Source: an uncultured Paracoccaceae bacterium (GTDB lineage Bacteria; Pseudomonadota; Alphaproteobacteria; Rhodobacterales; Rhodobacteraceae). Taken from it: DNA of 64,000 nt. Position numbers and translations under genes: made by a program. The stretch covers positions 62,001 to 126,000 of the forward strand of contig CANLND010000012.1 of the NCBI GenBank assembly GCA_947492585.1, read 5' to 3'. Shown here one piece after another: positions 1-64,000 of this stretch. Below the pieces are notes generated by a model. The model made no database searches, was not told where the DNA came from, and saw only the letters and a list, made by a program, of their open reading frames with translations. Numbering within the stretch: position 1 is the first letter of the stretch; every line of letters begins with the position of its first letter.

Positions 1-449
1 GCCTGATCCGGCTCAACAACAACTATAGACAACGGAGTCTGCATCCGTGGTCTGTGACGCACCTTGCAGCCCACACCCAGCCCATACCGCGCCGCCCGCC
101 ACGCCCAAGAGGCCGATGATTGCTTTCTATGCAGGCGCGTCGATTTTGCTTATTTTTGCGGCAGCCAAAAAACCAATGTGGTATGCGCAGTCCAAACCGC
201 CGGTTCCCTGCGACACCCACTATTATATCAAGAATTAGCCATTAAAAGTGACCGTTTAAGTTGCGAATGAAGTGGTCTACACTGTAAACCACTTCAGCGA
301 GCAGCCCTAAAACGGCAGACAATTGCGATCACGAATACGTTATTAATTTTTATTTTCTGATATAATTGCAAGAGGATTCACGGTTGATCAATGCCTCGGG
401 TTTACAGTTACCAAAGATCAAACCGCATCAAGCACGGGGACAACTGACT
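1..449. other. Gene-free leader upstream of the peroxidase gene
   Basis: I see no credible coding region here. The short frames that cross this stretch have no ribosome binding site, overlap one another on both strands and resemble nothing I recognise. The right part (about 330-365) is AT-rich and could hold the promoter of the downstream peroxidase gene. A perfect inverted repeat lies at 268-296. The first 40 bases could be the tail of something outside the window, but nothing supports that. Confidence 0.5.
268..296. promoter_or_regulatory. Perfect 9-bp inverted repeat upstream of the peroxidase gene
   Basis: The arms TGAAGTGGT (268-276) and ACCACTTCA (288-296) are exact reverse complements separated by 11 bases. 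No T-run follows on either strand, so an operator is more likely than an intrinsic terminator. It lies about 150 bases before the chosen peroxidase start. The binding protein is unknown. Confidence 0.4.
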
Positions 450-1466
450 ATGCGGAGACTGGCTTTTGCAATCTTCCTGTCGCTTGTAGCGTGCCTGACC
501 ATCGGCACTATGCCCTGTGATGCCGGATCGACGCAGCCGGAGCTGGACGCGTTCATGCGCCCCGATGGCATCCCCTTTCCGACGGACAGCCCCTACAATC
601 GTGACATCGCGATGCTGGGCAAAATGTTATTCTTTGACCCGCGCCTGTCAGCCAGTCAAAGCGTCAGCTGCGCCAGCTGCCACAACCAATCCTTTGGCTG
701 GGCCACGCCCGTGCGTTCAATTTCCTCAGAACTCCAAGTGCAAAACCAGCGCCATCCGCCCCCTGTCACCAATCTCGCCTGGGTGACCCCGCTGTTCTGG
801 GATGGCCGCTCCACCACGCTCGAAGAGCAGGCTTCAGGTCCGATCCTTAACCCCAATGAAATGGGATCAAATTTTGACCTGATCATCGAACGCCTGTCAA
901 AGGTCAGCCAGTATCGGGAATGGTTCACGCGTTTGTTTCCCGAACACAAACTCAGCAAGGCCAGTATCGAAACCGCCCTTGCGACCTTTCAACGGACCAT
1001 CGTCACCGGCCTCACCGATTTTGATCGCTGGGTTGATGGCGACGAAACCGCCGTGTCAGCCGCGGCCAAGCGTGGATTTGATCTGTTTCAGGGGCGCGCG
1101 GGCTGTGTGAACTGCCACAACACCTGGCTGTTCACCAACAACAGCCTGAACGACATCGGACTGACCAGCGAGGACCTGGGACAAGGCGCCCTGCCCGACC
1201 GAGGCCCGGCCTACAACTATCGCTTCAAAACCCCAAGCCTGCGCAATGTGACCCTGCGCGCGCCCTTCATGCACAATGGATCCTTACCCGATTTAGAAAG
1301 CGTCCTTCGACACTACGCACGGGGCGGCGCGCCTGACCTTGACCGCGAGGTTGATATTAATCCCTTTGACCTCAGCGCGCAGGAGATGCAGGATTTACTG
1401 GCATTTCTTGAAACGCTTACCGACCACAATCCTACCGTGCAGCCCCCGATTTTACCCCCCAACTGA
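450..1466 (+). CDS. Di-heme cytochrome c peroxidase (CcpA/MauG family)
   Basis: This is a periplasmic c-type di-heme protein of 338 residues, the size expected for bacterial cytochrome c peroxidases. An N-terminal signal peptide (about residues 1-25) is followed by two CXXCH heme motifs, at C74-H78 (CASCH) and C219-H223 (CVNCH). The late segment with PSLRNVTLRAPFMHNGS is typical of the family. Family members reduce hydrogen peroxide using electrons from small c-type cytochromes or copper proteins; MauG relatives instead modify proteins. I chose the ATG at 450 because it begins the signal peptide; the frame is open back to 366 but that extension is not secretory. A sensor kinase gene follows 25 bases downstream and may be co-transcribed. 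Confidence 0.88.
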   Translation: MRRLAFAIFLSLVACLTIGTMPCDAGSTQPELDAFMRPDGIPFPTDSPYNRDIAMLGKMLFFDPRLSASQSVSCASCHNQSFGWATPVRSISSELQVQNQRHPPPVTNLAWVTPLFWDGRSTTLEEQASGPILNPNEMGSNFDLIIERLSKVSQYREWFTRLFPEHKLSKASIETALATFQRTIVTGLTDFDRWVDGDETAVSAAAKRGFDLFQGRAGCVNCHNTWLFTNNSLNDIGLTSEDLGQGALPDRGPAYNYRFKTPSLRNVTLRAPFMHNGSLPDLESVLRHYARGGAPDLDREVDINPFDLSAQEMQDLLAFLETLTDHNPTVQPPILPPN

Positions 1467-1491
1467 CTTCATTGACCAAAAGACTCCCAGT

Positions 1492-3855
1492 ATGAGCATC
1501 AAGCGTTCCATCCTCCAGCCTGTTCTGATTTTCGCCGCCGCCAGCCTCCTGGCCGGTCTCTTAATGGGCACCTCGGTCATTCTTGCCACCGCGCGTCAAA
1601 ATACAGCGATGAAATCCGCGCTGGAAGTCAGCATTGAAGCGGATCAGATCAGCAACGGCATCCAATCCGCCGAACGCTACGCCCGCGAGGTGCTGAACAT
1701 GACCCAGCTGATGCCAACCTCTCTGGTCAAAACGCAGCTCGATACCAAAATCGACAACGTCAACAACAACATGCACAAGCTGTTGAACCGCCCCCTCTCG
1801 GACGAGCTGAACAACGCTGTCTATGACCTGCTGTACAGCTACAGCGTCTGGTTCAAAATGGTCAAAGTCCTGCTCAGCCTGACCCCCGCGGATACAATTC
1901 CAACTCCTCAGGCGCTGGACCGACAGGTGGCCCTGATCAACAATCAGGCCGACGTTGTGGCGCAACTGGCGGCCGAACATGCCAATGCCGAAACCGAACG
2001 CGCCAGTCAGGCGATCATGCAGGGCCTGACAATTGGGATGTTGGGCACCATTGCCTTGATGGGCATGGCCATCGCCTACGCCTATCGCAAAGCCGCCGCC
2101 ATTTCTCGTGATGTTCTGAAAATTTCCTCACGCGTGGTCAGTCTCACCAGCAGCGATGACACCAGCGCCGATCACATTGGGGATGAATTGGGCGCCGTCA
2201 ATCGTGCCATCGACCAACTCCAAGAGGCGTTGCTGGAAAAACGTCGCATTGCCATAAATTTACGCGCCGAAAAGGTACGGGCCGAGGCCGCCACCGAAAC
2301 CAAATCCCGGTTTCTCGCCACCATGAGCCATGAAATCCGCACCCCAATCAACGGGGTTCTGGGCATGGCCGAAATCCTGAATGAAACCGGGCTGACCCCC
2401 GAACAACGGTCGTATGCGGAAACCATTCAGGCCTCCTCCGAAGCTTTGTTGCGCATCGTCAACGACATCCTCGACTTTTCAAAGCTCGAAGCCGGGAAAT
2501 CCCAGTTCCTCGAACAGCCCTTTGCCCTGCGTGACGTGATTTTTGATGTTGCCATATTGGTCGCCCCCATCGCCGACAGCAAAGGCGTTGAACTGTATAT
2601 CGATCTGCCCGACGACACCCCCAGCCACTTTGTGGGCGACAGTGGCCGAATTCGTCAGGTGCTCCTGAATATCATCGGCAACGCGGTGAAATTCACACTC
2701 GACGGCCACGTCGGTCTGGTCCTGCGGTACGATGAAAGCCAGAAACACCCGCTCACCATTGCAGTCAACGACACCGGTGTGGGCATTCCCGAAGACCAGA
2801 TTGACCACATTTTCCAAGCCTTTGAGCAGGTCGAAAGCACCGTCGCGCGCCGGTTTGAGGGCACCGGTTTGGGGCTTGCGATCACCACCCGGCTTATCTC
2901 CGCGATGGAAGGGGAGCTGTCGGTGACGTCAAAACTGGGGGTTGGCTCCTGCTTTACCGTCGCGCTCAATCTGCCTGTCACCGAAGGCTGCGATCCCGAA
3001 CGTGACGCCCTGATGCAGCAGGTCGACCAAATCAGAGGCAAACGCGTTTTGGTGGTCTGCCCGCTGGACGCCGCACATGCGATTCACAAACGCCTGCTGG
3101 GCGGCTGGGGTTTGGACGTGCAAATCCATCAAACCCCGGACAGCGTCATCAATCGGATCAAAAGCGACTGCCCGGATTGTATTCTGGTGGACACACCAAT
3201 GGAGGCCGACACCGCGCGCACCTTCTGTCACGACGTCTGGGCGCAGGCTGGCTCGGCGCAAGTGCCCGTGCTGTTTTGCACCGAAAGCAGCCAGGTCAAC
3301 ACGCTGAAACAGCTCAAATCCCACGGCCCCGTGCATGCGTTGATGAAACCCGCGCGCGGCAAATATATTCTGCGCTGCCTGCTCGACGCACTCAGCAACC
3401 ATCAGCCCACCGCGGGCTTGCCCGACACCAGCACCAAGCCCGCTGCCGTTGTCGAAGATTTCAGCCAGTTCAACGTGCTGGTCGCCGAAGACAACCGAAC
3501 CAATCAACTGGTGCTGCGCAAAATGCTGGAACCCACCGGTATTCAGATGACCTTTTGTGGCGACGGACAAGCCGCCGTTGACGCCGCCCGATCCGGCCTG
3601 TTTGATCTGGTCTTGATGGATATGTCGATGCCCGTGATGGACGGGCTTCAGGCCACCCGTCAGATCCGCCAGTTGGAACAGGACATGGAACAGCCCCCCT
3701 GCCCTATCATCGCGCTGACCGCCAATGTCATGGACACCGATGAAAAGGCCTGCCGTGAGGCGGGCATGGTGGATTTCCTCACCAAACCCGTGCGCAAGAA
3801 AATCCTGATGGAGCGGATCAAAGTCTGGGCCAAACCCAAGGCCCCTGCGGGCTAA
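1492..3855 (+). CDS. Hybrid sensor histidine kinase with two receiver-like domains
   Basis: This is a 787-residue membrane kinase. Order: transmembrane helix about 10-32, periplasmic helical sensor about 33-175, second membrane helix about 178-200, a HisKA segment with phospho-acceptor H280 (MSHEIRTP), and an HATPase domain with the N box (NIIGNAVKFT) and G boxes (DTGVGIP, GTGLGLA). A degenerate receiver-like domain (about 515-625) follows, lacking the acidic pair at its first strand. The C-terminal receiver is canonical, with acceptor D710 (LMDMSMPVMDG) and a conserved TKP lysine. There is no Hpt domain, so an outside phosphotransfer protein or response regulator is needed. The start is the ATG at 1492, just before the first membrane helix. 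The signal is unknown; the preceding peroxidase gene hints at redox sensing, which is inference. Confidence 0.9.
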   Translation: MSIKRSILQPVLIFAAASLLAGLLMGTSVILATARQNTAMKSALEVSIEADQISNGIQSAERYAREVLNMTQLMPTSLVKTQLDTKIDNVNNNMHKLLNRPLSDELNNAVYDLLYSYSVWFKMVKVLLSLTPADTIPTPQALDRQVALINNQADVVAQLAAEHANAETERASQAIMQGLTIGMLGTIALMGMAIAYAYRKAAAISRDVLKISSRVVSLTSSDDTSADHIGDELGAVNRAIDQLQEALLEKRRIAINLRAEKVRAEAATETKSRFLATMSHEIRTPINGVLGMAEILNETGLTPEQRSYAETIQASSEALLRIVNDILDFSKLEAGKSQFLEQPFALRDVIFDVAILVAPIADSKGVELYIDLPDDTPSHFVGDSGRIRQVLLNIIGNAVKFTLDGHVGLVLRYDESQKHPLTIAVNDTGVGIPEDQIDHIFQAFEQVESTVARRFEGTGLGLAITTRLISAMEGELSVTSKLGVGSCFTVALNLPVTEGCDPERDALMQQVDQIRGKRVLVVCPLDAAHAIHKRLLGGWGLDVQIHQTPDSVINRIKSDCPDCILVDTPMEADTARTFCHDVWAQAGSAQVPVLFCTESSQVNTLKQLKSHGPVHALMKPARGKYILRCLLDALSNHQPTAGLPDTSTKPAAVVEDFSQFNVLVAEDNRTNQLVLRKMLEPTGIQMTFCGDGQAAVDAARSGLFDLVLMDMSMPVMDGLQATRQIRQLEQDMEQPPCPIIALTANVMDTDEKACREAGMVDFLTKPVRKKILMERIKVWAKPKAPAG

Positions 3856-3931
3856 GCCCTCGCCACCCTACAGACGCGCTCCAGGGGTAAAAACGGACAG
3901 GCAACACCGCGTGCCCCCTGACCTGCGCGCG

Positions 3932-5614
3932 TCAGGCATAATTCTTTTTGCGTGACATCTTGCCAATGCCCGGGTTCATCGCGTTGCTGGGATCGATCGA
4001 TTTGTAAAAATCCGCCAGTTCCGGCTTTGCCATATAGACGTGCCCAACATTGTGCTCTGATGGGTACTCAGCGCGCCGTGCGTCCAGAATATCCAGCATC
4101 ATCTGTTTGACCATCTTTGGATCTGATCCTTTTTTCACCACATAGTCCTGATGCATCACATGGCACATCAGATGGCCGTAATAGAGCGAATGCACCAGAT
4201 GCTGGGTGATCTCTTCGGGCAGGCGTTCAAACCAGTCGCGATCATTGCGGCGCAATCCGATATCCAGCGCCAGAATGTCCTCGACCTCATTGGCATGCAC
4301 CGCCATATACCGCACCGCGGCGCCCGCCGCCGCAAACCGATGCAACCCGGCCATTTTCGCCTCACGCGGGCTACATTCGAAATACTCCAAACGGCCCTCG
4401 ACCTGCATCTCTTCCAGCATCACGCGCGCCTCGTTGATGCCACCGTCGTGCATTTTCAGGATCAGATGGTGCGGATATTTGGCGCGATACGCACGCATAC
4501 GTTCGGGCACGATGTCTGGCCAGAATTTCATGGTGAACTGCATGAAACGGTCGGTAAAATAGCGCATGCCGGGGACGTTTTTCAAAATCCCGTCCACGCG
4601 ACCTTTCAGTGCAAAAAACATCGGCAACCGGTCAGTGCCCAGCTTATCGATCATCACCATGGTGTCTTTGCCATAGCGATCCGAGACGTCAAACACCTCT
4701 TCATGCATGTATTCCGCGCTCACCGGCAGGGTCTGAAACTCTCCCAACACGCGGCGGCGCAGATCTGTCAGCACATCGGTGTTGTCGGTCCCGATATAGA
4801 ACGTCCGCTCCTCAGCGTTCTTTGCAAACGTGTCCAGTCGCACCGCAAACACCGCCAGTTTGCCCGCACAGCCCGACACCTCATGCAGGCAGGACGGATC
4901 GGCGTTGTAGCGTGACGGCGTGTCTGCCTCTATGTCACGCACCCGGCGGATGTAATCCCTGTCCGACGCCACCCGATTGTCATCCAAAACGTCGTCAGCC
5001 GTATAATCACCCTTTTCCAACCGCGACAGGATCTCTTCGGGGCTGTCCCCCAAGTTGATGCCAAGATGGTTGACCAGCTCCAGCGTGCCGTCGGCAGTGA
5101 TCTGGGCATACAACGCCAGTTCCGTATAGGCCGGCCCCCGTTCCACCAGCGATCCACCAGAATTGTTGCACACCCCGCCCACAACCGTGGCCCCAATGCT
5201 GGACGACCCAATCACCGAATGCGGTTGCCGTGACAGCGGTGCCAGCAAGCGTTCCAGCGAAAACAGCGTCGCCCCCGGAAAACTGACAACCTGTTCACCG
5301 TCCTTGATCAACTGCAATTGATCCATGCGGATCGTGTTGATCAGAACCACACCGCGATCATAACTGCCTTTGGGCGTAGAACCTTCGGTCAGCCCAGTGT
5401 TGGCCGACTGCATGATGACGATCTTGTCGGCCTCCACACAGGCCTGCAAGATCTGCCATTGCTCCAGCAGACTGCCGGGCTGCACCACAGCCAGCGCCGC
5501 CCCCTCGCCCGAGCGAAACCCCTTGCGAAACCGCTGCGTGGCGCTTGTGGCTGTCATCACATGGCGTTTTCCTGCGATCTTTTGCAGGCGGGTGATCAGG
5601 TCATGGTCGGTCAT
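3932..5614 (-). CDS. dld: Quinone-dependent D-lactate dehydrogenase, FAD-linked
   Basis: This 560-residue protein is co-linear with E. coli Dld, the peripheral membrane flavoprotein that oxidises D-lactate to pyruvate and passes electrons to quinone. The N-terminal FAD-binding half contains QSANTGLTEGSTP and GSSSIGATVVGGVCNNSGG stretches. The C-terminal half carries the membrane/cap segments characteristic of Dld rather than of GlcD-type enzymes. It is the last gene of an apparent operon: TRAP binding protein, fused TRAP permease, dld. The gap to the permease gene is 67 bases. This fixes lactate (or a close 2-hydroxy acid) as the likely imported substrate. A divergent FadR-type regulator sits at the other end of the operon. 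Confidence 0.93.
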   Translation of the reverse strand: MTDHDLITRLQKIAGKRHVMTATSATQRFRKGFRSGEGAALAVVQPGSLLEQWQILQACVEADKIVIMQSANTGLTEGSTPKGSYDRGVVLINTIRMDQLQLIKDGEQVVSFPGATLFSLERLLAPLSRQPHSVIGSSSIGATVVGGVCNNSGGSLVERGPAYTELALYAQITADGTLELVNHLGINLGDSPEEILSRLEKGDYTADDVLDDNRVASDRDYIRRVRDIEADTPSRYNADPSCLHEVSGCAGKLAVFAVRLDTFAKNAEERTFYIGTDNTDVLTDLRRRVLGEFQTLPVSAEYMHEEVFDVSDRYGKDTMVMIDKLGTDRLPMFFALKGRVDGILKNVPGMRYFTDRFMQFTMKFWPDIVPERMRAYRAKYPHHLILKMHDGGINEARVMLEEMQVEGRLEYFECSPREAKMAGLHRFAAAGAAVRYMAVHANEVEDILALDIGLRRNDRDWFERLPEEITQHLVHSLYYGHLMCHVMHQDYVVKKGSDPKMVKQMMLDILDARRAEYPSEHNVGHVYMAKPELADFYKSIDPSNAMNPGIGKMSRKKNYA

Positions 5615-5681
5615 GTACGGATCCGTTTGTCAAATGTCCCACCGCCCCGGCCACTGTGGCCGGGACGACTTAGATGTTGGG

Positions 5682-7748
5682 TTAATAGGCAACCGAAGGC
5701 AACCATGTGGCGAGCGCGGGCCAGAAAAACACCAGCGCCAGCCCCGTCAACTGCAACAGCACAAAAGGAATGATGCCTTTGTAGATGTCCATCAGCTTGA
5801 TCTCAGGCGGGCAGACACCTTTGAGATAGAACAGCGCAAAGCCCACCGGCGGCGTCAGGAACGAAGTCTGCAACGTCACCGCCACAAGGATCACAAACCA
5901 CACCAGCGCAGGCTCATCGATGGCGTCAAAGCCGGGGATATCCAGCCCCAAACCATTGATAATCGGACGCATCAAGGGCAGCACGATCAGGGTGATTTCA
6001 ATCCAATCCAGCACAAAACCCAGCAGAAAAACGATGAACAGGATGAACAAAACCGTGCCCGTGGGGCCAAAGCCGGTGCTTTGGATCGTATGCTCAATCA
6101 GCTCATCGCCGCCAAGTTCCCGCAAAACATAGGAAAACACCGTCGCACCCAGAAAGATCGCAAAAATGTAGGCGGTGGTGTTAAACGTCGACTTCAGCAC
6201 GTTCACCAGCTTGGTCAGCGTCAGTTTGCGATACAAAAGCGCCAGCAAGGTTGCCCCCAATGCGCCCACACCCGAGGCTTCGGTTGGCGTGGTCAGACCG
6301 GCAAAAATCGACCCCAACACACAGAGGATCAGACCCAAAGTTGGCAGAACCGCAACCATCACATCCTTCACCGCGGCCCAATCCGGGCGCGTCGCACCTT
6401 CGGGCACCGGCGCCACATCCCGTTTCACCAACGCAATGATAAAAATGTAAGTCAGGTACAAAAAGCCAATGATCACGCCGGGGAAGACCGCAGCCATGAA
6501 CAGATCGCCCACCGACAGCGCCATCTGATCAGCCATGATCACCAGCATGATCGACGGTGGGATCAAAATACCCAAGGTGCCCGAAGCCGAGACAACACCC
6601 GCCGCCAGCGACGGATTGTATTTCTGCTCCATCATCGACGGCAGCGACAAAACCCCCAGCAGAACAACCGAGGCGCCAATGATGCCGGTTGAGGCCGCCA
6701 GAATGATCCCGATCAGTGTCACCGTGATCGCCAGACCACCGCGCACCGTACCAAACAGACGCTGCATTGCCGTCATCAGACGTTCCGCCACGCCGCTTTC
6801 GTCCAGCATCAACCCCATAAAGATAAACATCGGCAGCGCCACCAGAACCGCATTGGACATGGTCGCATACACCCGGTTCACCACCGCGCCCAGCGTCAGA
6901 TAGTCGAGACCCGTAAAGGTGCTTTCCAGACCCGTCCACAGCATCAGATCATTGTCGAACAGATAGGCCAGCCCGCAATTGGCCACGCCCACCCCCGCCA
7001 GCGTCCAGGCCACCGGAAATCCGGTGAACAACAGCGCGATAAAGGTCAGGAACATCGCGATCACCAGCTTTTCCTCGGTGGTTTCCACCAGGAACGTCAG
7101 GCCAGACGCCACAACAGCAAAGGCCACCAGTGCCCACAGGATCAGGCGCAGATCCTTGCCCTTGCGCTCTTCGGGACTGTTCACAAACAACGCATGTACG
7201 TCATGGATCAGCCGCGCAGCGGCCGCGACGCCCAATAGAACAAAGCTGAACGGAATAACCGCCTTCAGCGCCCAGCGACCGGGCAGGCCCGTCGGGCTGT
7301 CTGAGCGTTCATTGACGCGCCAGCTTTCATAGAAATAATCATAGCCCTGATCCACCATCAGATAGATGAACGGCACCAGCAGTGTCAGAATCCCGATCAC
7401 CTCGATGATCCGCTGCGCCCGACGGCTCAACTGCATATACAGCAGATCCACCCGCACATGGCTGTCCGTGACCAGCGCATATGACACGCCCACCATGGTC
7501 ACCAGACCATAGAAATGCCACTGGATTTCATCCAGTTTTGGAAAGTTCTGGTTCAGAAGGTAGCGAAATCCAACCTGCGACACGATGGCGGCGATCAGCA
7601 GGATATTTGCCCACATGACGATCTTGCCAATGGTTTTCACCGTGGCGTCCAACGTCAGCGCAATCGGCTGGCGATCCGTATCTTCGTGTTCCTGGATCTG
7701 TTCATACACATCAACAGGATCATCGGTATTTGGCGTCAGACTGGCCAT
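5682..7748 (-). CDS. Fused TRAP transporter permease (DctQ-DctM), probably lactate
   Basis: A single 688-residue protein joins the small four-helix DctQ subunit (about residues 40-215) and the large twelve-helix DctM subunit (about 225-688). It is an inner-membrane sodium-driven importer that works with a periplasmic binding protein. The fusion is seen in the TRAP branch whose binding proteins take 2-oxo and 2-hydroxy acids. I chose the ATG at 7748 because a strong GGAGGAGG lies just upstream on the minus strand. The longer upstream reading translates this Shine-Dalgarno sequence and is unlikely. It is flanked by its binding-protein gene (154 bases upstream, with an attenuator hairpin between) and dld downstream. 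Confidence 0.9.
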   Translation of the reverse strand: MASLTPNTDDPVDVYEQIQEHEDTDRQPIALTLDATVKTIGKIVMWANILLIAAIVSQVGFRYLLNQNFPKLDEIQWHFYGLVTMVGVSYALVTDSHVRVDLLYMQLSRRAQRIIEVIGILTLLVPFIYLMVDQGYDYFYESWRVNERSDSPTGLPGRWALKAVIPFSFVLLGVAAAARLIHDVHALFVNSPEERKGKDLRLILWALVAFAVVASGLTFLVETTEEKLVIAMFLTFIALLFTGFPVAWTLAGVGVANCGLAYLFDNDLMLWTGLESTFTGLDYLTLGAVVNRVYATMSNAVLVALPMFIFMGLMLDESGVAERLMTAMQRLFGTVRGGLAITVTLIGIILAASTGIIGASVVLLGVLSLPSMMEQKYNPSLAAGVVSASGTLGILIPPSIMLVIMADQMALSVGDLFMAAVFPGVIIGFLYLTYIFIIALVKRDVAPVPEGATRPDWAAVKDVMVAVLPTLGLILCVLGSIFAGLTTPTEASGVGALGATLLALLYRKLTLTKLVNVLKSTFNTTAYIFAIFLGATVFSYVLRELGGDELIEHTIQSTGFGPTGTVLFILFIVFLLGFVLDWIEITLIVLPLMRPIINGLGLDIPGFDAIDEPALVWFVILVAVTLQTSFLTPPVGFALFYLKGVCPPEIKLMDIYKGIIPFVLLQLTGLALVFFWPALATWLPSVAY

Positions 7749-7840
7749 GGGCTCCTCCTCCATTTTGGGCGTCACCACAGGACGCGGCGACGCAGGCGGG
7801 ACAATCCCGCAGCGTGTTGGGAAAATTTCGAAAATCGGGA

Positions 7841-7869
7841 AAAAAAGGGGGAGCGAAATAAGCTCCCCC
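7841..7869 (-). terminator. Rho-independent terminator/attenuator between TRAP binding protein and permease genes
   Basis: On the minus strand GGGGGAGC (7862-7869), a 7-base loop and GCTCCCCC (7847-7854) form a perfect 8-bp stem followed directly by six Ts (7841-7846). It lies 33 bases after the binding-protein stop and before the permease gene. It probably ends most transcripts there, leaving the binding protein in excess over the membrane subunit. Confidence 0.85.
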
Positions 7870-7902
7870 ACAGTAGGAAGAAGGGAAGTGCCTGCGCGCG
7901 AT

Positions 7903-8967
7903 TTATTTGCGCGGCAGGAATGCGTTTTCTTTCCAGACTTTGTAACCGTCACGGAATTCGTTCATGTCGGTCAGGACCTTGTCAAAAAATGCGTCGTTGA
8001 CGGCCTCTTCTGCTGCAACCTCATTCCAGGTCGCTTCAAAGGTCGCCAGCATCTCGTCGCTCCACTGTTTGATCTGCACATCGTTGTTTTCAACGTTGTC
8101 GATCAAAGCCGCGTGCTGGATGGCTTCCCCTTCGGCAAAGCTGTCCGCCATCGAGGCTTTACAGGCGTTTTCGATGATCGCTTTGTGCTGATCCGAAGCA
8201 CCGTTCCACACGTCTTTGTTGATCATCAGCTCAAACACGGTCGCCTGCTGGTGCCAGCCGGGGAAATAATTGTATTTGACCAGTTTGTGAAAACCAAGAC
8301 GCGCATCAATCGCGGGCATCGAGAATTCGGTGGCGTCGATCGCACCTTTTTCCAGCGCCGGGAAGATTTCACCACCGGGCAGCAACGATGTTGCAACGCC
8401 CAGTTTCTGCATGACTTTGCCCCCCAGACCAAAAAAGCGCATCTTCAGACCGTCCAGGTCTTCGGGGCTGTTGATCTCATTGGCGAACCACCCGGAGGTT
8501 TCTGGCGCGATGATCGCACAGGGCAGAACTTTGACGTTGTATCCGGCCTGATCGTACATCTCCTGGTACAGCGTCATGCCGTTGCCATAGTACATCCACG
8601 CCATGTATTCGCCCGCTTCGGGGCCAAACGGCACAGCCGAGAACAGCGGCGCAGCCGGAATTTTACCCGCCCAGTAACCGGCAGTGGTATAGCCTGAATT
8701 GATCTTGCCCGAGGATACAGCGTCCAAAATTTCAAACGCAGGCACCAGTTTGCCGGGTTCGTAGATCTTCATCTTCAGGGTCTTGCCAGACATCAGGCTC
8801 AGCTGTTCCGCAACACGTGGGATCGGCGAGCCCAGACCGGGCAATGCGGTCGAGAACGCAATCGGAGTTTTCAGCAGCAGCTTGTCGGCCGCGTTGGCAA
8901 CAGGCGCGGTCGCCAATGTTGCCGTTACAGTTGCGGCCGCAGCCAGCGCAGTCAGGGTCGTTTTCAT
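7903..8967 (-). CDS. TRAP transporter periplasmic substrate-binding protein, likely D-lactate/2-hydroxy acid
   Basis: This is a 354-residue DctP-family protein with a signal peptide cleaved around APVANA-26. The central segment GLGGKVMQKLG and the following LLPGGEIFPALEKGAIDATEF are the ligand-binding signature of the TakP/lactate-type branch of TRAP binding proteins. The ATG at 8967 is preceded by GGAGGAGAC on the minus strand. It is the first gene of the operon and shares a 307-base divergent promoter region with a FadR-type regulator. The adjacent D-lactate dehydrogenase is the main reason to call lactate as substrate; family members that bind 2-oxo acids cannot be excluded. Confidence 0.88.
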   Translation of the reverse strand: MKTTLTALAAAATVTATLATAPVANAADKLLLKTPIAFSTALPGLGSPIPRVAEQLSLMSGKTLKMKIYEPGKLVPAFEILDAVSSGKINSGYTTAGYWAGKIPAAPLFSAVPFGPEAGEYMAWMYYGNGMTLYQEMYDQAGYNVKVLPCAIIAPETSGWFANEINSPEDLDGLKMRFFGLGGKVMQKLGVATSLLPGGEIFPALEKGAIDATEFSMPAIDARLGFHKLVKYNYFPGWHQQATVFELMINKDVWNGASDQHKAIIENACKASMADSFAEGEAIQHAALIDNVENNDVQIKQWSDEMLATFEATWNEVAAEEAVNDAFFDKVLTDMNEFRDGYKVWKENAFLPRK

Positions 8968-9014
8968 GTTGTCTCCTCCAAAACACTCGCTCGTCGCATT
9001 GCAACGGGCTTAAC

Positions 9015-9046
9015 GGTAAATATTCTTTACCAGTGATTTCAGTCAA
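9015..9046 (-). promoter_or_regulatory. Promoter and candidate operator of the lactate TRAP operon
   Basis: On the minus strand TTGACT (9041-9046) is a good -35 element. The -10 position 17-18 bases on falls inside a perfect inverted repeat GGTAAA-N5-TTTACC (9015-9031). The same TTTACCA/TGGTAAA half-site recurs singly at 9055-9061 and at 9219-9225, the latter close to the regulator gene. The layout suits repression of both divergent genes by the FadR-type regulator, relieved by lactate; this is inferred from position. The rest of 8968-9274 is AT-rich with no gene. Confidence 0.55.
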
Positions 9047-9274
9047 CAACTTTATTTACCACTCAATGAGATCCAAACGCCTCACAGCCTCGTATCTTGG
9101 CAAAAAATAAGACAAATTTTTTCAATAATTCTTTGGTTATCGTTATTTTTCAATTAAATGCTTACTCCCACCTTCTCCGTACTTTTGGGTATCTGCGGCT
9201 TGCCCTTACCTGAACTATTGGTAAAGTATCAAAATGACCAATCCTTCACCCCGCATCACAGAGCACCCCAAACC

Positions 9275-10048
9275 ATGAGCGATACAAGCCCGTTTGACCC
9301 CGTTGGCCACGAATCAATTGCCGAAGCTGTGGTGGAACAAATTGAGACGATGATCGTTGAAAGCATCCTGAAAGAAGGACGCAAACTGCCTTCGGAACGG
9401 GATCTGGCCGAGGCCATGGGCGTCTCTCGCCCCAAACTGCGCGAAGCCTTGCAAACCTTAGAAGCCCGCGGATTGGTGAATGTGCGCCACGGCGAAGGCA
9501 CCTTTGTTGCCACCCTGACCGGCCGCGCCATGTCCCCTGCCCTGCTGGCGCTGTATGCCCGCCACGGCGAAGCCTTTTATGACTATCTGGAATATCGCCG
9601 CGAACAAGAAGGTTTTGCCGCCCGTCTCGCAGCGGAACGCGCCACCGAAGCCGACAAAGAGCGCCTCCAACACATCATCGAACAAATGCAAACCGCTTGG
9701 GAAGAGGACAATATGGACGCCTCACAAGAGGCCGATATTCGCCTGCACACCGCCGTGGTCGACGCCAGCCAGAACACCACACTGATGCATATGATGGCCT
9801 CTGTCTACGATCTGACCCGTCAAGGCGTGTTCTACAACCGCGCATTTCTCAGGTCCAAGGATGGCAGCGGCGAAGAGCTGATGCGCCAACATATGGAGAT
9901 CGTTGATGCCATTCTGGACGGCGATCCCGATCGCGCCGAACAGGCCGCGCGCCTGCATATGGATTTTGTCGAACAAAGCTTTCGCAAAGGTCAGGAACAG
10001 ATGCTGCGCGAAAAACGCGCTGACAAACGTCGCAAACTTTCGACCTGA
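9275..10048 (+). CDS. FadR/GntR-family regulator (FCD domain), likely lactate-responsive
   Basis: The 257-residue protein has an N-terminal winged helix (about 15-80; LPSERDLAEAMGVSRPKLREAL then GTFV at the wing) and a C-terminal helical FCD ligand-binding domain (about 95-235). Such proteins, including LldR and PdhR, are metabolite-responsive repressors, usually of divergent genes. I chose the ATG at 9275; the open frame upstream of it (from 9158) lacks family similarity and runs through the operator region. It is transcribed away from the lactate TRAP/dld operon and ends at a strong terminator. Lactate sensing is inferred from the neighbours. Confidence 0.87.
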   Translation: MSDTSPFDPVGHESIAEAVVEQIETMIVESILKEGRKLPSERDLAEAMGVSRPKLREALQTLEARGLVNVRHGEGTFVATLTGRAMSPALLALYARHGEAFYDYLEYRREQEGFAARLAAERATEADKERLQHIIEQMQTAWEEDNMDASQEADIRLHTAVVDASQNTTLMHMMASVYDLTRQGVFYNRAFLRSKDGSGEELMRQHMEIVDAILDGDPDRAEQAARLHMDFVEQSFRKGQEQMLREKRADKRRKLST

Positions 10049-10073
10049 CAGCGGCGGACCTTACGAACAGGAC

Positions 10074-10106
10074 GCGCCCGCAGTAGGACACTGCGGGCGC
10101 TCTTTT
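10074..10106 (+). terminator. Rho-independent terminator of the FadR-type regulator gene
   Basis: A perfect 11-bp stem GCGCCCGCAGT (10074-10084) pairs with ACTGCGGGCGC (10090-10100) around a 5-base loop and is followed by TCTTTT. It starts 26 bases after the regulator stop codon. Confidence 0.9.
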
Positions 10107-10214
10107 ACATCAATTGGCACGATGTGCAGGTCCGGCGCGCGCTGTGTTTGGCGCTTTTTCATCTGCGCAGGTCAGACTGTCAGACATCAGCCCCGATACC
10201 CGCCCCCCTCGGCA

Positions 10215-10239
10215 GGTAGGTTTCGCAGCGAAACCTACC
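10215..10239. repeat. Candidate parS site 1 (25-bp perfect palindrome)
   Basis: The core AGGTTTCGCAGCGAAACCT is extended by matching flanks to a 25-base palindrome around the central A at 10227. The same core occurs at 11129-11151 and 13830-13850, flanking parAB, and in degenerate form inside parA. Clustered palindromes at a parAB locus are the usual form of plasmid centromere sites bound by ParB. Confidence 0.7.
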
Positions 10240-10253
10240 ACCGCATCAGCCCC

Positions 10254-11024
10254 TCAGATCGGTGCCACAACCGCGCGCATGTCTTGTTCCATCGCAGGCG
10301 TCACCGCCAGAAAATACCCGCCAGAGGGAATGAACGAAAGCACATCAGGCATGTCGATCACCGCCCCGGCCTCTTGTAGGATCAGTTGCATGGCAAAAAC
10401 ATCCCAGGCATTCACGTGTCGTTCCCAGTATCCTTCGGCCCGACCAAAGGCCACCGCCAGCAGGCTGATCACCGCACACCCGTTGCGACGATACTCCATG
10501 CCAGCCTCCAGCGCCCGCCCGATGGTGTTCAAATGTGCCGCAATAGTCTGACGCCCGGACCAGCCCAGCATCAACTGCGCCGCCTGCGGATCCGTACATT
10601 TGGACAGTTCAACCGGCCCCACATTGGACTGGGCCCCCTGCCCTTTTGCCGCCCAAACTGTGGTGTTTAGATCTGGCGCACAAATTGCGCCAACCTCGAT
10701 CACGCCATTCTGTACAAAAGCAATGGAAACCGCCCAATCCGGCGCGCCGCGCATATAGTTCGCGGTGCCATCAATCGGGTCCACCACCCACAGCACCGGT
10801 CCTTCACCGCTTTGCCCTGCTTCTTCCCCCAGCACATGATCCTGCGGATAGACCTTCGCAATCCGGTCTCGAATGTACTGCTCCACCGCACGATCCGCCT
10901 GGGTGACAAAATCCTGAAGCCCCTTTGTCTCAACAAAATCAGCTCCCTTGTCACGCCGCAAATGCTGCGCCAACGCGGCCGCATCTTCTGCCAGAATGCG
11001 GGTGAATTCCAAACGGTCTTGCAT
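10254..11024 (-). CDS. Inositol monophosphatase-family phosphatase
   Basis: This 256-residue protein belongs to the Mg-dependent IMPase/SuhB/CysQ/HisN superfamily. Visible metal-binding motifs are GEEAGQS, DPIDGTANY and the late WDVFA motif. Members hydrolyse inositol phosphate, histidinol phosphate, 3'-phosphoadenosine phosphates or related sugar phosphates, and the sequence alone does not let me choose. The ATG at 11024 begins the family-like sequence (MQDRLEFTR); the upstream extension to 11114 is unlikely. It lies between two parS-like palindromes, so it sits in the plasmid backbone, but no functional link to partition is evident. Confidence 0.85.
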   Translation of the reverse strand: MQDRLEFTRILAEDAAALAQHLRRDKGADFVETKGLQDFVTQADRAVEQYIRDRIAKVYPQDHVLGEEAGQSGEGPVLWVVDPIDGTANYMRGAPDWAVSIAFVQNGVIEVGAICAPDLNTTVWAAKGQGAQSNVGPVELSKCTDPQAAQLMLGWSGRQTIAAHLNTIGRALEAGMEYRRNGCAVISLLAVAFGRAEGYWERHVNAWDVFAMQLILQEAGAVIDMPDVLSFIPSGGYFLAVTPAMEQDMRAVVAPI

Positions 11025-11128
11025 ATCGTGTCCAGTTTCTTCGGTTCTAAGCTGCGCGTTCTCGCACGGGCAGACAACATTTTGATGACGGCCACACGGA
11101 TCAACCCTGAACATTCAGTGTGGGGCAG

Positions 11129-11151
11129 GGAGGTTTCGCTGCGAAACCTCC
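11129..11151. repeat. Candidate parS site 2 (23-bp perfect palindrome)
   Basis: This is the same core as the other sites but with T at the centre (11140), i.e. AGGTTTCGCTGCGAAACCT, extended to 23 bases. It lies about 60 bases downstream of parB, next to the parB terminator. Confidence 0.72.
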
Positions 11152-11167
11152 ACACCGGTTTCGCCAT

Positions 11168-11197
11168 AAAAAAGGCCCGTCGGAGGAACGGGCCTTT
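11168..11197 (-). terminator. Rho-independent terminator of parAB
   Basis: AAAGGCCCGT (11171-11180) pairs with ACGGGCCTTT (11188-11197). Read on the minus strand, the stem is followed by a run of six Ts (11168-11173). It begins 17 bases after the parB stop codon. Confidence 0.88.
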
Positions 11198-11213
11198 GCG
11201 TGATCGGATGAGA

Positions 11214-12305
11214 TTATTTGGGTTCAAGCAGATGTCGAATATTCTCCATCACTGCATCCACCAGATCAGCTGAGACCTGATCCCCGTAGAACCGGATGGC
11301 ATAGCCGTTGGGGCCATGCTCCCGTGCGACCGAAATCCCGTTGGCCAGTTCTGTCTTTTCATCGATCAGAACACGCGGCGCGGCTTTTGGACGTCCCCCG
11401 CGGGCGGGGTCCTGCTCGCTGCCTTCGCTTTGCTCGATCAACGGGACCAGCACGTCCCACTCTTCATTTGCCGATTTAGGCTCTGTTTTCTCCAATGCGC
11501 CCCGCATCTGTTCCGTCAGCCCAGACCGCAATGCCCCCGCGATGCGTAGACACTGACGTTCGTTCAGACCCACGGCGAATTTCAACAGATCGCCGAGATC
11601 TTCGTGGATCAATGCAAAGGATCGGATCTTGGACCGCTTCGCCTTGGACGCGGTTTGAAACAGCTCTGCCACGGCCTCGTCGACGCTGTTGAAAATGCCG
11701 TCATAAACCGACATCGCCGCGGCGCGACCCCGTTCATATTGGCTGAGGCTGGCGCGGATTTCGTTTTCCTCGATCATCGCAACCATGGCGTCTTTGACAC
11801 CCTGCGGTGCGCGCACAAACGCGGCAATGGTCTGGAACCGTTCGCCGCCGCTCATGGCGTTCAACCGGCGCAGCGCCGCCAATCGCCGGTAGCCGGAAAT
11901 CAACGCATACGCGCTGCCGTTCTCCGCGTGTTGCGGCACGTACACTTCGATCGGCAGGCGCAGGCCATTGACCGAAATGGACGACATCAGCTCCTGCATC
12001 TCGTCTTCGTTCAAATCCATCCGATCCCGCGACAACGCATCGGCGGTGATATCGTGAATGGGAAGTTCGACCGCCACCAGGCCTTTTTCTTCAGCGTCGC
12101 GCAGACGGTTGGCATCGGCCTTGTCGCGGGCAATCTGTTCGCGGTCTGCCTGGGGCAGGGGGTTGGCGCGCACGGCGGCATCTGCCACCACATCTGCGAT
12201 TGGGGGGCGCACGCCGGAACGCGGGTTGAGCTGTTGATCAATACCCGCTTCGATTTCTTTCAGCGCATCAGCGGTTGGGGCTTGTAGGGTTCTGCGTCGG
12301 GCCAT
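11214..12305 (-). CDS. parB: ParB-family plasmid partition protein
   Basis: The 363-residue protein has the ParB/Spo0J layout. A charged N-terminal region is followed by the ParB/Srx nuclease-like domain (about 95-190: LNEDEMQELMSSISVNGLRLPIEV, then the box-II-like GYRRLAALRRL). A central helix-turn-helix region (about 190-270) and a C-terminal part complete it. It binds parS and, with ParA, moves plasmid copies apart. It follows parA in the same operon with one base between them, and candidate parS palindromes flank the operon. It is not the longer RepB of a repABC operon: no repC gene follows, and the initiator is encoded divergently. Confidence 0.9.
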   Translation of the reverse strand: MARRRTLQAPTADALKEIEAGIDQQLNPRSGVRPPIADVVADAAVRANPLPQADREQIARDKADANRLRDAEEKGLVAVELPIHDITADALSRDRMDLNEDEMQELMSSISVNGLRLPIEVYVPQHAENGSAYALISGYRRLAALRRLNAMSGGERFQTIAAFVRAPQGVKDAMVAMIEENEIRASLSQYERGRAAAMSVYDGIFNSVDEAVAELFQTASKAKRSKIRSFALIHEDLGDLLKFAVGLNERQCLRIAGALRSGLTEQMRGALEKTEPKSANEEWDVLVPLIEQSEGSEQDPARGGRPKAAPRVLIDEKTELANGISVAREHGPNGYAIRFYGDQVSADLVDAVMENIRHLLEPK

Positions 12306-12306
12306 C

Positions 12307-13692
12307 TCAGCTTTCCTCTTCTTCGGTCATCTGGGCATCGCGCCACCAGGCGCCCAGCAAGAGCTCTTTGAATTCGGCGTAGGTGCGATCAAACACCTCG
12401 CGTCCGCGCGTGTAGGTCTCGCGGTTAAAGTTGCGATAATCCGCCTCGTAGATGCCTGACACGCTTTCGCCTGCTTGCCCCACCAACGCGGTGTAGTCCT
12501 GACGGTGGGCGTTCATGAAATCGCCAAAATAGGCCTGAATGACATTGGCCAGATCGGTCTGTTGGCTGGCATCAAACCGGGTGATCAAGGCCCGCACCGC
12601 GTCCCATTCGAATTTCATTTCAGGCAGTCCTGCCCGGCGACGCCCGGCGTTTTCACCATCTTCGATCGAGGCAAAGGTCGAGTAGAGCATATCAAAGAAC
12701 CGCCCCGTGGAATCAAATTCCAAGAACGACGCGCCCAAGGGCACAAGCAGAATGTCCGCGGCGGCCAGGGCGTTGATCGTAAGATAGCCAAGAGCAGGTG
12801 GCGTATCGAGAAGGATGATGTCGTATTCGTCCAATGCGCCTCCCTTGTCCAAGGCATCTGTCAAGGCATCCCACAGCGGCCAATTGCGCAACCCCATGCG
12901 CCAGACCGGGATCTGGAATTCCGCCCAATACAGATTCAGCTGCGCGCCGATCAGATCGATATTGGGCCAGTGGGTTTTCTGAACCACGTTTTGCAGCGAA
13001 ACCTCAAGCGCTTCTGTCAGGGTTTCATCCAAGGGCAGGGGCTCTTCTCCGGCGGCGGTGCGGATCTGATTTTCTGCCTGTAGGTGTTCAGCGTAATCAC
13101 GCGCCAGAAGGGGAAAGACCGTGCTCCATTCATCAGGCACCTTGCCGCCCATGATGGATGTCATTGACCCCTGACTGTCGAGATCAATCACCAGTACTTT
13201 GTATCCGTCCAACGCTGCCGACATCGCCAGATGTGCCGCGGTAGATGTTTTACCAACGCCACCTTTAAAATTCGCAACCGCTACGGTCTTGGCCTTAAGG
13301 TTTTCTGGACGATAGGGTCGGTACTCTTTGGTGCTGACGCCTTCTTCGGCAAAATGATCGCGCAGTTTCAGCACTTCTTCTAACGTGAACCAGCGGGATC
13401 CGGCGTTCCCTTCGCCCTGGGGCAGGTCGGGATGTTTGTTCAGCACGCGCCGCAGGTGGGCGGGTTGTACAGGGATCAGATAGCGGCAGACTTCCCAGGT
13501 GGAAAATTTGCGCAGCCGTTTTTGACCATCGGGTGAATAGCCACGTTTGGCCAGATCATCACGTCCGCGTCCCGCCAATGCGGCAGCTTTTGCAAAGCGG
13601 GCGGTGTCCACCAGCGGGCCAAGCTTGTTGGCTGCGGTTTCCGGATCTAGGTTGAAATACGGGGGAAGGGGGGTGTCAGGTTTTTTCGCCAT
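12307..13692 (-). CDS. parA: ParA-family plasmid partition ATPase with N-terminal DNA-binding region
   Basis: This 461-residue Walker-type ATPase has an N-terminal extension (about 1-130) with a MerR-like helix-turn-helix (WFTLEEVLKLRDHF), as in type Ia ParA proteins that repress their own operon. The deviant Walker A motif FKGGVGKTS is at 142-150, followed by VLVIDLDSQGS and LLDTPPALG. It drives segregation of the replicon together with ParB. Its start is about 270 bases from the iterons, and it is transcribed away from the Rep gene, so the origin lies between them. Autoregulation is inferred from the family. Confidence 0.92.
   Translation of the reverse strand: MAKKPDTPLPPYFNLDPETAANKLGPLVDTARFAKAAALAGRGRDDLAKRGYSPDGQKRLRKFSTWEVCRYLIPVQPAHLRRVLNKHPDLPQGEGNAGSRWFTLEEVLKLRDHFAEEGVSTKEYRPYRPENLKAKTVAVANFKGGVGKTSTAAHLAMSAALDGYKVLVIDLDSQGSMTSIMGGKVPDEWSTVFPLLARDYAEHLQAENQIRTAAGEEPLPLDETLTEALEVSLQNVVQKTHWPNIDLIGAQLNLYWAEFQIPVWRMGLRNWPLWDALTDALDKGGALDEYDIILLDTPPALGYLTINALAAADILLVPLGASFLEFDSTGRFFDMLYSTFASIEDGENAGRRRAGLPEMKFEWDAVRALITRFDASQQTDLANVIQAYFGDFMNAHRQDYTALVGQAGESVSGIYEADYRNFNRETYTRGREVFDRTYAEFKELLLGAWWRDAQMTEEEES
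12986..13004. repeat. Degenerate parS-like site inside parA
   Basis: This matches the 19-base parS-like core at 17 of 19 positions, with a perfect right half (GCGAAACCT) and two mismatches in the left half. It lies in parA coding sequence, so it may be a weaker ParB site or chance. Confidence 0.3.
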
Positions 13693-13829
13693 TTTCGTCG
13701 CCGTGTATGGGGTGCCTCGGTCAGATCGCCTGTTTCAGGCGTTATGCGCCAGATCATCGCACATCTTTGTTCTGGGGGGAATTGCAGAAAGACGCTGTAC
13801 TGATTTTCTGTGCTATTGGGGAAAACGGG

Positions 13830-13850
13830 GAGGTTTCGCAGCGAAACCTC
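13830..13850. repeat. Candidate parS site 3 (21-bp perfect palindrome)
   Basis: The core AGGTTTCGCAGCGAAACCT is flanked by one more matching pair. It lies 138 bases upstream of the parA start and 110 bases from the first iteron, between partition and replication functions. Confidence 0.72.
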
Positions 13851-13959
13851 TTATATCTAAGCAAAATAGAGAACACAGCAGGCCTTAAAGCTTGTAATTC
13901 TTGAATCTACTTTAGAATCTTTGCGCCTGAGAGTGCATTTTAAATCAAATAGTTAGACT

Positions 13960-14069
13960 AGTTTGGGGACCCGCTTACAGGGATATAGGGACCCAGACAC
14001 AGGATCAAGGGGACCTGAGTCCGGGTTGAAGGGGTCCGATTCTCGGTTTGGGACGGACCTGCACACGGG
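13960..14069 (+). repeat. Five iterons with exact 22-bp spacing (Rep binding sites)
   Basis: Hexamers GGGACC, GGGACC, GGGACC, GGGTCC and CGGACC start at 13966, 13988, 14010, 14032 and 14054, exactly 22 bases apart. The units also share a 3' end resembling ACAGG, ACAGG, CCGGG, TCGGT and ACGGG. The spacing is two helical turns, placing all sites on one face of DNA, as in Rep_3-type origins. An AT-rich segment precedes the array. The last two units are the most diverged. Confidence 0.82.
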
Positions 14070-14110
14070 ACGCGGGTAAAAGGCCTGATTTCCTGCATTT
14101 TCAGATCAAG

Positions 14111-14119
14111 TTATCCCCA
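14111..14119 (+). promoter_or_regulatory. DnaA-box-like site
   Basis: TTATCCCCA matches the DnaA box consensus TTATNCACA at all but one defined position and lies 42 bases after the last iteron. Iteron origins commonly carry one or more DnaA boxes. A single imperfect copy is moderate evidence. Confidence 0.45.
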
Positions 14120-14158
14120 GAATGGCCTCTGTGTCACCTCGTTTGGGTCCGTGAAATT

Positions 14159-14257
14159 CAAAAGGAACCCATCTACGGGAGAGGGGTATCCTGTAAAAGG
14201 GTGCCTATGAAGGGTTCCTGCATGTTTGTTGAGCGTGGGTTCCTTTTGGGTCATACT
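14159..14257 (+). promoter_or_regulatory. Probable rep promoter overlapped by 13-bp inverted repeats
   Basis: CAAAAGGAACCCA (14159-14171) and TGGGTTCCTTTTG (14236-14248) are perfect reverse complements. The right arm lies exactly between a -35-like TTGAGC (14229-14234) and a -10-like CATACT (14252-14257), which are 17 bases apart. A further half-site AGGGTTCCT is at 14211-14219. In iteron plasmids, Rep dimers bind such repeats to repress rep; that role is inferred here. Confidence 0.55.
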
Positions 14258-14329
14258 GCGGGACAACAGATCTGGAAACCCAGAGAATCGCATCCCAAAA
14301 AACTGGGAGCATGGCACAGGGCAGGACGC

Positions 14330-15607
14330 ATGGCGCAGACGGATATTCCGCACTCGCAATTGACCGGACCGTTGCGGCGGCAGTCGGTGAAAAAGAACGT
14401 GGCAGCAATCCACATCTCGGGCAAGCTGACGCTGTTGCAGCGCAAGCTGTCGAATGTGTTGTTGCTGAATGCCTATGACAGTTTGGTGTCAAAACAGACC
14501 CATCAGATTGATGCGCGCACCCTGTGCCTGATGGTGGGCTACAACTCAAACGACATGGAAACGCTGAAACAGTCATTGCGGTCCTTGGCGGAAACGGTGG
14601 CTGAATGGGATATGCTGGACGCCGAAGGCAAACAGGAATGGGGCGTGTCGTCGCTGTTGTCTTTTGCCAAATTGTCGGGCGGAGTTTGTGAATATGCCTA
14701 TTCGCCTGCATTGGCCGAAAAACTGCACGACCCCAAAGTTTTTGCGCTGATCAATCTGAACATTCAGCGCCGCTTTACCAGCGGTCATGCGCTGGCTTTG
14801 TACGAAAACTGTTATCGCTTTGTGCGGACCGGATCCACAGGGTGGTGGCCGATTGATCTGTTTCGCCGTCTGATGGGGGTAGAGGGCAGTGCCTATTATG
14901 AGAGCTTCAAGCACCTGAACGCCAAGATTATCAAACCTGCGGTGGCGGAGGTCAACAAGACTTCGAACATCCTGTTGGAGCCTGAGTTCAAGAAAATGGG
15001 CCGACAGGTGGCGGAGGTGCGGTTTTTGATCAAGGAAAACCCACAACTGGCGATGCTGGACATTGATGATGGAGAAGGCCTGCGGCAGGGCGCAATCTAT
15101 CAGCGGCTGCTGGCGGTGGGCGTGTCGGATCGGCTGGCGCGGCAATGGATTGGCGAACACGGCGAGGCGTTTGTCGCGGAAAAGCTGGATTATCTGGGGG
15201 GGCGCAAAGGCATTGAGAGCCCTGTGCGCTATCTGACGGCGGCGTTGCGCGACGATTACAAAGAGGAGGCCAGCAAACCTGCGGCGCCCAAAGTCGATCC
15301 CGAGGTTCTGGCGCGCGCCGAAGCCGCGCGCGATGAAGCCGCCCGGATGGAGGCCTTGCGCGAAGCGGCAAAAGAACGCCAGCGTGGGTTGCGTGCCGCA
15401 AGGTTGGATCGGATCCGGGATCTGGCCGCGGATCGCTCGCCAACGCAGCGGGATGCGGACAAGCGATTGTTTTTGAACCGGTTGGACGATGAACTGGAGC
15501 GGGGAGAGTTTCGCCGGGCGGCCTGGGGGGCTGCGTTGTTGGTGCATGAAATGATTGAGTTCTGGGAAGAAATGCTGCCCGGCGCGTTTGACGATCTGGT
15601 GGAATAA
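14330..15607 (+). CDS. repB: Rep_3-family (RepB-type) plasmid replication initiator
   Basis: This is a 425-residue initiator. Residues about 20-260 carry the two winged-helix domains typical of the Rep_3 group (QRKLSNVLLLNAYDSL, the INLNIQRRFTSGHALALYENCYRF stretch, then a second wing about 130-200). They bind iterons as monomers and the rep promoter as dimers. The C-terminal third is charged and helical (about 300-400), with many Arg/Glu. I chose the ATG at 14330 because AGGA lies just upstream; the frame is open from 14048, but that part overlaps iterons and promoter signals. Replicons of this order are classed as RepA, RepB, RepABC or DnaA-like; I favour RepB, and a tree with reference replicases would decide. 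Confidence 0.87.
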   Translation: MAQTDIPHSQLTGPLRRQSVKKNVAAIHISGKLTLLQRKLSNVLLLNAYDSLVSKQTHQIDARTLCLMVGYNSNDMETLKQSLRSLAETVAEWDMLDAEGKQEWGVSSLLSFAKLSGGVCEYAYSPALAEKLHDPKVFALINLNIQRRFTSGHALALYENCYRFVRTGSTGWWPIDLFRRLMGVEGSAYYESFKHLNAKIIKPAVAEVNKTSNILLEPEFKKMGRQVAEVRFLIKENPQLAMLDIDDGEGLRQGAIYQRLLAVGVSDRLARQWIGEHGEAFVAEKLDYLGGRKGIESPVRYLTAALRDDYKEEASKPAAPKVDPEVLARAEAARDEAARMEALREAAKERQRGLRAARLDRIRDLAADRSPTQRDADKRLFLNRLDDELERGEFRRAAWGAALLVHEMIEFWEEMLPGAFDDLVE

Positions 15608-15733
15608 TAGGCCTGCAACTGCGTCGGGACCCTGTGCACGATGACGAAAACCGGCGGAAACAGGTTGACCAAAGGGGGGGGGGAACCGCACATGCAGACT
15701 GTTGGCGGTAACACGAGGGAAGTGTGAATTAAC

Positions 15734-16696
15734 ATGTGGAATTTGATTGCGGATGTTGGCGGCACCAATATGCGGCTTGCGGCGGTGGATTTGGATGGGC
15801 AAATTCTGGAACAGCGCAGTTTTCCCAGCAAGGGAGATGAGCCGCTGGACGAGGTCTGCCGGGCATTTGTGGCCGGGCAATCCGGATCGCCTGAGCATGC
15901 GGTGATTGCAGCCGCAGGGGTGGTCAAGGATGGGACAGTGACCCTGACCAATGCCCGCCAAACCGCCAGCGAACGCGGTATCGCAGCGGCCTGTGGATCT
16001 GCGCAGGCAAAAATTCTGAATGATTTTGAAGCCGCAGCCTGGTCGCTGGACACGGTCAGCGCAGCGGATGTGCAGCAGTTGCAGGGCCCCTCCCAGTTTC
16101 AACGTGCGCCGCGGTTGATTATTGGACCGGGCACCGGATTGGGTGTGGGCGCATTGGTCTATTCACAGGGGCGGCCTGTGGTGGTTCCGGGGGAGGGGGG
16201 CCATGTCGCCATCAGCCCGCGCCGCGCGGAATTGGTGGCGGTGTTTGAGGCGGTGACGGCGGAGTGGCCCGAGGTTGCGATGGGGGGCGCGATGTCTGTC
16301 GAAGCAGAGGCGCTGTTGTCTGGCACCGGATTGCCGCGATTTTACCGGGCACTGGCACAGGTGATGGATCTGCCTCAGGTCTGCGCCGATACGGCTGAGA
16401 TTTTTGCCGCCGCGCGTGACATGCAGGATCCGGTGGCCACGCGGCTGATCGCGATGTTTGCCGAATATCTGGGCGCCGTTGCCGGGGATTTGGGATTGGT
16501 TGTTGGGGCACGCGGCGGCGTGTTTCTCACTGGTGGGTTGGCGTTGAAGAACCCGTGGATATTTGATGCGGCCTTTCTGGAGGCGTTTACGGCAGGTGGG
16601 CGGCATTCGAGCTGGCGCGCCGAGATGCCTGTCTATCTGTATCGCAACGAAAACTTTGGCCTGATCGGTGCGCGTAACTATTTGATGAATATCTAA
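15734..16696 (+). CDS. glk: Glucokinase (Glk family)
   Basis: This 320-residue ATP-dependent sugar kinase phosphorylates glucose to glucose 6-phosphate in the cytosol. The N-terminal phosphate-binding motif LIADVGGTNMRLA, the sugar-binding LNDFEAAAW, the second ATP motif GPGTGLGVGAL, the EGGHVA motif and the late GGVFLTGGLALKN all fit bacterial Glk rather than ROK kinases. It lies 126 bases after the Rep gene in the same direction but has no operon partner, and is convergent with a LysR gene. A short GC-rich stem (CCGGTGC 16716-16722 with GCACCGG 16733-16739) lies between them without a T-run. Confidence 0.88.
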   Translation: MWNLIADVGGTNMRLAAVDLDGQILEQRSFPSKGDEPLDEVCRAFVAGQSGSPEHAVIAAAGVVKDGTVTLTNARQTASERGIAAACGSAQAKILNDFEAAAWSLDTVSAADVQQLQGPSQFQRAPRLIIGPGTGLGVGALVYSQGRPVVVPGEGGHVAISPRRAELVAVFEAVTAEWPEVAMGGAMSVEAEALLSGTGLPRFYRALAQVMDLPQVCADTAEIFAAARDMQDPVATRLIAMFAEYLGAVAGDLGLVVGARGGVFLTGGLALKNPWIFDAAFLEAFTAGGRHSSWRAEMPVYLYRNENFGLIGARNYLMNI

Positions 16697-16794
16697 AATA
16701 CAGGTGTTCGCACCGCCGGTGCGTGGCGCCATGCACCGGGTCGGCGGTTGCGCTGGCGGCGCGGTGTGTGGGCCCAGTGCGGGGAGGTGTTGCG

Positions 16795-17694
16795 TCAGGG
16801 TGTGACGGTGCCAAGTGCCGCAATGTGCTGGGTTGCCGTGTCAAAGAAACGGGACACGATTGCGGTGTCACGCATTTGATGCTGGCAGACCAGATAGTGT
16901 TTTGCGTCGAGGACCGGATCGTGGATTGGGACAAAGCAGATGTCCGTGCAGGTTCGGCATTCTGCCGCAAATCCAACCCCCGCGCCCACGCCTTTGCGGA
17001 CCATGGTCAGCACCGCATCGACCGTATCAAGGCTGAGCCGGGTTTGCAGCGACACCTGGGCCAGCTGGGCTGCGGTTTCAAACAGGAAACGTGCGCCGGA
17101 TTTTGATTGGCGCTGGACCAAAGGCAGGGTCGCTACGATGCTCCATGGCAGGTGGTCGCGCTGCGCGTGCGGGTGATCGCGGGGCAACCAGAGGCCAATC
17201 TGCGCATCAGTAAGCGCCAAACCGGCCAGATCGCGGGGCAGGCGCGATGTGGTGAGAAAGCCCACATCAAAGGCGCCGCTGATCAGTTGGGGTTGCAGAT
17301 CAAGACTGGCCATGGCGTTGGCAGAGACATCCAGCGCGGGGTAGGCCTGCACAAATTCAGCCACAATTGGCATGGCAATAACGGATGAGGTATAGGCCAC
17401 CTGGAACTGCCCGGACAGAAGATCATGTTCTGAGGACAGGTGCATGTCGATCACATCGTTCAGGGCGATCAGTGCTTTTATGTGACCGCGAATTTCCGCC
17501 AGCTGGGGGGTGGCTGCGATGGTGGATCCATTGCGGTCTAAAAGGCGACATTTATACTGTTTCTCCAACGCATAAATCAGGTTGGAGACGGTGGGCTGGG
17601 ACACGCCGATTTCACGCGCAGCTTGGGTAAAGCTGCCGTGGCGCGCGACGGCTTCTAGTGCTTGCAGTTGTTTGAAACTTAATTTTGCTTTCAT
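16795..17694 (-). CDS. LysR-family transcriptional regulator
   Basis: The 299-residue protein has the LysR winged helix at residues 6-65 (QLQALEAVARHGSFTQAAREIGVSQ is the helix-turn-helix region) and a two-lobed effector domain from about 90. The target is not evident: the neighbours are glucokinase (convergent) and the glycine cleavage operon, which ends 150 bases upstream of the regulator start in the same direction. The region before it (17695-17847) would carry its promoter. I cannot name an effector. Confidence 0.85.
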   Translation of the reverse strand: MKAKLSFKQLQALEAVARHGSFTQAAREIGVSQPTVSNLIYALEKQYKCRLLDRNGSTIAATPQLAEIRGHIKALIALNDVIDMHLSSEHDLLSGQFQVAYTSSVIAMPIVAEFVQAYPALDVSANAMASLDLQPQLISGAFDVGFLTTSRLPRDLAGLALTDAQIGLWLPRDHPHAQRDHLPWSIVATLPLVQRQSKSGARFLFETAAQLAQVSLQTRLSLDTVDAVLTMVRKGVGAGVGFAAECRTCTDICFVPIHDPVLDAKHYLVCQHQMRDTAIVSRFFDTATQHIAALGTVTP

Positions 17695-17802
17695 GCGTTC
17701 TGCTCGAAATTTACATCTTTGGAATGTACCTTTTGGTTAACAGGTGAAGGGCCGGAGAAGAAATGAAAAATCTATTTCGGCTGATTATGGCCGTTGGCTG
17801 TG

Positions 17803-17829
17803 GCCGTCCGGTCCTGTTGGGCGGACGGC
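17803..17829 (-). terminator. Weak terminator-like hairpin after gcvP
   Basis: GCCGTCCG (17803-17810) pairs perfectly with CGGACGGC (17822-17829) about 20 bases after the gcvP stop on the minus strand. No T-run follows directly, so this may be a Rho-dependent or weak stop. Confidence 0.4.
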
Positions 17830-17847
17830 GCTAGAATTGGGGACGCA

Positions 17848-20700
17848 TTAGTCCGGGTCGTCGTAGTCGGACATCGGCGGACAGGTGCAGACCAGGTTGC
17901 GGTCGCCGTAGACATTGTCGACGCGGTTGACGGGTGACCAGTATTTATCAACACCCAAAGCACCAGGGGGGAAACAGGCCTGTTCGCGGGTGTAGGGGCG
18001 GTCCCAATCGTTGACCAGATCGCGCACGGTGTGGGGCGCGCGTTTTAGCGGGTTGTTTTCGGGGTCAATCTGGCCGTCGATCACCTGTTGGGCCTCCTCC
18101 CGGATGGACAACATGGCGTCGCAGAAGCGGTCCAATTCGTCCTTTGGCTCGGATTCTGTGGGTTCCACCATCAGCGTTCCGGCCACCGGCCATGACATGG
18201 TGGGCGCGTGAAAGCCGCTGTCGATCAGCCGTTTGGCGACATCATCCACGGTAATGTTGCCGGCAGCGTCCAAGGGGCGCGTGTCCAGAATGCATTCATG
18301 CGCAACACGACCCGTGGCTGAGGTGTAAAGGATCGGATAGGCGTCTTTCAATCGTGCGGCGATGTAATTGGCGTTGAGGATTGCAACCTTGGTGGCCTGC
18401 GTGAGGCCAGCGCCCCCCATCAGCAGAACATAGGCCCAAGACACCGGCAAAATGGACGGTGAGCCAAAGGGTGCCGCCGAAACCGGGCCAATGGCAGAGC
18501 CGCCTTCGGGGTGACCGGGCATAAAGTCGGCCAGATGGGATTTTACACCAATTGGACCCATGCCGGGGCCACCACCGCCGTGGGGTATGCAGAAGGTTTT
18601 GTGCAAGTTCAGGTGGCTGACGTCGCCGCCGATGTCGCCGGGACGCGACAGGCCAACCATGGCGTTCATATTGGCGCCGTCAATATAGACCTGACCGCCG
18701 TGGTCATGGGTGATTTGGCAGATTTCCTGCACGGATTCTTCGAACACGCCGTGGGTGGAGGGATAGGTGATCATGCAGCCTGCAAGATCATCCGCGTGTT
18801 GGATCGCCTTGGCGCGGAAATCGTCCAGATCGATGTTGCCGTCGGTGTCGGCTTTGACGGGAACCACCTTATATCCAACCATCTGCGCGGTGGCGGGGTT
18901 GGTGCCATGCGCGGAGGTGGGGATCAGGCAGATATTGCGGTGCCCTTGCCCCTGCGCGGCGTGGTAGTTGCGAATGGTCAAAAGCCCGGCATATTCGCCC
19001 TGTGCGCCCGAGTTTGGCTGCATGGACAGCGCATCATAGCCGGTGATCTGGCACAGTTTCTGGCTGAGATCATCGATCATCTGTTTGTAGCCAAGCGCCT
19101 GATCTTGGGGCACAAAGGGGTGCAGGTTGGAAAATTCGGGCCATGTCACCGGGATCATTTCGATGGTGGCGTTCAGTTTCATCGTACAGGAGCCGAGCGG
19201 GATCATCGCGCGGTCCAACGCCAGATCACGATCGGCCAGGCGGCGCATATAGCGGGTCATTTCTGCTTCGGCGCGGTTTTGGTGAAAGATGGGATGGGTC
19301 ATATAGGCGCTGTCGCGCAGGGCGTAATCGGGCAGGCGATAGGCCACATTGGTGCTGTCGTCTTGTTTTTCGATCCCAAAGGCCGCCCAGACGGATTCGA
19401 TGATTTCGGGCCGGGTCTGTTCATCAAGACTGATGCCCACCTTGGTGTCGCCCACGCGGCGCAGGTTGATGCCGCGTTGTACAGCCGCCTCCATCACGGT
19501 TTTTTGCAGCGGGCCGACGTCAACCGTGAGGGTGTCAAAGAACACTTCGGGTTCGACGGTAAAGCCGTGCTCTTCCAACCCGGCGGCAAGGCGCGAGGTT
19601 TTGCGATGCACGGATTGGGCGATGGCCTTGATCCCATCGGGGCCGTGATAGACCCCATACATCGAGGCCATGACCGCCAAGAGCGCCTGCGCGGTGCAGA
19701 CGTTGGAGTTGGCTTTTTCGCGGCGGATGTGCTGTTCGCGGGTCTGGAGCGCAAGGCGGTAGGCTTTGTTGCCGCGCGCATCAATTGACACGCCAATGAT
19801 GCGGCCGGGCATGGCGCGTTTGAGTTTATCGGTGGTCGCCATATAGGCGGCATGGGGTCCGCCGTATCCCATGGGCACGCCAAAGCGCTGGGTTGAACCG
19901 ATGGCAATATCCGCGCCCATTTCACCGGGTGATTTCAACAGGGCCAGCGACAGGATGTCGGCGGCGACAATTGCGATGCCTTTGTGTGCGTGTAGGGCGG
20001 CAATTTCCGACGTGAAATCACGCACGTGCCCATAGGTGCCGGGGTATTGGAAAATGGCGCCAAAATAGGCGCCGGGCTCCAGTTCATCGGGATCGGCCAC
20101 GGTGACATCAACGCCCAAGGGTGCAGCGCGGGTGCGGATGACTTCGATGGTTTGGGGGTGGCAGTTTTGATCCACAAAGAAGGCCGCGGCATTGGATTTC
20201 GATTTTGAAGAGCGTTTGGCCATGGCCATGGCTTCGGCTGCGGCGGTGGCCTCGTCCAGAAGGGAGGCATTGGCAATGTCCATGCCGGTGAGATCAGAGA
20301 CCATGGTCTGGAAGTTCAGCAGGGCTTCTAACCGACCTTGGGAAATTTCCGGCTGATACGGCGTATAGGCGGTGTACCAGGCCGGGTTTTCCAGAATGTT
20401 GCGCAGGATCGGTGCAGGGGTGAAGGTGCCGTAATAGCCCTGACCAATCAGCGAGGTCAGGACTTTGTTTTTAGTGGCGACCTCGCGCATATGAAACAGC
20501 GCGTCGCGTTCGGTGAGGGCGGGGCCCCAATCCAGCGGTTTGGTCTGGCGAATGGCCTCTGGCACGGTGGCATCAATCAGCTGATCCAGCGTTTTGAAGC
20601 CGATCACCTTGAGCATATCGGCCATTTCACGCGGGCTGGGGCCAATGTGGCGGCGGTTGGCGAAATCATAGGCTTCGTAAGCGGTGAGTTTGAAGGCCAT
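17848..20700 (-). CDS. gcvP: Glycine dehydrogenase (decarboxylating), P-protein
   Basis: This full-length single-chain P-protein of 950 residues catalyses the PLP-dependent decarboxylation of glycine and transfer of the aminomethyl group to lipoylated H-protein. The N-terminal half (about 1-450) and the catalytic C-terminal half are both present. The PLP lysine lies in [17 protein letters not shown]. It is the last gene of gcvT-gcvH-gcvP. Chromosomal location is usual for this system, so its presence about 2 kb from a plasmid replication module is notable. The gap to gcvH is 105 bases and contains nothing I recognise. Confidence 0.96.
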
Positions 20701-20805
20701 GGGGGCGTTCCTTTTGCGAGACCTGCACGGGGGGCAGCGGCGGAGCCTCCGGCGGGGGTATTTTCAGCCAAAATGAGGCGCGGGCGCGCAGGGCGCCCAC
20801 TGGGA

Positions 20806-21171
20806 TCAGCCGATGAAGTCTGTGTAGGCGGCCAGATCCATCAGTTCGTCCAGCTGGTCGGCGTTGGCGAGTTTGATCTTGTAGATCCAGGCATCGCCTT
20901 CGGGGTGATCATTGAGGCTGGCGGGATTGTCGGCCAGGGTTTCGTTGGCCTCAACCACTTCGCCATCCAGTGGGGCGTAGACTTCGGAGGCGGCTTTGAC
21001 GCTTTCGATGACACCGATGTCGTCGCCTTGGGAAAATTCATCGCCCTGATCTTTGAGTTCGACAAAGACAATGTCGCCGAGTTGATCGGCGGCGTGTTGG
21101 GTGATGCCCAATGTGGCGGTGTCGCCGTCGACGGTGATCCATTCGTGCTCTTCGGAGTAATAGGTGGTCAT
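20806..21171 (-). CDS. gcvH: Glycine cleavage system H protein
   Basis: This 121-residue lipoyl carrier shuttles the aminomethyl group between P-, T- and L-proteins. The lipoylation site is K59 in the ESVKAASEVYAP motif. Length and fold are standard. It lies 21 bases after gcvT and before gcvP. The L-protein (lipoamide dehydrogenase) is not in this window and is presumably shared with the 2-oxoacid dehydrogenases elsewhere. Confidence 0.96.
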   Translation of the reverse strand: MTTYYSEEHEWITVDGDTATLGITQHAADQLGDIVFVELKDQGDEFSQGDDIGVIESVKAASEVYAPLDGEVVEANETLADNPASLNDHPEGDAWIYKIKLANADQLDELMDLAAYTDFIG

Positions 21172-21192
21172 GGCTGACGCTCCTGTGCGGGG

Positions 21193-22290
21193 TTAGCGTT
21201 TGTAATTTTGGGGGACAAAGGGCAGGGCCACCACGGTGGCGGGCTGCGGTTTGCCCCGGATGATCAGGGTGATGTCGGTGCCGGGGGCGGCCTGTGCTGC
21301 GCTGACGTAGCCCATGGCGACGGGGCCGCCGATGGTGGGGCCAAAGCCACCCGAGGTGACTTCGCCTATTTTTGCACCCTGTGCGGATTGGATTTCGACG
21401 CCGGCACGGGCGGGCGCGCGGCCTGCGGGTTTGAGGCCAACCAGTTTGCGCGGCGCACCGTTTTGCAGCTGGTTCTGAATAATCTCCGCGCCGGGAAAGC
21501 CGCCATTGGTGCGGCGGCGTTTTTGGATGGCCCAGCTGAGGCCTGCTTCCACCGGGGTGGTGGTTTGACTGATGTCATTGCCGTAAAGGCACAGGCCGGC
21601 CTCTATCCGTAATGAATCGCGGGCGCCCAGACCTGCGGGCGCGCAATTGTCCTGTGCGAGCAGGGCGCGGGCGAGTGTTGTGGCATTGTCGTTGGGGATG
21701 GAAATTTCGTAGCCGTCTTCGCCGGTGTAGCCCAGACGCGAGATGCGGCAGGGGCTGCCCAGGATGTCGGCCTGAATGGTCTGCATAAAGGTCAGATCCG
21801 CGGCGGCTGGGCAGAGGGGTGCGAGGATGGATTCTGCGGCGGGGCCTTGCAGAGCCAGAAGCGCATAATCGGTGAGTTCGGTGACCGTGACATCCGTGAG
21901 CGCGGCGCGCATCAGGGGGAGGTCCTGATCGCGCAGCGCCGCATTCACCACCACATAGAGATGATCGCCTGCGTTTGAGACAATCAGATCATCCAGAATG
22001 CCGCCGGTGTCGTTGGTGAACAGGGCATAGCGGGCTTTGCCCTGGGGCAGGGTGGTGAAATCTTGCGGGCAGAGGGTTTCCATCTGCGCGGCGGCCGCGT
22101 CCCCATGCAACAGCACCTGCCCCATGTGGGACACGTCAAACAGCGCGGCCTTGTTGCGGCAGTGTTGGTGTTCGCCCATGATGCCAAGCGGATAATGCAC
22201 CGGCATTTCCCAGCCTGCGAAATCCACCATTTTACCGCCGAGTTCGACGTGCAAATCATAGAGCGGCGTGCGTCTGCTGGCCTGTGTCAT
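21193..22290 (-). CDS. gcvT: Glycine cleavage system aminomethyltransferase, T protein
   Basis: This 365-residue tetrahydrofolate-dependent enzyme releases ammonia from the H-protein-bound intermediate and forms 5,10-methylene-THF. The start (residues 6-16, RRTPLYDLHVE), the DVSHMGQ motif, and the late GEVTSGGFGPTIGGPVAMGYV stretch, which precedes the C-terminal barrel end, are typical of GcvT rather than the related dimethylglycine or sarcosine enzymes. It is the first gene of the operon. Its promoter region contains a 16-base palindrome over the -10 element. I found no glycine riboswitch in the roughly 60-base leader. Confidence 0.94.
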   Translation of the reverse strand: MTQASRRTPLYDLHVELGGKMVDFAGWEMPVHYPLGIMGEHQHCRNKAALFDVSHMGQVLLHGDAAAAQMETLCPQDFTTLPQGKARYALFTNDTGGILDDLIVSNAGDHLYVVVNAALRDQDLPLMRAALTDVTVTELTDYALLALQGPAAESILAPLCPAAADLTFMQTIQADILGSPCRISRLGYTGEDGYEISIPNDNATTLARALLAQDNCAPAGLGARDSLRIEAGLCLYGNDISQTTTPVEAGLSWAIQKRRRTNGGFPGAEIIQNQLQNGAPRKLVGLKPAGRAPARAGVEIQSAQGAKIGEVTSGGFGPTIGGPVAMGYVSAAQAAPGTDITLIIRGKPQPATVVALPFVPQNYKR

Positions 22291-22348
22291 GTGGCGTGAC
22301 CTTTGCTGTGCTGGGTGTGTCAGGTGCAGTATACAGTGGAATTCATTT

Positions 22349-22381
22349 GTTTCCTATAGGAAACTTAGTTCCCTATTGCAA
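22349..22381 (-). promoter_or_regulatory. gcv promoter with a palindrome over the -10 box
   Basis: On the minus strand TTGCAA (22376-22381) and TATAGG (22353-22358) are 17 bases apart, a plausible promoter for gcvTHP. The -10 sits inside GTTTCCTATAGGAAAC, a perfect 16-base palindrome (22349-22364). A second GTTCCCTAT half-site lies at 22368-22376. This looks like an operator for an unknown regulator. The rest of 22291-22644 holds only the asparaginase leader. Confidence 0.5.
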
Positions 22382-22644
22382 CATCAATTCGGGATTGGAA
22401 ACGATCAGGTGGCGAAATGGGTGCAACCTGTGCCGCTTTTCCTACTTTAAGGCAAGAATTGAGGGAGGGAAAGAGCTGTATTTCGAAAATGACATGACGC
22501 CATAAAGAATTCTTACCATTTGGGTGACGTGCTAAATCTGGCCTCTTTGTGTTGGGCAAACGCTGGATTTCTGGCACCAATAGGGGCATGAGCGGTACAG
22601 TGCGGCGGGTGTCGCCGAACCGTTGGGGAAGGGAGAGCTCTACG

Positions 22645-23595
22645 ATGCGTATTCGCGTGATCCATACAGGGGGCACCATTGGTATGGTGCAGACGGCGGC
22701 GGGATTCGCGCCCAAAGACGGGCTGCTGGAGGACGCATTGCACGAGATGCAGGCCAAGGGGCAACTGACGGTGGGGTTTGATCTGGTGGTTGCGGATCCG
22801 TTGATTGACAGCGCCGAAGCACAGCCTGCCGATTGGAACTGGATCGCGGGGCAGGTGGCGGACCATCACGGGTCTTATGACGGGTTTGTGGTGACCCACG
22901 GCACCGACAGTCTTAGCTTTGCCGCTGCGGCGCTGTCCCTGGCGTTGGAGGGCCTAGAGGCCCCGGTGATTGTGACAGGATCGATGGTGCCGCTGAGCGT
23001 GGCGGGCAATGATGGGTTGCGCAATCTTGGGGATGCGATGGCGGCGGCGCAGGTCGCGGCCCCTGGGGTTTGGGTGCAGTTTGCCGGGCGGTTGTTGCCG
23101 GGTGCGCGTGTGCAAAAGGTGCATTCCACGGCCTTTGACGCCTTTGCCGCGCTGGGGGATGTGACGCCGTCGCATGTGCCGGGGCCTGCGCTGGTGCAGC
23201 ACAGCTACGGCGACCATCAGGTGGCGATTGTCACTGTTGCACCGGGGTTGAATGGCGCACAGCTGGGCGCTGCGCTGGCCAGTGCAGATGGGGTTGTGCT
23301 GCGCTGTTTTGGATCTGGTACGGTGCCGGATCGGTTGGGATTTCGGGCGGCTTTGATGGCGGCGCATGATCGGGGTTTGCCGATTTTGGCGGTCAGCCAG
23401 TGCCCGCAGGGGGGCATGGTGATTGGCACTTATGCTGCGGGCGCGCTGTTGGTGGATGTGGCAGCAGTGGATGGCCGCGACCTGAGCGCTGAGGCGGGAT
23501 ATGCCAAAATGATGCTGGCGCTCAGCCGGTTTGATGATCTGGAGGCGCAACGGGCCTATCTGGCCACGCCGCAATGTGGTGAGATGACGGTCTAG
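22645..23595 (+). CDS. L-asparaginase, bacterial type I-like
   Basis: The 316-residue protein has the asparaginase/glutaminase core. The N-terminal catalytic threonine lies in HTGGTIGM (about residues 6-13), the second motif VTHGTDSL near residue 90 supplies the Thr-Asp pair, and the GSMVPLS segment fits. It hydrolyses asparagine to aspartate and ammonia. There is no signal peptide, so a cytosolic role is likely. The ATG at 22645 follows GGGAGAG; the frame extends upstream to 22549 without family similarity. Downstream lie a LysR regulator and glutamate dehydrogenase, suggesting an amino-acid nitrogen-release locus. Confidence 0.88.
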   Translation: MRIRVIHTGGTIGMVQTAAGFAPKDGLLEDALHEMQAKGQLTVGFDLVVADPLIDSAEAQPADWNWIAGQVADHHGSYDGFVVTHGTDSLSFAAAALSLALEGLEAPVIVTGSMVPLSVAGNDGLRNLGDAMAAAQVAAPGVWVQFAGRLLPGARVQKVHSTAFDAFAALGDVTPSHVPGPALVQHSYGDHQVAIVTVAPGLNGAQLGAALASADGVVLRCFGSGTVPDRLGFRAALMAAHDRGLPILAVSQCPQGGMVIGTYAAGALLVDVAAVDGRDLSAEAGYAKMMLALSRFDDLEAQRAYLATPQCGEMTV

Positions 23596-23619
23596 GCCTG
23601 CCCGTCGCCTGCGCCAGTG

Positions 23620-24519
23620 TTATGCGGCGCGGGCGGTGATTTTGTCCCAGATGGCCTCGATCCGGGCGGGAAGCCTGTGGCGGGGGCGGAAGGCGCAGAT
23701 GTCCACATCCACGCGCCATTCCGGGCCACCAATCACCGAAATGCCGGGCAGGGTGGCGGGATCAACCGCGCTTTGGGGCAGCCAGCCGACGCCGTAGCCA
23801 TCGGCAATGACCTCTTTCAACACGTCTGACATGTCGCATTTCACCCGCACCTTGTGGGGCAGGGGCGCGCCTGCGCGGGTGAGCACATGTTCAAACAGGC
23901 GCACAAAATAGGTGCGTTGCGAATAAGAGACCAAGGGCACTGGTGTGCGATCGTTGCCCGGAAACGGAATAGCCGCGCGCCGGGATGGGGTGCTGGTGGC
24001 ATAGGGTTGGAACACATCTGTGCGGATCACCAGCCGATGGTGTTGCGACAGCGCGTCATGTGAAGGGCAGGCGCGGCAGTCGTGGGCAAACAGGATGTCC
24101 GCATCACCTGCCAAATAGCGGGCAACGACATCGCTGGTGGTGCCGACAATCACCGAAAAAGAGCTGCGGTTGCGTTCGCCAAAGACATCCAGCATGCGTT
24201 TGAAATCAGAGCGGGCCAGCACGCTTGGCATGGCTATTCGCACCTGCGTGCTGGTGTCCATTTGATTGGCGCGAATGGAGGAGCGACTGTCCATCAGCCG
24301 CTCCACCGCGATTTGGGCGCTGTCGCGGAACTCTTCTCCGGCCTGGGTCAGCCGCACGGGTGAGGCCCCTTTGACCACCAGCGGCGTGCCCATCCATTGT
24401 TCCAAAGATTGGATGTGGCGGGAAAACGAGGTTTGTGAGACATTGCGAAATTCGGCGGCGCGGGTGAAATTGCGCAGCTCGACCAGAGCCAGAAAATCTT
24501 CGAGCCACCGAACGTCCAT
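23620..24519 (-). CDS. LysR-family transcriptional regulator
   Basis: This 299-residue regulator has a LysR helix-turn-helix at about 4-60 (FLALVELRNFTRAAEFRNVSQTSFSRH) and a substrate-binding-like effector domain. It is convergent with asparaginase (24 bases apart), lies 11 bases after the glutamate dehydrogenase gene, and is read in the same direction as that gene. It could be co-transcribed with gdh and control amino-acid catabolism. The effector is unknown. Confidence 0.86.
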   Translation of the reverse strand: MDVRWLEDFLALVELRNFTRAAEFRNVSQTSFSRHIQSLEQWMGTPLVVKGASPVRLTQAGEEFRDSAQIAVERLMDSRSSIRANQMDTSTQVRIAMPSVLARSDFKRMLDVFGERNRSSFSVIVGTTSDVVARYLAGDADILFAHDCRACPSHDALSQHHRLVIRTDVFQPYATSTPSRRAAIPFPGNDRTPVPLVSYSQRTYFVRLFEHVLTRAGAPLPHKVRVKCDMSDVLKEVIADGYGVGWLPQSAVDPATLPGISVIGGPEWRVDVDICAFRPRHRLPARIEAIWDKITARAA

Positions 24520-24530
24520 CTGTGCAGTCC

Positions 24531-25931
24531 TTATAGTCCAATCGCGCGATAGAAATCGGCGATACGTGCGATTGTGACCACATAGGCGGCCATGCGGAGG
24601 GTGTCGACCTTCTGTGCGGTTTTGCAGCGCATGATGTCATCAAAGGCCCGGATCATGATCTCTTCGAGACCTGAGCGCACCAGATCAATCTCGCTGGTTT
24701 CGCGGGCGATCTGGTTGCGCTGTTGATCGTGCAGCGGGCGGCCTGCGATGTCTTCGAGTGCGGTCACAACTGCCCGGCCCACGGTGGCGTTCTGGCGTTT
24801 GTCCATCAGGCCAAACGGCAGGTGGGTGATGTTTTTGACCCATTCAAAATAGCTGACCACCACGCCGCCTGCATTGACGTAGAGATCGGGCAGAACAAGG
24901 ATGCCGCGTTTGGTCAGCACCTCTTCGGCGTCGGCGGTGATGGGGCCGTTGGCGGCTTCAACGATCAGTTGATAGTTCACATCGTGGCAGTTTTCAGCCG
25001 TGATGGCGTTTTCCTTGGCGGCGGGGATCAGAATATCGGCGGCCATATGGGTCAGGCCCTGCGCGCTGTCGACGGTTTCTGCGCCGGGGAAGGTGCCGAT
25101 GGAACCGGTTTCATTGCGGAAAGAGGCAACCGCATCCACGTTCAGCCCGTTTGGATCAAAGATCGCGGCGTCATGTTCAACGATGCCGACAATGCGCGCG
25201 CCGTCCTCGGATAGGAATTTGGCGGCGTGGTAGCCCACATTGCCAAAGCCCTGCACCACAACCGTCAGGCCGTCCATGGATTTCCTGCCAGAAATGGGCG
25301 CGGTGTCGGCGTGGTCCAGATAGGCGCGCAGGGCAAATTGCACGCCGCGACCGGTGGCTTCGACCCGGCCTTCGATGCCGCCGCGCACAACTGGTTTTCC
25401 GGTGACGCAGGCCGCCTGATTGATCGCATCAGAGTTGCCAAGCTTGCGGTATTCATCGGCCATCCAGGCCATTTCGCGTTCGCCTGTGCCCATGTCAGGC
25501 GCGGGGACGTTGCGGCCGGGGTGGATCAGATCGCGCCGCGCCAGTTCCTGCGTAAAGCGGCGGGTGATGTGTTCGAGTTCGTCCTCGCTCCAGTCGGCGG
25601 GGTTGATTTGCAGCGCGCCTTTTGAGCCTCCAAAGGGGATGTTCACCAAGGCGCATTTCAGGCTCATCAATGTCGCCAGCGCTTCGACCTCGTCCTGATT
25701 GGCGTCGGGCGCATAGCGGATGCCGCCTTTGACCGGTTCGATGTGTTCCGAATGCACCGAGCGCCAGCCGACAAAGCTGTGAATGCGGCCACGCAGTTTG
25801 ACGCCAAAGCGCACGGTGTAGGTGGAATTGCACTGGGCAATCCGTTCCGCCAGCCCTTCGGGCAGGTCCACCCGTTGAGTGGCGGTGTCAATGAAACGTT
25901 CGACGCTTTGCAGGAAGTTCTGTTGGGTCAT
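24531..25931 (-). CDS. gdhA: Glutamate dehydrogenase (Glu/Leu/Phe/Val dehydrogenase family)
   Basis: This 466-residue enzyme catalyses reversible oxidative deamination of glutamate to 2-oxoglutarate and ammonia with NAD(P). Substrate-site segments GGIRYAPDANQDEVEALA, MSLKCALVNIPFGGSKG and PAPDMGTGEREMAWM are intact, followed by a Rossmann domain with VQGFGNVGYHAAKFL. The ATG at 25931 begins the family-like sequence; the open frame upstream to 26087 is low-quality. A winged-helix regulator is divergent 203 bases away. With the 5-oxoprolinase and asparaginase nearby, a catabolic direction is likely; cofactor preference cannot be read safely. Confidence 0.93.
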   Translation of the reverse strand: MTQQNFLQSVERFIDTATQRVDLPEGLAERIAQCNSTYTVRFGVKLRGRIHSFVGWRSVHSEHIEPVKGGIRYAPDANQDEVEALATLMSLKCALVNIPFGGSKGALQINPADWSEDELEHITRRFTQELARRDLIHPGRNVPAPDMGTGEREMAWMADEYRKLGNSDAINQAACVTGKPVVRGGIEGRVEATGRGVQFALRAYLDHADTAPISGRKSMDGLTVVVQGFGNVGYHAAKFLSEDGARIVGIVEHDAAIFDPNGLNVDAVASFRNETGSIGTFPGAETVDSAQGLTHMAADILIPAAKENAITAENCHDVNYQLIVEAANGPITADAEEVLTKRGILVLPDLYVNAGGVVVSYFEWVKNITHLPFGLMDKRQNATVGRAVVTALEDIAGRPLHDQQRNQIARETSEIDLVRSGLEEIMIRAFDDIMRCKTAQKVDTLRMAAYVVTIARIADFYRAIGL

Positions 25932-26134
25932 TGTGGGGTCCGTTCTGGCCGTGAAATGTGGGGCGAAACCTGTGGCAGATGGAAGCCTGAAGGGTGGGGC
26001 AGTGTCCAATGCAGTTATTGCATCGGTGATGCTGTTTTCGGGAGAAGCACAAAAATTTTGCAGCTTTCTCTGGGGCATTGAAAACATTACACTGTGAAAA
26101 TAGCAGCGAATTACTGATAAGGGTTAGGGCATTT

Positions 26135-26641
26135 ATGGAAAAAAGACGCATCGTTTCGTCGCGACATTTGGCGGAGGGCGACGGCTGGGAGGCCTCGGAG
26201 ATCGAATATGGTCTGATCATTGCCTATAACGCGTTTTCGCGTTGGATGACGCGGTGCATGTCGGCGGCGGGCAATATGGATATGACGCCATTGGAAATTC
26301 TGGTGCTGCACAACGTCAATCACCGGGGCAAAGACAAACGGCTGACCGACATCTGTTTTCTGTTGAATATCGAAGACACGCATACAGTGAATTATGCGCT
26401 GAAGAAGCTGCTGAAGATGGGGATGCTGACGTCAAAGAAGCGGGGCAAAGAAGTGTTTTATTGCACCTCTGAGGCGGGCATGGCCCTGTGCGAGAGTTAC
26501 CGCAACGTGCGGGATCGGTGTTTTATCGACGGCTTGTCACGGTTGGATATGACGGGAGACGATATGCGAGAAATCGCCTCCAGTCTGCGGTCCCTGTCGG
26601 GACAATATGATCAGGCCAGCCGGGCGGCGGCCTCGCTTTAA
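26135..26641 (+). CDS. MarR-like winged-helix regulator
   Basis: This 168-residue protein has a central winged helix (about 65-120: LTDICFLLNIEDTHTVNYALKK is the recognition region). The layout is that of MarR-type proteins, with flanking helices likely to dimerise. I chose the ATG at 26135; an upstream ATG at 26078 overlaps the gdh leader. It is divergent from glutamate dehydrogenase, and its last codon overlaps the end of dctM by 4 bases. A role in controlling gdh or the TRAP operon is inferred from position only. Confidence 0.75.
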   Translation: MEKRRIVSSRHLAEGDGWEASEIEYGLIIAYNAFSRWMTRCMSAAGNMDMTPLEILVLHNVNHRGKDKRLTDICFLLNIEDTHTVNYALKKLLKMGMLTSKKRGKEVFYCTSEAGMALCESYRNVRDRCFIDGLSRLDMTGDDMREIASSLRSLSGQYDQASRAAASL

Positions 26642-27939
26642 CGGCCCATCAGGCTGGGCGGGTAGGTGACGATGCCGGGAAACACGGTGATCAGCACCAC
26701 GCCCAGCAACAACAACAAGAAAAACGGGAACGCTGCCTGCGCCACCCGCATGATATTGATGCCGGTCATGCCCTGAATGACAAAGAGGTTGAACCCAACC
26801 GGGGGCGTGATCTGGCTCATTTCAACCACCACCACCAGATAGATGCCAAACCACAAGGGATCGATGCCGACCGCCTGGATCATCGGCATGATGATCGACG
26901 TGGTGAGGACAACAACAGAAATCCCATCCAAGAAACAGCCAAGCACGACAAAGAACAGGGTCAGAGCCAGCAACAAGGCGGTGACGGACAAGTCCATAGC
27001 GGCAATCCACGACGCCAGATTGCGGGGCAAGCCGGTAAAGCCCATCGCAACTGACAGATAGGCGGCGCCAAGCAGGATAAAGGCAATCATGCAGGAGGTG
27101 CGGGTCGCGGACATCAAGGCTTCGATCAGCAGTTTCCAGCTGAAGGATCCCGACAGCCACGCCAGAAGGGTGGCCAGCACCACGCCAAGGGCAGCGGCAT
27201 CCGTCGGAGAGGCAAGGCCGGTGTAGATTGATCCGATGACCCCAAGGATCAGCAGGCCAACCGGCAACAGATTGCGTGATGCGCTGAGGCGTTCGCGAAA
27301 CGAGAACTGGCGCGCTTCGGTGGGGATCAGATCCGGGTTCATCCAGGCGCGCACTGCGACATAGCCAGCAAATAGCCCAATCAGCAAAATTCCGGGGCCG
27401 ACGCCTGCGATGAACAGACGTGCAATGGATTGTTCGGTGGCCACACCATAGACGATCAGGATGATCGACGGGGGGATCAGCAGACCCAGCGTGGCAGATC
27501 CCGCCAATGTGCCCAGGATCAGGCTTTCGGGGTAACCGCGTTTGGTCAGTTCGGGCACCGACATGCGGCCGATGGTGGCGGCGGTGGCGGCGGAGGATCC
27601 GGATACGGCGGCAAAGATCGCGCAGCCAAAGACATTGACATGCAGCAGGCGACCGGGCGCGCGGCCCAACCATGGGGCGAGACCATCAAACATGTCCTGA
27701 CTGAGCCGCGAGCGCAGCAGGATTTCTCCCATCAAAATGAACAAGGGCAGGGCGGTCAGGGCCCAGCTGTGTGAATGGCCCCAAAGGGTGGTGGCCATCA
27801 CCAGACCGGCGGGGGCATTGGAAAACAGGCTGAGCGCCAGCAGCGCAATCGAGCCCAGAGAAATGGCAACCCAAAGCCCTGCGCTGAGGCAGAGCAACAG
27901 GCAGCCCAACAAAAAGACGGCAATCATCGGATCAGACAT
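26638..27939 (-). CDS. dctM: TRAP transporter large permease (DctM)
   Basis: The 433-residue protein is predicted to have twelve membrane helices, with the DctM signature segments AVSGSSAATAATIGRMSVPEL and LAGSATLGLLIPPSI. It is the sodium-coupled translocation subunit. It lies 2 bases downstream of dctQ, and the binding-protein gene comes first in the operon. That binding-protein gene is interrupted by a stop, so the transporter may be non-functional unless another binding protein serves it. Divergent 5-oxoprolinase suggests pyroglutamate as substrate. Confidence 0.9.
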   Translation of the reverse strand: MSDPMIAVFLLGCLLLCLSAGLWVAISLGSIALLALSLFSNAPAGLVMATTLWGHSHSWALTALPLFILMGEILLRSRLSQDMFDGLAPWLGRAPGRLLHVNVFGCAIFAAVSGSSAATAATIGRMSVPELTKRGYPESLILGTLAGSATLGLLIPPSIILIVYGVATEQSIARLFIAGVGPGILLIGLFAGYVAVRAWMNPDLIPTEARQFSFRERLSASRNLLPVGLLILGVIGSIYTGLASPTDAAALGVVLATLLAWLSGSFSWKLLIEALMSATRTSCMIAFILLGAAYLSVAMGFTGLPRNLASWIAAMDLSVTALLLALTLFFVVLGCFLDGISVVVLTTSIIMPMIQAVGIDPLWFGIYLVVVVEMSQITPPVGFNLFVIQGMTGINIMRVAQAAFPFFLLLLLGVVLITVFPGIVTYPPSLMGR

Positions 27940-27941
27940 AT

Positions 27942-28466
27942 TCAGACCTCGTCGGGGGTGGCCAGGACAGAACGGCGAGTCAGCACCAGATCAGTCAGGG
28001 TGTGCAGCAGGGCGATCAGCAATAGCGCGATCCCGAACGCCATCACGCTTTGTGGGATCCACAATGAGACGGGGATGATGCCATTTGAAACGTCGCCGTA
28101 GTGCAGGCTTTCGAGCACCAGTGCGGTCGAGAACCACAGGGCCGTGCCGACGAAGATGATGGCCAAGATCAACGACAGGGCTTCGCAGGCCAGCGCCAGT
28201 CGCGCCGGCAGGCGCTGCACCATCAGGTTGACCCGGATATGGCCCCCTGAGCGCAGGGTATAGGCCATCGCCAAAAAGGTGGAGCCCGCCAGCATGAAGC
28301 CCGCGAAATCAGCATAAGAGGGAATAGTCGAGGGCAAAGCTCCGGGCATTAAGCGGCCCAATCCGTTCAGCACAATCTGCGCACTGATCAGCAGGCAGAT
28401 CGCAGCAATAAGGACCGCGCTTAGCACGCCGGCGGTTTGGTAAAGAGTGGTCAGGACAGAACGCAT
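27942..28466 (-). CDS. dctQ: TRAP transporter small permease (DctQ)
   Basis: This 174-residue inner-membrane protein has four predicted helices and the HIRVNLMVQRLP loop typical of DctQ. The ATG at 28466 is chosen; the frame upstream to 28526 is hydrophilic and cysteine-rich, unlike the family. It lies 83 bases after the dctP pseudogene and directly before dctM. Confidence 0.88.
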   Translation of the reverse strand: MRSVLTTLYQTAGVLSAVLIAAICLLISAQIVLNGLGRLMPGALPSTIPSYADFAGFMLAGSTFLAMAYTLRSGGHIRVNLMVQRLPARLALACEALSLILAIIFVGTALWFSTALVLESLHYGDVSNGIIPVSLWIPQSVMAFGIALLLIALLHTLTDLVLTRRSVLATPDEV

Positions 28467-28549
28467 GGCAGGCCCTTTTGGTGGCGGAAGATCAAGACAA
28501 CAGGGGCACAAGCGTAACATGCTCATGCCCCTGCTGAAGACGATTTAGA

Positions 28550-29509
28550 TCAGTTGTTATAGGCTGACAGGATGGACAGAGCCGCGTCAGAGGCCTTGAC
28601 CTCCCAGTTTTCCAGCATCGTCGCGCCGATGGATTGCAGGCCTTCGACCAGTTCTGGGCTTGGGTCATAGACGGTGATGCCATTGGCCGCGAGCGCCGCT
28701 GTTTTGGCCTCGGCTTCGGCGGCGGACATGTCCCAACCGCGGAGTTCAGCCGTTTCTGCCGCTGCCAGTACCGCTGTTTTTTGCGCGTCGTCCAGACGAT
28801 CAAAAATGCGCTGGTTCACCACAACGATGTTTTTTGGCACCCAGGCGTTGATCGGGCTGTAGTGGCTGACAAAGTCCCAGGCGGTGGAGTTCACGCCGGT
28901 GGAGGGGGAGGTGATCATTGCAGCAACCTGACCGGTCGAAAAGGCCTGTGGAATGTCGGAGGCTTCGACCTGAACCGGCGCGGCACCTGCCAGCGTTGCA
29001 AATTCTTCTAGCGCGGCGTTATAGGCGCGAAAGCGCAACCCGTTCAGATCGTCCACTGTGGCGATTTCGCCGTTGGTATAAAGACCCTGTGCGGGCCACG
29101 GCACTGAAAACAGTGGAATCAGGCCCTGTTCGGCCAGAAGCTCGGTGATCACTGGTTTTTGCTCTGCCCACAGCTTGCGCGCGTCGTCGTAGCTGGTGGC
29201 AACAAAGGGCTGGCTGTCTACGCCATAGGCGAGGTCTTCGTTCGACAGGCGCGACAGGAAGAATTCACCAATGGCGACCTGACGCGAGCGCACGGCGTTT
29301 TTGATTTCAGCATGTGGAATCAGCGCGTTTGCGGAGTGGATGGTGATATCCAGCGCGCCGTCAGTGGCGGCACGGACGTCATCTGCGAACTGCTGGATGT
29401 TCTGAGTGTGAAAGGTGCTATCGCCTTATGGCGTGGGCATATCCCAGGCATCGGCAAAGGCTGGAGCGGCGCAGGTTAGCGCGGCGACTAGGGCATAAGT
29501 GTGCTTCAT
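28550..29509 (-). pseudogene. dctP: TRAP substrate-binding protein gene interrupted by an in-frame TAA
   Basis: The ATG at 29507-29509 begins a good signal peptide (MKHTYALVAALTCAAPAFA) and mature start DAWDMPTP. Codon 28 is then TAA (29426-29428). The same frame continues at once with family sequence (GDSTFHTQN) and stays open to 28550. Relatives usually have tyrosine at this place (TPYGD), so one base change from TAT or TAC explains the stop. The remaining 290 residues look intact (PWPAQGLYTNGE, RAYN, AELRGWDMS). The longest uninterrupted part starts at a GTG at 29293 and would lack the export signal. A sequencing error or read-through cannot be excluded. Its operon partners dctQ and dctM are intact. 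Confidence 0.85.
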
Positions 29510-29620
29510 ATTCGGTCTCCCTGTGAGCCATTTTGTGAAATTTTGATTATTTCATTACGTTGACAAATTGTCAGCGTTTTACAAATAAAGCAACAAATAA
29601 TTTGATTCGTGGAGGACAAA

Positions 29621-32600
29621 ATGGCTGACCGAGCAAACGACAAGTGGCAATTCTGGGTGGACCGGGGCGGTACGTTTACCGACATCGTTGCAAAGACGCC
29701 GGAGGGTGATCTGCGCAGTCACAAACTTTTGTCAGAAAATCCTGAGGTTTACCCGGACGCGGCGGTGCATGGCATTCGAACGCTGTTGGGTGTGGCAGAG
29801 GGCGCCGCGCTGCCGTCTGGGTGCATTCAGGCCGTCAAAATGGGCACCACCGTGGCCACCAATGCGCTGCTGGAACGCAAGGGCGAGCCGACGGTTTTGC
29901 TGATGACCAAGGGTCTCAAAGATCTGCTGCGGATCGGGTATCAGAACCGTCCGCGCCTGTTTGATCTGAACATCGAACTGCCCGAACTGTTGTATGACGA
30001 TGTGATCGAGATTGACGAGCGTCTGGACGCTGCGGGCGTGGTAGAGCGTCCGTTGGATGTTGCGGCGGCGCGGGCGGATTTGCAGGCGGTCTATGCGCGC
30101 GGTATTCGCTCTGTGGCGATTGCCTTGATGCACAGCTATCGCTTTTCAGAGCATGAGAAAAAACTGGGTGAGATCGCCCGTGAGATCGGCTTTGAGCAGG
30201 TGTCATTGAGCCATGAAGCCAGCCCGTTGATTAAACTGGTCGGGCGCGGGGATACTGCGGTTGTGGATGCATATCTGTCGCCGATTTTGCGCCGCTATGT
30301 GGATCAGGTTGCGAGTGCGCTGGACGCGGCGCGGGGCGGTTGTGACCATCTGATGTTCATGCAATCCAACGGTGGATTGACGGATGCCAGCCTGTTTCAG
30401 GGGCGCGATGCGATCCTGTCGGGGCCTGCGGGCGGCGTGGTTGGCATGGTGCGCAGCGCGGGTGAGCTGGGCTATGACAAGCTGATCGGTTTTGACATGG
30501 GCGGCACCTCAACCGATGTGTGTCACTATGCGGGCGAATACGAACGCTCGTTTGAAACCGAGGTGGCAGGTGTGCGGATGCGCGCGCCGATGATGTCGAT
30601 CCACACGGTTGCGGCAGGGGGCGGGTCTATCCTGTCTTATCGCGATGGTCGGATGCAGGTGGGGCCGGAAAGCGCTGGCGCCAATCCGGGGCCTGCGTCG
30701 TATCGTCGGGGTGGTCCGCTGACCGTGACCGATTGTAACGTTCTGCTCGGCAAATTGCAGCCGGACCATTTCCCTTATGTGTTTGGTCCCAATGGCGATC
30801 AGCCGCTGGACGTTGCAGTTGTGCGTGAGAAATTCGCCGCCCTTGCCGTCGAAATTGGTGGTGATCGCACGGTCGAAGAGCTGGCCGAGGGTTTTCTGCG
30901 CATTGCGGTGGAAAACATGGCCAACGCGATCAAAAAGATCAGCGTGCAGCGCGGCTATGATGTCACCAAATACATGATGAACTGCTTTGGCGGAGCGGGC
31001 GGGCAGCATGCCTGTCTGGTGGCGGATGCCTTGGGGATGGAAGGGATCTTTATCCATCCGTTTGCGGGTGTTTTGTCGGCCTTTGGCATGGGGCTGGCGG
31101 ACATCCGGGCCATGCGCGAACAACAGCTGGGCTGTGGGCTGGCGGACAGCAGCGTTGCTGCGATTTTGGCGGAGCTGAGCGCCGATGCCGCGGCCGAAGT
31201 GGCCGGGCAGGGGGTTCCCGCGGCTGAGGTTGAGGTGATTGCAACCGCGTTGGTGCGGCCGCAAAGCGCGCAGCAGAGCCTGTCGGTTCCGATGGGTGCG
31301 GCCGCTGATATGACGGCGGCCTTTGTTGAGGCGCATCAGCAGCGGTTTGGCTTTGCGCCGGACACCGACGATCTGATCATTGATGTTCTGGTTGCCGAAG
31401 CCATTGGCAAAACCGGCGAAGCGGTAACGCTGGCGGATCCAGCGGGCGACACTGCGCTTCGTGAGGCCAAGGTGCGGATGTTCTCTGGTGGGGCGTGGCG
31501 TGACGTGCCTCTGGTGGACCGCACCACATTGGCCATCGGTCAGACCGTGCAGGGACCCGCCATCCTGAGCGAGCCAACCGGCACCAATGTGATCGAAGCG
31601 GGCTGGAGCGCAACCTGCGCCAGCGGTGGCAATCTGGTGGTCAAGCGCGAGGTGCCTTTGGCGCGCCAAGAAGCGATTGGCACCAAGGTTGATCCGGTGA
31701 TGCTGGAGGTGTTCAACAACCTGTTCATGTCTATCGCAGAACAGATGGGGGCCACGCTGGCCAACACCGCCTATTCGGTCAACATCAAAGAGCGCTATGA
31801 TTTCTCCTGCGCGATCTTTGATCAGAATGGCGATCTGGTGGCCAATGCGCCGCATGTTCCGGTGCATCTGGGATCTATGTCTGAAAGCGTGCGCACTGTG
31901 CTGCGCGCCAATGCAGGCAAAATCCGCCCCGGCGATGTGTTCATGATGAACAACCCCTACAATGGCGGCACTCACCTGCCGGATGTCACGGTGATCACGC
32001 CGGTGTTTGACGGGGACGGGGCAGAGATCCTGTATACCGTCGCATCGCGCGGGCACCATGCGGATATTGGCGGTAAAACGCCGGGCTCGGCGCCGCCGGA
32101 CAGCCGCCACATCGAAGAAGAAGGCATTCTGATCGATAACTTCCTGCTGGTGGAACAGGGCACACTGCGGGATGCGGCAGCGCGGGAACTGTTGCGATCG
32201 GGGCCCTTCCCCTGCCGTAATGTGGATCAGAACATGGCGGATTTGGCGGCGCAGATTGCGGCCAACGAAACCGGTGCCACAGAGCTGCGCAAGATCACCC
32301 GCCAGTTTGGGCACGGCACCGTGCAGGCCTATATGGGCCATGTGCAGGACAACGCCGAAGAAAGCGTGCGCCGGGTTCTGGACGTGCTGCGCGATTGCGC
32401 GTTCTCTTATCCGTTGGACAGTGGTGCCAAGATCGACGTCGACATTCGCGTGAACCGCGACGCGCGTACGGCGGTGATTGATTTCACCGGCACGTCGGAT
32501 CAAAGCCCGCTGAACTACAATGCACCTTTGGCGATTTGCCGCGCGGTGGTGCTGTATGTGTTCCGTACGTTGGTGGGGGCGGATATCCCGATGAACGAGG

Positions 32601-33220
32601 GCTGTATGAAGCCCTTGCAGCTGATCGTGCCCGAAGGCTGCATGATCAATCCGCGCAGTCCGGCTGCGGTGATTTCGGGCAATACCGAGGTCAGTCAGGC
32701 GATTGCCGACACCCTATATGGCGCGTTGGGGGTGATTGCGGGCAGTCAGGGGACGATGAACAACTTTGTCTATGGCAACGAGGTGCATCAGAACTATGAA
32801 ACCATCTGCGGCGGTACCGGTGCGGGTGACGGGTTTGATGGCACCAGTGCTGTGCACAGCCATATGACCAACACGCGCATGACCGACCCTGAGGTGCTGG
32901 AAACCCGTTTCCCTGTGCAGGTTGAGGAGTTCTCTATCCGGCGCGGATCTGGCGGCGCGGGGCAGCATCAGGGCGGCAATGGCATTGTGCGGCGTCTGCG
33001 CTTTAATGAGGCGATGACGGTGACTGTTTTGTCGTCACACCGTCAAATTCCGCCCCATGGCGCCGGGGGAGGTGCACCCGGTCAGGTCGGCGAAAACAGC
33101 GTGACCCGCGCGGATGGACATCACGAGATGTTGCAGGGCAACGATCAGGCCCAGCTGCAACCGGGAGACGTCTTTGTGATGAAAACCCCCGGCGGGGGGG
33201 GCTTTGGCCCTGCGCGCTAA
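29621..33220 (+). CDS. 5-oxoprolinase, ATP-hydrolysing (fused HyuA-HyuB)
   Basis: This 1199-residue protein joins a hydantoinase-A half (about 1-680; N-terminal [11 protein letters not shown], later [11 protein letters not shown]) and a hydantoinase-B half (about 690-1199; [17 protein letters not shown] and a glycine-rich C-terminal end). This is the layout of eukaryotic and bacterial 5-oxoprolinases, which open pyroglutamate to glutamate at the cost of ATP. The ATG at 29621 follows GGAGGA. It is divergent from the dctPQM TRAP operon. Glutamate dehydrogenase 4 kb away would take the product to 2-oxoglutarate. Related fused hydantoinases with other substrates exist, so 5-oxoproline is likely rather than certain. 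Confidence 0.87.
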
Positions 33221-33236
33221 GGCCATGTAAATAAAC

Positions 33237-33262
33237 CATCGGGGCATGCAGATGCCCCGATG
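33237..33262. terminator. Bidirectional terminator hairpin between oxoprolinase and hydrolase genes
   Basis: CATCGGGGCAT (33237-33247) pairs perfectly with ATGCCCCGATG (33252-33262) around a 4-base loop. The minus-strand side is followed by a T-rich GGTTTATTTA; the plus side has no T-run. It lies between convergent genes. Confidence 0.7.
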
Positions 33263-33284
33263 CGGCTGGTTGTCGGGCGTGTTC

Positions 33285-34166
33285 CTAGAGTTTATTGACC
33301 GGGATTTTGAGAACCATATTGCCATCGTCGTCCTCGGGGACTTCGCCGCCGCGCATATTGACCTGTAGGGACGGCAGGATCAGCTTTGGCATGGCGAGCT
33401 GGGCATCGCGTTCGGTGCGAAATTTGATAAAGTCCTCGCGGGTTTTACCGGCGCCGACATGAATGTTGTTGGCCTTTTCTTCTTGGACGGTGGTTTCCCA
33501 GCTGATGGCGCGGCCACCGGGGCCGTAGTCGTGGCACATGAACAGCCGCAAGGCGGCGGGCAGAGACAGAACGCGCTGAATGGAGTCATACAGCTGCCCG
33601 GCATCGCCTCCGGGAAAATCTGCCCGCGCGGACCCGCCATCCGGCATGAACAGCGTGTCGCCCGCAAAGCCTGCGTTGCCCATCACATGGACCATACAGG
33701 CCGGGGTATGACCGGGGGTATGAAGGGCAACACAGGTCATGTTCCCGACCTGATAGGTGTCGCAATCATCAAGCAGCGCATCAAACTGGGAGCCATCGCG
33801 CTGAAATTCGGTGCCTTCGTTGAAGATTTTGCCAAAGGTGTCCTGCACGGTTTGCACATGTTTGCCGATGCCAATTTTGCCGCCCAGTTTCTGCTGGATA
33901 TAGGGCGCGCCAGACAGGTGGTCTGCGTGCACATGGGTTTCGATGATCCAGTCCAGTTGCAGATGGTGCTGCTGTACAAAGGCGATCATTTTGTCGGCGC
34001 TGTCATAGGTCAGCCGCCCCGCCGCCTGATCAAATTCCATCACCGGGTCAATGATGGCGCAGGCAGAGCTGTCTGGATCCTGAACAACGTAGCTGATGGT
34101 ATTTGAGGTTTCGTCGAAGAACCCCGTGACCTTTGGGGCGGTCGTCAGATCAATTGGTGGCAGCAT
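33285..34166 (-). CDS. Metallo-beta-lactamase-fold hydrolase, persulfide dioxygenase/Blh type
   Basis: The 293-residue protein has the metal-site motif THVHADH (about 77-83), TPGHTPAC, GDTLF with DFPGGDA, and a late CHDY. The pattern is that of ETHE1-like persulfide dioxygenases and the Blh hydrolases found with rhodaneses; it is not a beta-lactamase. Family members oxidise glutathione persulfide to sulfite, limiting sulfide stress. The ATG at 34166 follows AGGAGGGG. A divergent IclR regulator and a rhodanese gene beyond it support a sulfur-detoxification role. Confidence 0.82.
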   Translation of the reverse strand: MLPPIDLTTAPKVTGFFDETSNTISYVVQDPDSSACAIIDPVMEFDQAAGRLTYDSADKMIAFVQQHHLQLDWIIETHVHADHLSGAPYIQQKLGGKIGIGKHVQTVQDTFGKIFNEGTEFQRDGSQFDALLDDCDTYQVGNMTCVALHTPGHTPACMVHVMGNAGFAGDTLFMPDGGSARADFPGGDAGQLYDSIQRVLSLPAALRLFMCHDYGPGGRAISWETTVQEEKANNIHVGAGKTREDFIKFRTERDAQLAMPKLILPSLQVNMRGGEVPEDDDGNMVLKIPVNKL

Positions 34167-34324
34167 GCGCCCCTCCTGTGTGCTTTTGTCTAATGTGGGG
34201 GAGCGGCGGCGGGTTTCCAATACAAAAGAAACTGATCACGTGTTGCACGGGTTTGGGGCTGGGGGGCTTTTGTTGGGAATCTTGTTCCGGTATACGGCAC
34301 GGGTCTGCGCAGTAGGAGCATAAT

Positions 34325-35092
34325 GTGACTGATGATTTGATCCAACCCAAGCTGGACAGCACCCTGTCCAAGGGGCTGAGGGTGCTTGAACATCTGGTGC
34401 AGTCGCCCGAAGGAAAAGGGGTGAGCGCCCTTGCGCGGGAGCTGGGATTGAGCAAATCCAATACGTTTCGCCTGTTGCAGACGCTGGTGGCGCTTGGCTA
34501 TGTCAAACATGGTGCGGGCAAGGCCTACACGGCGACGTTGAAAACCTGGCAGATTGGCCGTGCATCGATAGAAAATTTAGATCTGCGCAGTTTGGCCGCG
34601 CCTGAACTGCTGTATCTTAGTGCGCAAACGGGTGAGGCGATCTGTTTGGCGGTGCCCGAAAACCTGCACGTGGTGTATGTCGACAAGCTGGACGGCACCA
34701 AACCGGTCCGGTCGTGGGTGGCCTTGGGCGGCACGGCCCCGTTACATTGTGTCGGTGTGGGCAAGGCCATATTGGCGGCGAATTACGACAGGTTGCGCCC
34801 CAAGATCGCAGAGGTGCTGCCCCGGTTTACCAACCTGACGATCACCAGCATGTCGGCGCTGGATGCGGATGTTAGGTGGACGCAAGAACACGGGTATGCC
34901 TTTGATGCTGGTGAATTTTGTGAACGTACGTTGAGTTTTGGCGCGGCGATTACACTGCCAGAGGGAGAGGCCGTTGCGGCGCTTGGGATTTCGGTGCCCG
35001 ACATGACATTGGGGGCTGCCGACGAAGCGCGGTTTGGCGGTTTGGTCCGGGACGCGGCGGCGCGGGTTTCCGCAAAAATTGCGGGGCGTTAA
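34325..35092 (+). CDS. IclR-family transcriptional regulator
   Basis: The 255-residue protein has the IclR winged helix (about 14-75: GVSALARELGLSKSNTFRLLQTL) and the C-terminal effector domain (about 90-250). The GTG at 34325 is chosen because AGGAG lies 8 bases upstream. It stands between the divergent persulfide-dioxygenase-like gene and the convergent rhodanese gene, whose end overlaps it by 4 bases. Control of these sulfur genes is likely but inferred. Confidence 0.85.
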   Translation: MTDDLIQPKLDSTLSKGLRVLEHLVQSPEGKGVSALARELGLSKSNTFRLLQTLVALGYVKHGAGKAYTATLKTWQIGRASIENLDLRSLAAPELLYLSAQTGEAICLAVPENLHVVYVDKLDGTKPVRSWVALGGTAPLHCVGVGKAILAANYDRLRPKIAEVLPRFTNLTITSMSALDADVRWTQEHGYAFDAGEFCERTLSFGAAITLPEGEAVAALGISVPDMTLGAADEARFGGLVRDAAARVSAKIAGR

Positions 35093-35475
35093 TCGACGGT
35101 GTCTACGGGGCCACCTTGTTCGGCCCATGTGGAGAACCCCTCGCGAAGATGTGCAGCGTCAAACCCCATGTCCTGTAGGGTGGCAACGGTGAGCGCAGAG
35201 CGCCAGCCGGAGGCGCAGTGAAACACATAGGTTTTGCCGTCTTGGGCAAAGACATCTTTGTGATAGGGGCTTTGGGGGTCGACCCAAAATTCGATCATGC
35301 CGCGTGGCGCGTGGATACTGCCGGGAATGAAGCCACTGCGTTCGCGTTCGCGAATGTCGCGGATGTCAACAATGACGACGTCGGGGTCATGCATCTGGGA
35401 AATCAGATCGGCGGTTTCGATTTCTTTGATCCGGGCGCGGCCCTCGGCGACCATCTGCGCGGCTGTGGTTTTCAT
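35089..35475 (-). CDS. Rhodanese-domain protein
   Basis: This single rhodanese domain of 128 residues has catalytic C87 in the loop HCASGWRS. Such enzymes move sulfane sulfur between thiols, thiosulfate and cyanide. The ATG at 35475 follows AAGGGGAAGG. Its partner in sulfur handling is probably the nearby persulfide-dioxygenase-like hydrolase. No signal peptide is present, so it is cytosolic. Confidence 0.86.
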   Translation of the reverse strand: MKTTAAQMVAEGRARIKEIETADLISQMHDPDVVIVDIRDIRERERSGFIPGSIHAPRGMIEFWVDPQSPYHKDVFAQDGKTYVFHCASGWRSALTVATLQDMGFDAAHLREGFSTWAEQGGPVDTVD

Positions 35476-35556
35476 GTGCCTTCCCCTTAACTGCTGTGTC
35501 GCTATGTGGAACATCTGCGGGCTACTAATTGCGTCTAAGTGCTGGATGTGGCGACG

Positions 35557-36231
35557 TTAGGACATGGAGGACCAAATGCCCAGAGCGCGCATTTGTTGCG
35601 ACATTTGTTCAAAAGAGCCGCCAACGTGTTTCTGGATCGCCGCCTTGGCGCGTTCAGCGTCATTGGTGCGGAAAGATGTGATCAGTTCATCATGCTCTTC
35701 AAGGATGGTCGACACGCGGGTTGGGCTGATGCGCAGTCGAACGGCATGTACCGTGAGCGCGGTCCGCAGGCGTTTCCACGTGTCTGCGGCGGCGTCATTG
35801 TAGTGGTGATCGGCGATTTTCTTGTGAAATTCGGAATCGAGCTGGCGAAAGTGAAGGAGATCCCCTGGGTCCAGCGCTTTCATCTTGTCTTGAATGACCT
35901 GTAGCTCGTCGATGACCTCGGGCAGGGCGTATTCGGCAAACCATTCAACAAAATATGGCTCCAGAAGTTGCAGAACCTCAAAGATGTTTTGGATAGTGTT
36001 GGCGTTTGCCGACACAATAACCGCGCCCTTGTTGGGCAGGATTTCAACAAAGCCTTCCCCCTGCATACGTCGAAGCACTTCGCGCACCGGGCTGGCGCTT
36101 TGACCGTATTGCTGGGCGAGCGCGGATACTTTCAACCGATCGCCGCCAGAGAGTTTGCCGCGGAAGATGTCTTCCAAAATTGTCAGATAGAGAGACTGCT
36201 CTTGATCTTGTTGGGGGTTTTGCTCGGCCAT
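35557..36231 (-). CDS. GntR-family regulator (FCD type)
   Basis: The 224-residue protein has an N-terminal winged helix (about 18-75: LKVSALAQQYGQSASPVREVLRRM) and an FCD helical effector domain with metal-ligand-like H and D residues (FHKKIADHH). It is divergent from the galactonate-dehydratase-like gene and the Opp-type transporter and is the natural candidate to control them. AGGAG precedes the ATG at 36231. Confidence 0.85.
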   Translation of the reverse strand: MAEQNPQQDQEQSLYLTILEDIFRGKLSGGDRLKVSALAQQYGQSASPVREVLRRMQGEGFVEILPNKGAVIVSANANTIQNIFEVLQLLEPYFVEWFAEYALPEVIDELQVIQDKMKALDPGDLLHFRQLDSEFHKKIADHHYNDAAADTWKRLRTALTVHAVRLRISPTRVSTILEEHDELITSFRTNDAERAKAAIQKHVGGSFEQMSQQMRALGIWSSMS

Positions 36232-36330
36232 CTTTGGCTCCTGGAGGGGATGATTTGCAGCATTCTAGTATGATTTGCTGGGATTGGTAGAGAATTCGCG
36301 GTGATTTTATCCAGTAAAAGCAGGTGTTTG

Positions 36331-36391
36331 ATAATATTATACCACAATAACACTTAAATCGTCGACTATTTTAGATGAATCATATTATGAT
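36331..36391. promoter_or_regulatory. AT-rich divergent control region with two small palindromes
   Basis: ATAATATTAT (36331-36340) and ATCATA-T-TATGAT (36379-36391) are perfect palindromes in the AT-rich gap between the GntR gene and the dehydratase gene. The second lies 31 bases before the dehydratase start. They are plausible operators, but AT-rich DNA yields such repeats easily. Confidence 0.35.
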
Positions 36392-36421
36392 AAAGTCACA
36401 CACGACGATTCGGAGTTTTCG

Positions 36422-37660
36422 ATGCCCGACCAAACACAGATCGCGACACAGCAATCCGCACCGCCTGTCGCGGCGATGAAGATGCGCAAAGCTGATGCTG
36501 CGACGCAGGCAAGGATTGCCGAGGTTTCGACGCTGATTGCGCGCGTTGGGCGTCGCAATCAGTTGCTTGTCAAAGTCACCACCGAAGACGGTCTTGTCGG
36601 GTGGGGGGAAAGCGGGCTGTCTGGGCGTGAGAAATCCGTCGCAGCGACCGTGGACCATTATGCTGGATTTCTGGTCGGTCAGGATTCCCGCAACATCTCG
36701 CGGATCTGGCAGGAAAGCTATCGCAGTCAGTATTTCGAGGGCGGGCGGGTTCTGACCGCTGCGATTTCGGCGATTGATATTGCGTTGTATGATCTGCTGG
36801 GCAAACGTCTTGAGGTGCCGGTTTACCAGCTGTTGGGGGGCAAACAGCGGGATGTGATCCCAACCTTTGGAACCACCATGGGAAATACCAAAGAGCAGCA
36901 ACTGAAAGACGTGGCATTGCTGGTTGAGCAGGGCTGGACCTGTATTCGGACCTATCCGGGTAGTTTCGACGATGGGGATGTTTTTGATCCGCGCGCAACC
37001 TTGAGCCAGACCGCAGAGGAGCTGATGGCGATCCGCGCTGAGTTTGGCAATCGTATCTGCCTGGGTGTAGATATGCACCACCGGTATACAGTGGCAGAAA
37101 CTGCTGATTTCTGTGCGATGATGCCCAAAGGCACGTTGAATTTCATAGAAGAGCCTATTCGGTCAGAAACGCCAGAGGCCTATGCGGCCCTGCGCAAAAT
37201 GACCGACATTCCGTTTGCGGTGGGCGAAGAGTTTGCATCCAAGTGGGAGGCCGCGCGTTTTCTGGACGCGGGCATGACCCAGTATATGCGGTTGGATGTC
37301 AGTAATATCGGGGGCTTTACCGAGGCGATGAAGGTCGCCGCGATGAGCGAACGCCATTACGTTGATGTCATGCCGCACAATCCGCTTGGCCCGGTCTGCA
37401 CGGCGGCGAGTGTGCATATGTCGGCGGCCGTGCCGAATTTCAGCTGGCTGGAGACGCGGCAAACGGCTGTAGAAAAACTGGGATACCACGATGCGTCGTT
37501 GTTCCCGAAACAGATTGAAATGAAAGGTCCCGTCTATCTGCTGCCTGAGGCGCCCGGTTTGGGGGTTGAGGTGAATGAGGACGCGCTTCGGAAACAGAAA
37601 CCGGAGCACGTAGAAGGACCACATTTGAAGCGACCCGACGGGTCTGTCACCAACTGGTGA
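36422..37660 (+). CDS. Enolase-superfamily sugar-acid dehydratase, galactonate-dehydratase-like
   Basis: The 412-residue protein has the mandelate-racemase/muconate-lactonizing fold. Metal ligands are D217, E243 (FIEEP) and E269 (VGEE). H219 after D217 and H319 in MPHNPLGPV correspond to the catalytic histidines of D-galactonate dehydratase. The second-strand lysine is absent (IRTYPG), as is usual in that branch. The first 30 residues look disordered. It probably dehydrates an aldonic acid to a 2-keto-3-deoxy acid. It heads an operon with an Opp-type ABC transporter (36 bases to the binding-protein gene) and is divergent from a GntR gene. The exact sugar acid is unknown. Confidence 0.83.
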   Translation: MPDQTQIATQQSAPPVAAMKMRKADAATQARIAEVSTLIARVGRRNQLLVKVTTEDGLVGWGESGLSGREKSVAATVDHYAGFLVGQDSRNISRIWQESYRSQYFEGGRVLTAAISAIDIALYDLLGKRLEVPVYQLLGGKQRDVIPTFGTTMGNTKEQQLKDVALLVEQGWTCIRTYPGSFDDGDVFDPRATLSQTAEELMAIRAEFGNRICLGVDMHHRYTVAETADFCAMMPKGTLNFIEEPIRSETPEAYAALRKMTDIPFAVGEEFASKWEAARFLDAGMTQYMRLDVSNIGGFTEAMKVAAMSERHYVDVMPHNPLGPVCTAASVHMSAAVPNFSWLETRQTAVEKLGYHDASLFPKQIEMKGPVYLLPEAPGLGVEVNEDALRKQKPEHVEGPHLKRPDGSVTNW

Positions 37661-37696
37661 TGAAATGAAATTTCCATTCGACTAGAGGAGGATAGA

Positions 37697-39625
37697 ATGG
37701 GGCTACACTTGAAAATGAGAGGACTTCTGGGGTCAACCGTTGCAGGTCTTTGCATGGCAACGATGGCTATGGCTGAGGGCTACAAAGAGGCACCGGCGCT
37801 GGCTGAAATGGTGGCCGCTGGTAAGCTGCCTCCGGTTGATGAACGTCTGCCTGCCGAACCTATGGTTCTGGAGACTTTGGACTCTATCGGCGAGTATGGA
37901 GGTACGTTGCGCCGGGCCATTCTGGGCGGGGGAGACCAGCACAATATCGTTCGCTTGATCTCAAACGAAAACCTTGTGCGTTGGAGCGCAGATTGGGCGA
38001 CGTTGCATCCCAATATCGCCGAAAGCTATGACGTGTCAGAGGATGCGACCACATTCATGTTTAACCTGCGGGCAGGTATGAAATGGTCTGATGGCGCGCC
38101 CTTTACTGTCGACGATATTATGTTTTGGGCGGAGGTCTTTAACGACGAACGTCTGACCAAATCGCAGCATCCAAATTTTGTTGGTCCAAAAGGGCCGGTC
38201 AAGGTCACCAAAATCGACGAGACCACGGTTGAGTTCAAATTCGAAGAGCCAAACGGCTTGTTCTTGCAGAACATGGCCTATGGTTTTGGCTATTATGTGG
38301 TGAACTATCCGGCGCATTACCTAAAGCAGTTCCATGCCGACTATAACAGCGATGTGCAGGCGCTGGTGGATGCTGAACCTGTGGCCAGTGACTGGGTGTC
38401 GCTGTTCAATCTCAAAGCGGGCCCGATGCACACGCCGCTGTTTTGGCAGAATGTAGACCGTCCAACGCTGCATCCCTGGCATCTGAGCACCGCCTATGGT
38501 GCAAGCGATCGGGTGGTGGCCGAGCGGAACCCTTATTACTTTAAGGTGGATGCGGATGGACAGCAGCTGCCCTATATCGACCGTGTGACCTGGGACCAGG
38601 TGGAAGATCCTGAAAGTATCCTGCTGAAGGCCTTTAACGGTGAGATCGATTATATGGCGCGCCACATTGGCCGGGCATCTAATCTGGCGGCGCTGACCGA
38701 CAATAAAGACCGCGGTCAGTATGGATTTTATCAGGTTGGGGACATCACGGCGAGCCAAGCCGCATTGATGTTGAACCTGAACAATCCGGATCCCGTCAAG
38801 AACGAGATCGTCAACACGTTTGAGTTCCGCAAGGCGCTGAGCCACGCCATCGACCGTCAAGAAATCATCGATCTGGTGTATCTTGGTGTCGGGCGTCCGG
38901 TGCAGACGTCGCCGCATCCGCTGTCTCCGGTGTTCAACGAAGAATGGTCGACCCAGCACGCGGAATTCGACGTGGATCTGGCCAACACGCTGTTGGATGG
39001 GGTTGGTCTGGACAAACGTGATTCAGATGGGTTCCGCATTGGCCCGGACGGCGAGCGTTTCACGCTGGTGTTCCTTGTTGCCGATGTCTTTGGGTTCCAG
39101 TTTCCTGACGTGATGGAAATTGTGGCTGAACAGGCGAAAGAGGTGGGTCTGGACATCCAAGTCCGTGCAACCGACCGCTCTCGTCTGCAAGAAGTGGCCG
39201 GCAGCGCCGAGCACGATGGCTATATCTGGAACTGCCCCGGCGGTCTGGTGGATGCCTATTCAAACCCTGACTGCTATTTGCCGCGCCCAAATGTTGTGTA
39301 TTGGGCACCCAAATGGGCTGCGTGGGGCGCCGATCCCAGCACGGGTGAAGAACCCCCAGCGCATATCAAAGCTCTGTTTGAAGCCTATAGCGGTGTGACA
39401 TCCTCGGCGGACCCAGTCGCACAAGAGGCTGCGTTGAAAAGCCTGATCGATCAGGCAACAAGCCAGCTTTTGACCATTGGCATTCGTCAGGTCGATGGTG
39501 CCTTTGGCATCGCACGTAACAACCTGCGCAACTATCCGGACCCTATGCCCATCGCTGGGCAGCTGTGGACGCCGGCACCGTATACTGCGCAGTACTATTT
39601 CGAAGGCGGGGACAACCTCAAATAA
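37697..39625 (+). CDS. ABC transporter substrate-binding protein, family 5 (Opp/oligosaccharide type)
   Basis: This is a 642-residue periplasmic protein with a signal peptide (about 1-26) and the family-5 pattern (YDVSEDATTFMFNLRAGMKWSDGAPFT; late FEFRKALSHAIDRQEI). It is longer than most peptide-binding members and resembles the branch that takes oligosaccharides or sugar-acid oligomers. GAGGAGG precedes the ATG at 37697. The linked sugar-acid dehydratase argues for a carbohydrate substrate. Two strong hairpins follow the gene before the permease genes. Confidence 0.86.
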   Translation: MGLHLKMRGLLGSTVAGLCMATMAMAEGYKEAPALAEMVAAGKLPPVDERLPAEPMVLETLDSIGEYGGTLRRAILGGGDQHNIVRLISNENLVRWSADWATLHPNIAESYDVSEDATTFMFNLRAGMKWSDGAPFTVDDIMFWAEVFNDERLTKSQHPNFVGPKGPVKVTKIDETTVEFKFEEPNGLFLQNMAYGFGYYVVNYPAHYLKQFHADYNSDVQALVDAEPVASDWVSLFNLKAGPMHTPLFWQNVDRPTLHPWHLSTAYGASDRVVAERNPYYFKVDADGQQLPYIDRVTWDQVEDPESILLKAFNGEIDYMARHIGRASNLAALTDNKDRGQYGFYQVGDITASQAALMLNLNNPDPVKNEIVNTFEFRKALSHAIDRQEIIDLVYLGVGRPVQTSPHPLSPVFNEEWSTQHAEFDVDLANTLLDGVGLDKRDSDGFRIGPDGERFTLVFLVADVFGFQFPDVMEIVAEQAKEVGLDIQVRATDRSRLQEVAGSAEHDGYIWNCPGGLVDAYSNPDCYLPRPNVVYWAPKWAAWGADPSTGEEPPAHIKALFEAYSGVTSSADPVAQEAALKSLIDQATSQLLTIGIRQVDGAFGIARNNLRNYPDPMPIAGQLWTPAPYTAQYYFEGGDNLK

Positions 39626-39637
39626 CTGTCTTTGAAA

Positions 39638-39719
39638 AAGTCATGTTGATCACTTCTTCCAAGTCAGCATGACTTACACCACGCGGAGCTGCTCCAAACC
39701 TCCCCGGTAGCAGCTCCGC
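39638..39719 (+). repeat. Two tandem stem-loops between binding-protein and permease genes
   Basis: Stem 1 is AAGTCATGTTGA (39638-39649) with TCAGCATGACTT (39664-39675), with one G-U pair. Stem 2 is GCGGAGCTGCT (39683-39693) with AGCAGCTCCGC (39709-39719), which is perfect. Neither is followed by a T-run. They probably protect the 3' end of the binding-protein message or attenuate the permease genes. Confidence 0.75.
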
Positions 39720-39745
39720 ACTCTCTTTGAATAAGGCTTGGACTG

Positions 39746-40729
39746 ATGCTCAGTTTCATCTATCGCCGATTGCTCTATATGATCCCGACCGTCTTTCTGG
39801 TTTCGATTGTAACCTTTGCGATCATCCAACTTCCACCTGGTGACTATCTGGATACCCTTGCGGCTGAGCTAAATGACTCGGGCGGCCTGGACGAAGGCAC
39901 CATGCAGGCACTGCGCGACCAATACGGGTTGGGGCAGCCGATGTATGTGCAATATATCAAGTGGATGAAAGGTATCCTGCTTGAAGGCAACTTTGGGGTT
40001 TCTTTTGAAAAGAACCTGCCTGTGAATGATTTGATCTGGGATCGTCTGGGTTGGACATTTGGCATCTCGCTGATGACGCTGGCGTTCATCTGGATGACCG
40101 CGTTGCCGATTGGGATCTATTCGGCCGTGCGCAAGTATTCGGTCGGCGATTATGTCGCGACGTTTTTTGGCTTTATCGGTCTTGCGATCCCGAATTTCCT
40201 GTTGGCGCTGGTGATGATGTATGTGGCCTTTAAATATTTTGGTCAAAGTGTCGGAGGGCTTGTCAGCCCGGAATATCTTGATCAGCCGTGGACCTTGGAA
40301 AAATATGGCAATCTGATGAGCCGGATCTGGATGCCGATTGTGGTTGTGGGCACGTCTGGTGCTGCGGCGCTGATCCGGATCATGCGGGCCAACCTGCTGG
40401 ATGAGCTGTACCGCCCGTATGTGGTGACGGCGCGGGCCAAAGGCATGAGCGAATTCAGCCTGTTGATGCGCTATCCCGTGCGTGTGGCGCTGAACCCGTT
40501 CATTTCGACCATTGGGTGGATTTTGCCGACCTTGGTGTCTGGAGAAATCATCGTGGCGGTTGTTATGAACCTGCCCACCACGGGTCCGCTTCTTCTGCGC
40601 GCATTGCTTGTACAGGACATGTATCTGGCTGGCTCGCTCATCTTTATCGTTTCCATTCTGACCGTTCTGGGCACTTTGTTGTCGGATGTGTTGCTGGCAT
40701 GGATTGACCCGAGGATTCGTTACCAATGA
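39746..40729 (+). CDS. ABC transporter permease, OppB/DppB type
   Basis: This 327-residue inner-membrane protein has about six helices and the permease loop RPYVVTARAKGMSE typical of DppB/OppB proteins. It is the first permease of the transporter; the last codon overlaps the next gene by ATGA. Confidence 0.88.
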   Translation: MLSFIYRRLLYMIPTVFLVSIVTFAIIQLPPGDYLDTLAAELNDSGGLDEGTMQALRDQYGLGQPMYVQYIKWMKGILLEGNFGVSFEKNLPVNDLIWDRLGWTFGISLMTLAFIWMTALPIGIYSAVRKYSVGDYVATFFGFIGLAIPNFLLALVMMYVAFKYFGQSVGGLVSPEYLDQPWTLEKYGNLMSRIWMPIVVVGTSGAAALIRIMRANLLDELYRPYVVTARAKGMSEFSLLMRYPVRVALNPFISTIGWILPTLVSGEIIVAVVMNLPTTGPLLLRALLVQDMYLAGSLIFIVSILTVLGTLLSDVLLAWIDPRIRYQ

Positions 40730-41865
40730 CAACGTTGTCTTCTAACACCTCCCTGACAGACCCCTCTGACACGCCAAATGTGATGAGCCCCTCGGCCCTG
40801 ATGTGGCGCAAGTTCAAGCGCCACAAGCTGGCCTATCTGAGCCTTTGGCTGGTTGGTTTCATCTATCTGATGGCTCTCATCGGTCCCTTTCTGGCCCCCG
40901 GAGACGCGGCTGAAACCAATCGCCGCGCTATTTTCCAACCCCCGCAGGGTTTGCATTTTATGGTGGACACGGCTGACGGCGGGCGTGAATTCCTGCTGCA
41001 TGCCAAAAAGATGAAGATGCAGATCGATCGGTCGACCATGCGCCGCACTTATGTGGCGGACACTGATAATGTCATCCCGTTGGGCTTTTTTGTGCGCGGT
41101 GCGGACTATGAGGTTGCGGGGCTGTTCACATCGGATGTGCATTTCTTTGGGCCGGTGAACCCCAAAGACAAAGTCTACTTTTTTGGCGCCGACCGGTTGG
41201 GGCGTGACATGATGAGCCGGATCATTATTGGGACCAAGGTTTCAATGTCCATCGGGCTTGTTGGGGTTGCTGTGTCTCTTGTTGTTGGCGTTGCGCTTGG
41301 CGGGATCTCGGGGTTTTATGGCGGCTGGATCGACAATCTGATCCAGCGTCTGATTGAATTCCTGCGCTCGATCCCGACCATTCCGCTGTGGATGGGGCTG
41401 GCGGCGGCGATCCCGCTGGGCTGGCCTCCGTTGCGGACCTATTTTGTGGTGACGCTCATCGTGTCCATGATCGGCTGGACCTCTCTGGCGCGTGAAGTTC
41501 GCGGGAAATTCCTGGCGATGCGCCACGAGGATTTCATCATCGCTGCGCGGCTGGATGGGCTGACCGATTGGGAAGTGATCCGCAAACATATGGTGCCCAA
41601 CTTTTCGAGCCATATCATCGCGTCTTTGACGCTGGCGGTGCCGCTGATGATCCTTGCGGAAACTTCACTTAGCTTTCTTGGCATTGGCTTGCAGCCCCCG
41701 ATCATTTCATGGGGCACCTTGCTGAAAGAAGCGCAGAATATCCGCTCTATTGTCGAGGCACCCTGGCTATTGATCGCGCCCGGATCCATGATTGTGGCCG
41801 CGGTTCTGACACTCAACTTCTTAGGGGACGGCCTTCGTGATGCCGCAGATCCAAATGCTCATTGA
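40726..41865 (+). CDS. ABC transporter permease, OppC/DppC type
   Basis: The 379-residue second permease has an N-terminal OppC signature and membrane helix, then a periplasmic segment of about 110 residues that is longer than in typical OppC. The GADRLGRDMMSR motif and five core helices follow, with the cytosolic loop HEDFIIAARLDGL. It overlaps the previous gene by 4 bases and the ATPase gene by about 26. Confidence 0.88.
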   Translation: MTTLSSNTSLTDPSDTPNVMSPSALMWRKFKRHKLAYLSLWLVGFIYLMALIGPFLAPGDAAETNRRAIFQPPQGLHFMVDTADGGREFLLHAKKMKMQIDRSTMRRTYVADTDNVIPLGFFVRGADYEVAGLFTSDVHFFGPVNPKDKVYFFGADRLGRDMMSRIIIGTKVSMSIGLVGVAVSLVVGVALGGISGFYGGWIDNLIQRLIEFLRSIPTIPLWMGLAAAIPLGWPPLRTYFVVTLIVSMIGWTSLAREVRGKFLAMRHEDFIIAARLDGLTDWEVIRKHMVPNFSSHIIASLTLAVPLMILAETSLSFLGIGLQPPIISWGTLLKEAQNIRSIVEAPWLLIAPGSMIVAAVLTLNFLGDGLRDAADPNAH

Positions 41866-43615
41866 TCCGAAAGTCCAGTTGCACAAACCGCTTGTCGAAA
41901 TCCGGGGTCTGAAGACGCAGTTTTTCACCGAAGACGGTGTGGTCACTGCGGTGGATGGCGTTGATCTTGATGTCATGGCCAATCGGACGATGGTGGTTTT
42001 GGGGCAAAGTGGCTCTGGAAAATCGATCATGGCGCGTTCGATCCTGCGTATTGTGGATCAGCCCGGCAAGATCACCGAAGGTTCGATCCTGTATCACCAC
42101 GCGGATGGTCGCTCCATTGATCTGGCGAAACCACGCGCGGGCGCACCTGAAGTACGTGAGGTGCGCGGCAAAGACATTTCGATGATCTTTCAAGAGCCGA
42201 TGTCGTCACTGGGGCCGATCACCAAGATCGGGAAGCAGATCGTTGAAACGATCCTGCTGCACCGCAATGTGACCAAGGCGGAAGCCAAGGAGATTGCCAT
42301 TGATCTGTTGGACCGTGTGGGGATCCCGCGTCCGGCCGAGAGATTTGAAGCCTTTCCATTTGAGCTGTCTGGAGGCATGCGTCAGCGCGCGATGATTGCG
42401 ATGGCTCTGTCCTGTGAGCCACGGTTGTTGATCGCGGATGAGCCAAGCACCGCGTTGGATGTGACGACGCAGGCGCAGATTTTGGATCTGATTGCTGAGC
42501 TGAAAGAAGAGCGCCAGATGGGGGTCATGCTGATCACCCATGACATGGGGGTCGCGGCACAGGTGGCTGAAGATATTGTCGTGATGTATCACGGCAAGAT
42601 CGTCGAAAAGAACGACGTGTATTCGATCTTTGATGCGCCGCAACACCCCTATACCCGGGCGCTTTTGGCGTCGGTGCCAAAGCTTGGCGGGCAGCGTGTG
42701 CATCGTTTGCCCGACATTCACGAGCTGCTGAAAAACCCGGATACGCCGCCCAAAATGATCCCCGCCAAACCGCGCCCCCCGGCTGGTGAACCCATCGTCA
42801 AGGTGCGCAATGTAAAGGTTGAATTCCCGGTTGGCGGTGGCGTCTTTAGCAAACCGTCGGGGGTTATTCAGGCGGTTAATGATGTGTCTTTTGATGTCTA
42901 CCGGGGGGAAACTTTTGGGATTGTGGGCGAGAGTGGATCGGGCAAATCCACCTTGAGCCGGGCGATTATGGGGATCCGCCCGCCGACCTCTGGCTCGATT
43001 GAATTTATCCGCAAGGACAAGCCCGTCGCGAATATCGGCACCGCCGGCAAAGCCGAGATGCGCGATATCTGGCGGGATATGCGGATGGTGTTTCAGGATC
43101 CGCAGTCATCGCTTAACCCAAAGCTTCGGGTGATTGATCTGATTGGGCAATGTATCGAAAAGGCCGAAGGTCTGGGGCGCAAAGATCTGTCTGAGCGGGT
43201 GGCGAAGCTGCTGACACAAGTGGGGCTGAGCCCTGACTATCTGATGCGGCATCCCAATGCGTTTTCCGGTGGTCAGCGCCAGCGGCTTGGCGTGGCACGG
43301 GCGCTTGCGACGCGGCCGGAGGTGGTGATCGCGGATGAGGCGGTTTCGGCGCTTGATGTTCCTATTCAGGCGCAGGTGTTGAACCTCTTGCAGGATCTGC
43401 AAGAAGAGTTCGCGCTGACCTATATCTTTATCTCGCACGATCTGGCGGTGGTGGATCACATCTGCGATCGCGTGGCGGTGATGTACAAAGGTGAGATGGT
43501 TGAGCTGTTGACGCGCGAAGAGCTCGCGGCGGGTCCAAAGCATCCCTATACAAAGTCACTGTTGTCGGCAGTGCCCATCCCCGATCCGCATCAGCGCAAT
43601 CGGGTGAGGGTGTAG
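41840..43615 (+). CDS. ABC transporter ATPase, fused OppD-OppF type
   Basis: This 591-residue protein holds two nucleotide-binding domains in one chain. Domain 1 has Walker A GQSGSGKS and signature LSGGMRQRA; domain 2 has GESGSGKST and FSGGQRQRL. Each ends with the Opp-type C-terminal extension (HPYTRALLASVP and HPYTKSLLSAVP). I use the ATG at 41840; a GTG at 41837 is equally spaced from AGGGGA. A terminator follows. Confidence 0.88.
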   Translation: MPQIQMLIDPKVQLHKPLVEIRGLKTQFFTEDGVVTAVDGVDLDVMANRTMVVLGQSGSGKSIMARSILRIVDQPGKITEGSILYHHADGRSIDLAKPRAGAPEVREVRGKDISMIFQEPMSSLGPITKIGKQIVETILLHRNVTKAEAKEIAIDLLDRVGIPRPAERFEAFPFELSGGMRQRAMIAMALSCEPRLLIADEPSTALDVTTQAQILDLIAELKEERQMGVMLITHDMGVAAQVAEDIVVMYHGKIVEKNDVYSIFDAPQHPYTRALLASVPKLGGQRVHRLPDIHELLKNPDTPPKMIPAKPRPPAGEPIVKVRNVKVEFPVGGGVFSKPSGVIQAVNDVSFDVYRGETFGIVGESGSGKSTLSRAIMGIRPPTSGSIEFIRKDKPVANIGTAGKAEMRDIWRDMRMVFQDPQSSLNPKLRVIDLIGQCIEKAEGLGRKDLSERVAKLLTQVGLSPDYLMRHPNAFSGGQRQRLGVARALATRPEVVIADEAVSALDVPIQAQVLNLLQDLQEEFALTYIFISHDLAVVDHICDRVAVMYKGEMVELLTREELAAGPKHPYTKSLLSAVPIPDPHQRNRVRV

Positions 43616-43641
43616 CGCCCGCAGATCAGCGTCACAAACAT

Positions 43642-43665
43642 GCAGCCCCGCGAGGGGCTGCTTTT
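43642..43665 (+). terminator. Rho-independent terminator of the Opp-type operon
   Basis: GCAGCCCC (43642-43649) pairs perfectly with GGGGCTGC (43654-43661) around GCGA and is followed by TTTT. It lies 26 bases after the ATPase stop codon. Confidence 0.88.
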
Positions 43666-43671
43666 GTACTG

Positions 43672-44592
43672 TCAGGCTGGAATAATTGCGCCGCGATGGG
43701 TGATGACTTTGGCGGCCAGATTGTGGCCGGTTTCCATCTGCACCTGAGGGGAGTGCCCCTGCACATAGGCCGCCAGATAGCCGGCATTAAAGCTGTCACC
43801 TGCGGCGGTGCTGTCGATCACCGTGTCAACGGTCTCCAAAGCCTGCGCCACGCTCTGACCGGCCAGATCACGCGGACCTTCGGCGCCGCGTTTGAGCGCC
43901 CCCGCGCAGACACCGCAGCCGCGCAGGCGGTCGAGCACAGCGGATTCGGATGTGTCACCGAACAGCGCCATTTCATCATCGATCGAGGGCAGGGCGATGT
44001 CTGCGAGCTGCCACATGCGGGTGTTGATCTGCTGGGCCGTGGCCTGATCTTCCCACAGGCGTGGCCGGTAGTTGCTGTCATAGGCGACGGTGCCACCATT
44101 GGCGCGAAATTGGGCAATAAAGTCGATCAGCTGAGCGCGCACGGCTGTGGGTAGGATTGCCATGGAAATGCCGGACACGTAAATCAGATCAAACTTGGCC
44201 AGCCGGTCCAGCGAGATCTCGCAGGGAGATTGAAACATCGTGCGCGCTGCGGCATCCGAGCGCCAATAGGTAAAGCTGCGCTCGCCTGCATCGTCGGTGT
44301 CTACGGCATAGAGGCCGGGGATTTTGTCGGATCTGGTTTCGACGCATGAGGTGTCCAGATCGTACTCTGTCAGCGCGCTGCGAATGATATCAGAATACGG
44401 ATCGGTCCCCAGCGCCGTGCAGTAGGACACGGTGACCTCGGTCGCGGCCAACAGGCGTTTTATGTAGACCGCAGTATTGTAGGTGTCGCCCGCCACGCCA
44501 AGCGCGATGTTTCCGTCACGGCCATTGATCAGTTCAATCATTACCTCTCCGAAGCAGCAGAGTGACTGAATGGGGCGTTTTGGGGTCGTCAT
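43672..44592 (-). CDS. kdgK: PfkB-family sugar kinase, 2-keto-3-deoxygluconate kinase-like
   Basis: The 306-residue kinase opens with CCFGEVMIELI and has the C-terminal catalytic motif DSTAAGDSFNAGYL, with the aspartate base intact. The first glycine of the common GAGD is alanine, as in many KDG kinases. It would phosphorylate 2-keto-3-deoxy sugar acids for Entner-Doudoroff aldolase. It starts at the base next to the GntR stop, so the two form one operon, divergent from the AldA/Ytf operon. This links the whole island to 2-keto-3-deoxy acid chemistry. Confidence 0.85.
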   Translation of the reverse strand: MTTPKRPIQSLCCFGEVMIELINGRDGNIALGVAGDTYNTAVYIKRLLAATEVTVSYCTALGTDPYSDIIRSALTEYDLDTSCVETRSDKIPGLYAVDTDDAGERSFTYWRSDAAARTMFQSPCEISLDRLAKFDLIYVSGISMAILPTAVRAQLIDFIAQFRANGGTVAYDSNYRPRLWEDQATAQQINTRMWQLADIALPSIDDEMALFGDTSESAVLDRLRGCGVCAGALKRGAEGPRDLAGQSVAQALETVDTVIDSTAAGDSFNAGYLAAYVQGHSPQVQMETGHNLAAKVITHRGAIIPA

Positions 44593-45300
44593 TTAAAGTT
44601 CTCCAAAGGTTTTTCGGACCTGTTCCCACGCGTTGTGCAGGTGGCTGCGCAGCGCGTTTTCGGCTGCGTCCGGGTCCCGCATGAGGATGGCCTCGTAGAT
44701 TTCGCGGTGGGAGTCATAATTGGCGCGGTTGCGATCCGGCAGGCGGGGCATCTGCGACCACTGCGGGGCCAGCCAGTTGGTGTAGGCTTTGTTGATGGCC
44801 GGCAGCACCGGATTGCGGGCGGTGTTGTAGAGCACCCGGTGAAACCCAATATCTGTTTCGTAAAAGGCGTCACTGTCGTGGATTGCGGCCTTGTTGGCGG
44901 CGAGGGCTTCTTTGAGCGCCAGAATGTCTTCTTTGGTGGCGTTTTTGGCCACTTCGCGCACCAGCGCGGCTTCGATGATGATGCGGGTGTCAAAGAGATT
45001 GCGCACGCCGCCGGGTTCATGCAGCAGATGGGTGACAATGCTTTCGAGGGCGTCAAAGGCGGCATCAAATCCCGGCTTTCGAACCACGGGACGGTGGCGC
45101 GGGCGGGCTTCGATCAGGCCTTTGTTGGACAGGGCAAGAACGGCTTCGCGCACGACAGTTCGACTGATGCCGAACTCTTCCATCAGGTTGCGTTCGGGGG
45201 GCAGGGGCTGGCCGTCTGCCAGCTCGCCGGTTTGAATTTTCTGCGCCAGACGCTGCACCACCAGATCGGCGGCCCGCCCTTTGTCTTCTTGTCCTTGCAC
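44593..45300 (-). CDS. FadR/GntR-family regulator (FCD type) of the sugar-acid island
   Basis: The 235-residue protein has a winged helix (about 10-75: LPPERNLMEEFGISRTVVREAVL) and an FCD effector domain (about 90-225). The start is a GTG at 45300 with AAAGGAA upstream. It is directly followed by kdgK and is divergent, across a 402-base gap, from the long AldA/Ytf operon. The gap contains a TTGGT-N3-ACCAA palindrome, which fits the operator type of this subfamily. Confidence 0.87.
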   Translation of the reverse strand: MQGQEDKGRAADLVVQRLAQKIQTGELADGQPLPPERNLMEEFGISRTVVREAVLALSNKGLIEARPRHRPVVRKPGFDAAFDALESIVTHLLHEPGGVRNLFDTRIIIEAALVREVAKNATKEDILALKEALAANKAAIHDSDAFYETDIGFHRVLYNTARNPVLPAINKAYTNWLAPQWSQMPRLPDRNRANYDSHREIYEAILMRDPDAAENALRSHLHNAWEQVRKTFGEL

Positions 45301-45572
45301 TGCGCATTCCTTTCCATTGCCCCGGATCTTGCGTTCGCAGGATCTGATGCGTGTTTAGTTGACGACCCGGCCTGAGTAAATCGCACCGGGTTGGGCTGTG
45401 ATTGCCGGGGCGCCGTTGGGGGATTTGGATCACCCGTGAACGTGTCGCCGTGGCGCGATGTGCGCAGGTCAATTTAGGGGCGTTCTGGCGGTGTCACATG
45501 GTGTCAGCTGGTGGGTCTTTTTTGATTCGTTGCTGTCTTTCCTTAGAAGTGCACATGTTGCGGACGGATTTA

Positions 45573-45691
45573 TGATCGCACCAAACAATATGAAAAGTAC
45601 ATCAAAAACAGCGCAAAACTACGGCATCGGATTAATTTCTTGACTGAACTCCCGTTTTAAGGAACAACTTGATATTGTTTGGTACGACCAA
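45573..45691. promoter_or_regulatory. Two GntR/FadR-type operator candidates in the divergent gap
   Basis: TTGGT-ACG-ACCAA (45679-45691) fits the TNGTNNNACNA pattern of FadR-subfamily regulators and lies just before the AldA gene start. A second site TGAT-CGC-ACCA is at 45573-45583. The two sit inside a longer inverted repeat (45577-45591 with 45672-45686, 14 of 15 bases matching), about 95 bases apart, which suits DNA looping. The remainder of 45301-45702 has no gene that I can support. Confidence 0.6.
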
Positions 45692-45702
45692 AAGGAAAAG
45701 TC

Positions 45703-47172
45703 GTGAAAGATTTCGACATTCAGTCAGGCAAGGTTCTGACGGCGCAGATGTTTATCGATGGGCAGTGGACCGCAGGCAGCAGCCGCGAGACCATTGAGGT
45801 GGAAAATCCAGCAAACGAGGCGGTGATCGCCACAACCCCATTGGGAACGGCCGAGGACGCTGCGGCGGCTGTTGACGCGGCGCGCCGTGCACAAGTCGCC
45901 TGGGCCAAAGTGCCCGCGGTGGAGCGCGGCCGTGTTGTGCGCAAATTGGGTGAACTGGTGCTGGCCCGCACCGACGAGTTCGCCCGGCTGATCACCGCCG
46001 AGCAGGGGAAGCCCCTAGATCAGGCCAAGGGCGAAGTGGGCGCGACGGCGGAATTTCTGTTCCACGCCGCCGACAATGCCCGCCGCATCGAAGGGGATAT
46101 TCTGGTTTCGGACAACCCGGATGAAGAAATCCATATTCGTCGCCACCCCTATGGCGTTGTGGTGGGTCTGACCTCGTGGAATTATCCCGCCGCTCTCGCC
46201 ACACGAAAGCTTGGACCTGCGTTGGTTGCGGGCAACGGATTTGTGCTGCTGGCCCATGAGATTACGCCGCTTTCGGGTCTGTTCATTGCGTTTCTGGCCG
46301 TCCAGGCTGGCGTGCCAGCCGGGCTGTTTAACGTTGTTGCCGGGCGCGGGGCCCAGGTGGGGCAGGCACTGGTTGAACATCCCGATACCGCGTTAATCAC
46401 CATGACCGGCAGCAATCGCGCGGGCCGCGAAATTTTCAAAGCAGGCGCTGAGGGCATGAAGGTGTTGCGCTTGGAACTGGGCGGCAAAGCCCCGTTTATT
46501 GTTCTGGAAGATGCCGACATCGACAAGGCCGTCGATGCGGCGGTGGTCGCGCGTTACACCAATTGCGGGCAGATCTGCACCTGCAACGAACGCATGTATC
46601 TGCACAAAGACATTGCTGACGAGTTTCTTGAGAAATTTGTCGCGAAATCGGCAGCTTTGACAATTGGAGACCCGATGGGCAACCCGGATATGGGCCCCAA
46701 AGTAAGTGGTCTTGAAGTCGATAAAGTTGCGTCCATCATCCAAACGGCGGTCACTGAAGGCGCGGAGGTTCTTTTGGAAGGAGGACCTTTGAGCGAAGGT
46801 GAATACGCCAAGGGGCATTGGATGGCCCCGACTGTGCTTGAGGTTAAAAACAACGCGGCATCTGTGGTCCAAAATGAGGTATTTGGACCGGTTGTTCCGG
46901 CGATCCGCGTTGATGATTTTGAGCAGGCGCTGGCGCTGGCCAATGACACGGCCTTTGGGCTGTCGGCCTATGTGTTCACACAAAATCACCGCCGGATCAT
47001 GCAAACCCCATACGCGCTGAATTTTGGCGAGATCTACGTCAACCGTGCAAACGGTGAGCAGGTTCACGCCTTTCACAACGGATGGGGGCAGTCGGGTCTA
47101 GGCGGGGAAGACGGGAAATATGGGTTCGATGCGTATCTGAGGAAGCAGAGCCTGTACGTAAACTGGGCGTAA
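45703..47172 (+). CDS. aldA: AldA-like aldehyde dehydrogenase (lactaldehyde/glycolaldehyde type)
   Basis: The 489-residue protein aligns along its length with E. coli AldA, which oxidises L-lactaldehyde and glycolaldehyde with NAD. The catalytic C292 sits in GQICTCNER, the Cys-x-Cys form typical of AldA. The general base glutamate is in LELGGKAPF. The usual KPSE cofactor motif is changed to LAHE, so the conserved lysine is L183; this is odd for an active ALDH. I chose the GTG at 45703, preceded by AAAGGAAAAG. It opens the long operon (57 bases to ytfQ). The aldehyde may come from a sugar-acid aldolase step. Confidence 0.85.
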   Translation: MKDFDIQSGKVLTAQMFIDGQWTAGSSRETIEVENPANEAVIATTPLGTAEDAAAAVDAARRAQVAWAKVPAVERGRVVRKLGELVLARTDEFARLITAEQGKPLDQAKGEVGATAEFLFHAADNARRIEGDILVSDNPDEEIHIRRHPYGVVVGLTSWNYPAALATRKLGPALVAGNGFVLLAHEITPLSGLFIAFLAVQAGVPAGLFNVVAGRGAQVGQALVEHPDTALITMTGSNRAGREIFKAGAEGMKVLRLELGGKAPFIVLEDADIDKAVDAAVVARYTNCGQICTCNERMYLHKDIADEFLEKFVAKSAALTIGDPMGNPDMGPKVSGLEVDKVASIIQTAVTEGAEVLLEGGPLSEGEYAKGHWMAPTVLEVKNNAASVVQNEVFGPVVPAIRVDDFEQALALANDTAFGLSAYVFTQNHRRIMQTPYALNFGEIYVNRANGEQVHAFHNGWGQSGLGGEDGKYGFDAYLRKQSLYVNWA

Positions 47173-47228
47173 GCCCAGACAACACGCGGCTAGGAGGTTT
47201 GGCCGCACTACAATTTGGAGGAATATCA

Positions 47229-48203
47229 ATGAAACGTCGTATTTTGCTAGGATCAGCCATTGCGCTGGGGTTGAGCTTTGGCGCCAGCGTCTCAAGCGCG
47301 GACACGCCCGCGTTGGCGCAAAAAGACACCTACCGTGTGGGGTTTGCCCAGATGGAATCCAATAACCCGTGGCGGATTGCGGAAACAAAATCCTTTCACG
47401 ACACCGCAGAGGCCTGCGGCTGGGATCTGATCGCAACGGATGCGGCGGGTTCTGCGGCGAAACAGGTTGCCGATGTGGACTCCATGATCGCGCAAGGCAT
47501 TGATGTATTGTTCCTGCCGCCCCGCGAAGAAAAGCCGCTTATTCCGGCCGTGATGAAGGCCAAAGCAGCTGGTATCCCAACCTTCTTGGTTGACCGTTCT
47601 GTTGACCCGAACGTTGCCCAGGCCGGGGAGCACTTTGTTGCGTTTCTTGGATCTGACTTCATTGAGCAGGGTGAGCGCGCGGCGGAATGGCTGATTGCGA
47701 ATTTCCCAGAAGACAAGGGCATCATTGTTGAGCTGGAAGGCACAACGGGGTCTTCGCCGGCGAATGACCGCAAGAAAGGGTTTGACGACCGCATTTTGCA
47801 AGACGATCGTTTTGAGATCGTAGCCTCCCAGACGGGTGACTTTGCGCGTGATCTTGGCCGTCAGGTTATGGAAACCCTGCTACAGGCGCATCCTGATGTG
47901 AATGTTGTCTATGCGCACAATGACGAGATGGCGATTGGCGCCATTCAAGCGTTGGAACTGGCGGGCCGCAAGCCGGGTGAAGACATCACCGTGGTCTCTA
48001 TCGACGGGACACGTGACGCGCTACAGGCGATCATTGATGGCAAAATGGGTGTGACGGTTGAAAGCTCGCCCTTCTTTGGTCCTTTGGCCTGTGAGGTCAT
48101 GAAGAAATATGCAGCCGGCGAAGAAATTCCGGGCTGGGTGAAGGTGGAAGACCGGGTGTTTACCGTGGACAACGCTGCCGACCACATCGACGAAGCATAT
48201 TGA
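47229..48203 (+). CDS. ytfQ: ABC sugar-binding protein, YtfQ-like (furanose type)
   Basis: This 324-residue periplasmic protein has a signal peptide (about 1-23) and the YtfQ-like core (VGFAQMESNNPWRIAETKS; later HNDEMAIGAIQALELAG). In E. coli YtfQ binds galactofuranose, and relatives bind arabinofuranose. GGAGG precedes the ATG at 47229. It is followed by the ATPase and two permease genes in the same order as ytfQRT-yjfF. The actual sugar here is not fixed by sequence. Confidence 0.88.
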   Translation: MKRRILLGSAIALGLSFGASVSSADTPALAQKDTYRVGFAQMESNNPWRIAETKSFHDTAEACGWDLIATDAAGSAAKQVADVDSMIAQGIDVLFLPPREEKPLIPAVMKAKAAGIPTFLVDRSVDPNVAQAGEHFVAFLGSDFIEQGERAAEWLIANFPEDKGIIVELEGTTGSSPANDRKKGFDDRILQDDRFEIVASQTGDFARDLGRQVMETLLQAHPDVNVVYAHNDEMAIGAIQALELAGRKPGEDITVVSIDGTRDALQAIIDGKMGVTVESSPFFGPLACEVMKKYAAGEEIPGWVKVEDRVFTVDNAADHIDEAY

Positions 48204-48267
48204 TTTCTCCCGGCGTCGAGGGGGCCTTGTGCCCCTTCGGCACCATATCATGAAAGGCGATGAGGGT

Positions 48268-49794
48268 ATGCAACACCTGATCGAAATGAGCGGGATTAAG
48301 AAATCGTTTGCGGGCGTCGTTGCTTTGCAAAATGCGAATTTACATATCGCACCGGGTGAAGTTCATGCCATCATTGGACAGAACGGTGCCGGAAAATCCA
48401 CTCTTATCAAAATTCTGACAGGCGTCTATCGACGTGACGCTGGTGAGGTCACAATCAACGGAACACCGTCAACAGTGTCGGCACCGCGTGAGGCGCAAGA
48501 CGCTGGAATCGCAACTATTTATCAAGAGCTTAGCCTGGTTCCCCTGCGCAGCGTGACGGAAAATGTCATGATGGGCTATGAACCACGCACGCGGTTTGGG
48601 ATGATCGACTGGAAAGCCGCCCATAAACGCACGCGCGAAATTCTGGACCGGTTTGGCATCAACATCGATGTAAAGGCGCAGTTGGGATCATTTTCCACGG
48701 CCATTCAACAGCTTGTTGCGATTGCACGGGCGGTTTCGTTGAATGCGCAATTGGTGATCATGGACGAGGCCACATCGTCACTGGATGATCAAGAGATCGA
48801 AATCTTGTTTAGCGTTGTGCGGGAGCTGAAAAAAGAAGGCGTTGCTGTTCTTTATATCTCTCACTTTCTGGATGAGCTGTATCAGATCTGTGATCGGGTT
48901 ACGATTATGCGGGACGGGCAGACGGTTGGTCAGCACGTGATTGCGGAGACCACCAAGCTTGGCCTGATTTCGGAAATGTTGGGTCGGGATCCAGAAGAGA
49001 TCGAAGCGGCCGGGATGACAGGTCTGGGGGGCGGCGAAAAAGCGACGCCGGGTGCACCGCTGTTTGAAGCAGAGCATATTTCCACGGCCCGTGGTCTGAA
49101 AGACGTCTCCTTGACCGTGCGCAAGGGTGAGATTGTTGGGCTGGGCGGATTGCTTGGCTCGGGGCGGACGGAAACGGCGCGGGCATTGTTTGGTTTGGAC
49201 GGTCTAAAGTCCGGCCATATCAACAGCCACGGCGGTGCGGGTCAGATTGGCACCCCCGCCGAGGCAATTGCGGCGGGGGTTGGGTTTCTGACCGAAGACC
49301 GCAAACGCGAAGGCATCGTGCCGCATATGACGGTGCGTGAGAATATGACCTTGGCGCTTTTGCCAAAGCTCAAGAAAATGGGGCGGGTGGATCGCAAACG
49401 CGAAACTGATCTGGTTGAGCGGTTCATCACATCGCTTGGGATCAAAACGTCGGGCATGGAGCAGCCCATTCGGGAGCTGTCCGGCGGCAATCAGCAAAAG
49501 GTTCTTTTGGCGCGTTGGCTGGCGTTGGAGCCGGAGGTGTTGATTTTGGATGAACCCACCCGCGGTGTGGATGTCGGCGCAAAATTTGAGATCCAATCGA
49601 TCATTCGCGAATATGTTGACCGGGGATTGGGGGTTTTGTTGATCAGTTCTGAATTTGAAGAGCTGGTAGAGGGGGCCGACCGTATTGTTGTGCTGCGCGA
49701 TGGGGCGTCCATCACCGAGCTGCAAAACCCTGGTGTCACCGAAGAAAGCCTGATTGCGGCCATCGCACATCATCACGCGGAGGCGGCGGCATGA
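48268..49794 (+). CDS. ytfR: ABC sugar transporter ATPase, YtfR-like, two nucleotide-binding domains
   Basis: The 508-residue protein is a tandem ATPase. Domain 1 has Walker A GQNGAGKST (37-45) and a diverged signature (STAIQQLVAIA). Domain 2 has no canonical Walker A lysine (GLLGSGRTE), as usual in this family, and a strong signature LSGGNQQKV. I chose the ATG at 48268 because AAAGG lies 10 bases upstream; an ATG at 48250 is the alternative. It overlaps the next gene by ATGA. Confidence 0.9.
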   Translation: MQHLIEMSGIKKSFAGVVALQNANLHIAPGEVHAIIGQNGAGKSTLIKILTGVYRRDAGEVTINGTPSTVSAPREAQDAGIATIYQELSLVPLRSVTENVMMGYEPRTRFGMIDWKAAHKRTREILDRFGINIDVKAQLGSFSTAIQQLVAIARAVSLNAQLVIMDEATSSLDDQEIEILFSVVRELKKEGVAVLYISHFLDELYQICDRVTIMRDGQTVGQHVIAETTKLGLISEMLGRDPEEIEAAGMTGLGGGEKATPGAPLFEAEHISTARGLKDVSLTVRKGEIVGLGGLLGSGRTETARALFGLDGLKSGHINSHGGAGQIGTPAEAIAAGVGFLTEDRKREGIVPHMTVRENMTLALLPKLKKMGRVDRKRETDLVERFITSLGIKTSGMEQPIRELSGGNQQKVLLARWLALEPEVLILDEPTRGVDVGAKFEIQSIIREYVDRGLGVLLISSEFEELVEGADRIVVLRDGASITELQNPGVTEESLIAAIAHHHAEAAA

Positions 49795-50792
49795 CCATGG
49801 ACAATAATGTGGTGCAAAATACGCCAAAATCCACGGGCCCCAAATTTGACTGGAGTCTGGTTGCGCGGAACGGTGGCGCGATTGCCCTTTTGGTGATCCT
49901 GCTGTTCAACGTGTTGGTTACGCCCAACTTTCTGCATCCCCAGACCCTGTTTGTGAACATCAGTCAGGTTGCCACCATCGCCATTGTTGCCGTTGGCATG
50001 ACATTGGTGATCGCCACTGGCGGGATTGATCTGAGCGTTGGCGCGATCATGGCTCTGTCTGGGGCATTGGCGCCGTTGATTTTCACCTCTCCCTTTGCCG
50101 AAGCAAATCCTGAGCTGGGTTTGGCGCTGTCGATCATAGTCCCCATTGTGGTGGCTTTGGCCTGTGGTGTCTTTAATGGCGCATTGGTGAGTTTGCTGAA
50201 TGTTCAGCCGATTGTTGCCACGCTGATTTTCTTTATCTCCGGGCGCGGCATTGCCTTGGTTCTGACGAATGGCAATCTGCAAACCTTTACCAATCCGGCC
50301 TTTAGCTATCTGGGGACGGGAAAGATTTTGGGATTTCCGTTCCAAGGGTATCTGGTGCTGATCATTGCGGTCTGCGTGTGGTGGGTGATGGCTTATACGG
50401 TGTTTGGGCGTCAGTTGCTGGCGGTTGGCGGCAATGAACGTGCGGCTGAGCTGTCAGGCGTGCCGGTGAAGCGGGTCAAAATCGGGGCATATGTGATTTG
50501 CGCCGGGCTGTCGGGTTTGGCGGGGTTGATTGTGGTTGCGATCAATTCCGCATCGGATGCGGCGCGGATTGGCAATCTGATGGAACTGGATGCAATCGCA
50601 GCTGCGGTTGTCGGCGGCACCTTGCTGCAGGGCGGCAAAGCGCCGATTTTCGGGGCCATCCTGGGCGCTGTGATCATTCAGCTTGTGAAATATACATTGC
50701 TGGCCAATGGGGTCGCCGACGAAGTCGCGCTGATCGCAAAGGCAGGCATCATCGTGCTGGCGGTCTATGTCCAGCAAGCACGGAAGGAATGA
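49791..50792 (+). CDS. ytfT: ABC sugar transporter permease, YtfT-like
   Basis: This 333-residue inner-membrane protein of the RbsC/AraH family has about nine helices. The segments [17 protein letters not shown] and the loop NERAAELSGVPVKRVKI are characteristic. It overlaps the ATPase gene and the second permease gene by 4 bases each, so these are translationally coupled. Confidence 0.9.
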   Translation: MTMDNNVVQNTPKSTGPKFDWSLVARNGGAIALLVILLFNVLVTPNFLHPQTLFVNISQVATIAIVAVGMTLVIATGGIDLSVGAIMALSGALAPLIFTSPFAEANPELGLALSIIVPIVVALACGVFNGALVSLLNVQPIVATLIFFISGRGIALVLTNGNLQTFTNPAFSYLGTGKILGFPFQGYLVLIIAVCVWWVMAYTVFGRQLLAVGGNERAAELSGVPVKRVKIGAYVICAGLSGLAGLIVVAINSASDAARIGNLMELDAIAAAVVGGTLLQGGKAPIFGAILGAVIIQLVKYTLLANGVADEVALIAKAGIIVLAVYVQQARKE

Positions 50793-51793
50793 GCCAGATG
50801 CTTGATACAACTGCGTTCGATCTGCGCCGCTATATTCAGGGCAACACCCATAGTCTTGGCGTTTGGATCACTTTGGTCGCGCTGATCCTGTTTGGGTTGC
50901 TCCGCTATGAAAATTTTGGCGGCGCCTATAATATTTCGTCGTTTCTCAACTACAACGCGATGTTCATCGTGATTGCCGTGGGCATGTGTTTCGTGATCAT
51001 GACCGGCGGCATTGATCTGTCGGTGGGGTCGGTTGCGGCCTTTACATCGGTGGTTGCCGCCTATCTGTCGCCATATGGCCTGCAAGTGGCGCTGCCCGGT
51101 GCAGTTGCGGCGGGGATTGCGATTGGCGGGCTGAATGCCTTTTTTGTGGTCGTCATGCGTATCCCCCCTTTTATCGCGACACTGGCAACCATGCTGGGCG
51201 CCAAGGGGGGCGCGCTGGTCATCTCTGGGGCGCAGACGATTTCCATTGATTGGGGCTCTAACTTTACCAAACTTGGGATGGAAAAAGCCTTTGGCGTCCT
51301 GCCGTGGACCATCGTGATCACGGCCATCGTCTGTGTTGGCCTTTGGGTGCTTCTTGAAAAGACCTCATTGGGGCGGACAGTTCTGGCCATTGGCGGCGGG
51401 GAAGACGCAAGCGTGATGATGGGTCTGAATGTGACCCGTGCAAAGGTGCTGGTCTATGTGATCAGCGGCGGCTGCGCGGGCATGGCGGGTCTGTTCCTGG
51501 CGTCGGGATTTGGGGCTGGTCAACCGCTGGAAGGCGTCGGCTGGGAGCTGTCGGCCATTGCGTCGGTGGTTGTTGGTGGCACCCTTTTGACAGGTGGCAT
51601 GGGGTCGATCTCGGCCACGGTTGCGGGCGCGCTGCTTTTGGGGCTCGTGTTTAATATTCTCAACTTCGAAAACGGTCGTGGGGTGATCAGCCTCAGCGCG
51701 TATTGGCAGATGGTTATCCGTGGTGCCTTTTTGTTTGTGGTGATCGTTTTCCAAAGCCGAGTGGCACGCTCGGCCAAAAAAGGAACTATCTAA
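50789..51793 (+). CDS. yjfF: ABC sugar transporter permease, YjfF-like
   Basis: The 334-residue second permease has the same family signature ([32 protein letters not shown]). AAGGA precedes the ATG at 50789, which overlaps the ytfT stop. The two different permeases make a heterodimeric channel, as in YtfT/YjfF. The dehydratase gene starts 2 bases after its stop. Confidence 0.9.
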
Positions 51794-51794
51794 A

Positions 51795-52895
51795 ATGGCA
51801 GAGATCACCAAAGTCACCGTTCGGGTCTTTGATGTCCCACTGGTCGAGGTCCTCTCGGATGCAAAACATGGTGACCACACTCACTTTGAACTGGTCACAG
51901 CAACTGTTCGGCTTGCCGATGGATCTGAGGGGACAGGGTATACCTATACCGGCGGTAAAGGTGGTCGAGCGATTGCTGCGATGATTGAACATGACTTGGC
52001 CGACTGGTTGGTCGGCCAAGACGCCACCGCAGTGGAAGACTTATATGACGCGATGCAGTGGCATCTGCATTACGTGGCACGCGGGGGCATCGCGTCGTTT
52101 GCGATTTCAGCGGTGGATATCGCGTTGTGGGATCTGCGGTGCAAGGCCGCGGGCCAGCCGCTTTGGCAGTATCTGGGCGGCGCACGTGGCGCCTGTCCGG
52201 CCTATGCGGGGGGAATTGATCTCAATTTCCCACTTCCCAAACTTCTGGCGTCGATCCAAGGCTATTTGGACCGCGGTTTTGATGCTGTGAAGATAAAGAT
52301 CGGCCAGCCGACGCTGGAGGAAGATCTTGCACGTATCAAAGCCGTGCGTGAGCTGATCGGGCCGGATATAAAATTCATGGTCGATGCCAATTATTCCATG
52401 TCGGTAGACGAGGCGATCAAGGCGGCGAAAGCGTTTGAACCTTTTGATCTTGTTTGGTTCGAAGAGCCGACAATCCCCGATGATTATATCGGGTTTGGAG
52501 AGATCGCCAAACACTCTACCATCCCGCTTGCGATGGGGGAAAACCTGCATACGATCCACGAGTTCGAATATGCGTTTGCCCAGTCCAATCTAGGGTTTAT
52601 CCAGCCGGATGCGTCCAACTGTGGGGGGGTGACGGGCTGGCTTCAAGTGGCCGAGCTGAGCCGCAAACATGGGGTGACGCTTTGTTCACATGGCATGCAG
52701 GAACTCCACGTGAGCCTCTTGGCGGCGCAGACAAACGCGGGCTGGATCGAGGTCCATTCGTTCCCGATTGATCAGTACACAACTCAACCGCTTCAAATCG
52801 AAAACCACATGGCACTGGCTCCGACGGATCCGGGTGTTGGCGTGACCTTTGATTGGGGCAAACTAGAAGACGCACATAAGGAAATGCATTCATGA
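51795..52895 (+). CDS. Enolase-superfamily sugar-acid dehydratase (mandelate-racemase subgroup)
   Basis: The 366-residue protein has a full active site: K166-I-K168 on the second strand, metal ligands D197, E223 and E249, and H299 in SHG. This is the pattern of aldarate/aldonate dehydratases such as talarate/galactarate or fuconate dehydratase. It would convert an aldonic or aldaric acid into a 2-keto-3-deoxy acid, the substrate for KDG kinase or for the SDR and hydrolase encoded nearby. It lies between the transporter and the dehydrogenase genes, overlapping the latter by ATGA. Confidence 0.87.
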
Positions 52896-53929
52896 ATGCG
52901 AAAACGATGAACGCGGCGTATTATCGCGGCAACAAAACATTTGCCGTTGAACAGGCGCCGGTTCCAACCCCCGGTGCAGGTGACGTCACCATTCGCGTGG
53001 CCTATTGCGGGATCTGCGGGACAGATATGCATGTCTATCACGGCAATATGGATGCGCGTGTTGGCCACAATCGGATTGTCGGTCACGAGATGTCTGGCGT
53101 TGTTGACTCTGTTGGCGAAGGTGTCACCGGTTTTGAGGCTGGTCAGAAAGTGACCGTTCGCCCCCTGGACCCGGATCTGGAGTGCCCGGCCTCGCAGGCG
53201 GGGTATCCGCATGTGTCCCACAATATGAAATTTCTCGGTTTGGATACCGATGGGGCCATGCAGGAGCTGTGGACGGTGCCGGCCTTTACGGTCCATGCAC
53301 TGCCCGACAACATCAAACTGGATCATGCCGCATTGGTCGAACCGGTTGCGGTGGCCTGTCATGACGTGCGCCTGTCCGAGCTGAAAGAAGGCGAAGACGT
53401 GGTTGTCGTGGGCGGCGGACCAATTGGCATTCTGGTGGCCATGGTGGCCCGCGATGCCGGCGGCAAGGTGACGGTTTCTGAAGTCAATGAAAACCGTTTG
53501 GCGGTTGCGGCCAAGCTTGGCTTTGACACGGTGAATCCCGCCAAAGAGGATCTGGTTGCGATCATCAATGAAAAGACCGGCAACAAAGGCGCTGAGGTGG
53601 TGTTTGAAGTGTCCGGCTCGCAGCCGGGGGTTGACGCTACAACCGCTGTTGCCGCGACGCGGGGCCGGATTGTGATGGTTGCGATCCATGCGAAAAAACC
53701 AACGGTTGATATGTTCCAATACTTCTGGCGTGAGCTGAAGCTGATTGGGGCACGTGTGTATGAACCTGAAGATTACGAACACGCAATTTCGCTTGTGGCG
53801 TCTGGTGTGATCGAGGCGGATACCATCATCACCGACGTCAGCCCATTGTCAGACATCCAGGCGGCGTTTGAATCGCTGGACAGCACCCCAACCGCGATGA
53901 AGAGCCTGATCAAAGTGGGAGATCTGTAA
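52892..53929 (+). CDS. MDR-family (zinc alcohol dehydrogenase-like) polyol/sugar-acid dehydrogenase
   Basis: This 345-residue enzyme has the catalytic-zinc residues ([16 protein letters not shown]) and a Rossmann motif [13 protein letters not shown]. The four-cysteine structural zinc lobe typical of this family is absent: the region (about residues 90-110, [16 protein letters not shown]) has a single cysteine. A role in oxidising a sugar acid or polyol is inferred from the operon. Met6 is an alternative start. Its stop overlaps the next ATG. Confidence 0.83.
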
Positions 53930-54699
53930 TGAACGTCCTGTCGAGTTTTGATCTGAGCGGCAAAACGGCCGTTGTCACCGGCTGCAAACGCGGCATTGGT
54001 CGCGGGATGGCCGAGGCGCTGGCAGCGGCCGGGGCCGATATTGTTGGCGTCAGCGCCACGTTGGAGCTGTCCGGGAGCGCGGTTGAGACCGCTGTGCGGG
54101 CCATGGGGCGAGAGTTTAAAGCCTATCAATGTGACTTTAAATCTCGTGACGCGGTGCGTGGATTTGCGGCCCAGCTTGAGGCGGATGGCGTAGCGCCAGA
54201 CATTCTGATCAACAATGCGGGAACCATCAAACGGGCCCCGGCTGCGGATCATGAAGATGCCCTATGGGATGAAGTGATCGATGTGAACCTGTCGGCGCAA
54301 TTTATCCTGTCGCGTGAGATTGGTCGCGGGATGATTGAACGTGGCCGTGGAAAAATCATTTTCACCGCTTCTTTGCTGACATTTCAGGGCGGGATCACGG
54401 TTCCGGGCTATGCGGCGTCGAAGGGCGCGATTGGTCAGTTGACCAAAGCGCTGGCCAATGAATGGGCGGGCAAAGGGCTGAACGTCAACGCCGTTGCTCC
54501 GGGGTACATCGCCACCGACAACACGCAGGCATTGCAGGATGACCCGGTGCGCTCCAAGGCGATCCTTGAGCGTATTCCACAGGGACGTTGGGGCACGCCG
54601 CAGGATTTCGCAGGTCCGGTGGTGTTTCTGGCCTCTGAGGCGTCGAACTATGTGAACGGTGAAATCTTGGTCGTCGATGGCGGCTGGATGGGTCGCTAG
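53929..54699 (+). CDS. kduD: SDR-family oxidoreductase, KduD-like
   Basis: This 256-residue classical SDR has cofactor motif TGCKRGIGRG, NNAG, catalytic serine in TASLLTFQGG, YAASK, and the C-terminal VDGGWMGR. Overall it resembles 2-deoxy-gluconate/2-keto-3-deoxygluconate 5-dehydrogenase (KduD), which interconverts 2-keto-3-deoxy-gluconate and its 5-keto form. It closes the 9-kb operon that begins with the AldA-like gene. The name is tentative since SDR substrates are hard to predict. Confidence 0.75.
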   Translation: MNVLSSFDLSGKTAVVTGCKRGIGRGMAEALAAAGADIVGVSATLELSGSAVETAVRAMGREFKAYQCDFKSRDAVRGFAAQLEADGVAPDILINNAGTIKRAPAADHEDALWDEVIDVNLSAQFILSREIGRGMIERGRGKIIFTASLLTFQGGITVPGYAASKGAIGQLTKALANEWAGKGLNVNAVAPGYIATDNTQALQDDPVRSKAILERIPQGRWGTPQDFAGPVVFLASEASNYVNGEILVVDGGWMGR

Positions 54700-54707
54700 A
54701 GTCCACC

Positions 54708-54737
54708 ACCCGTCTGAGCACATGTGGTCAGGCGGGT
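54708..54737 (+). terminator. Terminator-like hairpin after the KduD-like gene
   Basis: ACCCGTCTGA (54708-54717) pairs with TCAGGCGGGT (54728-54737) with one G-U pair, 9 bases after the stop codon. No T-run follows. The remainder to 54942 carries nothing I recognise. Confidence 0.5.
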
Positions 54738-54942
54738 ACGCTGGGGAGGGGCAATGTGATACAGGGGCGCGAAAGTAAGGTTCTGACAAGTCGTCGCTGA
54801 ATTGGAAGAACTCAGCGGCGGTCTTTTCAAGGTGGAAACGAGGCAGGCTCTTTTCTGCTGATCTGAAAGCCGCAGTATTACATTGTCGCCCAGCGGGAAA
54901 TTTTGAGAGCGTGCCGACGCTCTTGCACGCTGTCCTGCAGTG

Positions 54943-55929
54943 TTAGCGGAACATCAATTGCGCGCTCAGATTTTGGATCATCGGGTTTGATGTTGTTGCG
55001 GTGTGATCGCCTAGCAGCAGGTGCATTGCCTGCTGGGCGAGATGTTCGATGGGCAATTTGATGGTGGAAATGCCGCCGGACACCCATGCGTAATATGACG
55101 GATCGCCATAGCCGATGAACCCGAAGTCGCGTCCGGGGGCTACGTCTTGATCCATAAGAGCGCTGAGCGCGCCGTTGGAGATCTCGACGCCGCCGCAGAT
55201 CAATGCGGTTGCGGTCTTTCCGTGCAGCAACAGCGAGGCGCAGGCGTGCCCCATTTCAAAGGAGGGGCTGCCGGTGTGCACAAGCGTTTTGTTTTCGACC
55301 AGACCGGCAGATGCCAGTCCGCTGCGAAACGCCCCAAGACGATGCTGGCCGGACGACAGCGTGTTGTCGGCGCCGATATATCCAATCGCCGCGTGTCCTG
55401 CCTGCGCCAGATGTGCAACCGCGTCTTGGATGGCGGTGTGATCTTCGATCAAAATCAGGGCGCGGGTGCCGTCGATGGGGCGTTGGCGCACCAGTTGAAT
55501 GATGTTCAAACCAAACGACGGGCTGTCGATGGGCGGCGCGCTGTCCGGGGCCGGCACCATGAGAACGGCCATGGCCTGCACTTCACTCAGGCGCTCAAGA
55601 GCCGCGCGTTCTTGGGCGATGTCGTCATTGGTGAGATGGATCATCAGATGCAGTGAGTTTTCTTCGCAGGCGAGGGCCAGAGCATTGGCAAAACGGGCGT
55701 AGAATTCATTGATGATATTGGGCAGCAAAAGCCCGACGATTTTGGTGCCGTCCCCGCGCATCGTCTTGGCGGCAGCGCTTTTGACATATCCAAGTGCACG
55801 CGCCCGTGTGATGATGGTTTCGCGGGTTTCCGGGCTGACATTCGGATGATCTGAAAGCGCGCGCGAGACCGTCATATGTGAGATGCCGAGATCCTGGGCG
55901 ATGGATTTGATAGTCACGCGTTTGGCCAC
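54943..55929 (-). CDS. LacI-family transcriptional regulator
   Basis: The 328-residue protein has an N-terminal LacI helix-turn-helix (about 4-25: TIKSIAQDLGISHMTVSRAL) with hinge, then a periplasmic-binding-protein-like effector domain. The start is a GTG at 55929 with AAGGAGAT upstream. It is divergent from the kinase/enolase-paralog operon, and two palindromic operator candidates lie between them. It most likely represses that operon until a sugar-derived inducer binds. Confidence 0.9.
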   Translation of the reverse strand: MAKRVTIKSIAQDLGISHMTVSRALSDHPNVSPETRETIITRARALGYVKSAAAKTMRGDGTKIVGLLLPNIINEFYARFANALALACEENSLHLMIHLTNDDIAQERAALERLSEVQAMAVLMVPAPDSAPPIDSPSFGLNIIQLVRQRPIDGTRALILIEDHTAIQDAVAHLAQAGHAAIGYIGADNTLSSGQHRLGAFRSGLASAGLVENKTLVHTGSPSFEMGHACASLLLHGKTATALICGGVEISNGALSALMDQDVAPGRDFGFIGYGDPSYYAWVSGGISTIKLPIEHLAQQAMHLLLGDHTATTSNPMIQNLSAQLMFR

Positions 55930-55955
55930 GACATCTCCTTTCGATTTTCAGCGCT

Positions 55956-56023
55956 TTTAGCAAAGATGCTAAATCCTGTCTTGACGTAAATGTTTGTTTC
56001 AGACTAGTTGTTCACGTGAACAA
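55956..56023. promoter_or_regulatory. Two palindromic LacI-type operator candidates
   Basis: TTTAGCA-AAGA-TGCTAAA (55956-55973) and the perfect 16-base palindrome TTGTTCACGTGAACAA (56008-56023) lie in the gap between the LacI gene and the kinase gene. The second has the CG-centred form common for LacI-family operators and overlaps an alternative kinase start. Confidence 0.65.
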
Positions 56024-56040
56024 TGCAAGGAACATCATCC

Positions 56041-57054
56041 GTGCCCGCCACGTTAGAACAGCGATGTCGTGATCTTGTGGTCGAGCTTGGGCTTGGCACG
56101 GCCACAGATGTCACCACAGTGCAGCCGCTCACGGGGGGGGTGGCGTCTGATATTGCCATGGTGGCGCTTCCGGGGCGCAAATTGTGTTTGAAATTTGCGC
56201 TGGCAAAGCTGCGTGTTGCCGCCGACTGGCAAGCGCCCGTGCATCGCAATGCGGCGGAGTACGCCTGGCTCACTGAGGTAGCCCGTATTTTCCCTGACAG
56301 TTCTGTGCGGCTTTATGGGCAATCTGACACTGCGCATGGGTTTGCGATGGAGTATTTAGACGGCGCGGGGGTCTACCTGTGGAAGGACGCCTTGCTTGCT
56401 GAGGCGCCAGAGCAGGGGGAAGCGGCCCGCGTCGCCGACAGGCTGGGCCAGATACAAGCGGCGTCGACGCGGCCCGGATTTGACGCCAGAGCGTTTCAAA
56501 ATCGCGGCGATTTTCGGGCGCTGCGGATTGAACCCTATCTGGGCTATACGGCGGAGCGTCACCCTGAATTGGCGGATGTTCTGGGAGCGTTGGGGGCACT
56601 GTTGTACGACAATAATACCGTATTGGTGCACGGGGATGTGAGCCCAAAAAACATCCTGTTCCGTGCGGGGACGCCGTTTTTTCTGGATGCGGAATGCGCG
56701 GTGATGGGCGATGCCAGTTTTGATCCGGCGTTTTGCCTGAATCACCTGATTTTGAAGGCCGTCCACCTGCCGGGATCGACCGATGGTCTGCTGGCACAGG
56801 TCCGCGCCTTTTGGGCGGCGTATGCGCCGCATATCACATGGGAGGCGCCAGACGCGTTGGAGGCACGGGTGTGTCGCCTGCTGCCTGCGCTGATGCTGGC
56901 GCGGGTCGATGGAAAATCTCCCGTGGAATATCTGGATGAGACCGCGCGTGACGTTGTGCGCCGCGTGGCGATCCCACTGATCCAATCACCTGTCCAACAG
57001 GTCGAAACATTTGTCGAAACTCTGGCCTTTGCGCTCAAGGAAATACGTTCATGA
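56041..57054 (+). CDS. APH-fold small-molecule kinase of unknown substrate
   Basis: This is a phosphotransferase-family (aminoglycoside phosphotransferase/choline kinase fold) protein of 337 residues. Numbered from an upstream ATG at 56023 it shows a glycine loop GGVAS (38-42), lysine K58 (LCLKFA), catalytic HGDVSPKN with D205 and N210, and metal-binding D222 (LDAE). I prefer the GTG at 56041 as start because AAGGA lies about 10 bases upstream, while the ATG overlaps the operator. Its stop overlaps the start of the enolase paralog (ATGA). Antibiotic resistance is unlikely; it probably phosphorylates a sugar acid or a related hydroxy acid made by this island. Confidence 0.75.
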   Translation: MPATLEQRCRDLVVELGLGTATDVTTVQPLTGGVASDIAMVALPGRKLCLKFALAKLRVAADWQAPVHRNAAEYAWLTEVARIFPDSSVRLYGQSDTAHGFAMEYLDGAGVYLWKDALLAEAPEQGEAARVADRLGQIQAASTRPGFDARAFQNRGDFRALRIEPYLGYTAERHPELADVLGALGALLYDNNTVLVHGDVSPKNILFRAGTPFFLDAECAVMGDASFDPAFCLNHLILKAVHLPGSTDGLLAQVRAFWAAYAPHITWEAPDALEARVCRLLPALMLARVDGKSPVEYLDETARDVVRRVAIPLIQSPVQQVETFVETLAFALKEIRS

Positions 57055-58361
57055 CGGCGATCAAATCAATATCCGGGCGACGCGTCTGGGATTCCCGCGG
57101 CAACCCTACGGTAGAGGTTGATGTGGTGTTGGAAAACGGTGTGCGGGGCCGCGCAATCGCGCCTGCTGGGGCTTCCCGGGGATCGCGTGAGGCCATTGAC
57201 CTGCGCGATGGTGGCCCTGCGCTGCGGGGCAAGGGGGTCGAAAAGGCGTTGGCCAGTGTGAACGGTCCCCTTGCGTCTGCACTGATCGGGTGTGATGCGG
57301 GGGATCAATCTGCGGCGGACCACGTGATTTTGGGGCTCGACCCTTCGCCGTTAAAGGACCGTTTGGGCGGGAATGCGACGGTTGCGACGTCTTTGGCGAT
57401 CATGCACGCCGCCGCCGCCGATGCGGGGGATCCTTTGTGGCGTTACGTTGCGACCAAATATGGCTGTACGCCGTCGCTGCCTTTGCCCGAAATCCAGATC
57501 TTTGGCGGCGGTGCCCATGCCGGTCGTCGCGTGGACATTCAGGATTTCATGATCATGGTGCCGGGCGCCAAGACATTTGACGAGGTCATGGAAGTGACCA
57601 ACGAGGTCTATTTTGCGGCCGGTGACATCATGGCGTCACGTGGGAATCTGGCGGGCGTAGCAGATGAGGGTGGCTGGTGGCCGGTTTTCAACAGCAATGA
57701 AGAAGCGCTGGAAACGCTGGTTCAGGCGATTGAAAAAGCGGGGGAAAAGCCGGGAGAGAATGTGGTGATTTCGCTTGATATCGCGGCTTCCGAATTTGGA
57801 CAGAACGGCACCTATCGTCTGGGGTTGGACGATCGGGAGATGGACAGTGGCCGGATGATCGACATGTTGGGGGGCTGGATTGAGACCTATCCGATTGCCT
57901 CTATCGAGGATCCACTGGGCGAAGACGACAAGGACGGCATTGTCGAATTTACGCGTCGTTTTGGCGACCGTGTCCAGATTATCGGGGATGATTATCTGGT
58001 GACCAATGCCGCCCTGGTCGATGAGGCCATAGAGGATGAGGCCTGCAATGCGGTTTTGATCAAGGTAAACCAGATTGGCACCGTATCAGAAGCGATCGAC
58101 ACGTTTCACACCGCCAAGGACGCTGGGTGGGGAACAATTGTGTCCGCCCGGTCGGGCGAAACCGAAGACGCGTCGATTTCCCATCTCAGCACCGGTTTGG
58201 GCGGCGGCCAACTAAAAGTCGGCTCGTTTCAGCGGTCGGAACGTATGGTCAAATGGAACGAATGCCTGCGTATTCAGGACGAATTAGGGCAGGACAGCTT
58301 TGCGGGGGGGCGTGCGCTGGCGCAGACCTGGTGGGGCACAGAAAACAACAAGGACAACTGA
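57051..58361 (+). CDS. Divergent enolase paralog, probable phospho-sugar-acid dehydratase
   Basis: The 436-residue protein is clearly enolase-like from start (SGRRVWDSRGNPTVEVDVV) to end. Conserved relative to yeast enolase: metal ligands D243, E286, D313; base K338; K401; E206 in DEGG; H156; S42; and phosphate-site R367-S368. Changed: yeast H373 (SHRSG) is A366 (SARSG), E168 is D165, the loop threonine T40 is R43 and H43 is R46, and the Asn before GGAHA is glycine. These positions surround the leaving hydroxyl and the mobile loops, so ordinary glycolytic enolase activity is doubtful and a larger phosphorylated sugar acid is plausible. It is translationally coupled to an APH-fold kinase and followed by an FAH hydrolase. 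Confidence 0.82.
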   Translation: MTAIKSISGRRVWDSRGNPTVEVDVVLENGVRGRAIAPAGASRGSREAIDLRDGGPALRGKGVEKALASVNGPLASALIGCDAGDQSAADHVILGLDPSPLKDRLGGNATVATSLAIMHAAAADAGDPLWRYVATKYGCTPSLPLPEIQIFGGGAHAGRRVDIQDFMIMVPGAKTFDEVMEVTNEVYFAAGDIMASRGNLAGVADEGGWWPVFNSNEEALETLVQAIEKAGEKPGENVVISLDIAASEFGQNGTYRLGLDDREMDSGRMIDMLGGWIETYPIASIEDPLGEDDKDGIVEFTRRFGDRVQIIGDDYLVTNAALVDEAIEDEACNAVLIKVNQIGTVSEAIDTFHTAKDAGWGTIVSARSGETEDASISHLSTGLGGGQLKVGSFQRSERMVKWNECLRIQDELGQDSFAGGRALAQTWWGTENNKDN

Positions 58362-58363
58362 CA

Positions 58364-59212
58364 ATGAAACTGATGCGTTACGGAGACCGGACAGGCTCTA
58401 AAATCCCGTGCCTATTGGATGCGGACGGCGTGGCGCGCGATGCGTCAAGTATTGTGGGTGACTTTGAGGCGCACAGGCTGACGGCTGATGTCATCGCGCA
58501 GCTCAGAACTGTAGATCCAACCACATTGCCCAAGGCGGATGTGGCGGGCAAACGCGTGGCGGCCCCAGTGGGGCAGCCGTCGAACATCTACTGTATCGGT
58601 CTGAACTATTCAGATCATGCGGCAGAGGCCGGATTGCCGGTGCCCGAGGAACCAATTCTGTTTAACAAATCCTCCGTGACCTACTGCGGTCCCAATGACG
58701 ACATTCTTTTTAGTGAAAAGATGACCAAGCTGGATTGGGAAGTCGAATTGGGTGTGGTGATTGGCAAGAAGGCTTTGAACATTTCCCGCGAAGAGGCGCT
58801 GGATCATGTGTTGGGCTATGTGCTGGTGAATGATGTCAGCGAACGGGCGTGGCAGCTTGAACGTGGCGGGCAGTGGGCCAAAGGCAAAAGCTTCCCGAAC
58901 TTCTGTCCGACGGGCCCGGTTTTGGTGTCTGGTGATGAAATCGGTCATGCACAGGCGCTGTCGATGTGGCTAGATGTGAATGGCACGCGCATGCAGACCG
59001 GCAACACCGATACGATGATTTTTGATGTGGCCACTATCGTAAGTTACCTGAGCGAATTCACCGAACTGCAACCGGGTGATTTGATTTCAACCGGCACACC
59101 TCCGGGTGTAGGGGCGGGGATGACACCGCAGGTTTGGCTACAACCGGGCGATAAGGTTTCGCTGGGAATCGAAGGTTTGGGCACGCAAACGCAGACTGTT
59201 GTGGCGCTTTGA
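58364..59212 (+). CDS. FAH-family hydrolase, 2,4-diketo-3-deoxy-acid hydrolase-like
   Basis: This 282-residue fumarylacetoacetate-hydrolase-family protein has the metal-binding pattern E-V-E (WEVELGVVIG) and the family segment YVLVNDVSERAWQ. It is close in type to hydrolases that cleave 2,4-diketo-3-deoxy-fuconate or -rhamnonate to pyruvate plus a hydroxy acid. AAGGA lies before the ATG at 58364. It starts 2 bases after the enolase-paralog stop, and an SDR follows 132 bases later, supplying a plausible preceding oxidation step. Confidence 0.82.
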   Translation: MKLMRYGDRTGSKIPCLLDADGVARDASSIVGDFEAHRLTADVIAQLRTVDPTTLPKADVAGKRVAAPVGQPSNIYCIGLNYSDHAAEAGLPVPEEPILFNKSSVTYCGPNDDILFSEKMTKLDWEVELGVVIGKKALNISREEALDHVLGYVLVNDVSERAWQLERGGQWAKGKSFPNFCPTGPVLVSGDEIGHAQALSMWLDVNGTRMQTGNTDTMIFDVATIVSYLSEFTELQPGDLISTGTPPGVGAGMTPQVWLQPGDKVSLGIEGLGTQTQTVVAL

Positions 59213-59344
59213 CCGTTTGAACACAGAAATGTTTCTTGGGCCTTCCACAGGCAGAACCGCAGGGGCGGGCCCACGGAACCTGCCGGGCGATGGACGAAAG
59301 CCTGACAGTTTAGGGTCGTATTCTGGCCCGGTGAAGGAGCCAAA

Positions 59345-60097
59345 ATGAATATGGTTGATCTAACAGGACGGCGCGCGGTGATCACGGGCGGAGGCCGCGG
59401 CATGGGCTTTGCCGTTGCCAAGCGTTTTTTGGAACGTGGTGCGTCTGTTTCGATTTGGGACATCAGCGAAGAGACCCTGAAACAGGCCGCACAAAGGCTG
59501 TCTTTGCTGGGCAATGTCGACACTCAGGTTGTGGACGTTTCAGACTATGCCAGTGTCGAAACCGCCGCGGCGCAGGTTGAACGCACTCTGGGCGGGATAG
59601 AGTTGCTGGTAAATTCGGCTGGGATCGCAGGTGTCAATGTTCCGGTGACGGATTACCCTCTTGAGACGTGGTATGCGGTGCAGAACGTAAACCTGAACGG
59701 CATTTTTCACACCTGCCGCGCCATCGTACCGATCATGCAGAAATCGGATTACGGGCGCATTGCAAATATCGCGTCCATTGCAGGGAAGGAGGGCAACCCC
59801 AATGCCTCGGCCTATTCCGTTTCAAAAGCAGCGGTGATCGGGCTGACAAAATCATTGGGTAAAGAGCTGGCGACTTCAAACATTCGGGTTAACGCGCTGT
59901 GCCCTGCTGTGATCCGCACCGAAATGCTGGACGATGTGACCGAAGAGCAGTTGCAGTATATGTTGGCCAAAATCCCAATGGGTCGTCCAGGCACGGTCGA
60001 TGAAATCGCAGCGATGGTGTCGTTTATGTGCTCTGAGGAGTGTTCCTATACCACGGGGTTTGTGTTTGACATGTCGGGCGGGCGTGCGACGTATTGA
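59345..60097 (+). CDS. SDR-family oxidoreductase, sugar-acid or sugar dehydrogenase-like
   Basis: This 250-residue classical SDR has TGGGRGMG, NSAG, catalytic serine in IASIAGKEG, and YSVSK. GAAGGAG precedes the ATG at 59345. It resembles dehydrogenases for rhamnose/fucose or for 2-keto-3-deoxy acids in the non-phosphorylating diketo pathway, where the product is then cut by an FAH hydrolase, as encoded just upstream. The exact substrate is not determined. Confidence 0.8.
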   Translation: MNMVDLTGRRAVITGGGRGMGFAVAKRFLERGASVSIWDISEETLKQAAQRLSLLGNVDTQVVDVSDYASVETAAAQVERTLGGIELLVNSAGIAGVNVPVTDYPLETWYAVQNVNLNGIFHTCRAIVPIMQKSDYGRIANIASIAGKEGNPNASAYSVSKAAVIGLTKSLGKELATSNIRVNALCPAVIRTEMLDDVTEEQLQYMLAKIPMGRPGTVDEIAAMVSFMCSEECSYTTGFVFDMSGGRATY

Positions 60098-60223
60098 GCG
60101 CCCACGGTATTTTGGGAACACATTACCGGCGGTGACAGCGCTGGTTCGACGCTACGGGCGGGCGGCATCTGGAAGACTGCACAACTTGGCTGATGTAGGG
60201 GCGTCACCGTCATTGCGCAGCGA

Positions 60224-60925
60224 TCATGCTGGTTGCGTTGGGACCATTGACGGACGATCCACCCATTTTCGGGCCAGTCGATGATCAAAGTTTCGCTGCC
60301 AGAGGGGGGCGATCTGCGGGTGGTTGGCAACCCGGTGGGTCAGGTCCGCGCATCGGGGCAGGTCGGGGCGTTCGTTGTGCCATGCATAGAGCATCGCCGC
60401 AAAGATATCGCAGGGCGACAGCCCCTCACCGCACAGCCCGTGGCTGGGATCGTTCTGCGCTGCCAGATGTTGTTCTAGCACCAAAAAGGCCGCGTGGTTG
60501 CGCGCAAAGGCGGCGTCGCGCACCGAATTAAGCGTCTCGGCGTTCGACGCGCAAGGTTCCGAGAGATAGCGCGCAGGATAGCTGCGGCGCAGGGTGCCTT
60601 CGTAGATGTTGACCGCTAAAAACACGCTCCAACGGTGGAAGGCGGCCAAATCCTGAATGTGAAGGGTTGGACCGTTTCCCACGCTGGGGTGCTGGCGCTC
60701 CAACCAGAGCAGAATAGCGGCCAATTCGGTCATGCGGGTGCCGTCCGGGCCGTCCAGCACCGGCACCTGACGCCATGGATTCACGGCCACAAAGCTATTG
60801 GGCAGGGGGGTGGAAGGCGCGCTGTCGAGCAAGCGCATACGATAGGGCAGGCCCGCAAGTTCGAGGACGGCTTCGATCACAAATCCGCCGGATCCCAGTC
60901 GATTGTAGAGTGTGTATGTGGTCAA
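60224..60925 (-). CDS. Glutathione S-transferase-like protein
   Basis: This 233-residue protein has a thioredoxin-fold N-terminal domain (LYNRLGSGGFVIEAVLELAG, then NPWRQVPVL with the cis-proline) and an all-helical C-terminal domain. The substrate is unknown. It is the last gene of a minus-strand operon (iron-type ABC importer, pseudoazurin, GST) and overlaps the pseudoazurin gene by 4 bases (ATGA). Confidence 0.82.
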   Translation of the reverse strand: MTTYTLYNRLGSGGFVIEAVLELAGLPYRMRLLDSAPSTPLPNSFVAVNPWRQVPVLDGPDGTRMTELAAILLWLERQHPSVGNGPTLHIQDLAAFHRWSVFLAVNIYEGTLRRSYPARYLSEPCASNAETLNSVRDAAFARNHAAFLVLEQHLAAQNDPSHGLCGEGLSPCDIFAAMLYAWHNERPDLPRCADLTHRVANHPQIAPLWQRNFDHRLARKWVDRPSMVPTQPA

Positions 60926-61347
60926 TTTCGGGCGCTCAGATAGCTGTGCAGACGATCCGCAGCGCGGCGCGGCAAGTCCGCGGGCAAATCCTGTGGCTCA
61001 GCCACCTGCGGGCCAACTTCGATCAGCATGACCATGCCCATGGCAAAATGCGGCGTGCATTTGACGCCGTATAACCCTTCGATATCCAGCGTTAGGGTCA
61101 GCTCTTCATTGATCTGTCCCTTGAAAGTGGTGGCCCCCTCTGGGACCAACCCTTCAATCGCGGCAGCGTTGTGCCCGCGCGCAGTGGCCAGAAATTGCAC
61201 CGTGTCTCCGGGCGCGATGTTTAGATAGGGCGGGTCAAAGACCATAGACCCCGCTTCATTACGGTTCAGCATCTGCACGGTGTGCACGTCCGCTGTGGCA
61301 CAGGCGGCGCAGCAGGTGAGGATCAAGGCGGTGAGCAGGCGCATCAT
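60922..61347 (-). CDS. Pseudoazurin (blue copper protein)
   Basis: This 141-residue periplasmic cupredoxin has a signal peptide (about 1-20) and copper ligands H59 (RGHNAA), C97 and H100 (KCTPH) and M105 (AMGM). It carries electrons to nitrite or nitrous-oxide reductase or to peroxidases such as the one encoded at the left end of the window. It follows the ABC ATPase gene with stop and start overlapping (TAATG). Finding it inside an iron-siderophore-type transporter operon is unusual. Confidence 0.88.
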   Translation of the reverse strand: MMRLLTALILTCCAACATADVHTVQMLNRNEAGSMVFDPPYLNIAPGDTVQFLATARGHNAAAIEGLVPEGATTFKGQINEELTLTLDIEGLYGVKCTPHFAMGMVMLIEVGPQVAEPQDLPADLPRRAADRLHSYLSARN

Positions 61348-62120
61348 TAACTCTCCTTATGTGCGCTGTGAAAACGAATGACGGGTGTTCCGTCATAGGG
61401 ATCTGTGATGAAGTGGCCGCACACGCCAAACGTGTTGCGCAGCCGTTGTACTGTCAAAATCTCGGACGGCGCGCCAAGCGCTACGATTTGACCGTCTTGC
61501 AGGACGCAGATGCGATCACACATCAGCGCCTGATTTAGATCATGCAGTGCAATAACCGATGTAATGGGCAAGCCGCGCACCAAATGCAGAATGGCCAGCT
61601 GGTGCCGAATATCCAGATGGTTTGTGGGTTCATCTAACAGCAGGATTTCGGGTTGCTGGGCCAAAGCGCGCGCAATTTGTACCCGCTGGCGCTCTCCGCC
61701 GGAGAGCGTATTCCAGATGCGGTCGCCAAACCCGCGCAGATCTACAGCGTCAAGCGCGCGGTTGACGATCTGATCATCCTCGCCTTGCCAGGGGCGTAGC
61801 GCTGATAGAAACGGGGTGCGGCCCAGCTCTACCGCGTCGCGCACTGTGATCCGGTCTTCGGTGTCGGCATGTTGTTCAACCAACGCAAGTTTACACGCGA
61901 TGTCCCGCTGCCGGAGGGACGACATGGGGCTGTCAGCCAATTTCACTGTGCCGCTGGCGGGTGCGCGCACGCCGGCCAGCATCCGCAACAGGGTGGATTT
62001 TCCAGATCCGTTTGGGCCAATCAGCCCCAACATTTCACCAGTTTCCACCTGCAAGGAAACGTTTGAAACGATTGCTTTGTTTTTCACTGACCAGCCAAGG
62101 TTTTCGCAACTCAGGATCAT
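61347..62120 (-). CDS. ABC transporter ATPase, FecE/BtuD type
   Basis: The 257-residue protein has Walker A GPNGSGKST, signature LSGGERQRVQIARAL and Walker B EILLLDEPTNHLD. This is the iron-siderophore/cobalamin/heme importer subfamily. Its start overlaps the permease stop (ATGA). The carried compound is unknown. Confidence 0.9.
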   Translation of the reverse strand: MILSCENLGWSVKNKAIVSNVSLQVETGEMLGLIGPNGSGKSTLLRMLAGVRAPASGTVKLADSPMSSLRQRDIACKLALVEQHADTEDRITVRDAVELGRTPFLSALRPWQGEDDQIVNRALDAVDLRGFGDRIWNTLSGGERQRVQIARALAQQPEILLLDEPTNHLDIRHQLAILHLVRGLPITSVIALHDLNQALMCDRICVLQDGQIVALGAPSEILTVQRLRNTFGVCGHFITDPYDGTPVIRFHSAHKES

Positions 62121-63178
62121 GTGTTGGCCTTTCGTGCGATCAGGATCACGGCAAAGACGGGCGCGCCGATCAGGGCGGTGACAACGCCGATGGGCAGCAC
62201 CTGGCCGGGGAGGATCACGCGGGAGAGCACATCCGCAGCGATCAGAAACACCGCGCCTGCCAAGGCCGAGGCAGGTACCAAAGCGCGATGCCGTGTGCCC
62301 ACAATCATGCGCATGGCGTGGGGAATGACCAGTCCGACAAATCCGATGGATCCGGTGATAGAGACCATCACGGCCGTGACCAGAGCCGCCACTCCGATCA
62401 GGCTAAATTGCGTGCGTTTCACCGAGATTCCAAGCGACGCAGCGCTGTCAGCACCAAAGGTAAAGGCATCCAGCGCGCGCGCATTGGCAAGGCAGGCCAC
62501 AATGCCAAGGAGGGCCGCGGGGACAACGCTGACTGTGTCAGACCAGCGGACGCCGCTGAGATTGCCCAACAGCCAGAACATGATCCCGCGCGCCTGTTCT
62601 GCATTGGCGGATTTGGCGATTAGAAACGCGGTGAGCGCATTAAACAGCTGTGATCCAGCGATCCCTGCGAGAATGATCACGCCGGCCGCGCGCAACCCCG
62701 TGCCGCCGCCCGCGACGTGGGCCAGAAGTGCGACAAAACCAAAGGCGCACATCGCACCGATGAAGGCGCCAGCCGACATCGATATCACGCCCCCGCCCAG
62801 ACCGATCACGGCGACGGCGACAGCCCCCGTTGAGGCTCCCGCTGAGATGCCTAACAAATAGGGATCTGCCAGTGCGTTGCGCAACAATGCCTGCAAAACG
62901 ACGCCCGAAAGCGCCAGACCCGCCCCGCAGCTGGCCGCGACAACCGCACGCGCCAGGCGATAGTTCCAGATGATGCCCGCATCAATTCGGTCCACCGGAT
63001 ACTCGGTGCCTAGGAGTTTGTTGCACAGAACCTGCACCACAATTTCCCAGGGTATCGGGGTTTCACCCAATGCGGTGCCTGCCACCAGTGCACCCAGCAG
63101 TATGGGCGGTGCAATCACCGCCCAATACCATCCGTTGCGCGCTGTTGACCGACGACGAGGTAGGTCGACTGCGGTCAT
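62117..63178 (-). CDS. ABC transporter permease, FecCD/BtuC type
   Basis: This 353-residue inner-membrane protein has about ten helices and the family segments LLGISAGASTGAVA and GSIGFVGLVIPHAMR. It forms the channel for an iron complex, heme or cobalamin together with the ATPase. It overlaps the binding-protein gene by ATGA. Confidence 0.9.
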   Translation of the reverse strand: MTAVDLPRRRSTARNGWYWAVIAPPILLGALVAGTALGETPIPWEIVVQVLCNKLLGTEYPVDRIDAGIIWNYRLARAVVAASCGAGLALSGVVLQALLRNALADPYLLGISAGASTGAVAVAVIGLGGGVISMSAGAFIGAMCAFGFVALLAHVAGGGTGLRAAGVIILAGIAGSQLFNALTAFLIAKSANAEQARGIMFWLLGNLSGVRWSDTVSVVPAALLGIVACLANARALDAFTFGADSAASLGISVKRTQFSLIGVAALVTAVMVSITGSIGFVGLVIPHAMRMIVGTRHRALVPASALAGAVFLIAADVLSRVILPGQVLPIGVVTALIGAPVFAVILIARKANT

Positions 63179-64000
63179 TTCAGATCAAACTCAGCCAATG
63201 CGTCTGCCACCGCGTCGAGCGCATAGATGGCACGTATGGTTGGGCTCATGGCGTGGGCGTCAATGGTGATGATCCGGCCCTCTTTGACCGCGCTCATTTC
63301 TGAAGCGACGGGATCGTTTTTCAGGAATTCCAGCTTTTTGGCGACATCATCCGCCGGGAACCGGCGACGGTTCATTTCGGCAATCACAATAAAAGTTGGA
63401 TCCGCCTTGGCGAGTGTTTCCCATCCAACCGTGGGCCATTCTTCGTGTGATGTGACCACGTTTTTTACGCCAAGCTTGTCCATCATGTACGCGGGGACAC
63501 CTTTTTGCCCTGCCACATAGGGGTCGATGTCCATGTCAGCGGAGGAAAACCAAAATAGGCCAGAGGTGCCATCCGGAAGGTCTAGATTTTGCGCTTTTTC
63601 AATGGCTTGACCTTCAGTGGCTTGCAAATTTGCGATCAGCGCGGCCCCCGCCGTTTGTGCATCGTAAATCTTGGACAGCTGTGTGATCGATGTGTACAGC
63701 TGCTCTGTTGAAAACAGTTCTGACCGCGTGCCATCGAGGCCGATCTGGTTGTTCTTGCTCTCGCAATCTGTCGGCATCACATAGGTTGGAACGCCAACTT
63801 CGTGGAACATCTCGCGCGTGGCAACGATCCCCTCGGCGCCTACGTGCCATTCGTACATTACCGTCACCAGCTCGGGCTTTTTGTTGACGACGCTTTCAAA
63901 GCTGGGATCGTTGTCGGCCAAGCGCTCAATCTTGGCGTTCAGCTGTGAAAACTGCGGCAAGACCGGGTTGAACCACACCGAGGTGGCGGCGACCTTGTTG
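63175..64000 (-). CDS. Periplasmic binding protein of an iron/cobalamin-type ABC importer (partial)
   Basis: About 275 C-terminal residues are present; the 5' end runs off the window. The sequence (VTVMYEWHVGAEGIVATREMF; later WFSSADMDIDPYVAGQKG; VGWETLAKADPTFIVIAE) fits the FecB/FhuD/BtuF-like helical-backbone binding proteins. The frame is open to base 64000, so the GTG at 63978 is not the real start. It is the first gene of the operon with permease and ATPase. The ligand is unknown. Confidence 0.85.
   Translation of the reverse strand, partial: NKVAATSVWFNPVLPQFSQLNAKIERLADNDPSFESVVNKKPELVTVMYEWHVGAEGIVATREMFHEVGVPTYVMPTDCESKNNQIGLDGTRSELFSTEQLYTSITQLSKIYDAQTAGAALIANLQATEGQAIEKAQNLDLPDGTSGLFWFSSADMDIDPYVAGQKGVPAYMMDKLGVKNVVTSHEEWPTVGWETLAKADPTFIVIAEMNRRRFPADDVAKKLEFLKNDPVASEMSAVKEGRIITIDAHAMSPTIRAIYALDAVADALAEFDLK

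Follow-up and report, generated by a model that had tools for sequence, protein, structure and literature searches.

A conserved pair of an APH-fold kinase and an enolase paralog, and a possible route from L-glycerate to phosphoenolpyruvate

Enolase is usually regarded as a fixed glycolytic enzyme, in which His373 and Glu168 (yeast numbering) hold the leaving water, around the C3 hydroxyl; changes to either residue harm the yeast enzyme. Our search for literature on the roles of these two residues turned up nothing useful. CPEP synthase of bialaphos biosynthesis, an enolase homolog with a changed substrate, provides a precedent for a repurposed enolase, and we set it beside the present case by its general description. 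The four glycerate kinases tabulated in the accessible text of PMC2063504 make 2-phosphoglycerate and prefer D-glycerate; activity on L-glycerate was 13–34% in the three tested with it. The non-phosphorylating L-fucose and L-rhamnose routes (route 3; FucF/FucG and LRA5/LRA6) end in pyruvate and L-lactate, and the L-KDF 4-dehydrogenase also takes L-KDGal, with kcat/Km 5.3-fold below that for L-KDF, the value for D-KDGlu being 105-fold below (PMC11199699, accessible parts). In the accessible parts of the CpgD papers (including PMC13228409), 2-phospho-L-glycerate serves as an assay substrate only. The titles and abstract openings found for the kinase–enolase pair, L-glycerate, 2-phospho-L-glycerate and enolase paralogs describe no such pair, subscription journals being mostly beyond the scope of that search.

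We have analyzed a 64,000-nucleotide stretch of DNA from an uncultured marine Paracoccaceae bacterium (the window), which carries genes for an APH-fold kinase (KIN) and an enolase paralog (ENO). The features discussed here are:

43672–44592, minus strand: PfkB kinase, putative KDG kinase (NF052444 312 bits, cut-off 400)
45679–47172, plus strand: aldehyde dehydrogenase, putative 3,6-anhydro-L-galactose dehydrogenase (Pfam Aldedh)
51795–52895, plus strand: 3,6-anhydro-L-galactonate cycloisomerase, which would make L-KDGal (5xd7, E 3e-165)
52892–53929, plus strand: zinc alcohol dehydrogenase of the agar-sugar operon
53929–54699, plus strand: KduD-like SDR (TIGR01832 315 bits, cut-off 339)
54943–55929, minus strand: LacI-family repressor, divergent from the kinase operon (Pfam LacI and Peripla_BP_3)
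56008–56023, no strand: 16-bp perfect palindrome TTGTTCACGTGAACAA, predicted LacI operator (repeat search)
56041–57054, plus strand: APH-fold kinase, KIN (Pfam APH 57 bits)
57051–58361, plus strand: enolase paralog, ENO (TIGR01060 463 bits, cut-off 300)
58364–59212, plus strand: FAH-family hydrolase, nearest solved structure L-2,4-diketo-3-deoxyrhamnonate hydrolase
59345–60097, plus strand: SDR dehydrogenase (SDR2), candidate for a 2-keto-3-deoxy-acid 4-dehydrogenase or another sugar step

An earlier, sequence-only reading had described overlapping genes for a kinase and an enolase paralog, among sugar-acid genes and next to a LacI regulator. The pair is real; the domain scores above identify both partners, the ATGA overlap can be read directly in the window sequence, and the divergent LacI gene and sugar-acid neighbors are present. 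The ATG of the FAH hydrolase lies two bases past the ENO stop. The open reading frame of KIN extends from 56023 to 57054 with an opening ATG at 56023. The GTG at 56041, taken as the start in the earlier reading, is likelier, because it is preceded by AAGGA and because the palindrome overlaps the upstream ATG.

A search with the paralog found 314 places encoding a relative, the best 80 of which form the set for our counts; the full alignment has 111 rows, in which the window gene and several genomes appear twice, and the counts were therefore made on the 80. Genes in the neighborhoods were called with a home-made caller. A kinase gene lies within about 10.5 kb of the paralog in 78 of these best 80 loci, which rules out that the two are chance neighbors. 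It is adjacent or overlapping on one strand in 69 of the 80 (68 by script and one, L033, by hand, where the reading frame of the kinase overlaps that of the paralog by 79 bases). A larger set of 109 loci consists of these 80 and loci from kinase searches, the pairing count being restricted to the 80. Within the family, 18 of 295 genomes encode the paralog (E up to 1e-115), and none of these lacks the kinase. The kinase (E up to 1e-20) occurs in only two further genomes without a full paralog, both with fragments; the limits of these searches differed, and a very divergent paralog could escape them. All 13 plasmid kinase regions examined, from 32 records found, have the paralog; they include a degenerate Enterobacter copy and one pair (L110) that reads in pieces. 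The pair is spread over many bacteria and some archaea. The sequence-only reading had proposed such a search and had named lack of conservation as fatal to it; the pair is instead clearly conserved.

Placing the ENO residues by alignment to E. coli enolase and to the canonical enolase of the same genome, we find that the metal ligands D243, E286 and D313, K338 (Lys345) and R367-S368 (Arg374-Ser375) are retained, as had been claimed, together with E206 (Glu211) and H156 (His159). The equivalent of Lys396 is K389, not K401 as originally assigned. The reported replacements of His373 by A366 and of Glu168 by D165 are correct, and are a mark of the family, present in all 80 of the best 80 loci; Lys345, Lys396 and Glu211 are also retained in all 80. 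ENO thus resembles enolase (TIGR01060) in these residues and in its Enolase_N and Enolase_C fold, scores above the equivalog cut-off, and has an AlphaFold2 model (pLDDT 90.8) that matches E. coli enolase with TM 0.94. It differs in its kinase partner, in the canonical-type enolase encoded alongside it, and in having A and D at the positions by which enolase holds the leaving water. The 25 extracted enolases comprise 21 with SHRSGE, two with SARSGE that are paralogs, one with SNRSGE (L176), and a partial sequence without the stretch. A tree including true enolases, as the sequence-only reading had suggested, places the paralogs on a branch of their own. A single branch (support 100/99) has 37 paralogs on one side and 23 canonical enolases on the other, the rows omitted being L105 and L176 (very long branches), L177 (partial) and L178 (sequence identical to L050). 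When no row is omitted (64 in total), a quick tree puts the divergent L176 between the two groups, at a cost of two changes for the split.

The motifs HGDxSPKN and DAEC of KIN are invariant in 45 aligned sequences. Its AlphaFold2 model (pLDDT 95) has methylthioribose kinase (MtnK) as nearest fold, with TM 0.81. KIN therefore shares its fold and the HGD...N / D catalytic motifs with MtnK and other APH-fold small-molecule kinases, but is only 16% identical to MtnK and scores 33.6 bits against TIGR01767, far under the cut-off of 275. With the glycerate 2-kinases (GarK and MOFRL/GckA types) KIN would share the 2-phosphorylation of glycerate proposed below, but Pfam gives APH alone at E up to 0.001, with neither a Gly_kinase (PF02595) nor a MOFRL (PF05161) domain.

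A LacI homolog is divergent from and adjoins the kinase gene in 27 of the best 80 loci. Copies of the palindrome with up to two mismatches lie upstream of the kinase in 29 of the 76 loci examined from these 80, including all 27 with the divergent LacI. The operon thus has both the divergent LacI gene and the conserved palindromic site of a LacI-regulated operon. The 14-mer core was sought as an exact match in 23 genomes, picked because their locus carries it: 19 have a single copy and four have two, and the reversed control gave none. In three cases (L008, L013 and L104) there is a second site upstream of TRAP or TTT transporter genes. There is also a second site in the genome of L006, and a one-mismatch site elsewhere in the genome of the window. 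From these sequences, the local LacI is probably the regulator of the KIN/ENO operon and, in some genomes, also of a transporter for an acid or sugar.

The cycloisomerase encoded in the window aligns with 5xd7 over residues 4–359 of 366, and is thus close over its whole length. Next to the pair, the window as well as L003 and L013/L184 encode an operon that would make L-KDGal, and an Aldedh homolog precedes the cycloisomerase beside the pair in L003 and L184. Of the 18 pair genomes of the family, 11 have a cycloisomerase homolog (E up to 1e-110), compared with 44 of the 277 others (one-sided Fisher 4e-5); the UxuA control is found in 11 of 18 compared with 110 of 277 (0.06), the genomes not being independent. 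In four of those 11 the cycloisomerase is on the contig of the pair. The C5 of L-KDGal from the window operon would give L-glycerate. However, the agar-sugar operon has its own exit through the zinc alcohol dehydrogenase, the KduD-like SDR and the KDG kinase, and therefore does not need the FAH branch. This exit, together with the seven of 18 pair genomes without a close cycloisomerase homolog, led us to reject the AHG operon as the whole explanation of the pair.

The FAH hydrolase of the window scores 364 bits against NF053535 (2,4-diketo-3-deoxy-L-rhamnonate hydrolase), below the cut-off of 500; its nearest PDB entry is given above. In 93 loci (the best 80 of 314 plus the 13 plasmid regions), homologs of the hydrolase with at least 60% identity occur in 28, and of SDR2 with at least 45% identity in 24. 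Most of the 28 close-FAH loci (20) also encode a homolog of the SDR of L003, 52–70% identical (100% for L003 itself). The best PDB matches of the L003 SDR, the one compared, are human DHRS6 and L-2-keto-3-deoxyfuconate 4-dehydrogenase entries. With the L003 protein as query, no FucF-like SDR was found in the window. These loci therefore resemble route 3 in combining an FAH hydrolase with a neighboring 4-dehydrogenase-type SDR, and differ from it in adding the kinase and the enolase paralog. Acting on a hexonate, such steps would be expected from homology to give pyruvate and glycerate.

Our best explanation, to which we assign a probability of about 0.38, is that KIN makes 2-phospho-L-glycerate and ENO turns it into phosphoenolpyruvate (PEP). 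The two enzymes would act one after the other to bring a 2,3-dihydroxy acid of three carbons into central metabolism. By homology, a hexonic acid would be dehydrated to a 2-keto-3-deoxy acid; an SDR would then oxidize C4, and the FAH hydrolase would cleave the product into pyruvate and glycerate. KIN would then phosphorylate the 2-hydroxyl, and ENO would form PEP by abstracting the proton at the alpha carbon and expelling the 3-hydroxyl; we infer this chemistry because the metal ligands, Lys345, Lys396, Glu211, Arg374 and Ser375 are retained. The acid would most likely be L-glycerate. ENO would then be a 2-phospho-L-glycerate hydro-lyase, a role that would account for a separate enolase, its leaving-water pocket remodeled, traveling with a kinase.

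The sequence-only reading had favored a larger 2,3-dihydroxy acid as substrate, which KIN would phosphorylate at the 2-position and ENO would then convert to the enol phosphate of a 2-keto-3-deoxy acid. The changes at His373 and Glu168 would both widen the space around the C3 hydroxyl, and 31 of 43 FAH loci have no homolog of three queried dehydratases within the locus DNA examined. IlvD dehydratases are nevertheless found inside the operon in L008, L022 and L040, and the annotated plasmid regions list no phosphatase or pyruvate-kinase gene directly beside the pair. Elsewhere, one archaeal region has a HAD-IIA hydrolase about 5 kb from the pair, and L063 has, near the pair, a Metallophos protein adjoining a 1148-residue gene, which we take to be perhaps SbcCD. 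Arginines of the mobile loops, claimed at T40 and H43, are common but not universal: E. coli enolase itself has arginine at the H43 position, and arginine at T40 occurs in only 61 of the best 80 loci, so that we set these residues aside as substrate-defining. We consider the larger acid rather unlikely; the FAH and SDR likeness, with pyruvate and glycerate as expected products, points more simply to glycerate, probably in the L form.

We rate as improbable an ordinary path from D-glycerate through D-2-phosphoglycerate to PEP, duplicated for separate regulation. The D-2-hydroxyacid dehydrogenase family usually makes D acids, and a relative is encoded nearby in 20 of the 109 loci; a Rhizobium region has such a gene together with PEP carboxylase. 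The gar-like locus L033 has galactarate-dehydratase-like and tartronate-semialdehyde-reductase-like genes, both under the curated cut-offs. The kinases tabulated in the accessible text of PMC2063504 would also fit, being weaker on L-glycerate. However, each of the 30 pair genomes examined has a second enolase, 41–47% identical (cut short by a contig end in one genome, split in another and carrying an in-frame TGA in a third), with the canonical SHRSGE stretch confirmed in 17; ENO is clearly not the sole enolase of its genome. A MOFRL glycerate-kinase domain is present in 26 of the 30 and in the genome of the window, where alone a PF02595-type glycerate kinase was sought, and not found. A D-glycerate role would therefore be redundant; the invariant change of both leaving-water residues also argues against it. 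It is very improbable that ENO makes PEP from a 2-phospho-3-substituted propionate by eliminating a group other than water, such as an amine or sulfite; both invariant changes sit where enolase holds the leaving water and a Roseibium cluster has a sulfatase gene, but this is the one annotated plasmid region with a sulfatase, and sugar-acid genes recur across the neighborhoods.

Several observations argue against L-glycerate as the substrate. ENO retains Lys345 and Glu211, and if its carboxylate and phosphate are held as in enolase, 2-phospho-L-glycerate would have its C2 proton facing away from Lys345. The linked D-2-hydroxyacid dehydrogenase relatives and the genes of L033 are as expected for D-glycerate, and another linked dehydratase (MR36) resembles D-galactonate dehydratase. 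The separate agar exit, the lack of a FucF-like SDR in the window and the pair genomes without a close cycloisomerase weigh in the same direction, as do several pairs without FAH or a sugar operon nearby.

Annotated plasmid records mostly name the pair phosphopyruvate hydratase or enolase and (aminoglycoside) phosphotransferase, and a step of carbon metabolism may therefore hide behind wrong names. The pair may, as we suggest with still greater caution, represent a widespread, undescribed two-enzyme route from L-glycerate to PEP, in which KIN would be the first glycerate 2-kinase of APH fold and ENO the first enolase to have turned to the L form of its substrate, 2-phospho-L-glycerate. An enolase family whose leaving-water pocket has been rebuilt, and whose kinase partner is constant, would illustrate how enolase can switch substrate. 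It would also answer what becomes of the three-carbon half in some non-phosphorylating hexose routes, and bears on the turnover of seaweed sugars; if L-glycerate is the substrate, degraders of L-sugars, such as those from red-algal agar, would gain a direct entry to central metabolism.

The APH-fold kinase and the enolase paralog encoded beside it form a real pair, one better supported than the sequence-only reading could know. We examined the best 80 of 314 places encoding a relative of the paralog (the 80 loci; loci and DNA regions fetched from other genomes and plasmids carry L numbers). A kinase homolog lies within 10.5 kb of the paralog in 78, and in 69 the two genes adjoin or overlap, both on the same strand (68 by the scripted rule, plus L033, where the kinase frame extends 79 bases into the paralog). 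The kinase is several kilobases from the paralog in eight Rhizobium loci and L011. Pairing was not seen in two loci: L051, which a contig end truncates, and L030, where the 2.5 kb of upstream DNA examined contains no kinase. A search of 295 genomes of the family, including the organism's own, found 18 with the paralog (E up to 1e-115) and 20 with the kinase (E up to 1e-20); all 18 paralog genomes are kinase genomes, and the two additional kinases are fragments. The phylum sample gave a kinase match in 10 of 398 genomes, counting the organism's own and one fragment. The paralog was also found in all 13 plasmid kinase regions fetched, out of 32 matching records, including those of Rhodococcus, Methylobacterium, Sphingobium, Persicobacter and haloarchaea. 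A literature search of titles and abstract openings found no publication describing the pair.

The genes and sites concerned are as follows.

43672-54699: nearly complete 3,6-anhydro-L-galactose (agar sugar) operon, comprising KDG kinase, divergent regulator (FadR-like in appearance, judged by eye), aldehyde dehydrogenase, sugar ABC transporter, cycloisomerase, Zn-ADH and KduD-like SDR
54943-55929, minus strand: LacI regulator, divergent from the kinase
56008-56023: perfect palindrome, TTGTTCACGTGAACAA
56023-57054, plus strand: kinase open reading frame
57051-58361, plus strand: enolase paralog, its ATG overlapping the kinase stop
58364-59212, plus strand: FAH-family hydrolase, 2 bases after the paralog stop
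59345-60097, plus strand: SDR dehydrogenase (SDR2), 132 bases downstream of the FAH gene

By fold the paralog is an enolase. It is 43% identical to the organism's canonical enolase, encoded on a separate contig, its score exceeds the enolase equivalog cut-off, and its structural model (pLDDT 90.8) matches E. coli enolase with a TM score of 0.94. Alignment to these two enolases shows the metal ligands, Lys345, Lys396 (here K389), Glu211, His159, Arg374 and Ser375 unchanged, with His373 replaced by Ala and Glu168 by Asp. On recounting, both substitutions occur with Lys345, Lys396 and Glu211 intact in all 80 loci; among the additional alignment rows the sole departure is the Enterobacter plasmid copy L105, where Gly replaces His373 and Lys replaces Glu211. 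In enolase His373, Glu168 and Glu211 bind the leaving water, so the change appears directed at the part of the substrate that bears the C3-OH. The argument drawn earlier from loop arginines is weaker, as the H43 position is Arg in E. coli enolase too and the T40 position is Arg in 61 of the 80 loci. In a tree of 60 sequences, from which L105, L176, L177 and L178 (very long, partial or duplicate) had been excluded beforehand, a single branch with support 100/99 parts 37 paralogs from 23 canonical enolases; in a quick tree of all 64 rows the divergent L176 sits in between, and the split then requires two changes. As a 2-phospho-D-glycerate hydratase, the paralog fails both the residue test and the tree test. 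A second enolase (41-47% identity) is present in 30 of 30 pair genomes tested; in one genome it is incomplete at a contig end, in another it is broken into two pieces, and in a third it contains an in-frame TGA. The canonical stretch SHRSGE could be verified in the 17 genomes whose second enolase was fetched and readable. A MOFRL glycerate-kinase domain occurs in 26 of the 30, and in the organism's own genome.

Other enolase-like genes were encountered. L176, a very divergent paralog, has SNRSGE replacing SHRSGE, and its genome carries three enolase-like genes. The L105 cluster (L105:8259-10984) encodes a divergent kinase and a degenerate enolase-like protein annotated as hypothetical, and its neighboring genes suggest a biosynthetic cluster. 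PLSDB contains 683 Escherichia plasmid records with an enolase-like match, and in 339 of 1119 records overall one matching region spans at least 80% of the query. The Cupriavidus plasmid L181 carries ppc directly 5′ of a canonical-type enolase (SHRSGE), plus an rraA gene.

Pfam finds only APH in the kinase and assigns it to no known family of glycerate kinases. An alignment of 45 sequences shows no variation in the HGD...N and D motifs, and the model (pLDDT 95) is nearest in fold to methylthioribose kinase (TM 0.81, 16% identity). The GTG at 56041, the start chosen earlier, is likelier than the upstream ATG because an AAGGA stretch precedes it and the palindrome covers that ATG. In 29 of 76 testable loci, a copy of the palindrome with at most 2 mismatches precedes the kinase, and these loci include all 27 with a divergent LacI homolog next door; we infer that the repressor binds there. 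Of 23 genomes picked for having the site at their locus, 19 contain the exact 14-mer once and 4 contain it twice, and a reversed control gave no matches. Second sites lie upstream of a gene for a TRAP binding protein in both L008 and L013, of one for a tripartite tricarboxylate transporter in L104 and of an SDR-sugar-transporter operon in L031, and the L006 genome also has one; gene cluster 24 was identified through a member. A Rep3-type replication initiator is encoded at 14048-15607, on which basis the contig may be an extrachromosomal replicon.

The surroundings of the pair bear on its substrate. The operon at 45679-54699 contains an evident 3,6-anhydro-L-galactonate cycloisomerase and on that ground should make L-KDGal; the same gene order adjoins the pair in L003 and L013/L184. 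A cycloisomerase homolog (E up to 1e-110) was detected in 11 of the 18 pair genomes and in 44 of the remaining 277 (one-sided Fisher 4e-5), compared with 11 of 18 and 110 of 277 for the UxuA control (0.06), the genomes not being independent in either comparison. Four of the 11 have cycloisomerase and pair on a single contig, separated by about 4 to 51 kb, and the other 7 have them on different contigs. The closest PDB match of the window FAH is L-2,4-diketo-3-deoxyrhamnonate hydrolase. Of 93 loci (the 80 and the 13 plasmid regions), 28 contain a homolog with 60% identity or more, and 20 of these 28 also have an SDR resembling that of L003; in the window a homology search found no such SDR, only SDR2. 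The best solved matches of the L003 protein are human DHRS6 and entries 8y11, 8y46, 8xwk and 8y4j. PMC11199699 identifies 8Y46 and 8Y4J as L-KDF 4-dehydrogenase, with an efficiency on L-KDGal about a fifth, and on D-KDGlu about a hundredth, of that on L-KDF.

Other neighborhoods were also seen. A second MR dehydratase, D-galactonate-dehydratase-like, lies with an Opp-type ABC transporter at 36422-43615; its homologs are near the pair in L104 and L015, and Opp-type transporter parts in L003, L034 and L104 and downstream of L024 (L185). In L107, L113 and L108 (Rhizobium, Sphingobium and Rhodococcus) the genes round the pair look like a ring-cleavage pathway, with a cupin and a 2-hydroxyacid dehydrogenase; those of Rhizobium and Sphingobium include a VOC protein or extradiol-type dioxygenase, and those of Sphingobium and Rhodococcus an FAH.

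Oxidation of L-KDGal at C4 followed by hydrolysis would yield pyruvate and glycerate, expected as the L and not the D form because C5 is L. Glycerate would offer both groups that the pair requires, a 2-OH that can be phosphorylated and a 3-OH that can be eliminated, and an L substrate would account for a separate, altered enolase beside the kinase, although D-glycerate can already be converted to PEP. Against this stand the retained Lys345 geometry, relatives of D-2-hydroxyacid dehydrogenases near 20 of 109 loci, the presence of gar-like genes in L033, the agar operon's own exit through a KDG kinase, the resemblance of the second linked dehydratase to D-galactonate dehydratase, the 31 of 43 FAH loci lacking a homolog of the queried dehydratases within the DNA examined per locus, and the pairs that stand alone. 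Because of these points we put at a little under two in five the probability that the pair acts on L-glycerate, the kinase making 2-phospho-L-glycerate and the paralog converting it into PEP. The substrate is probably other than the larger 2-phospho-3-hydroxy acid proposed in the sequence-only reading.
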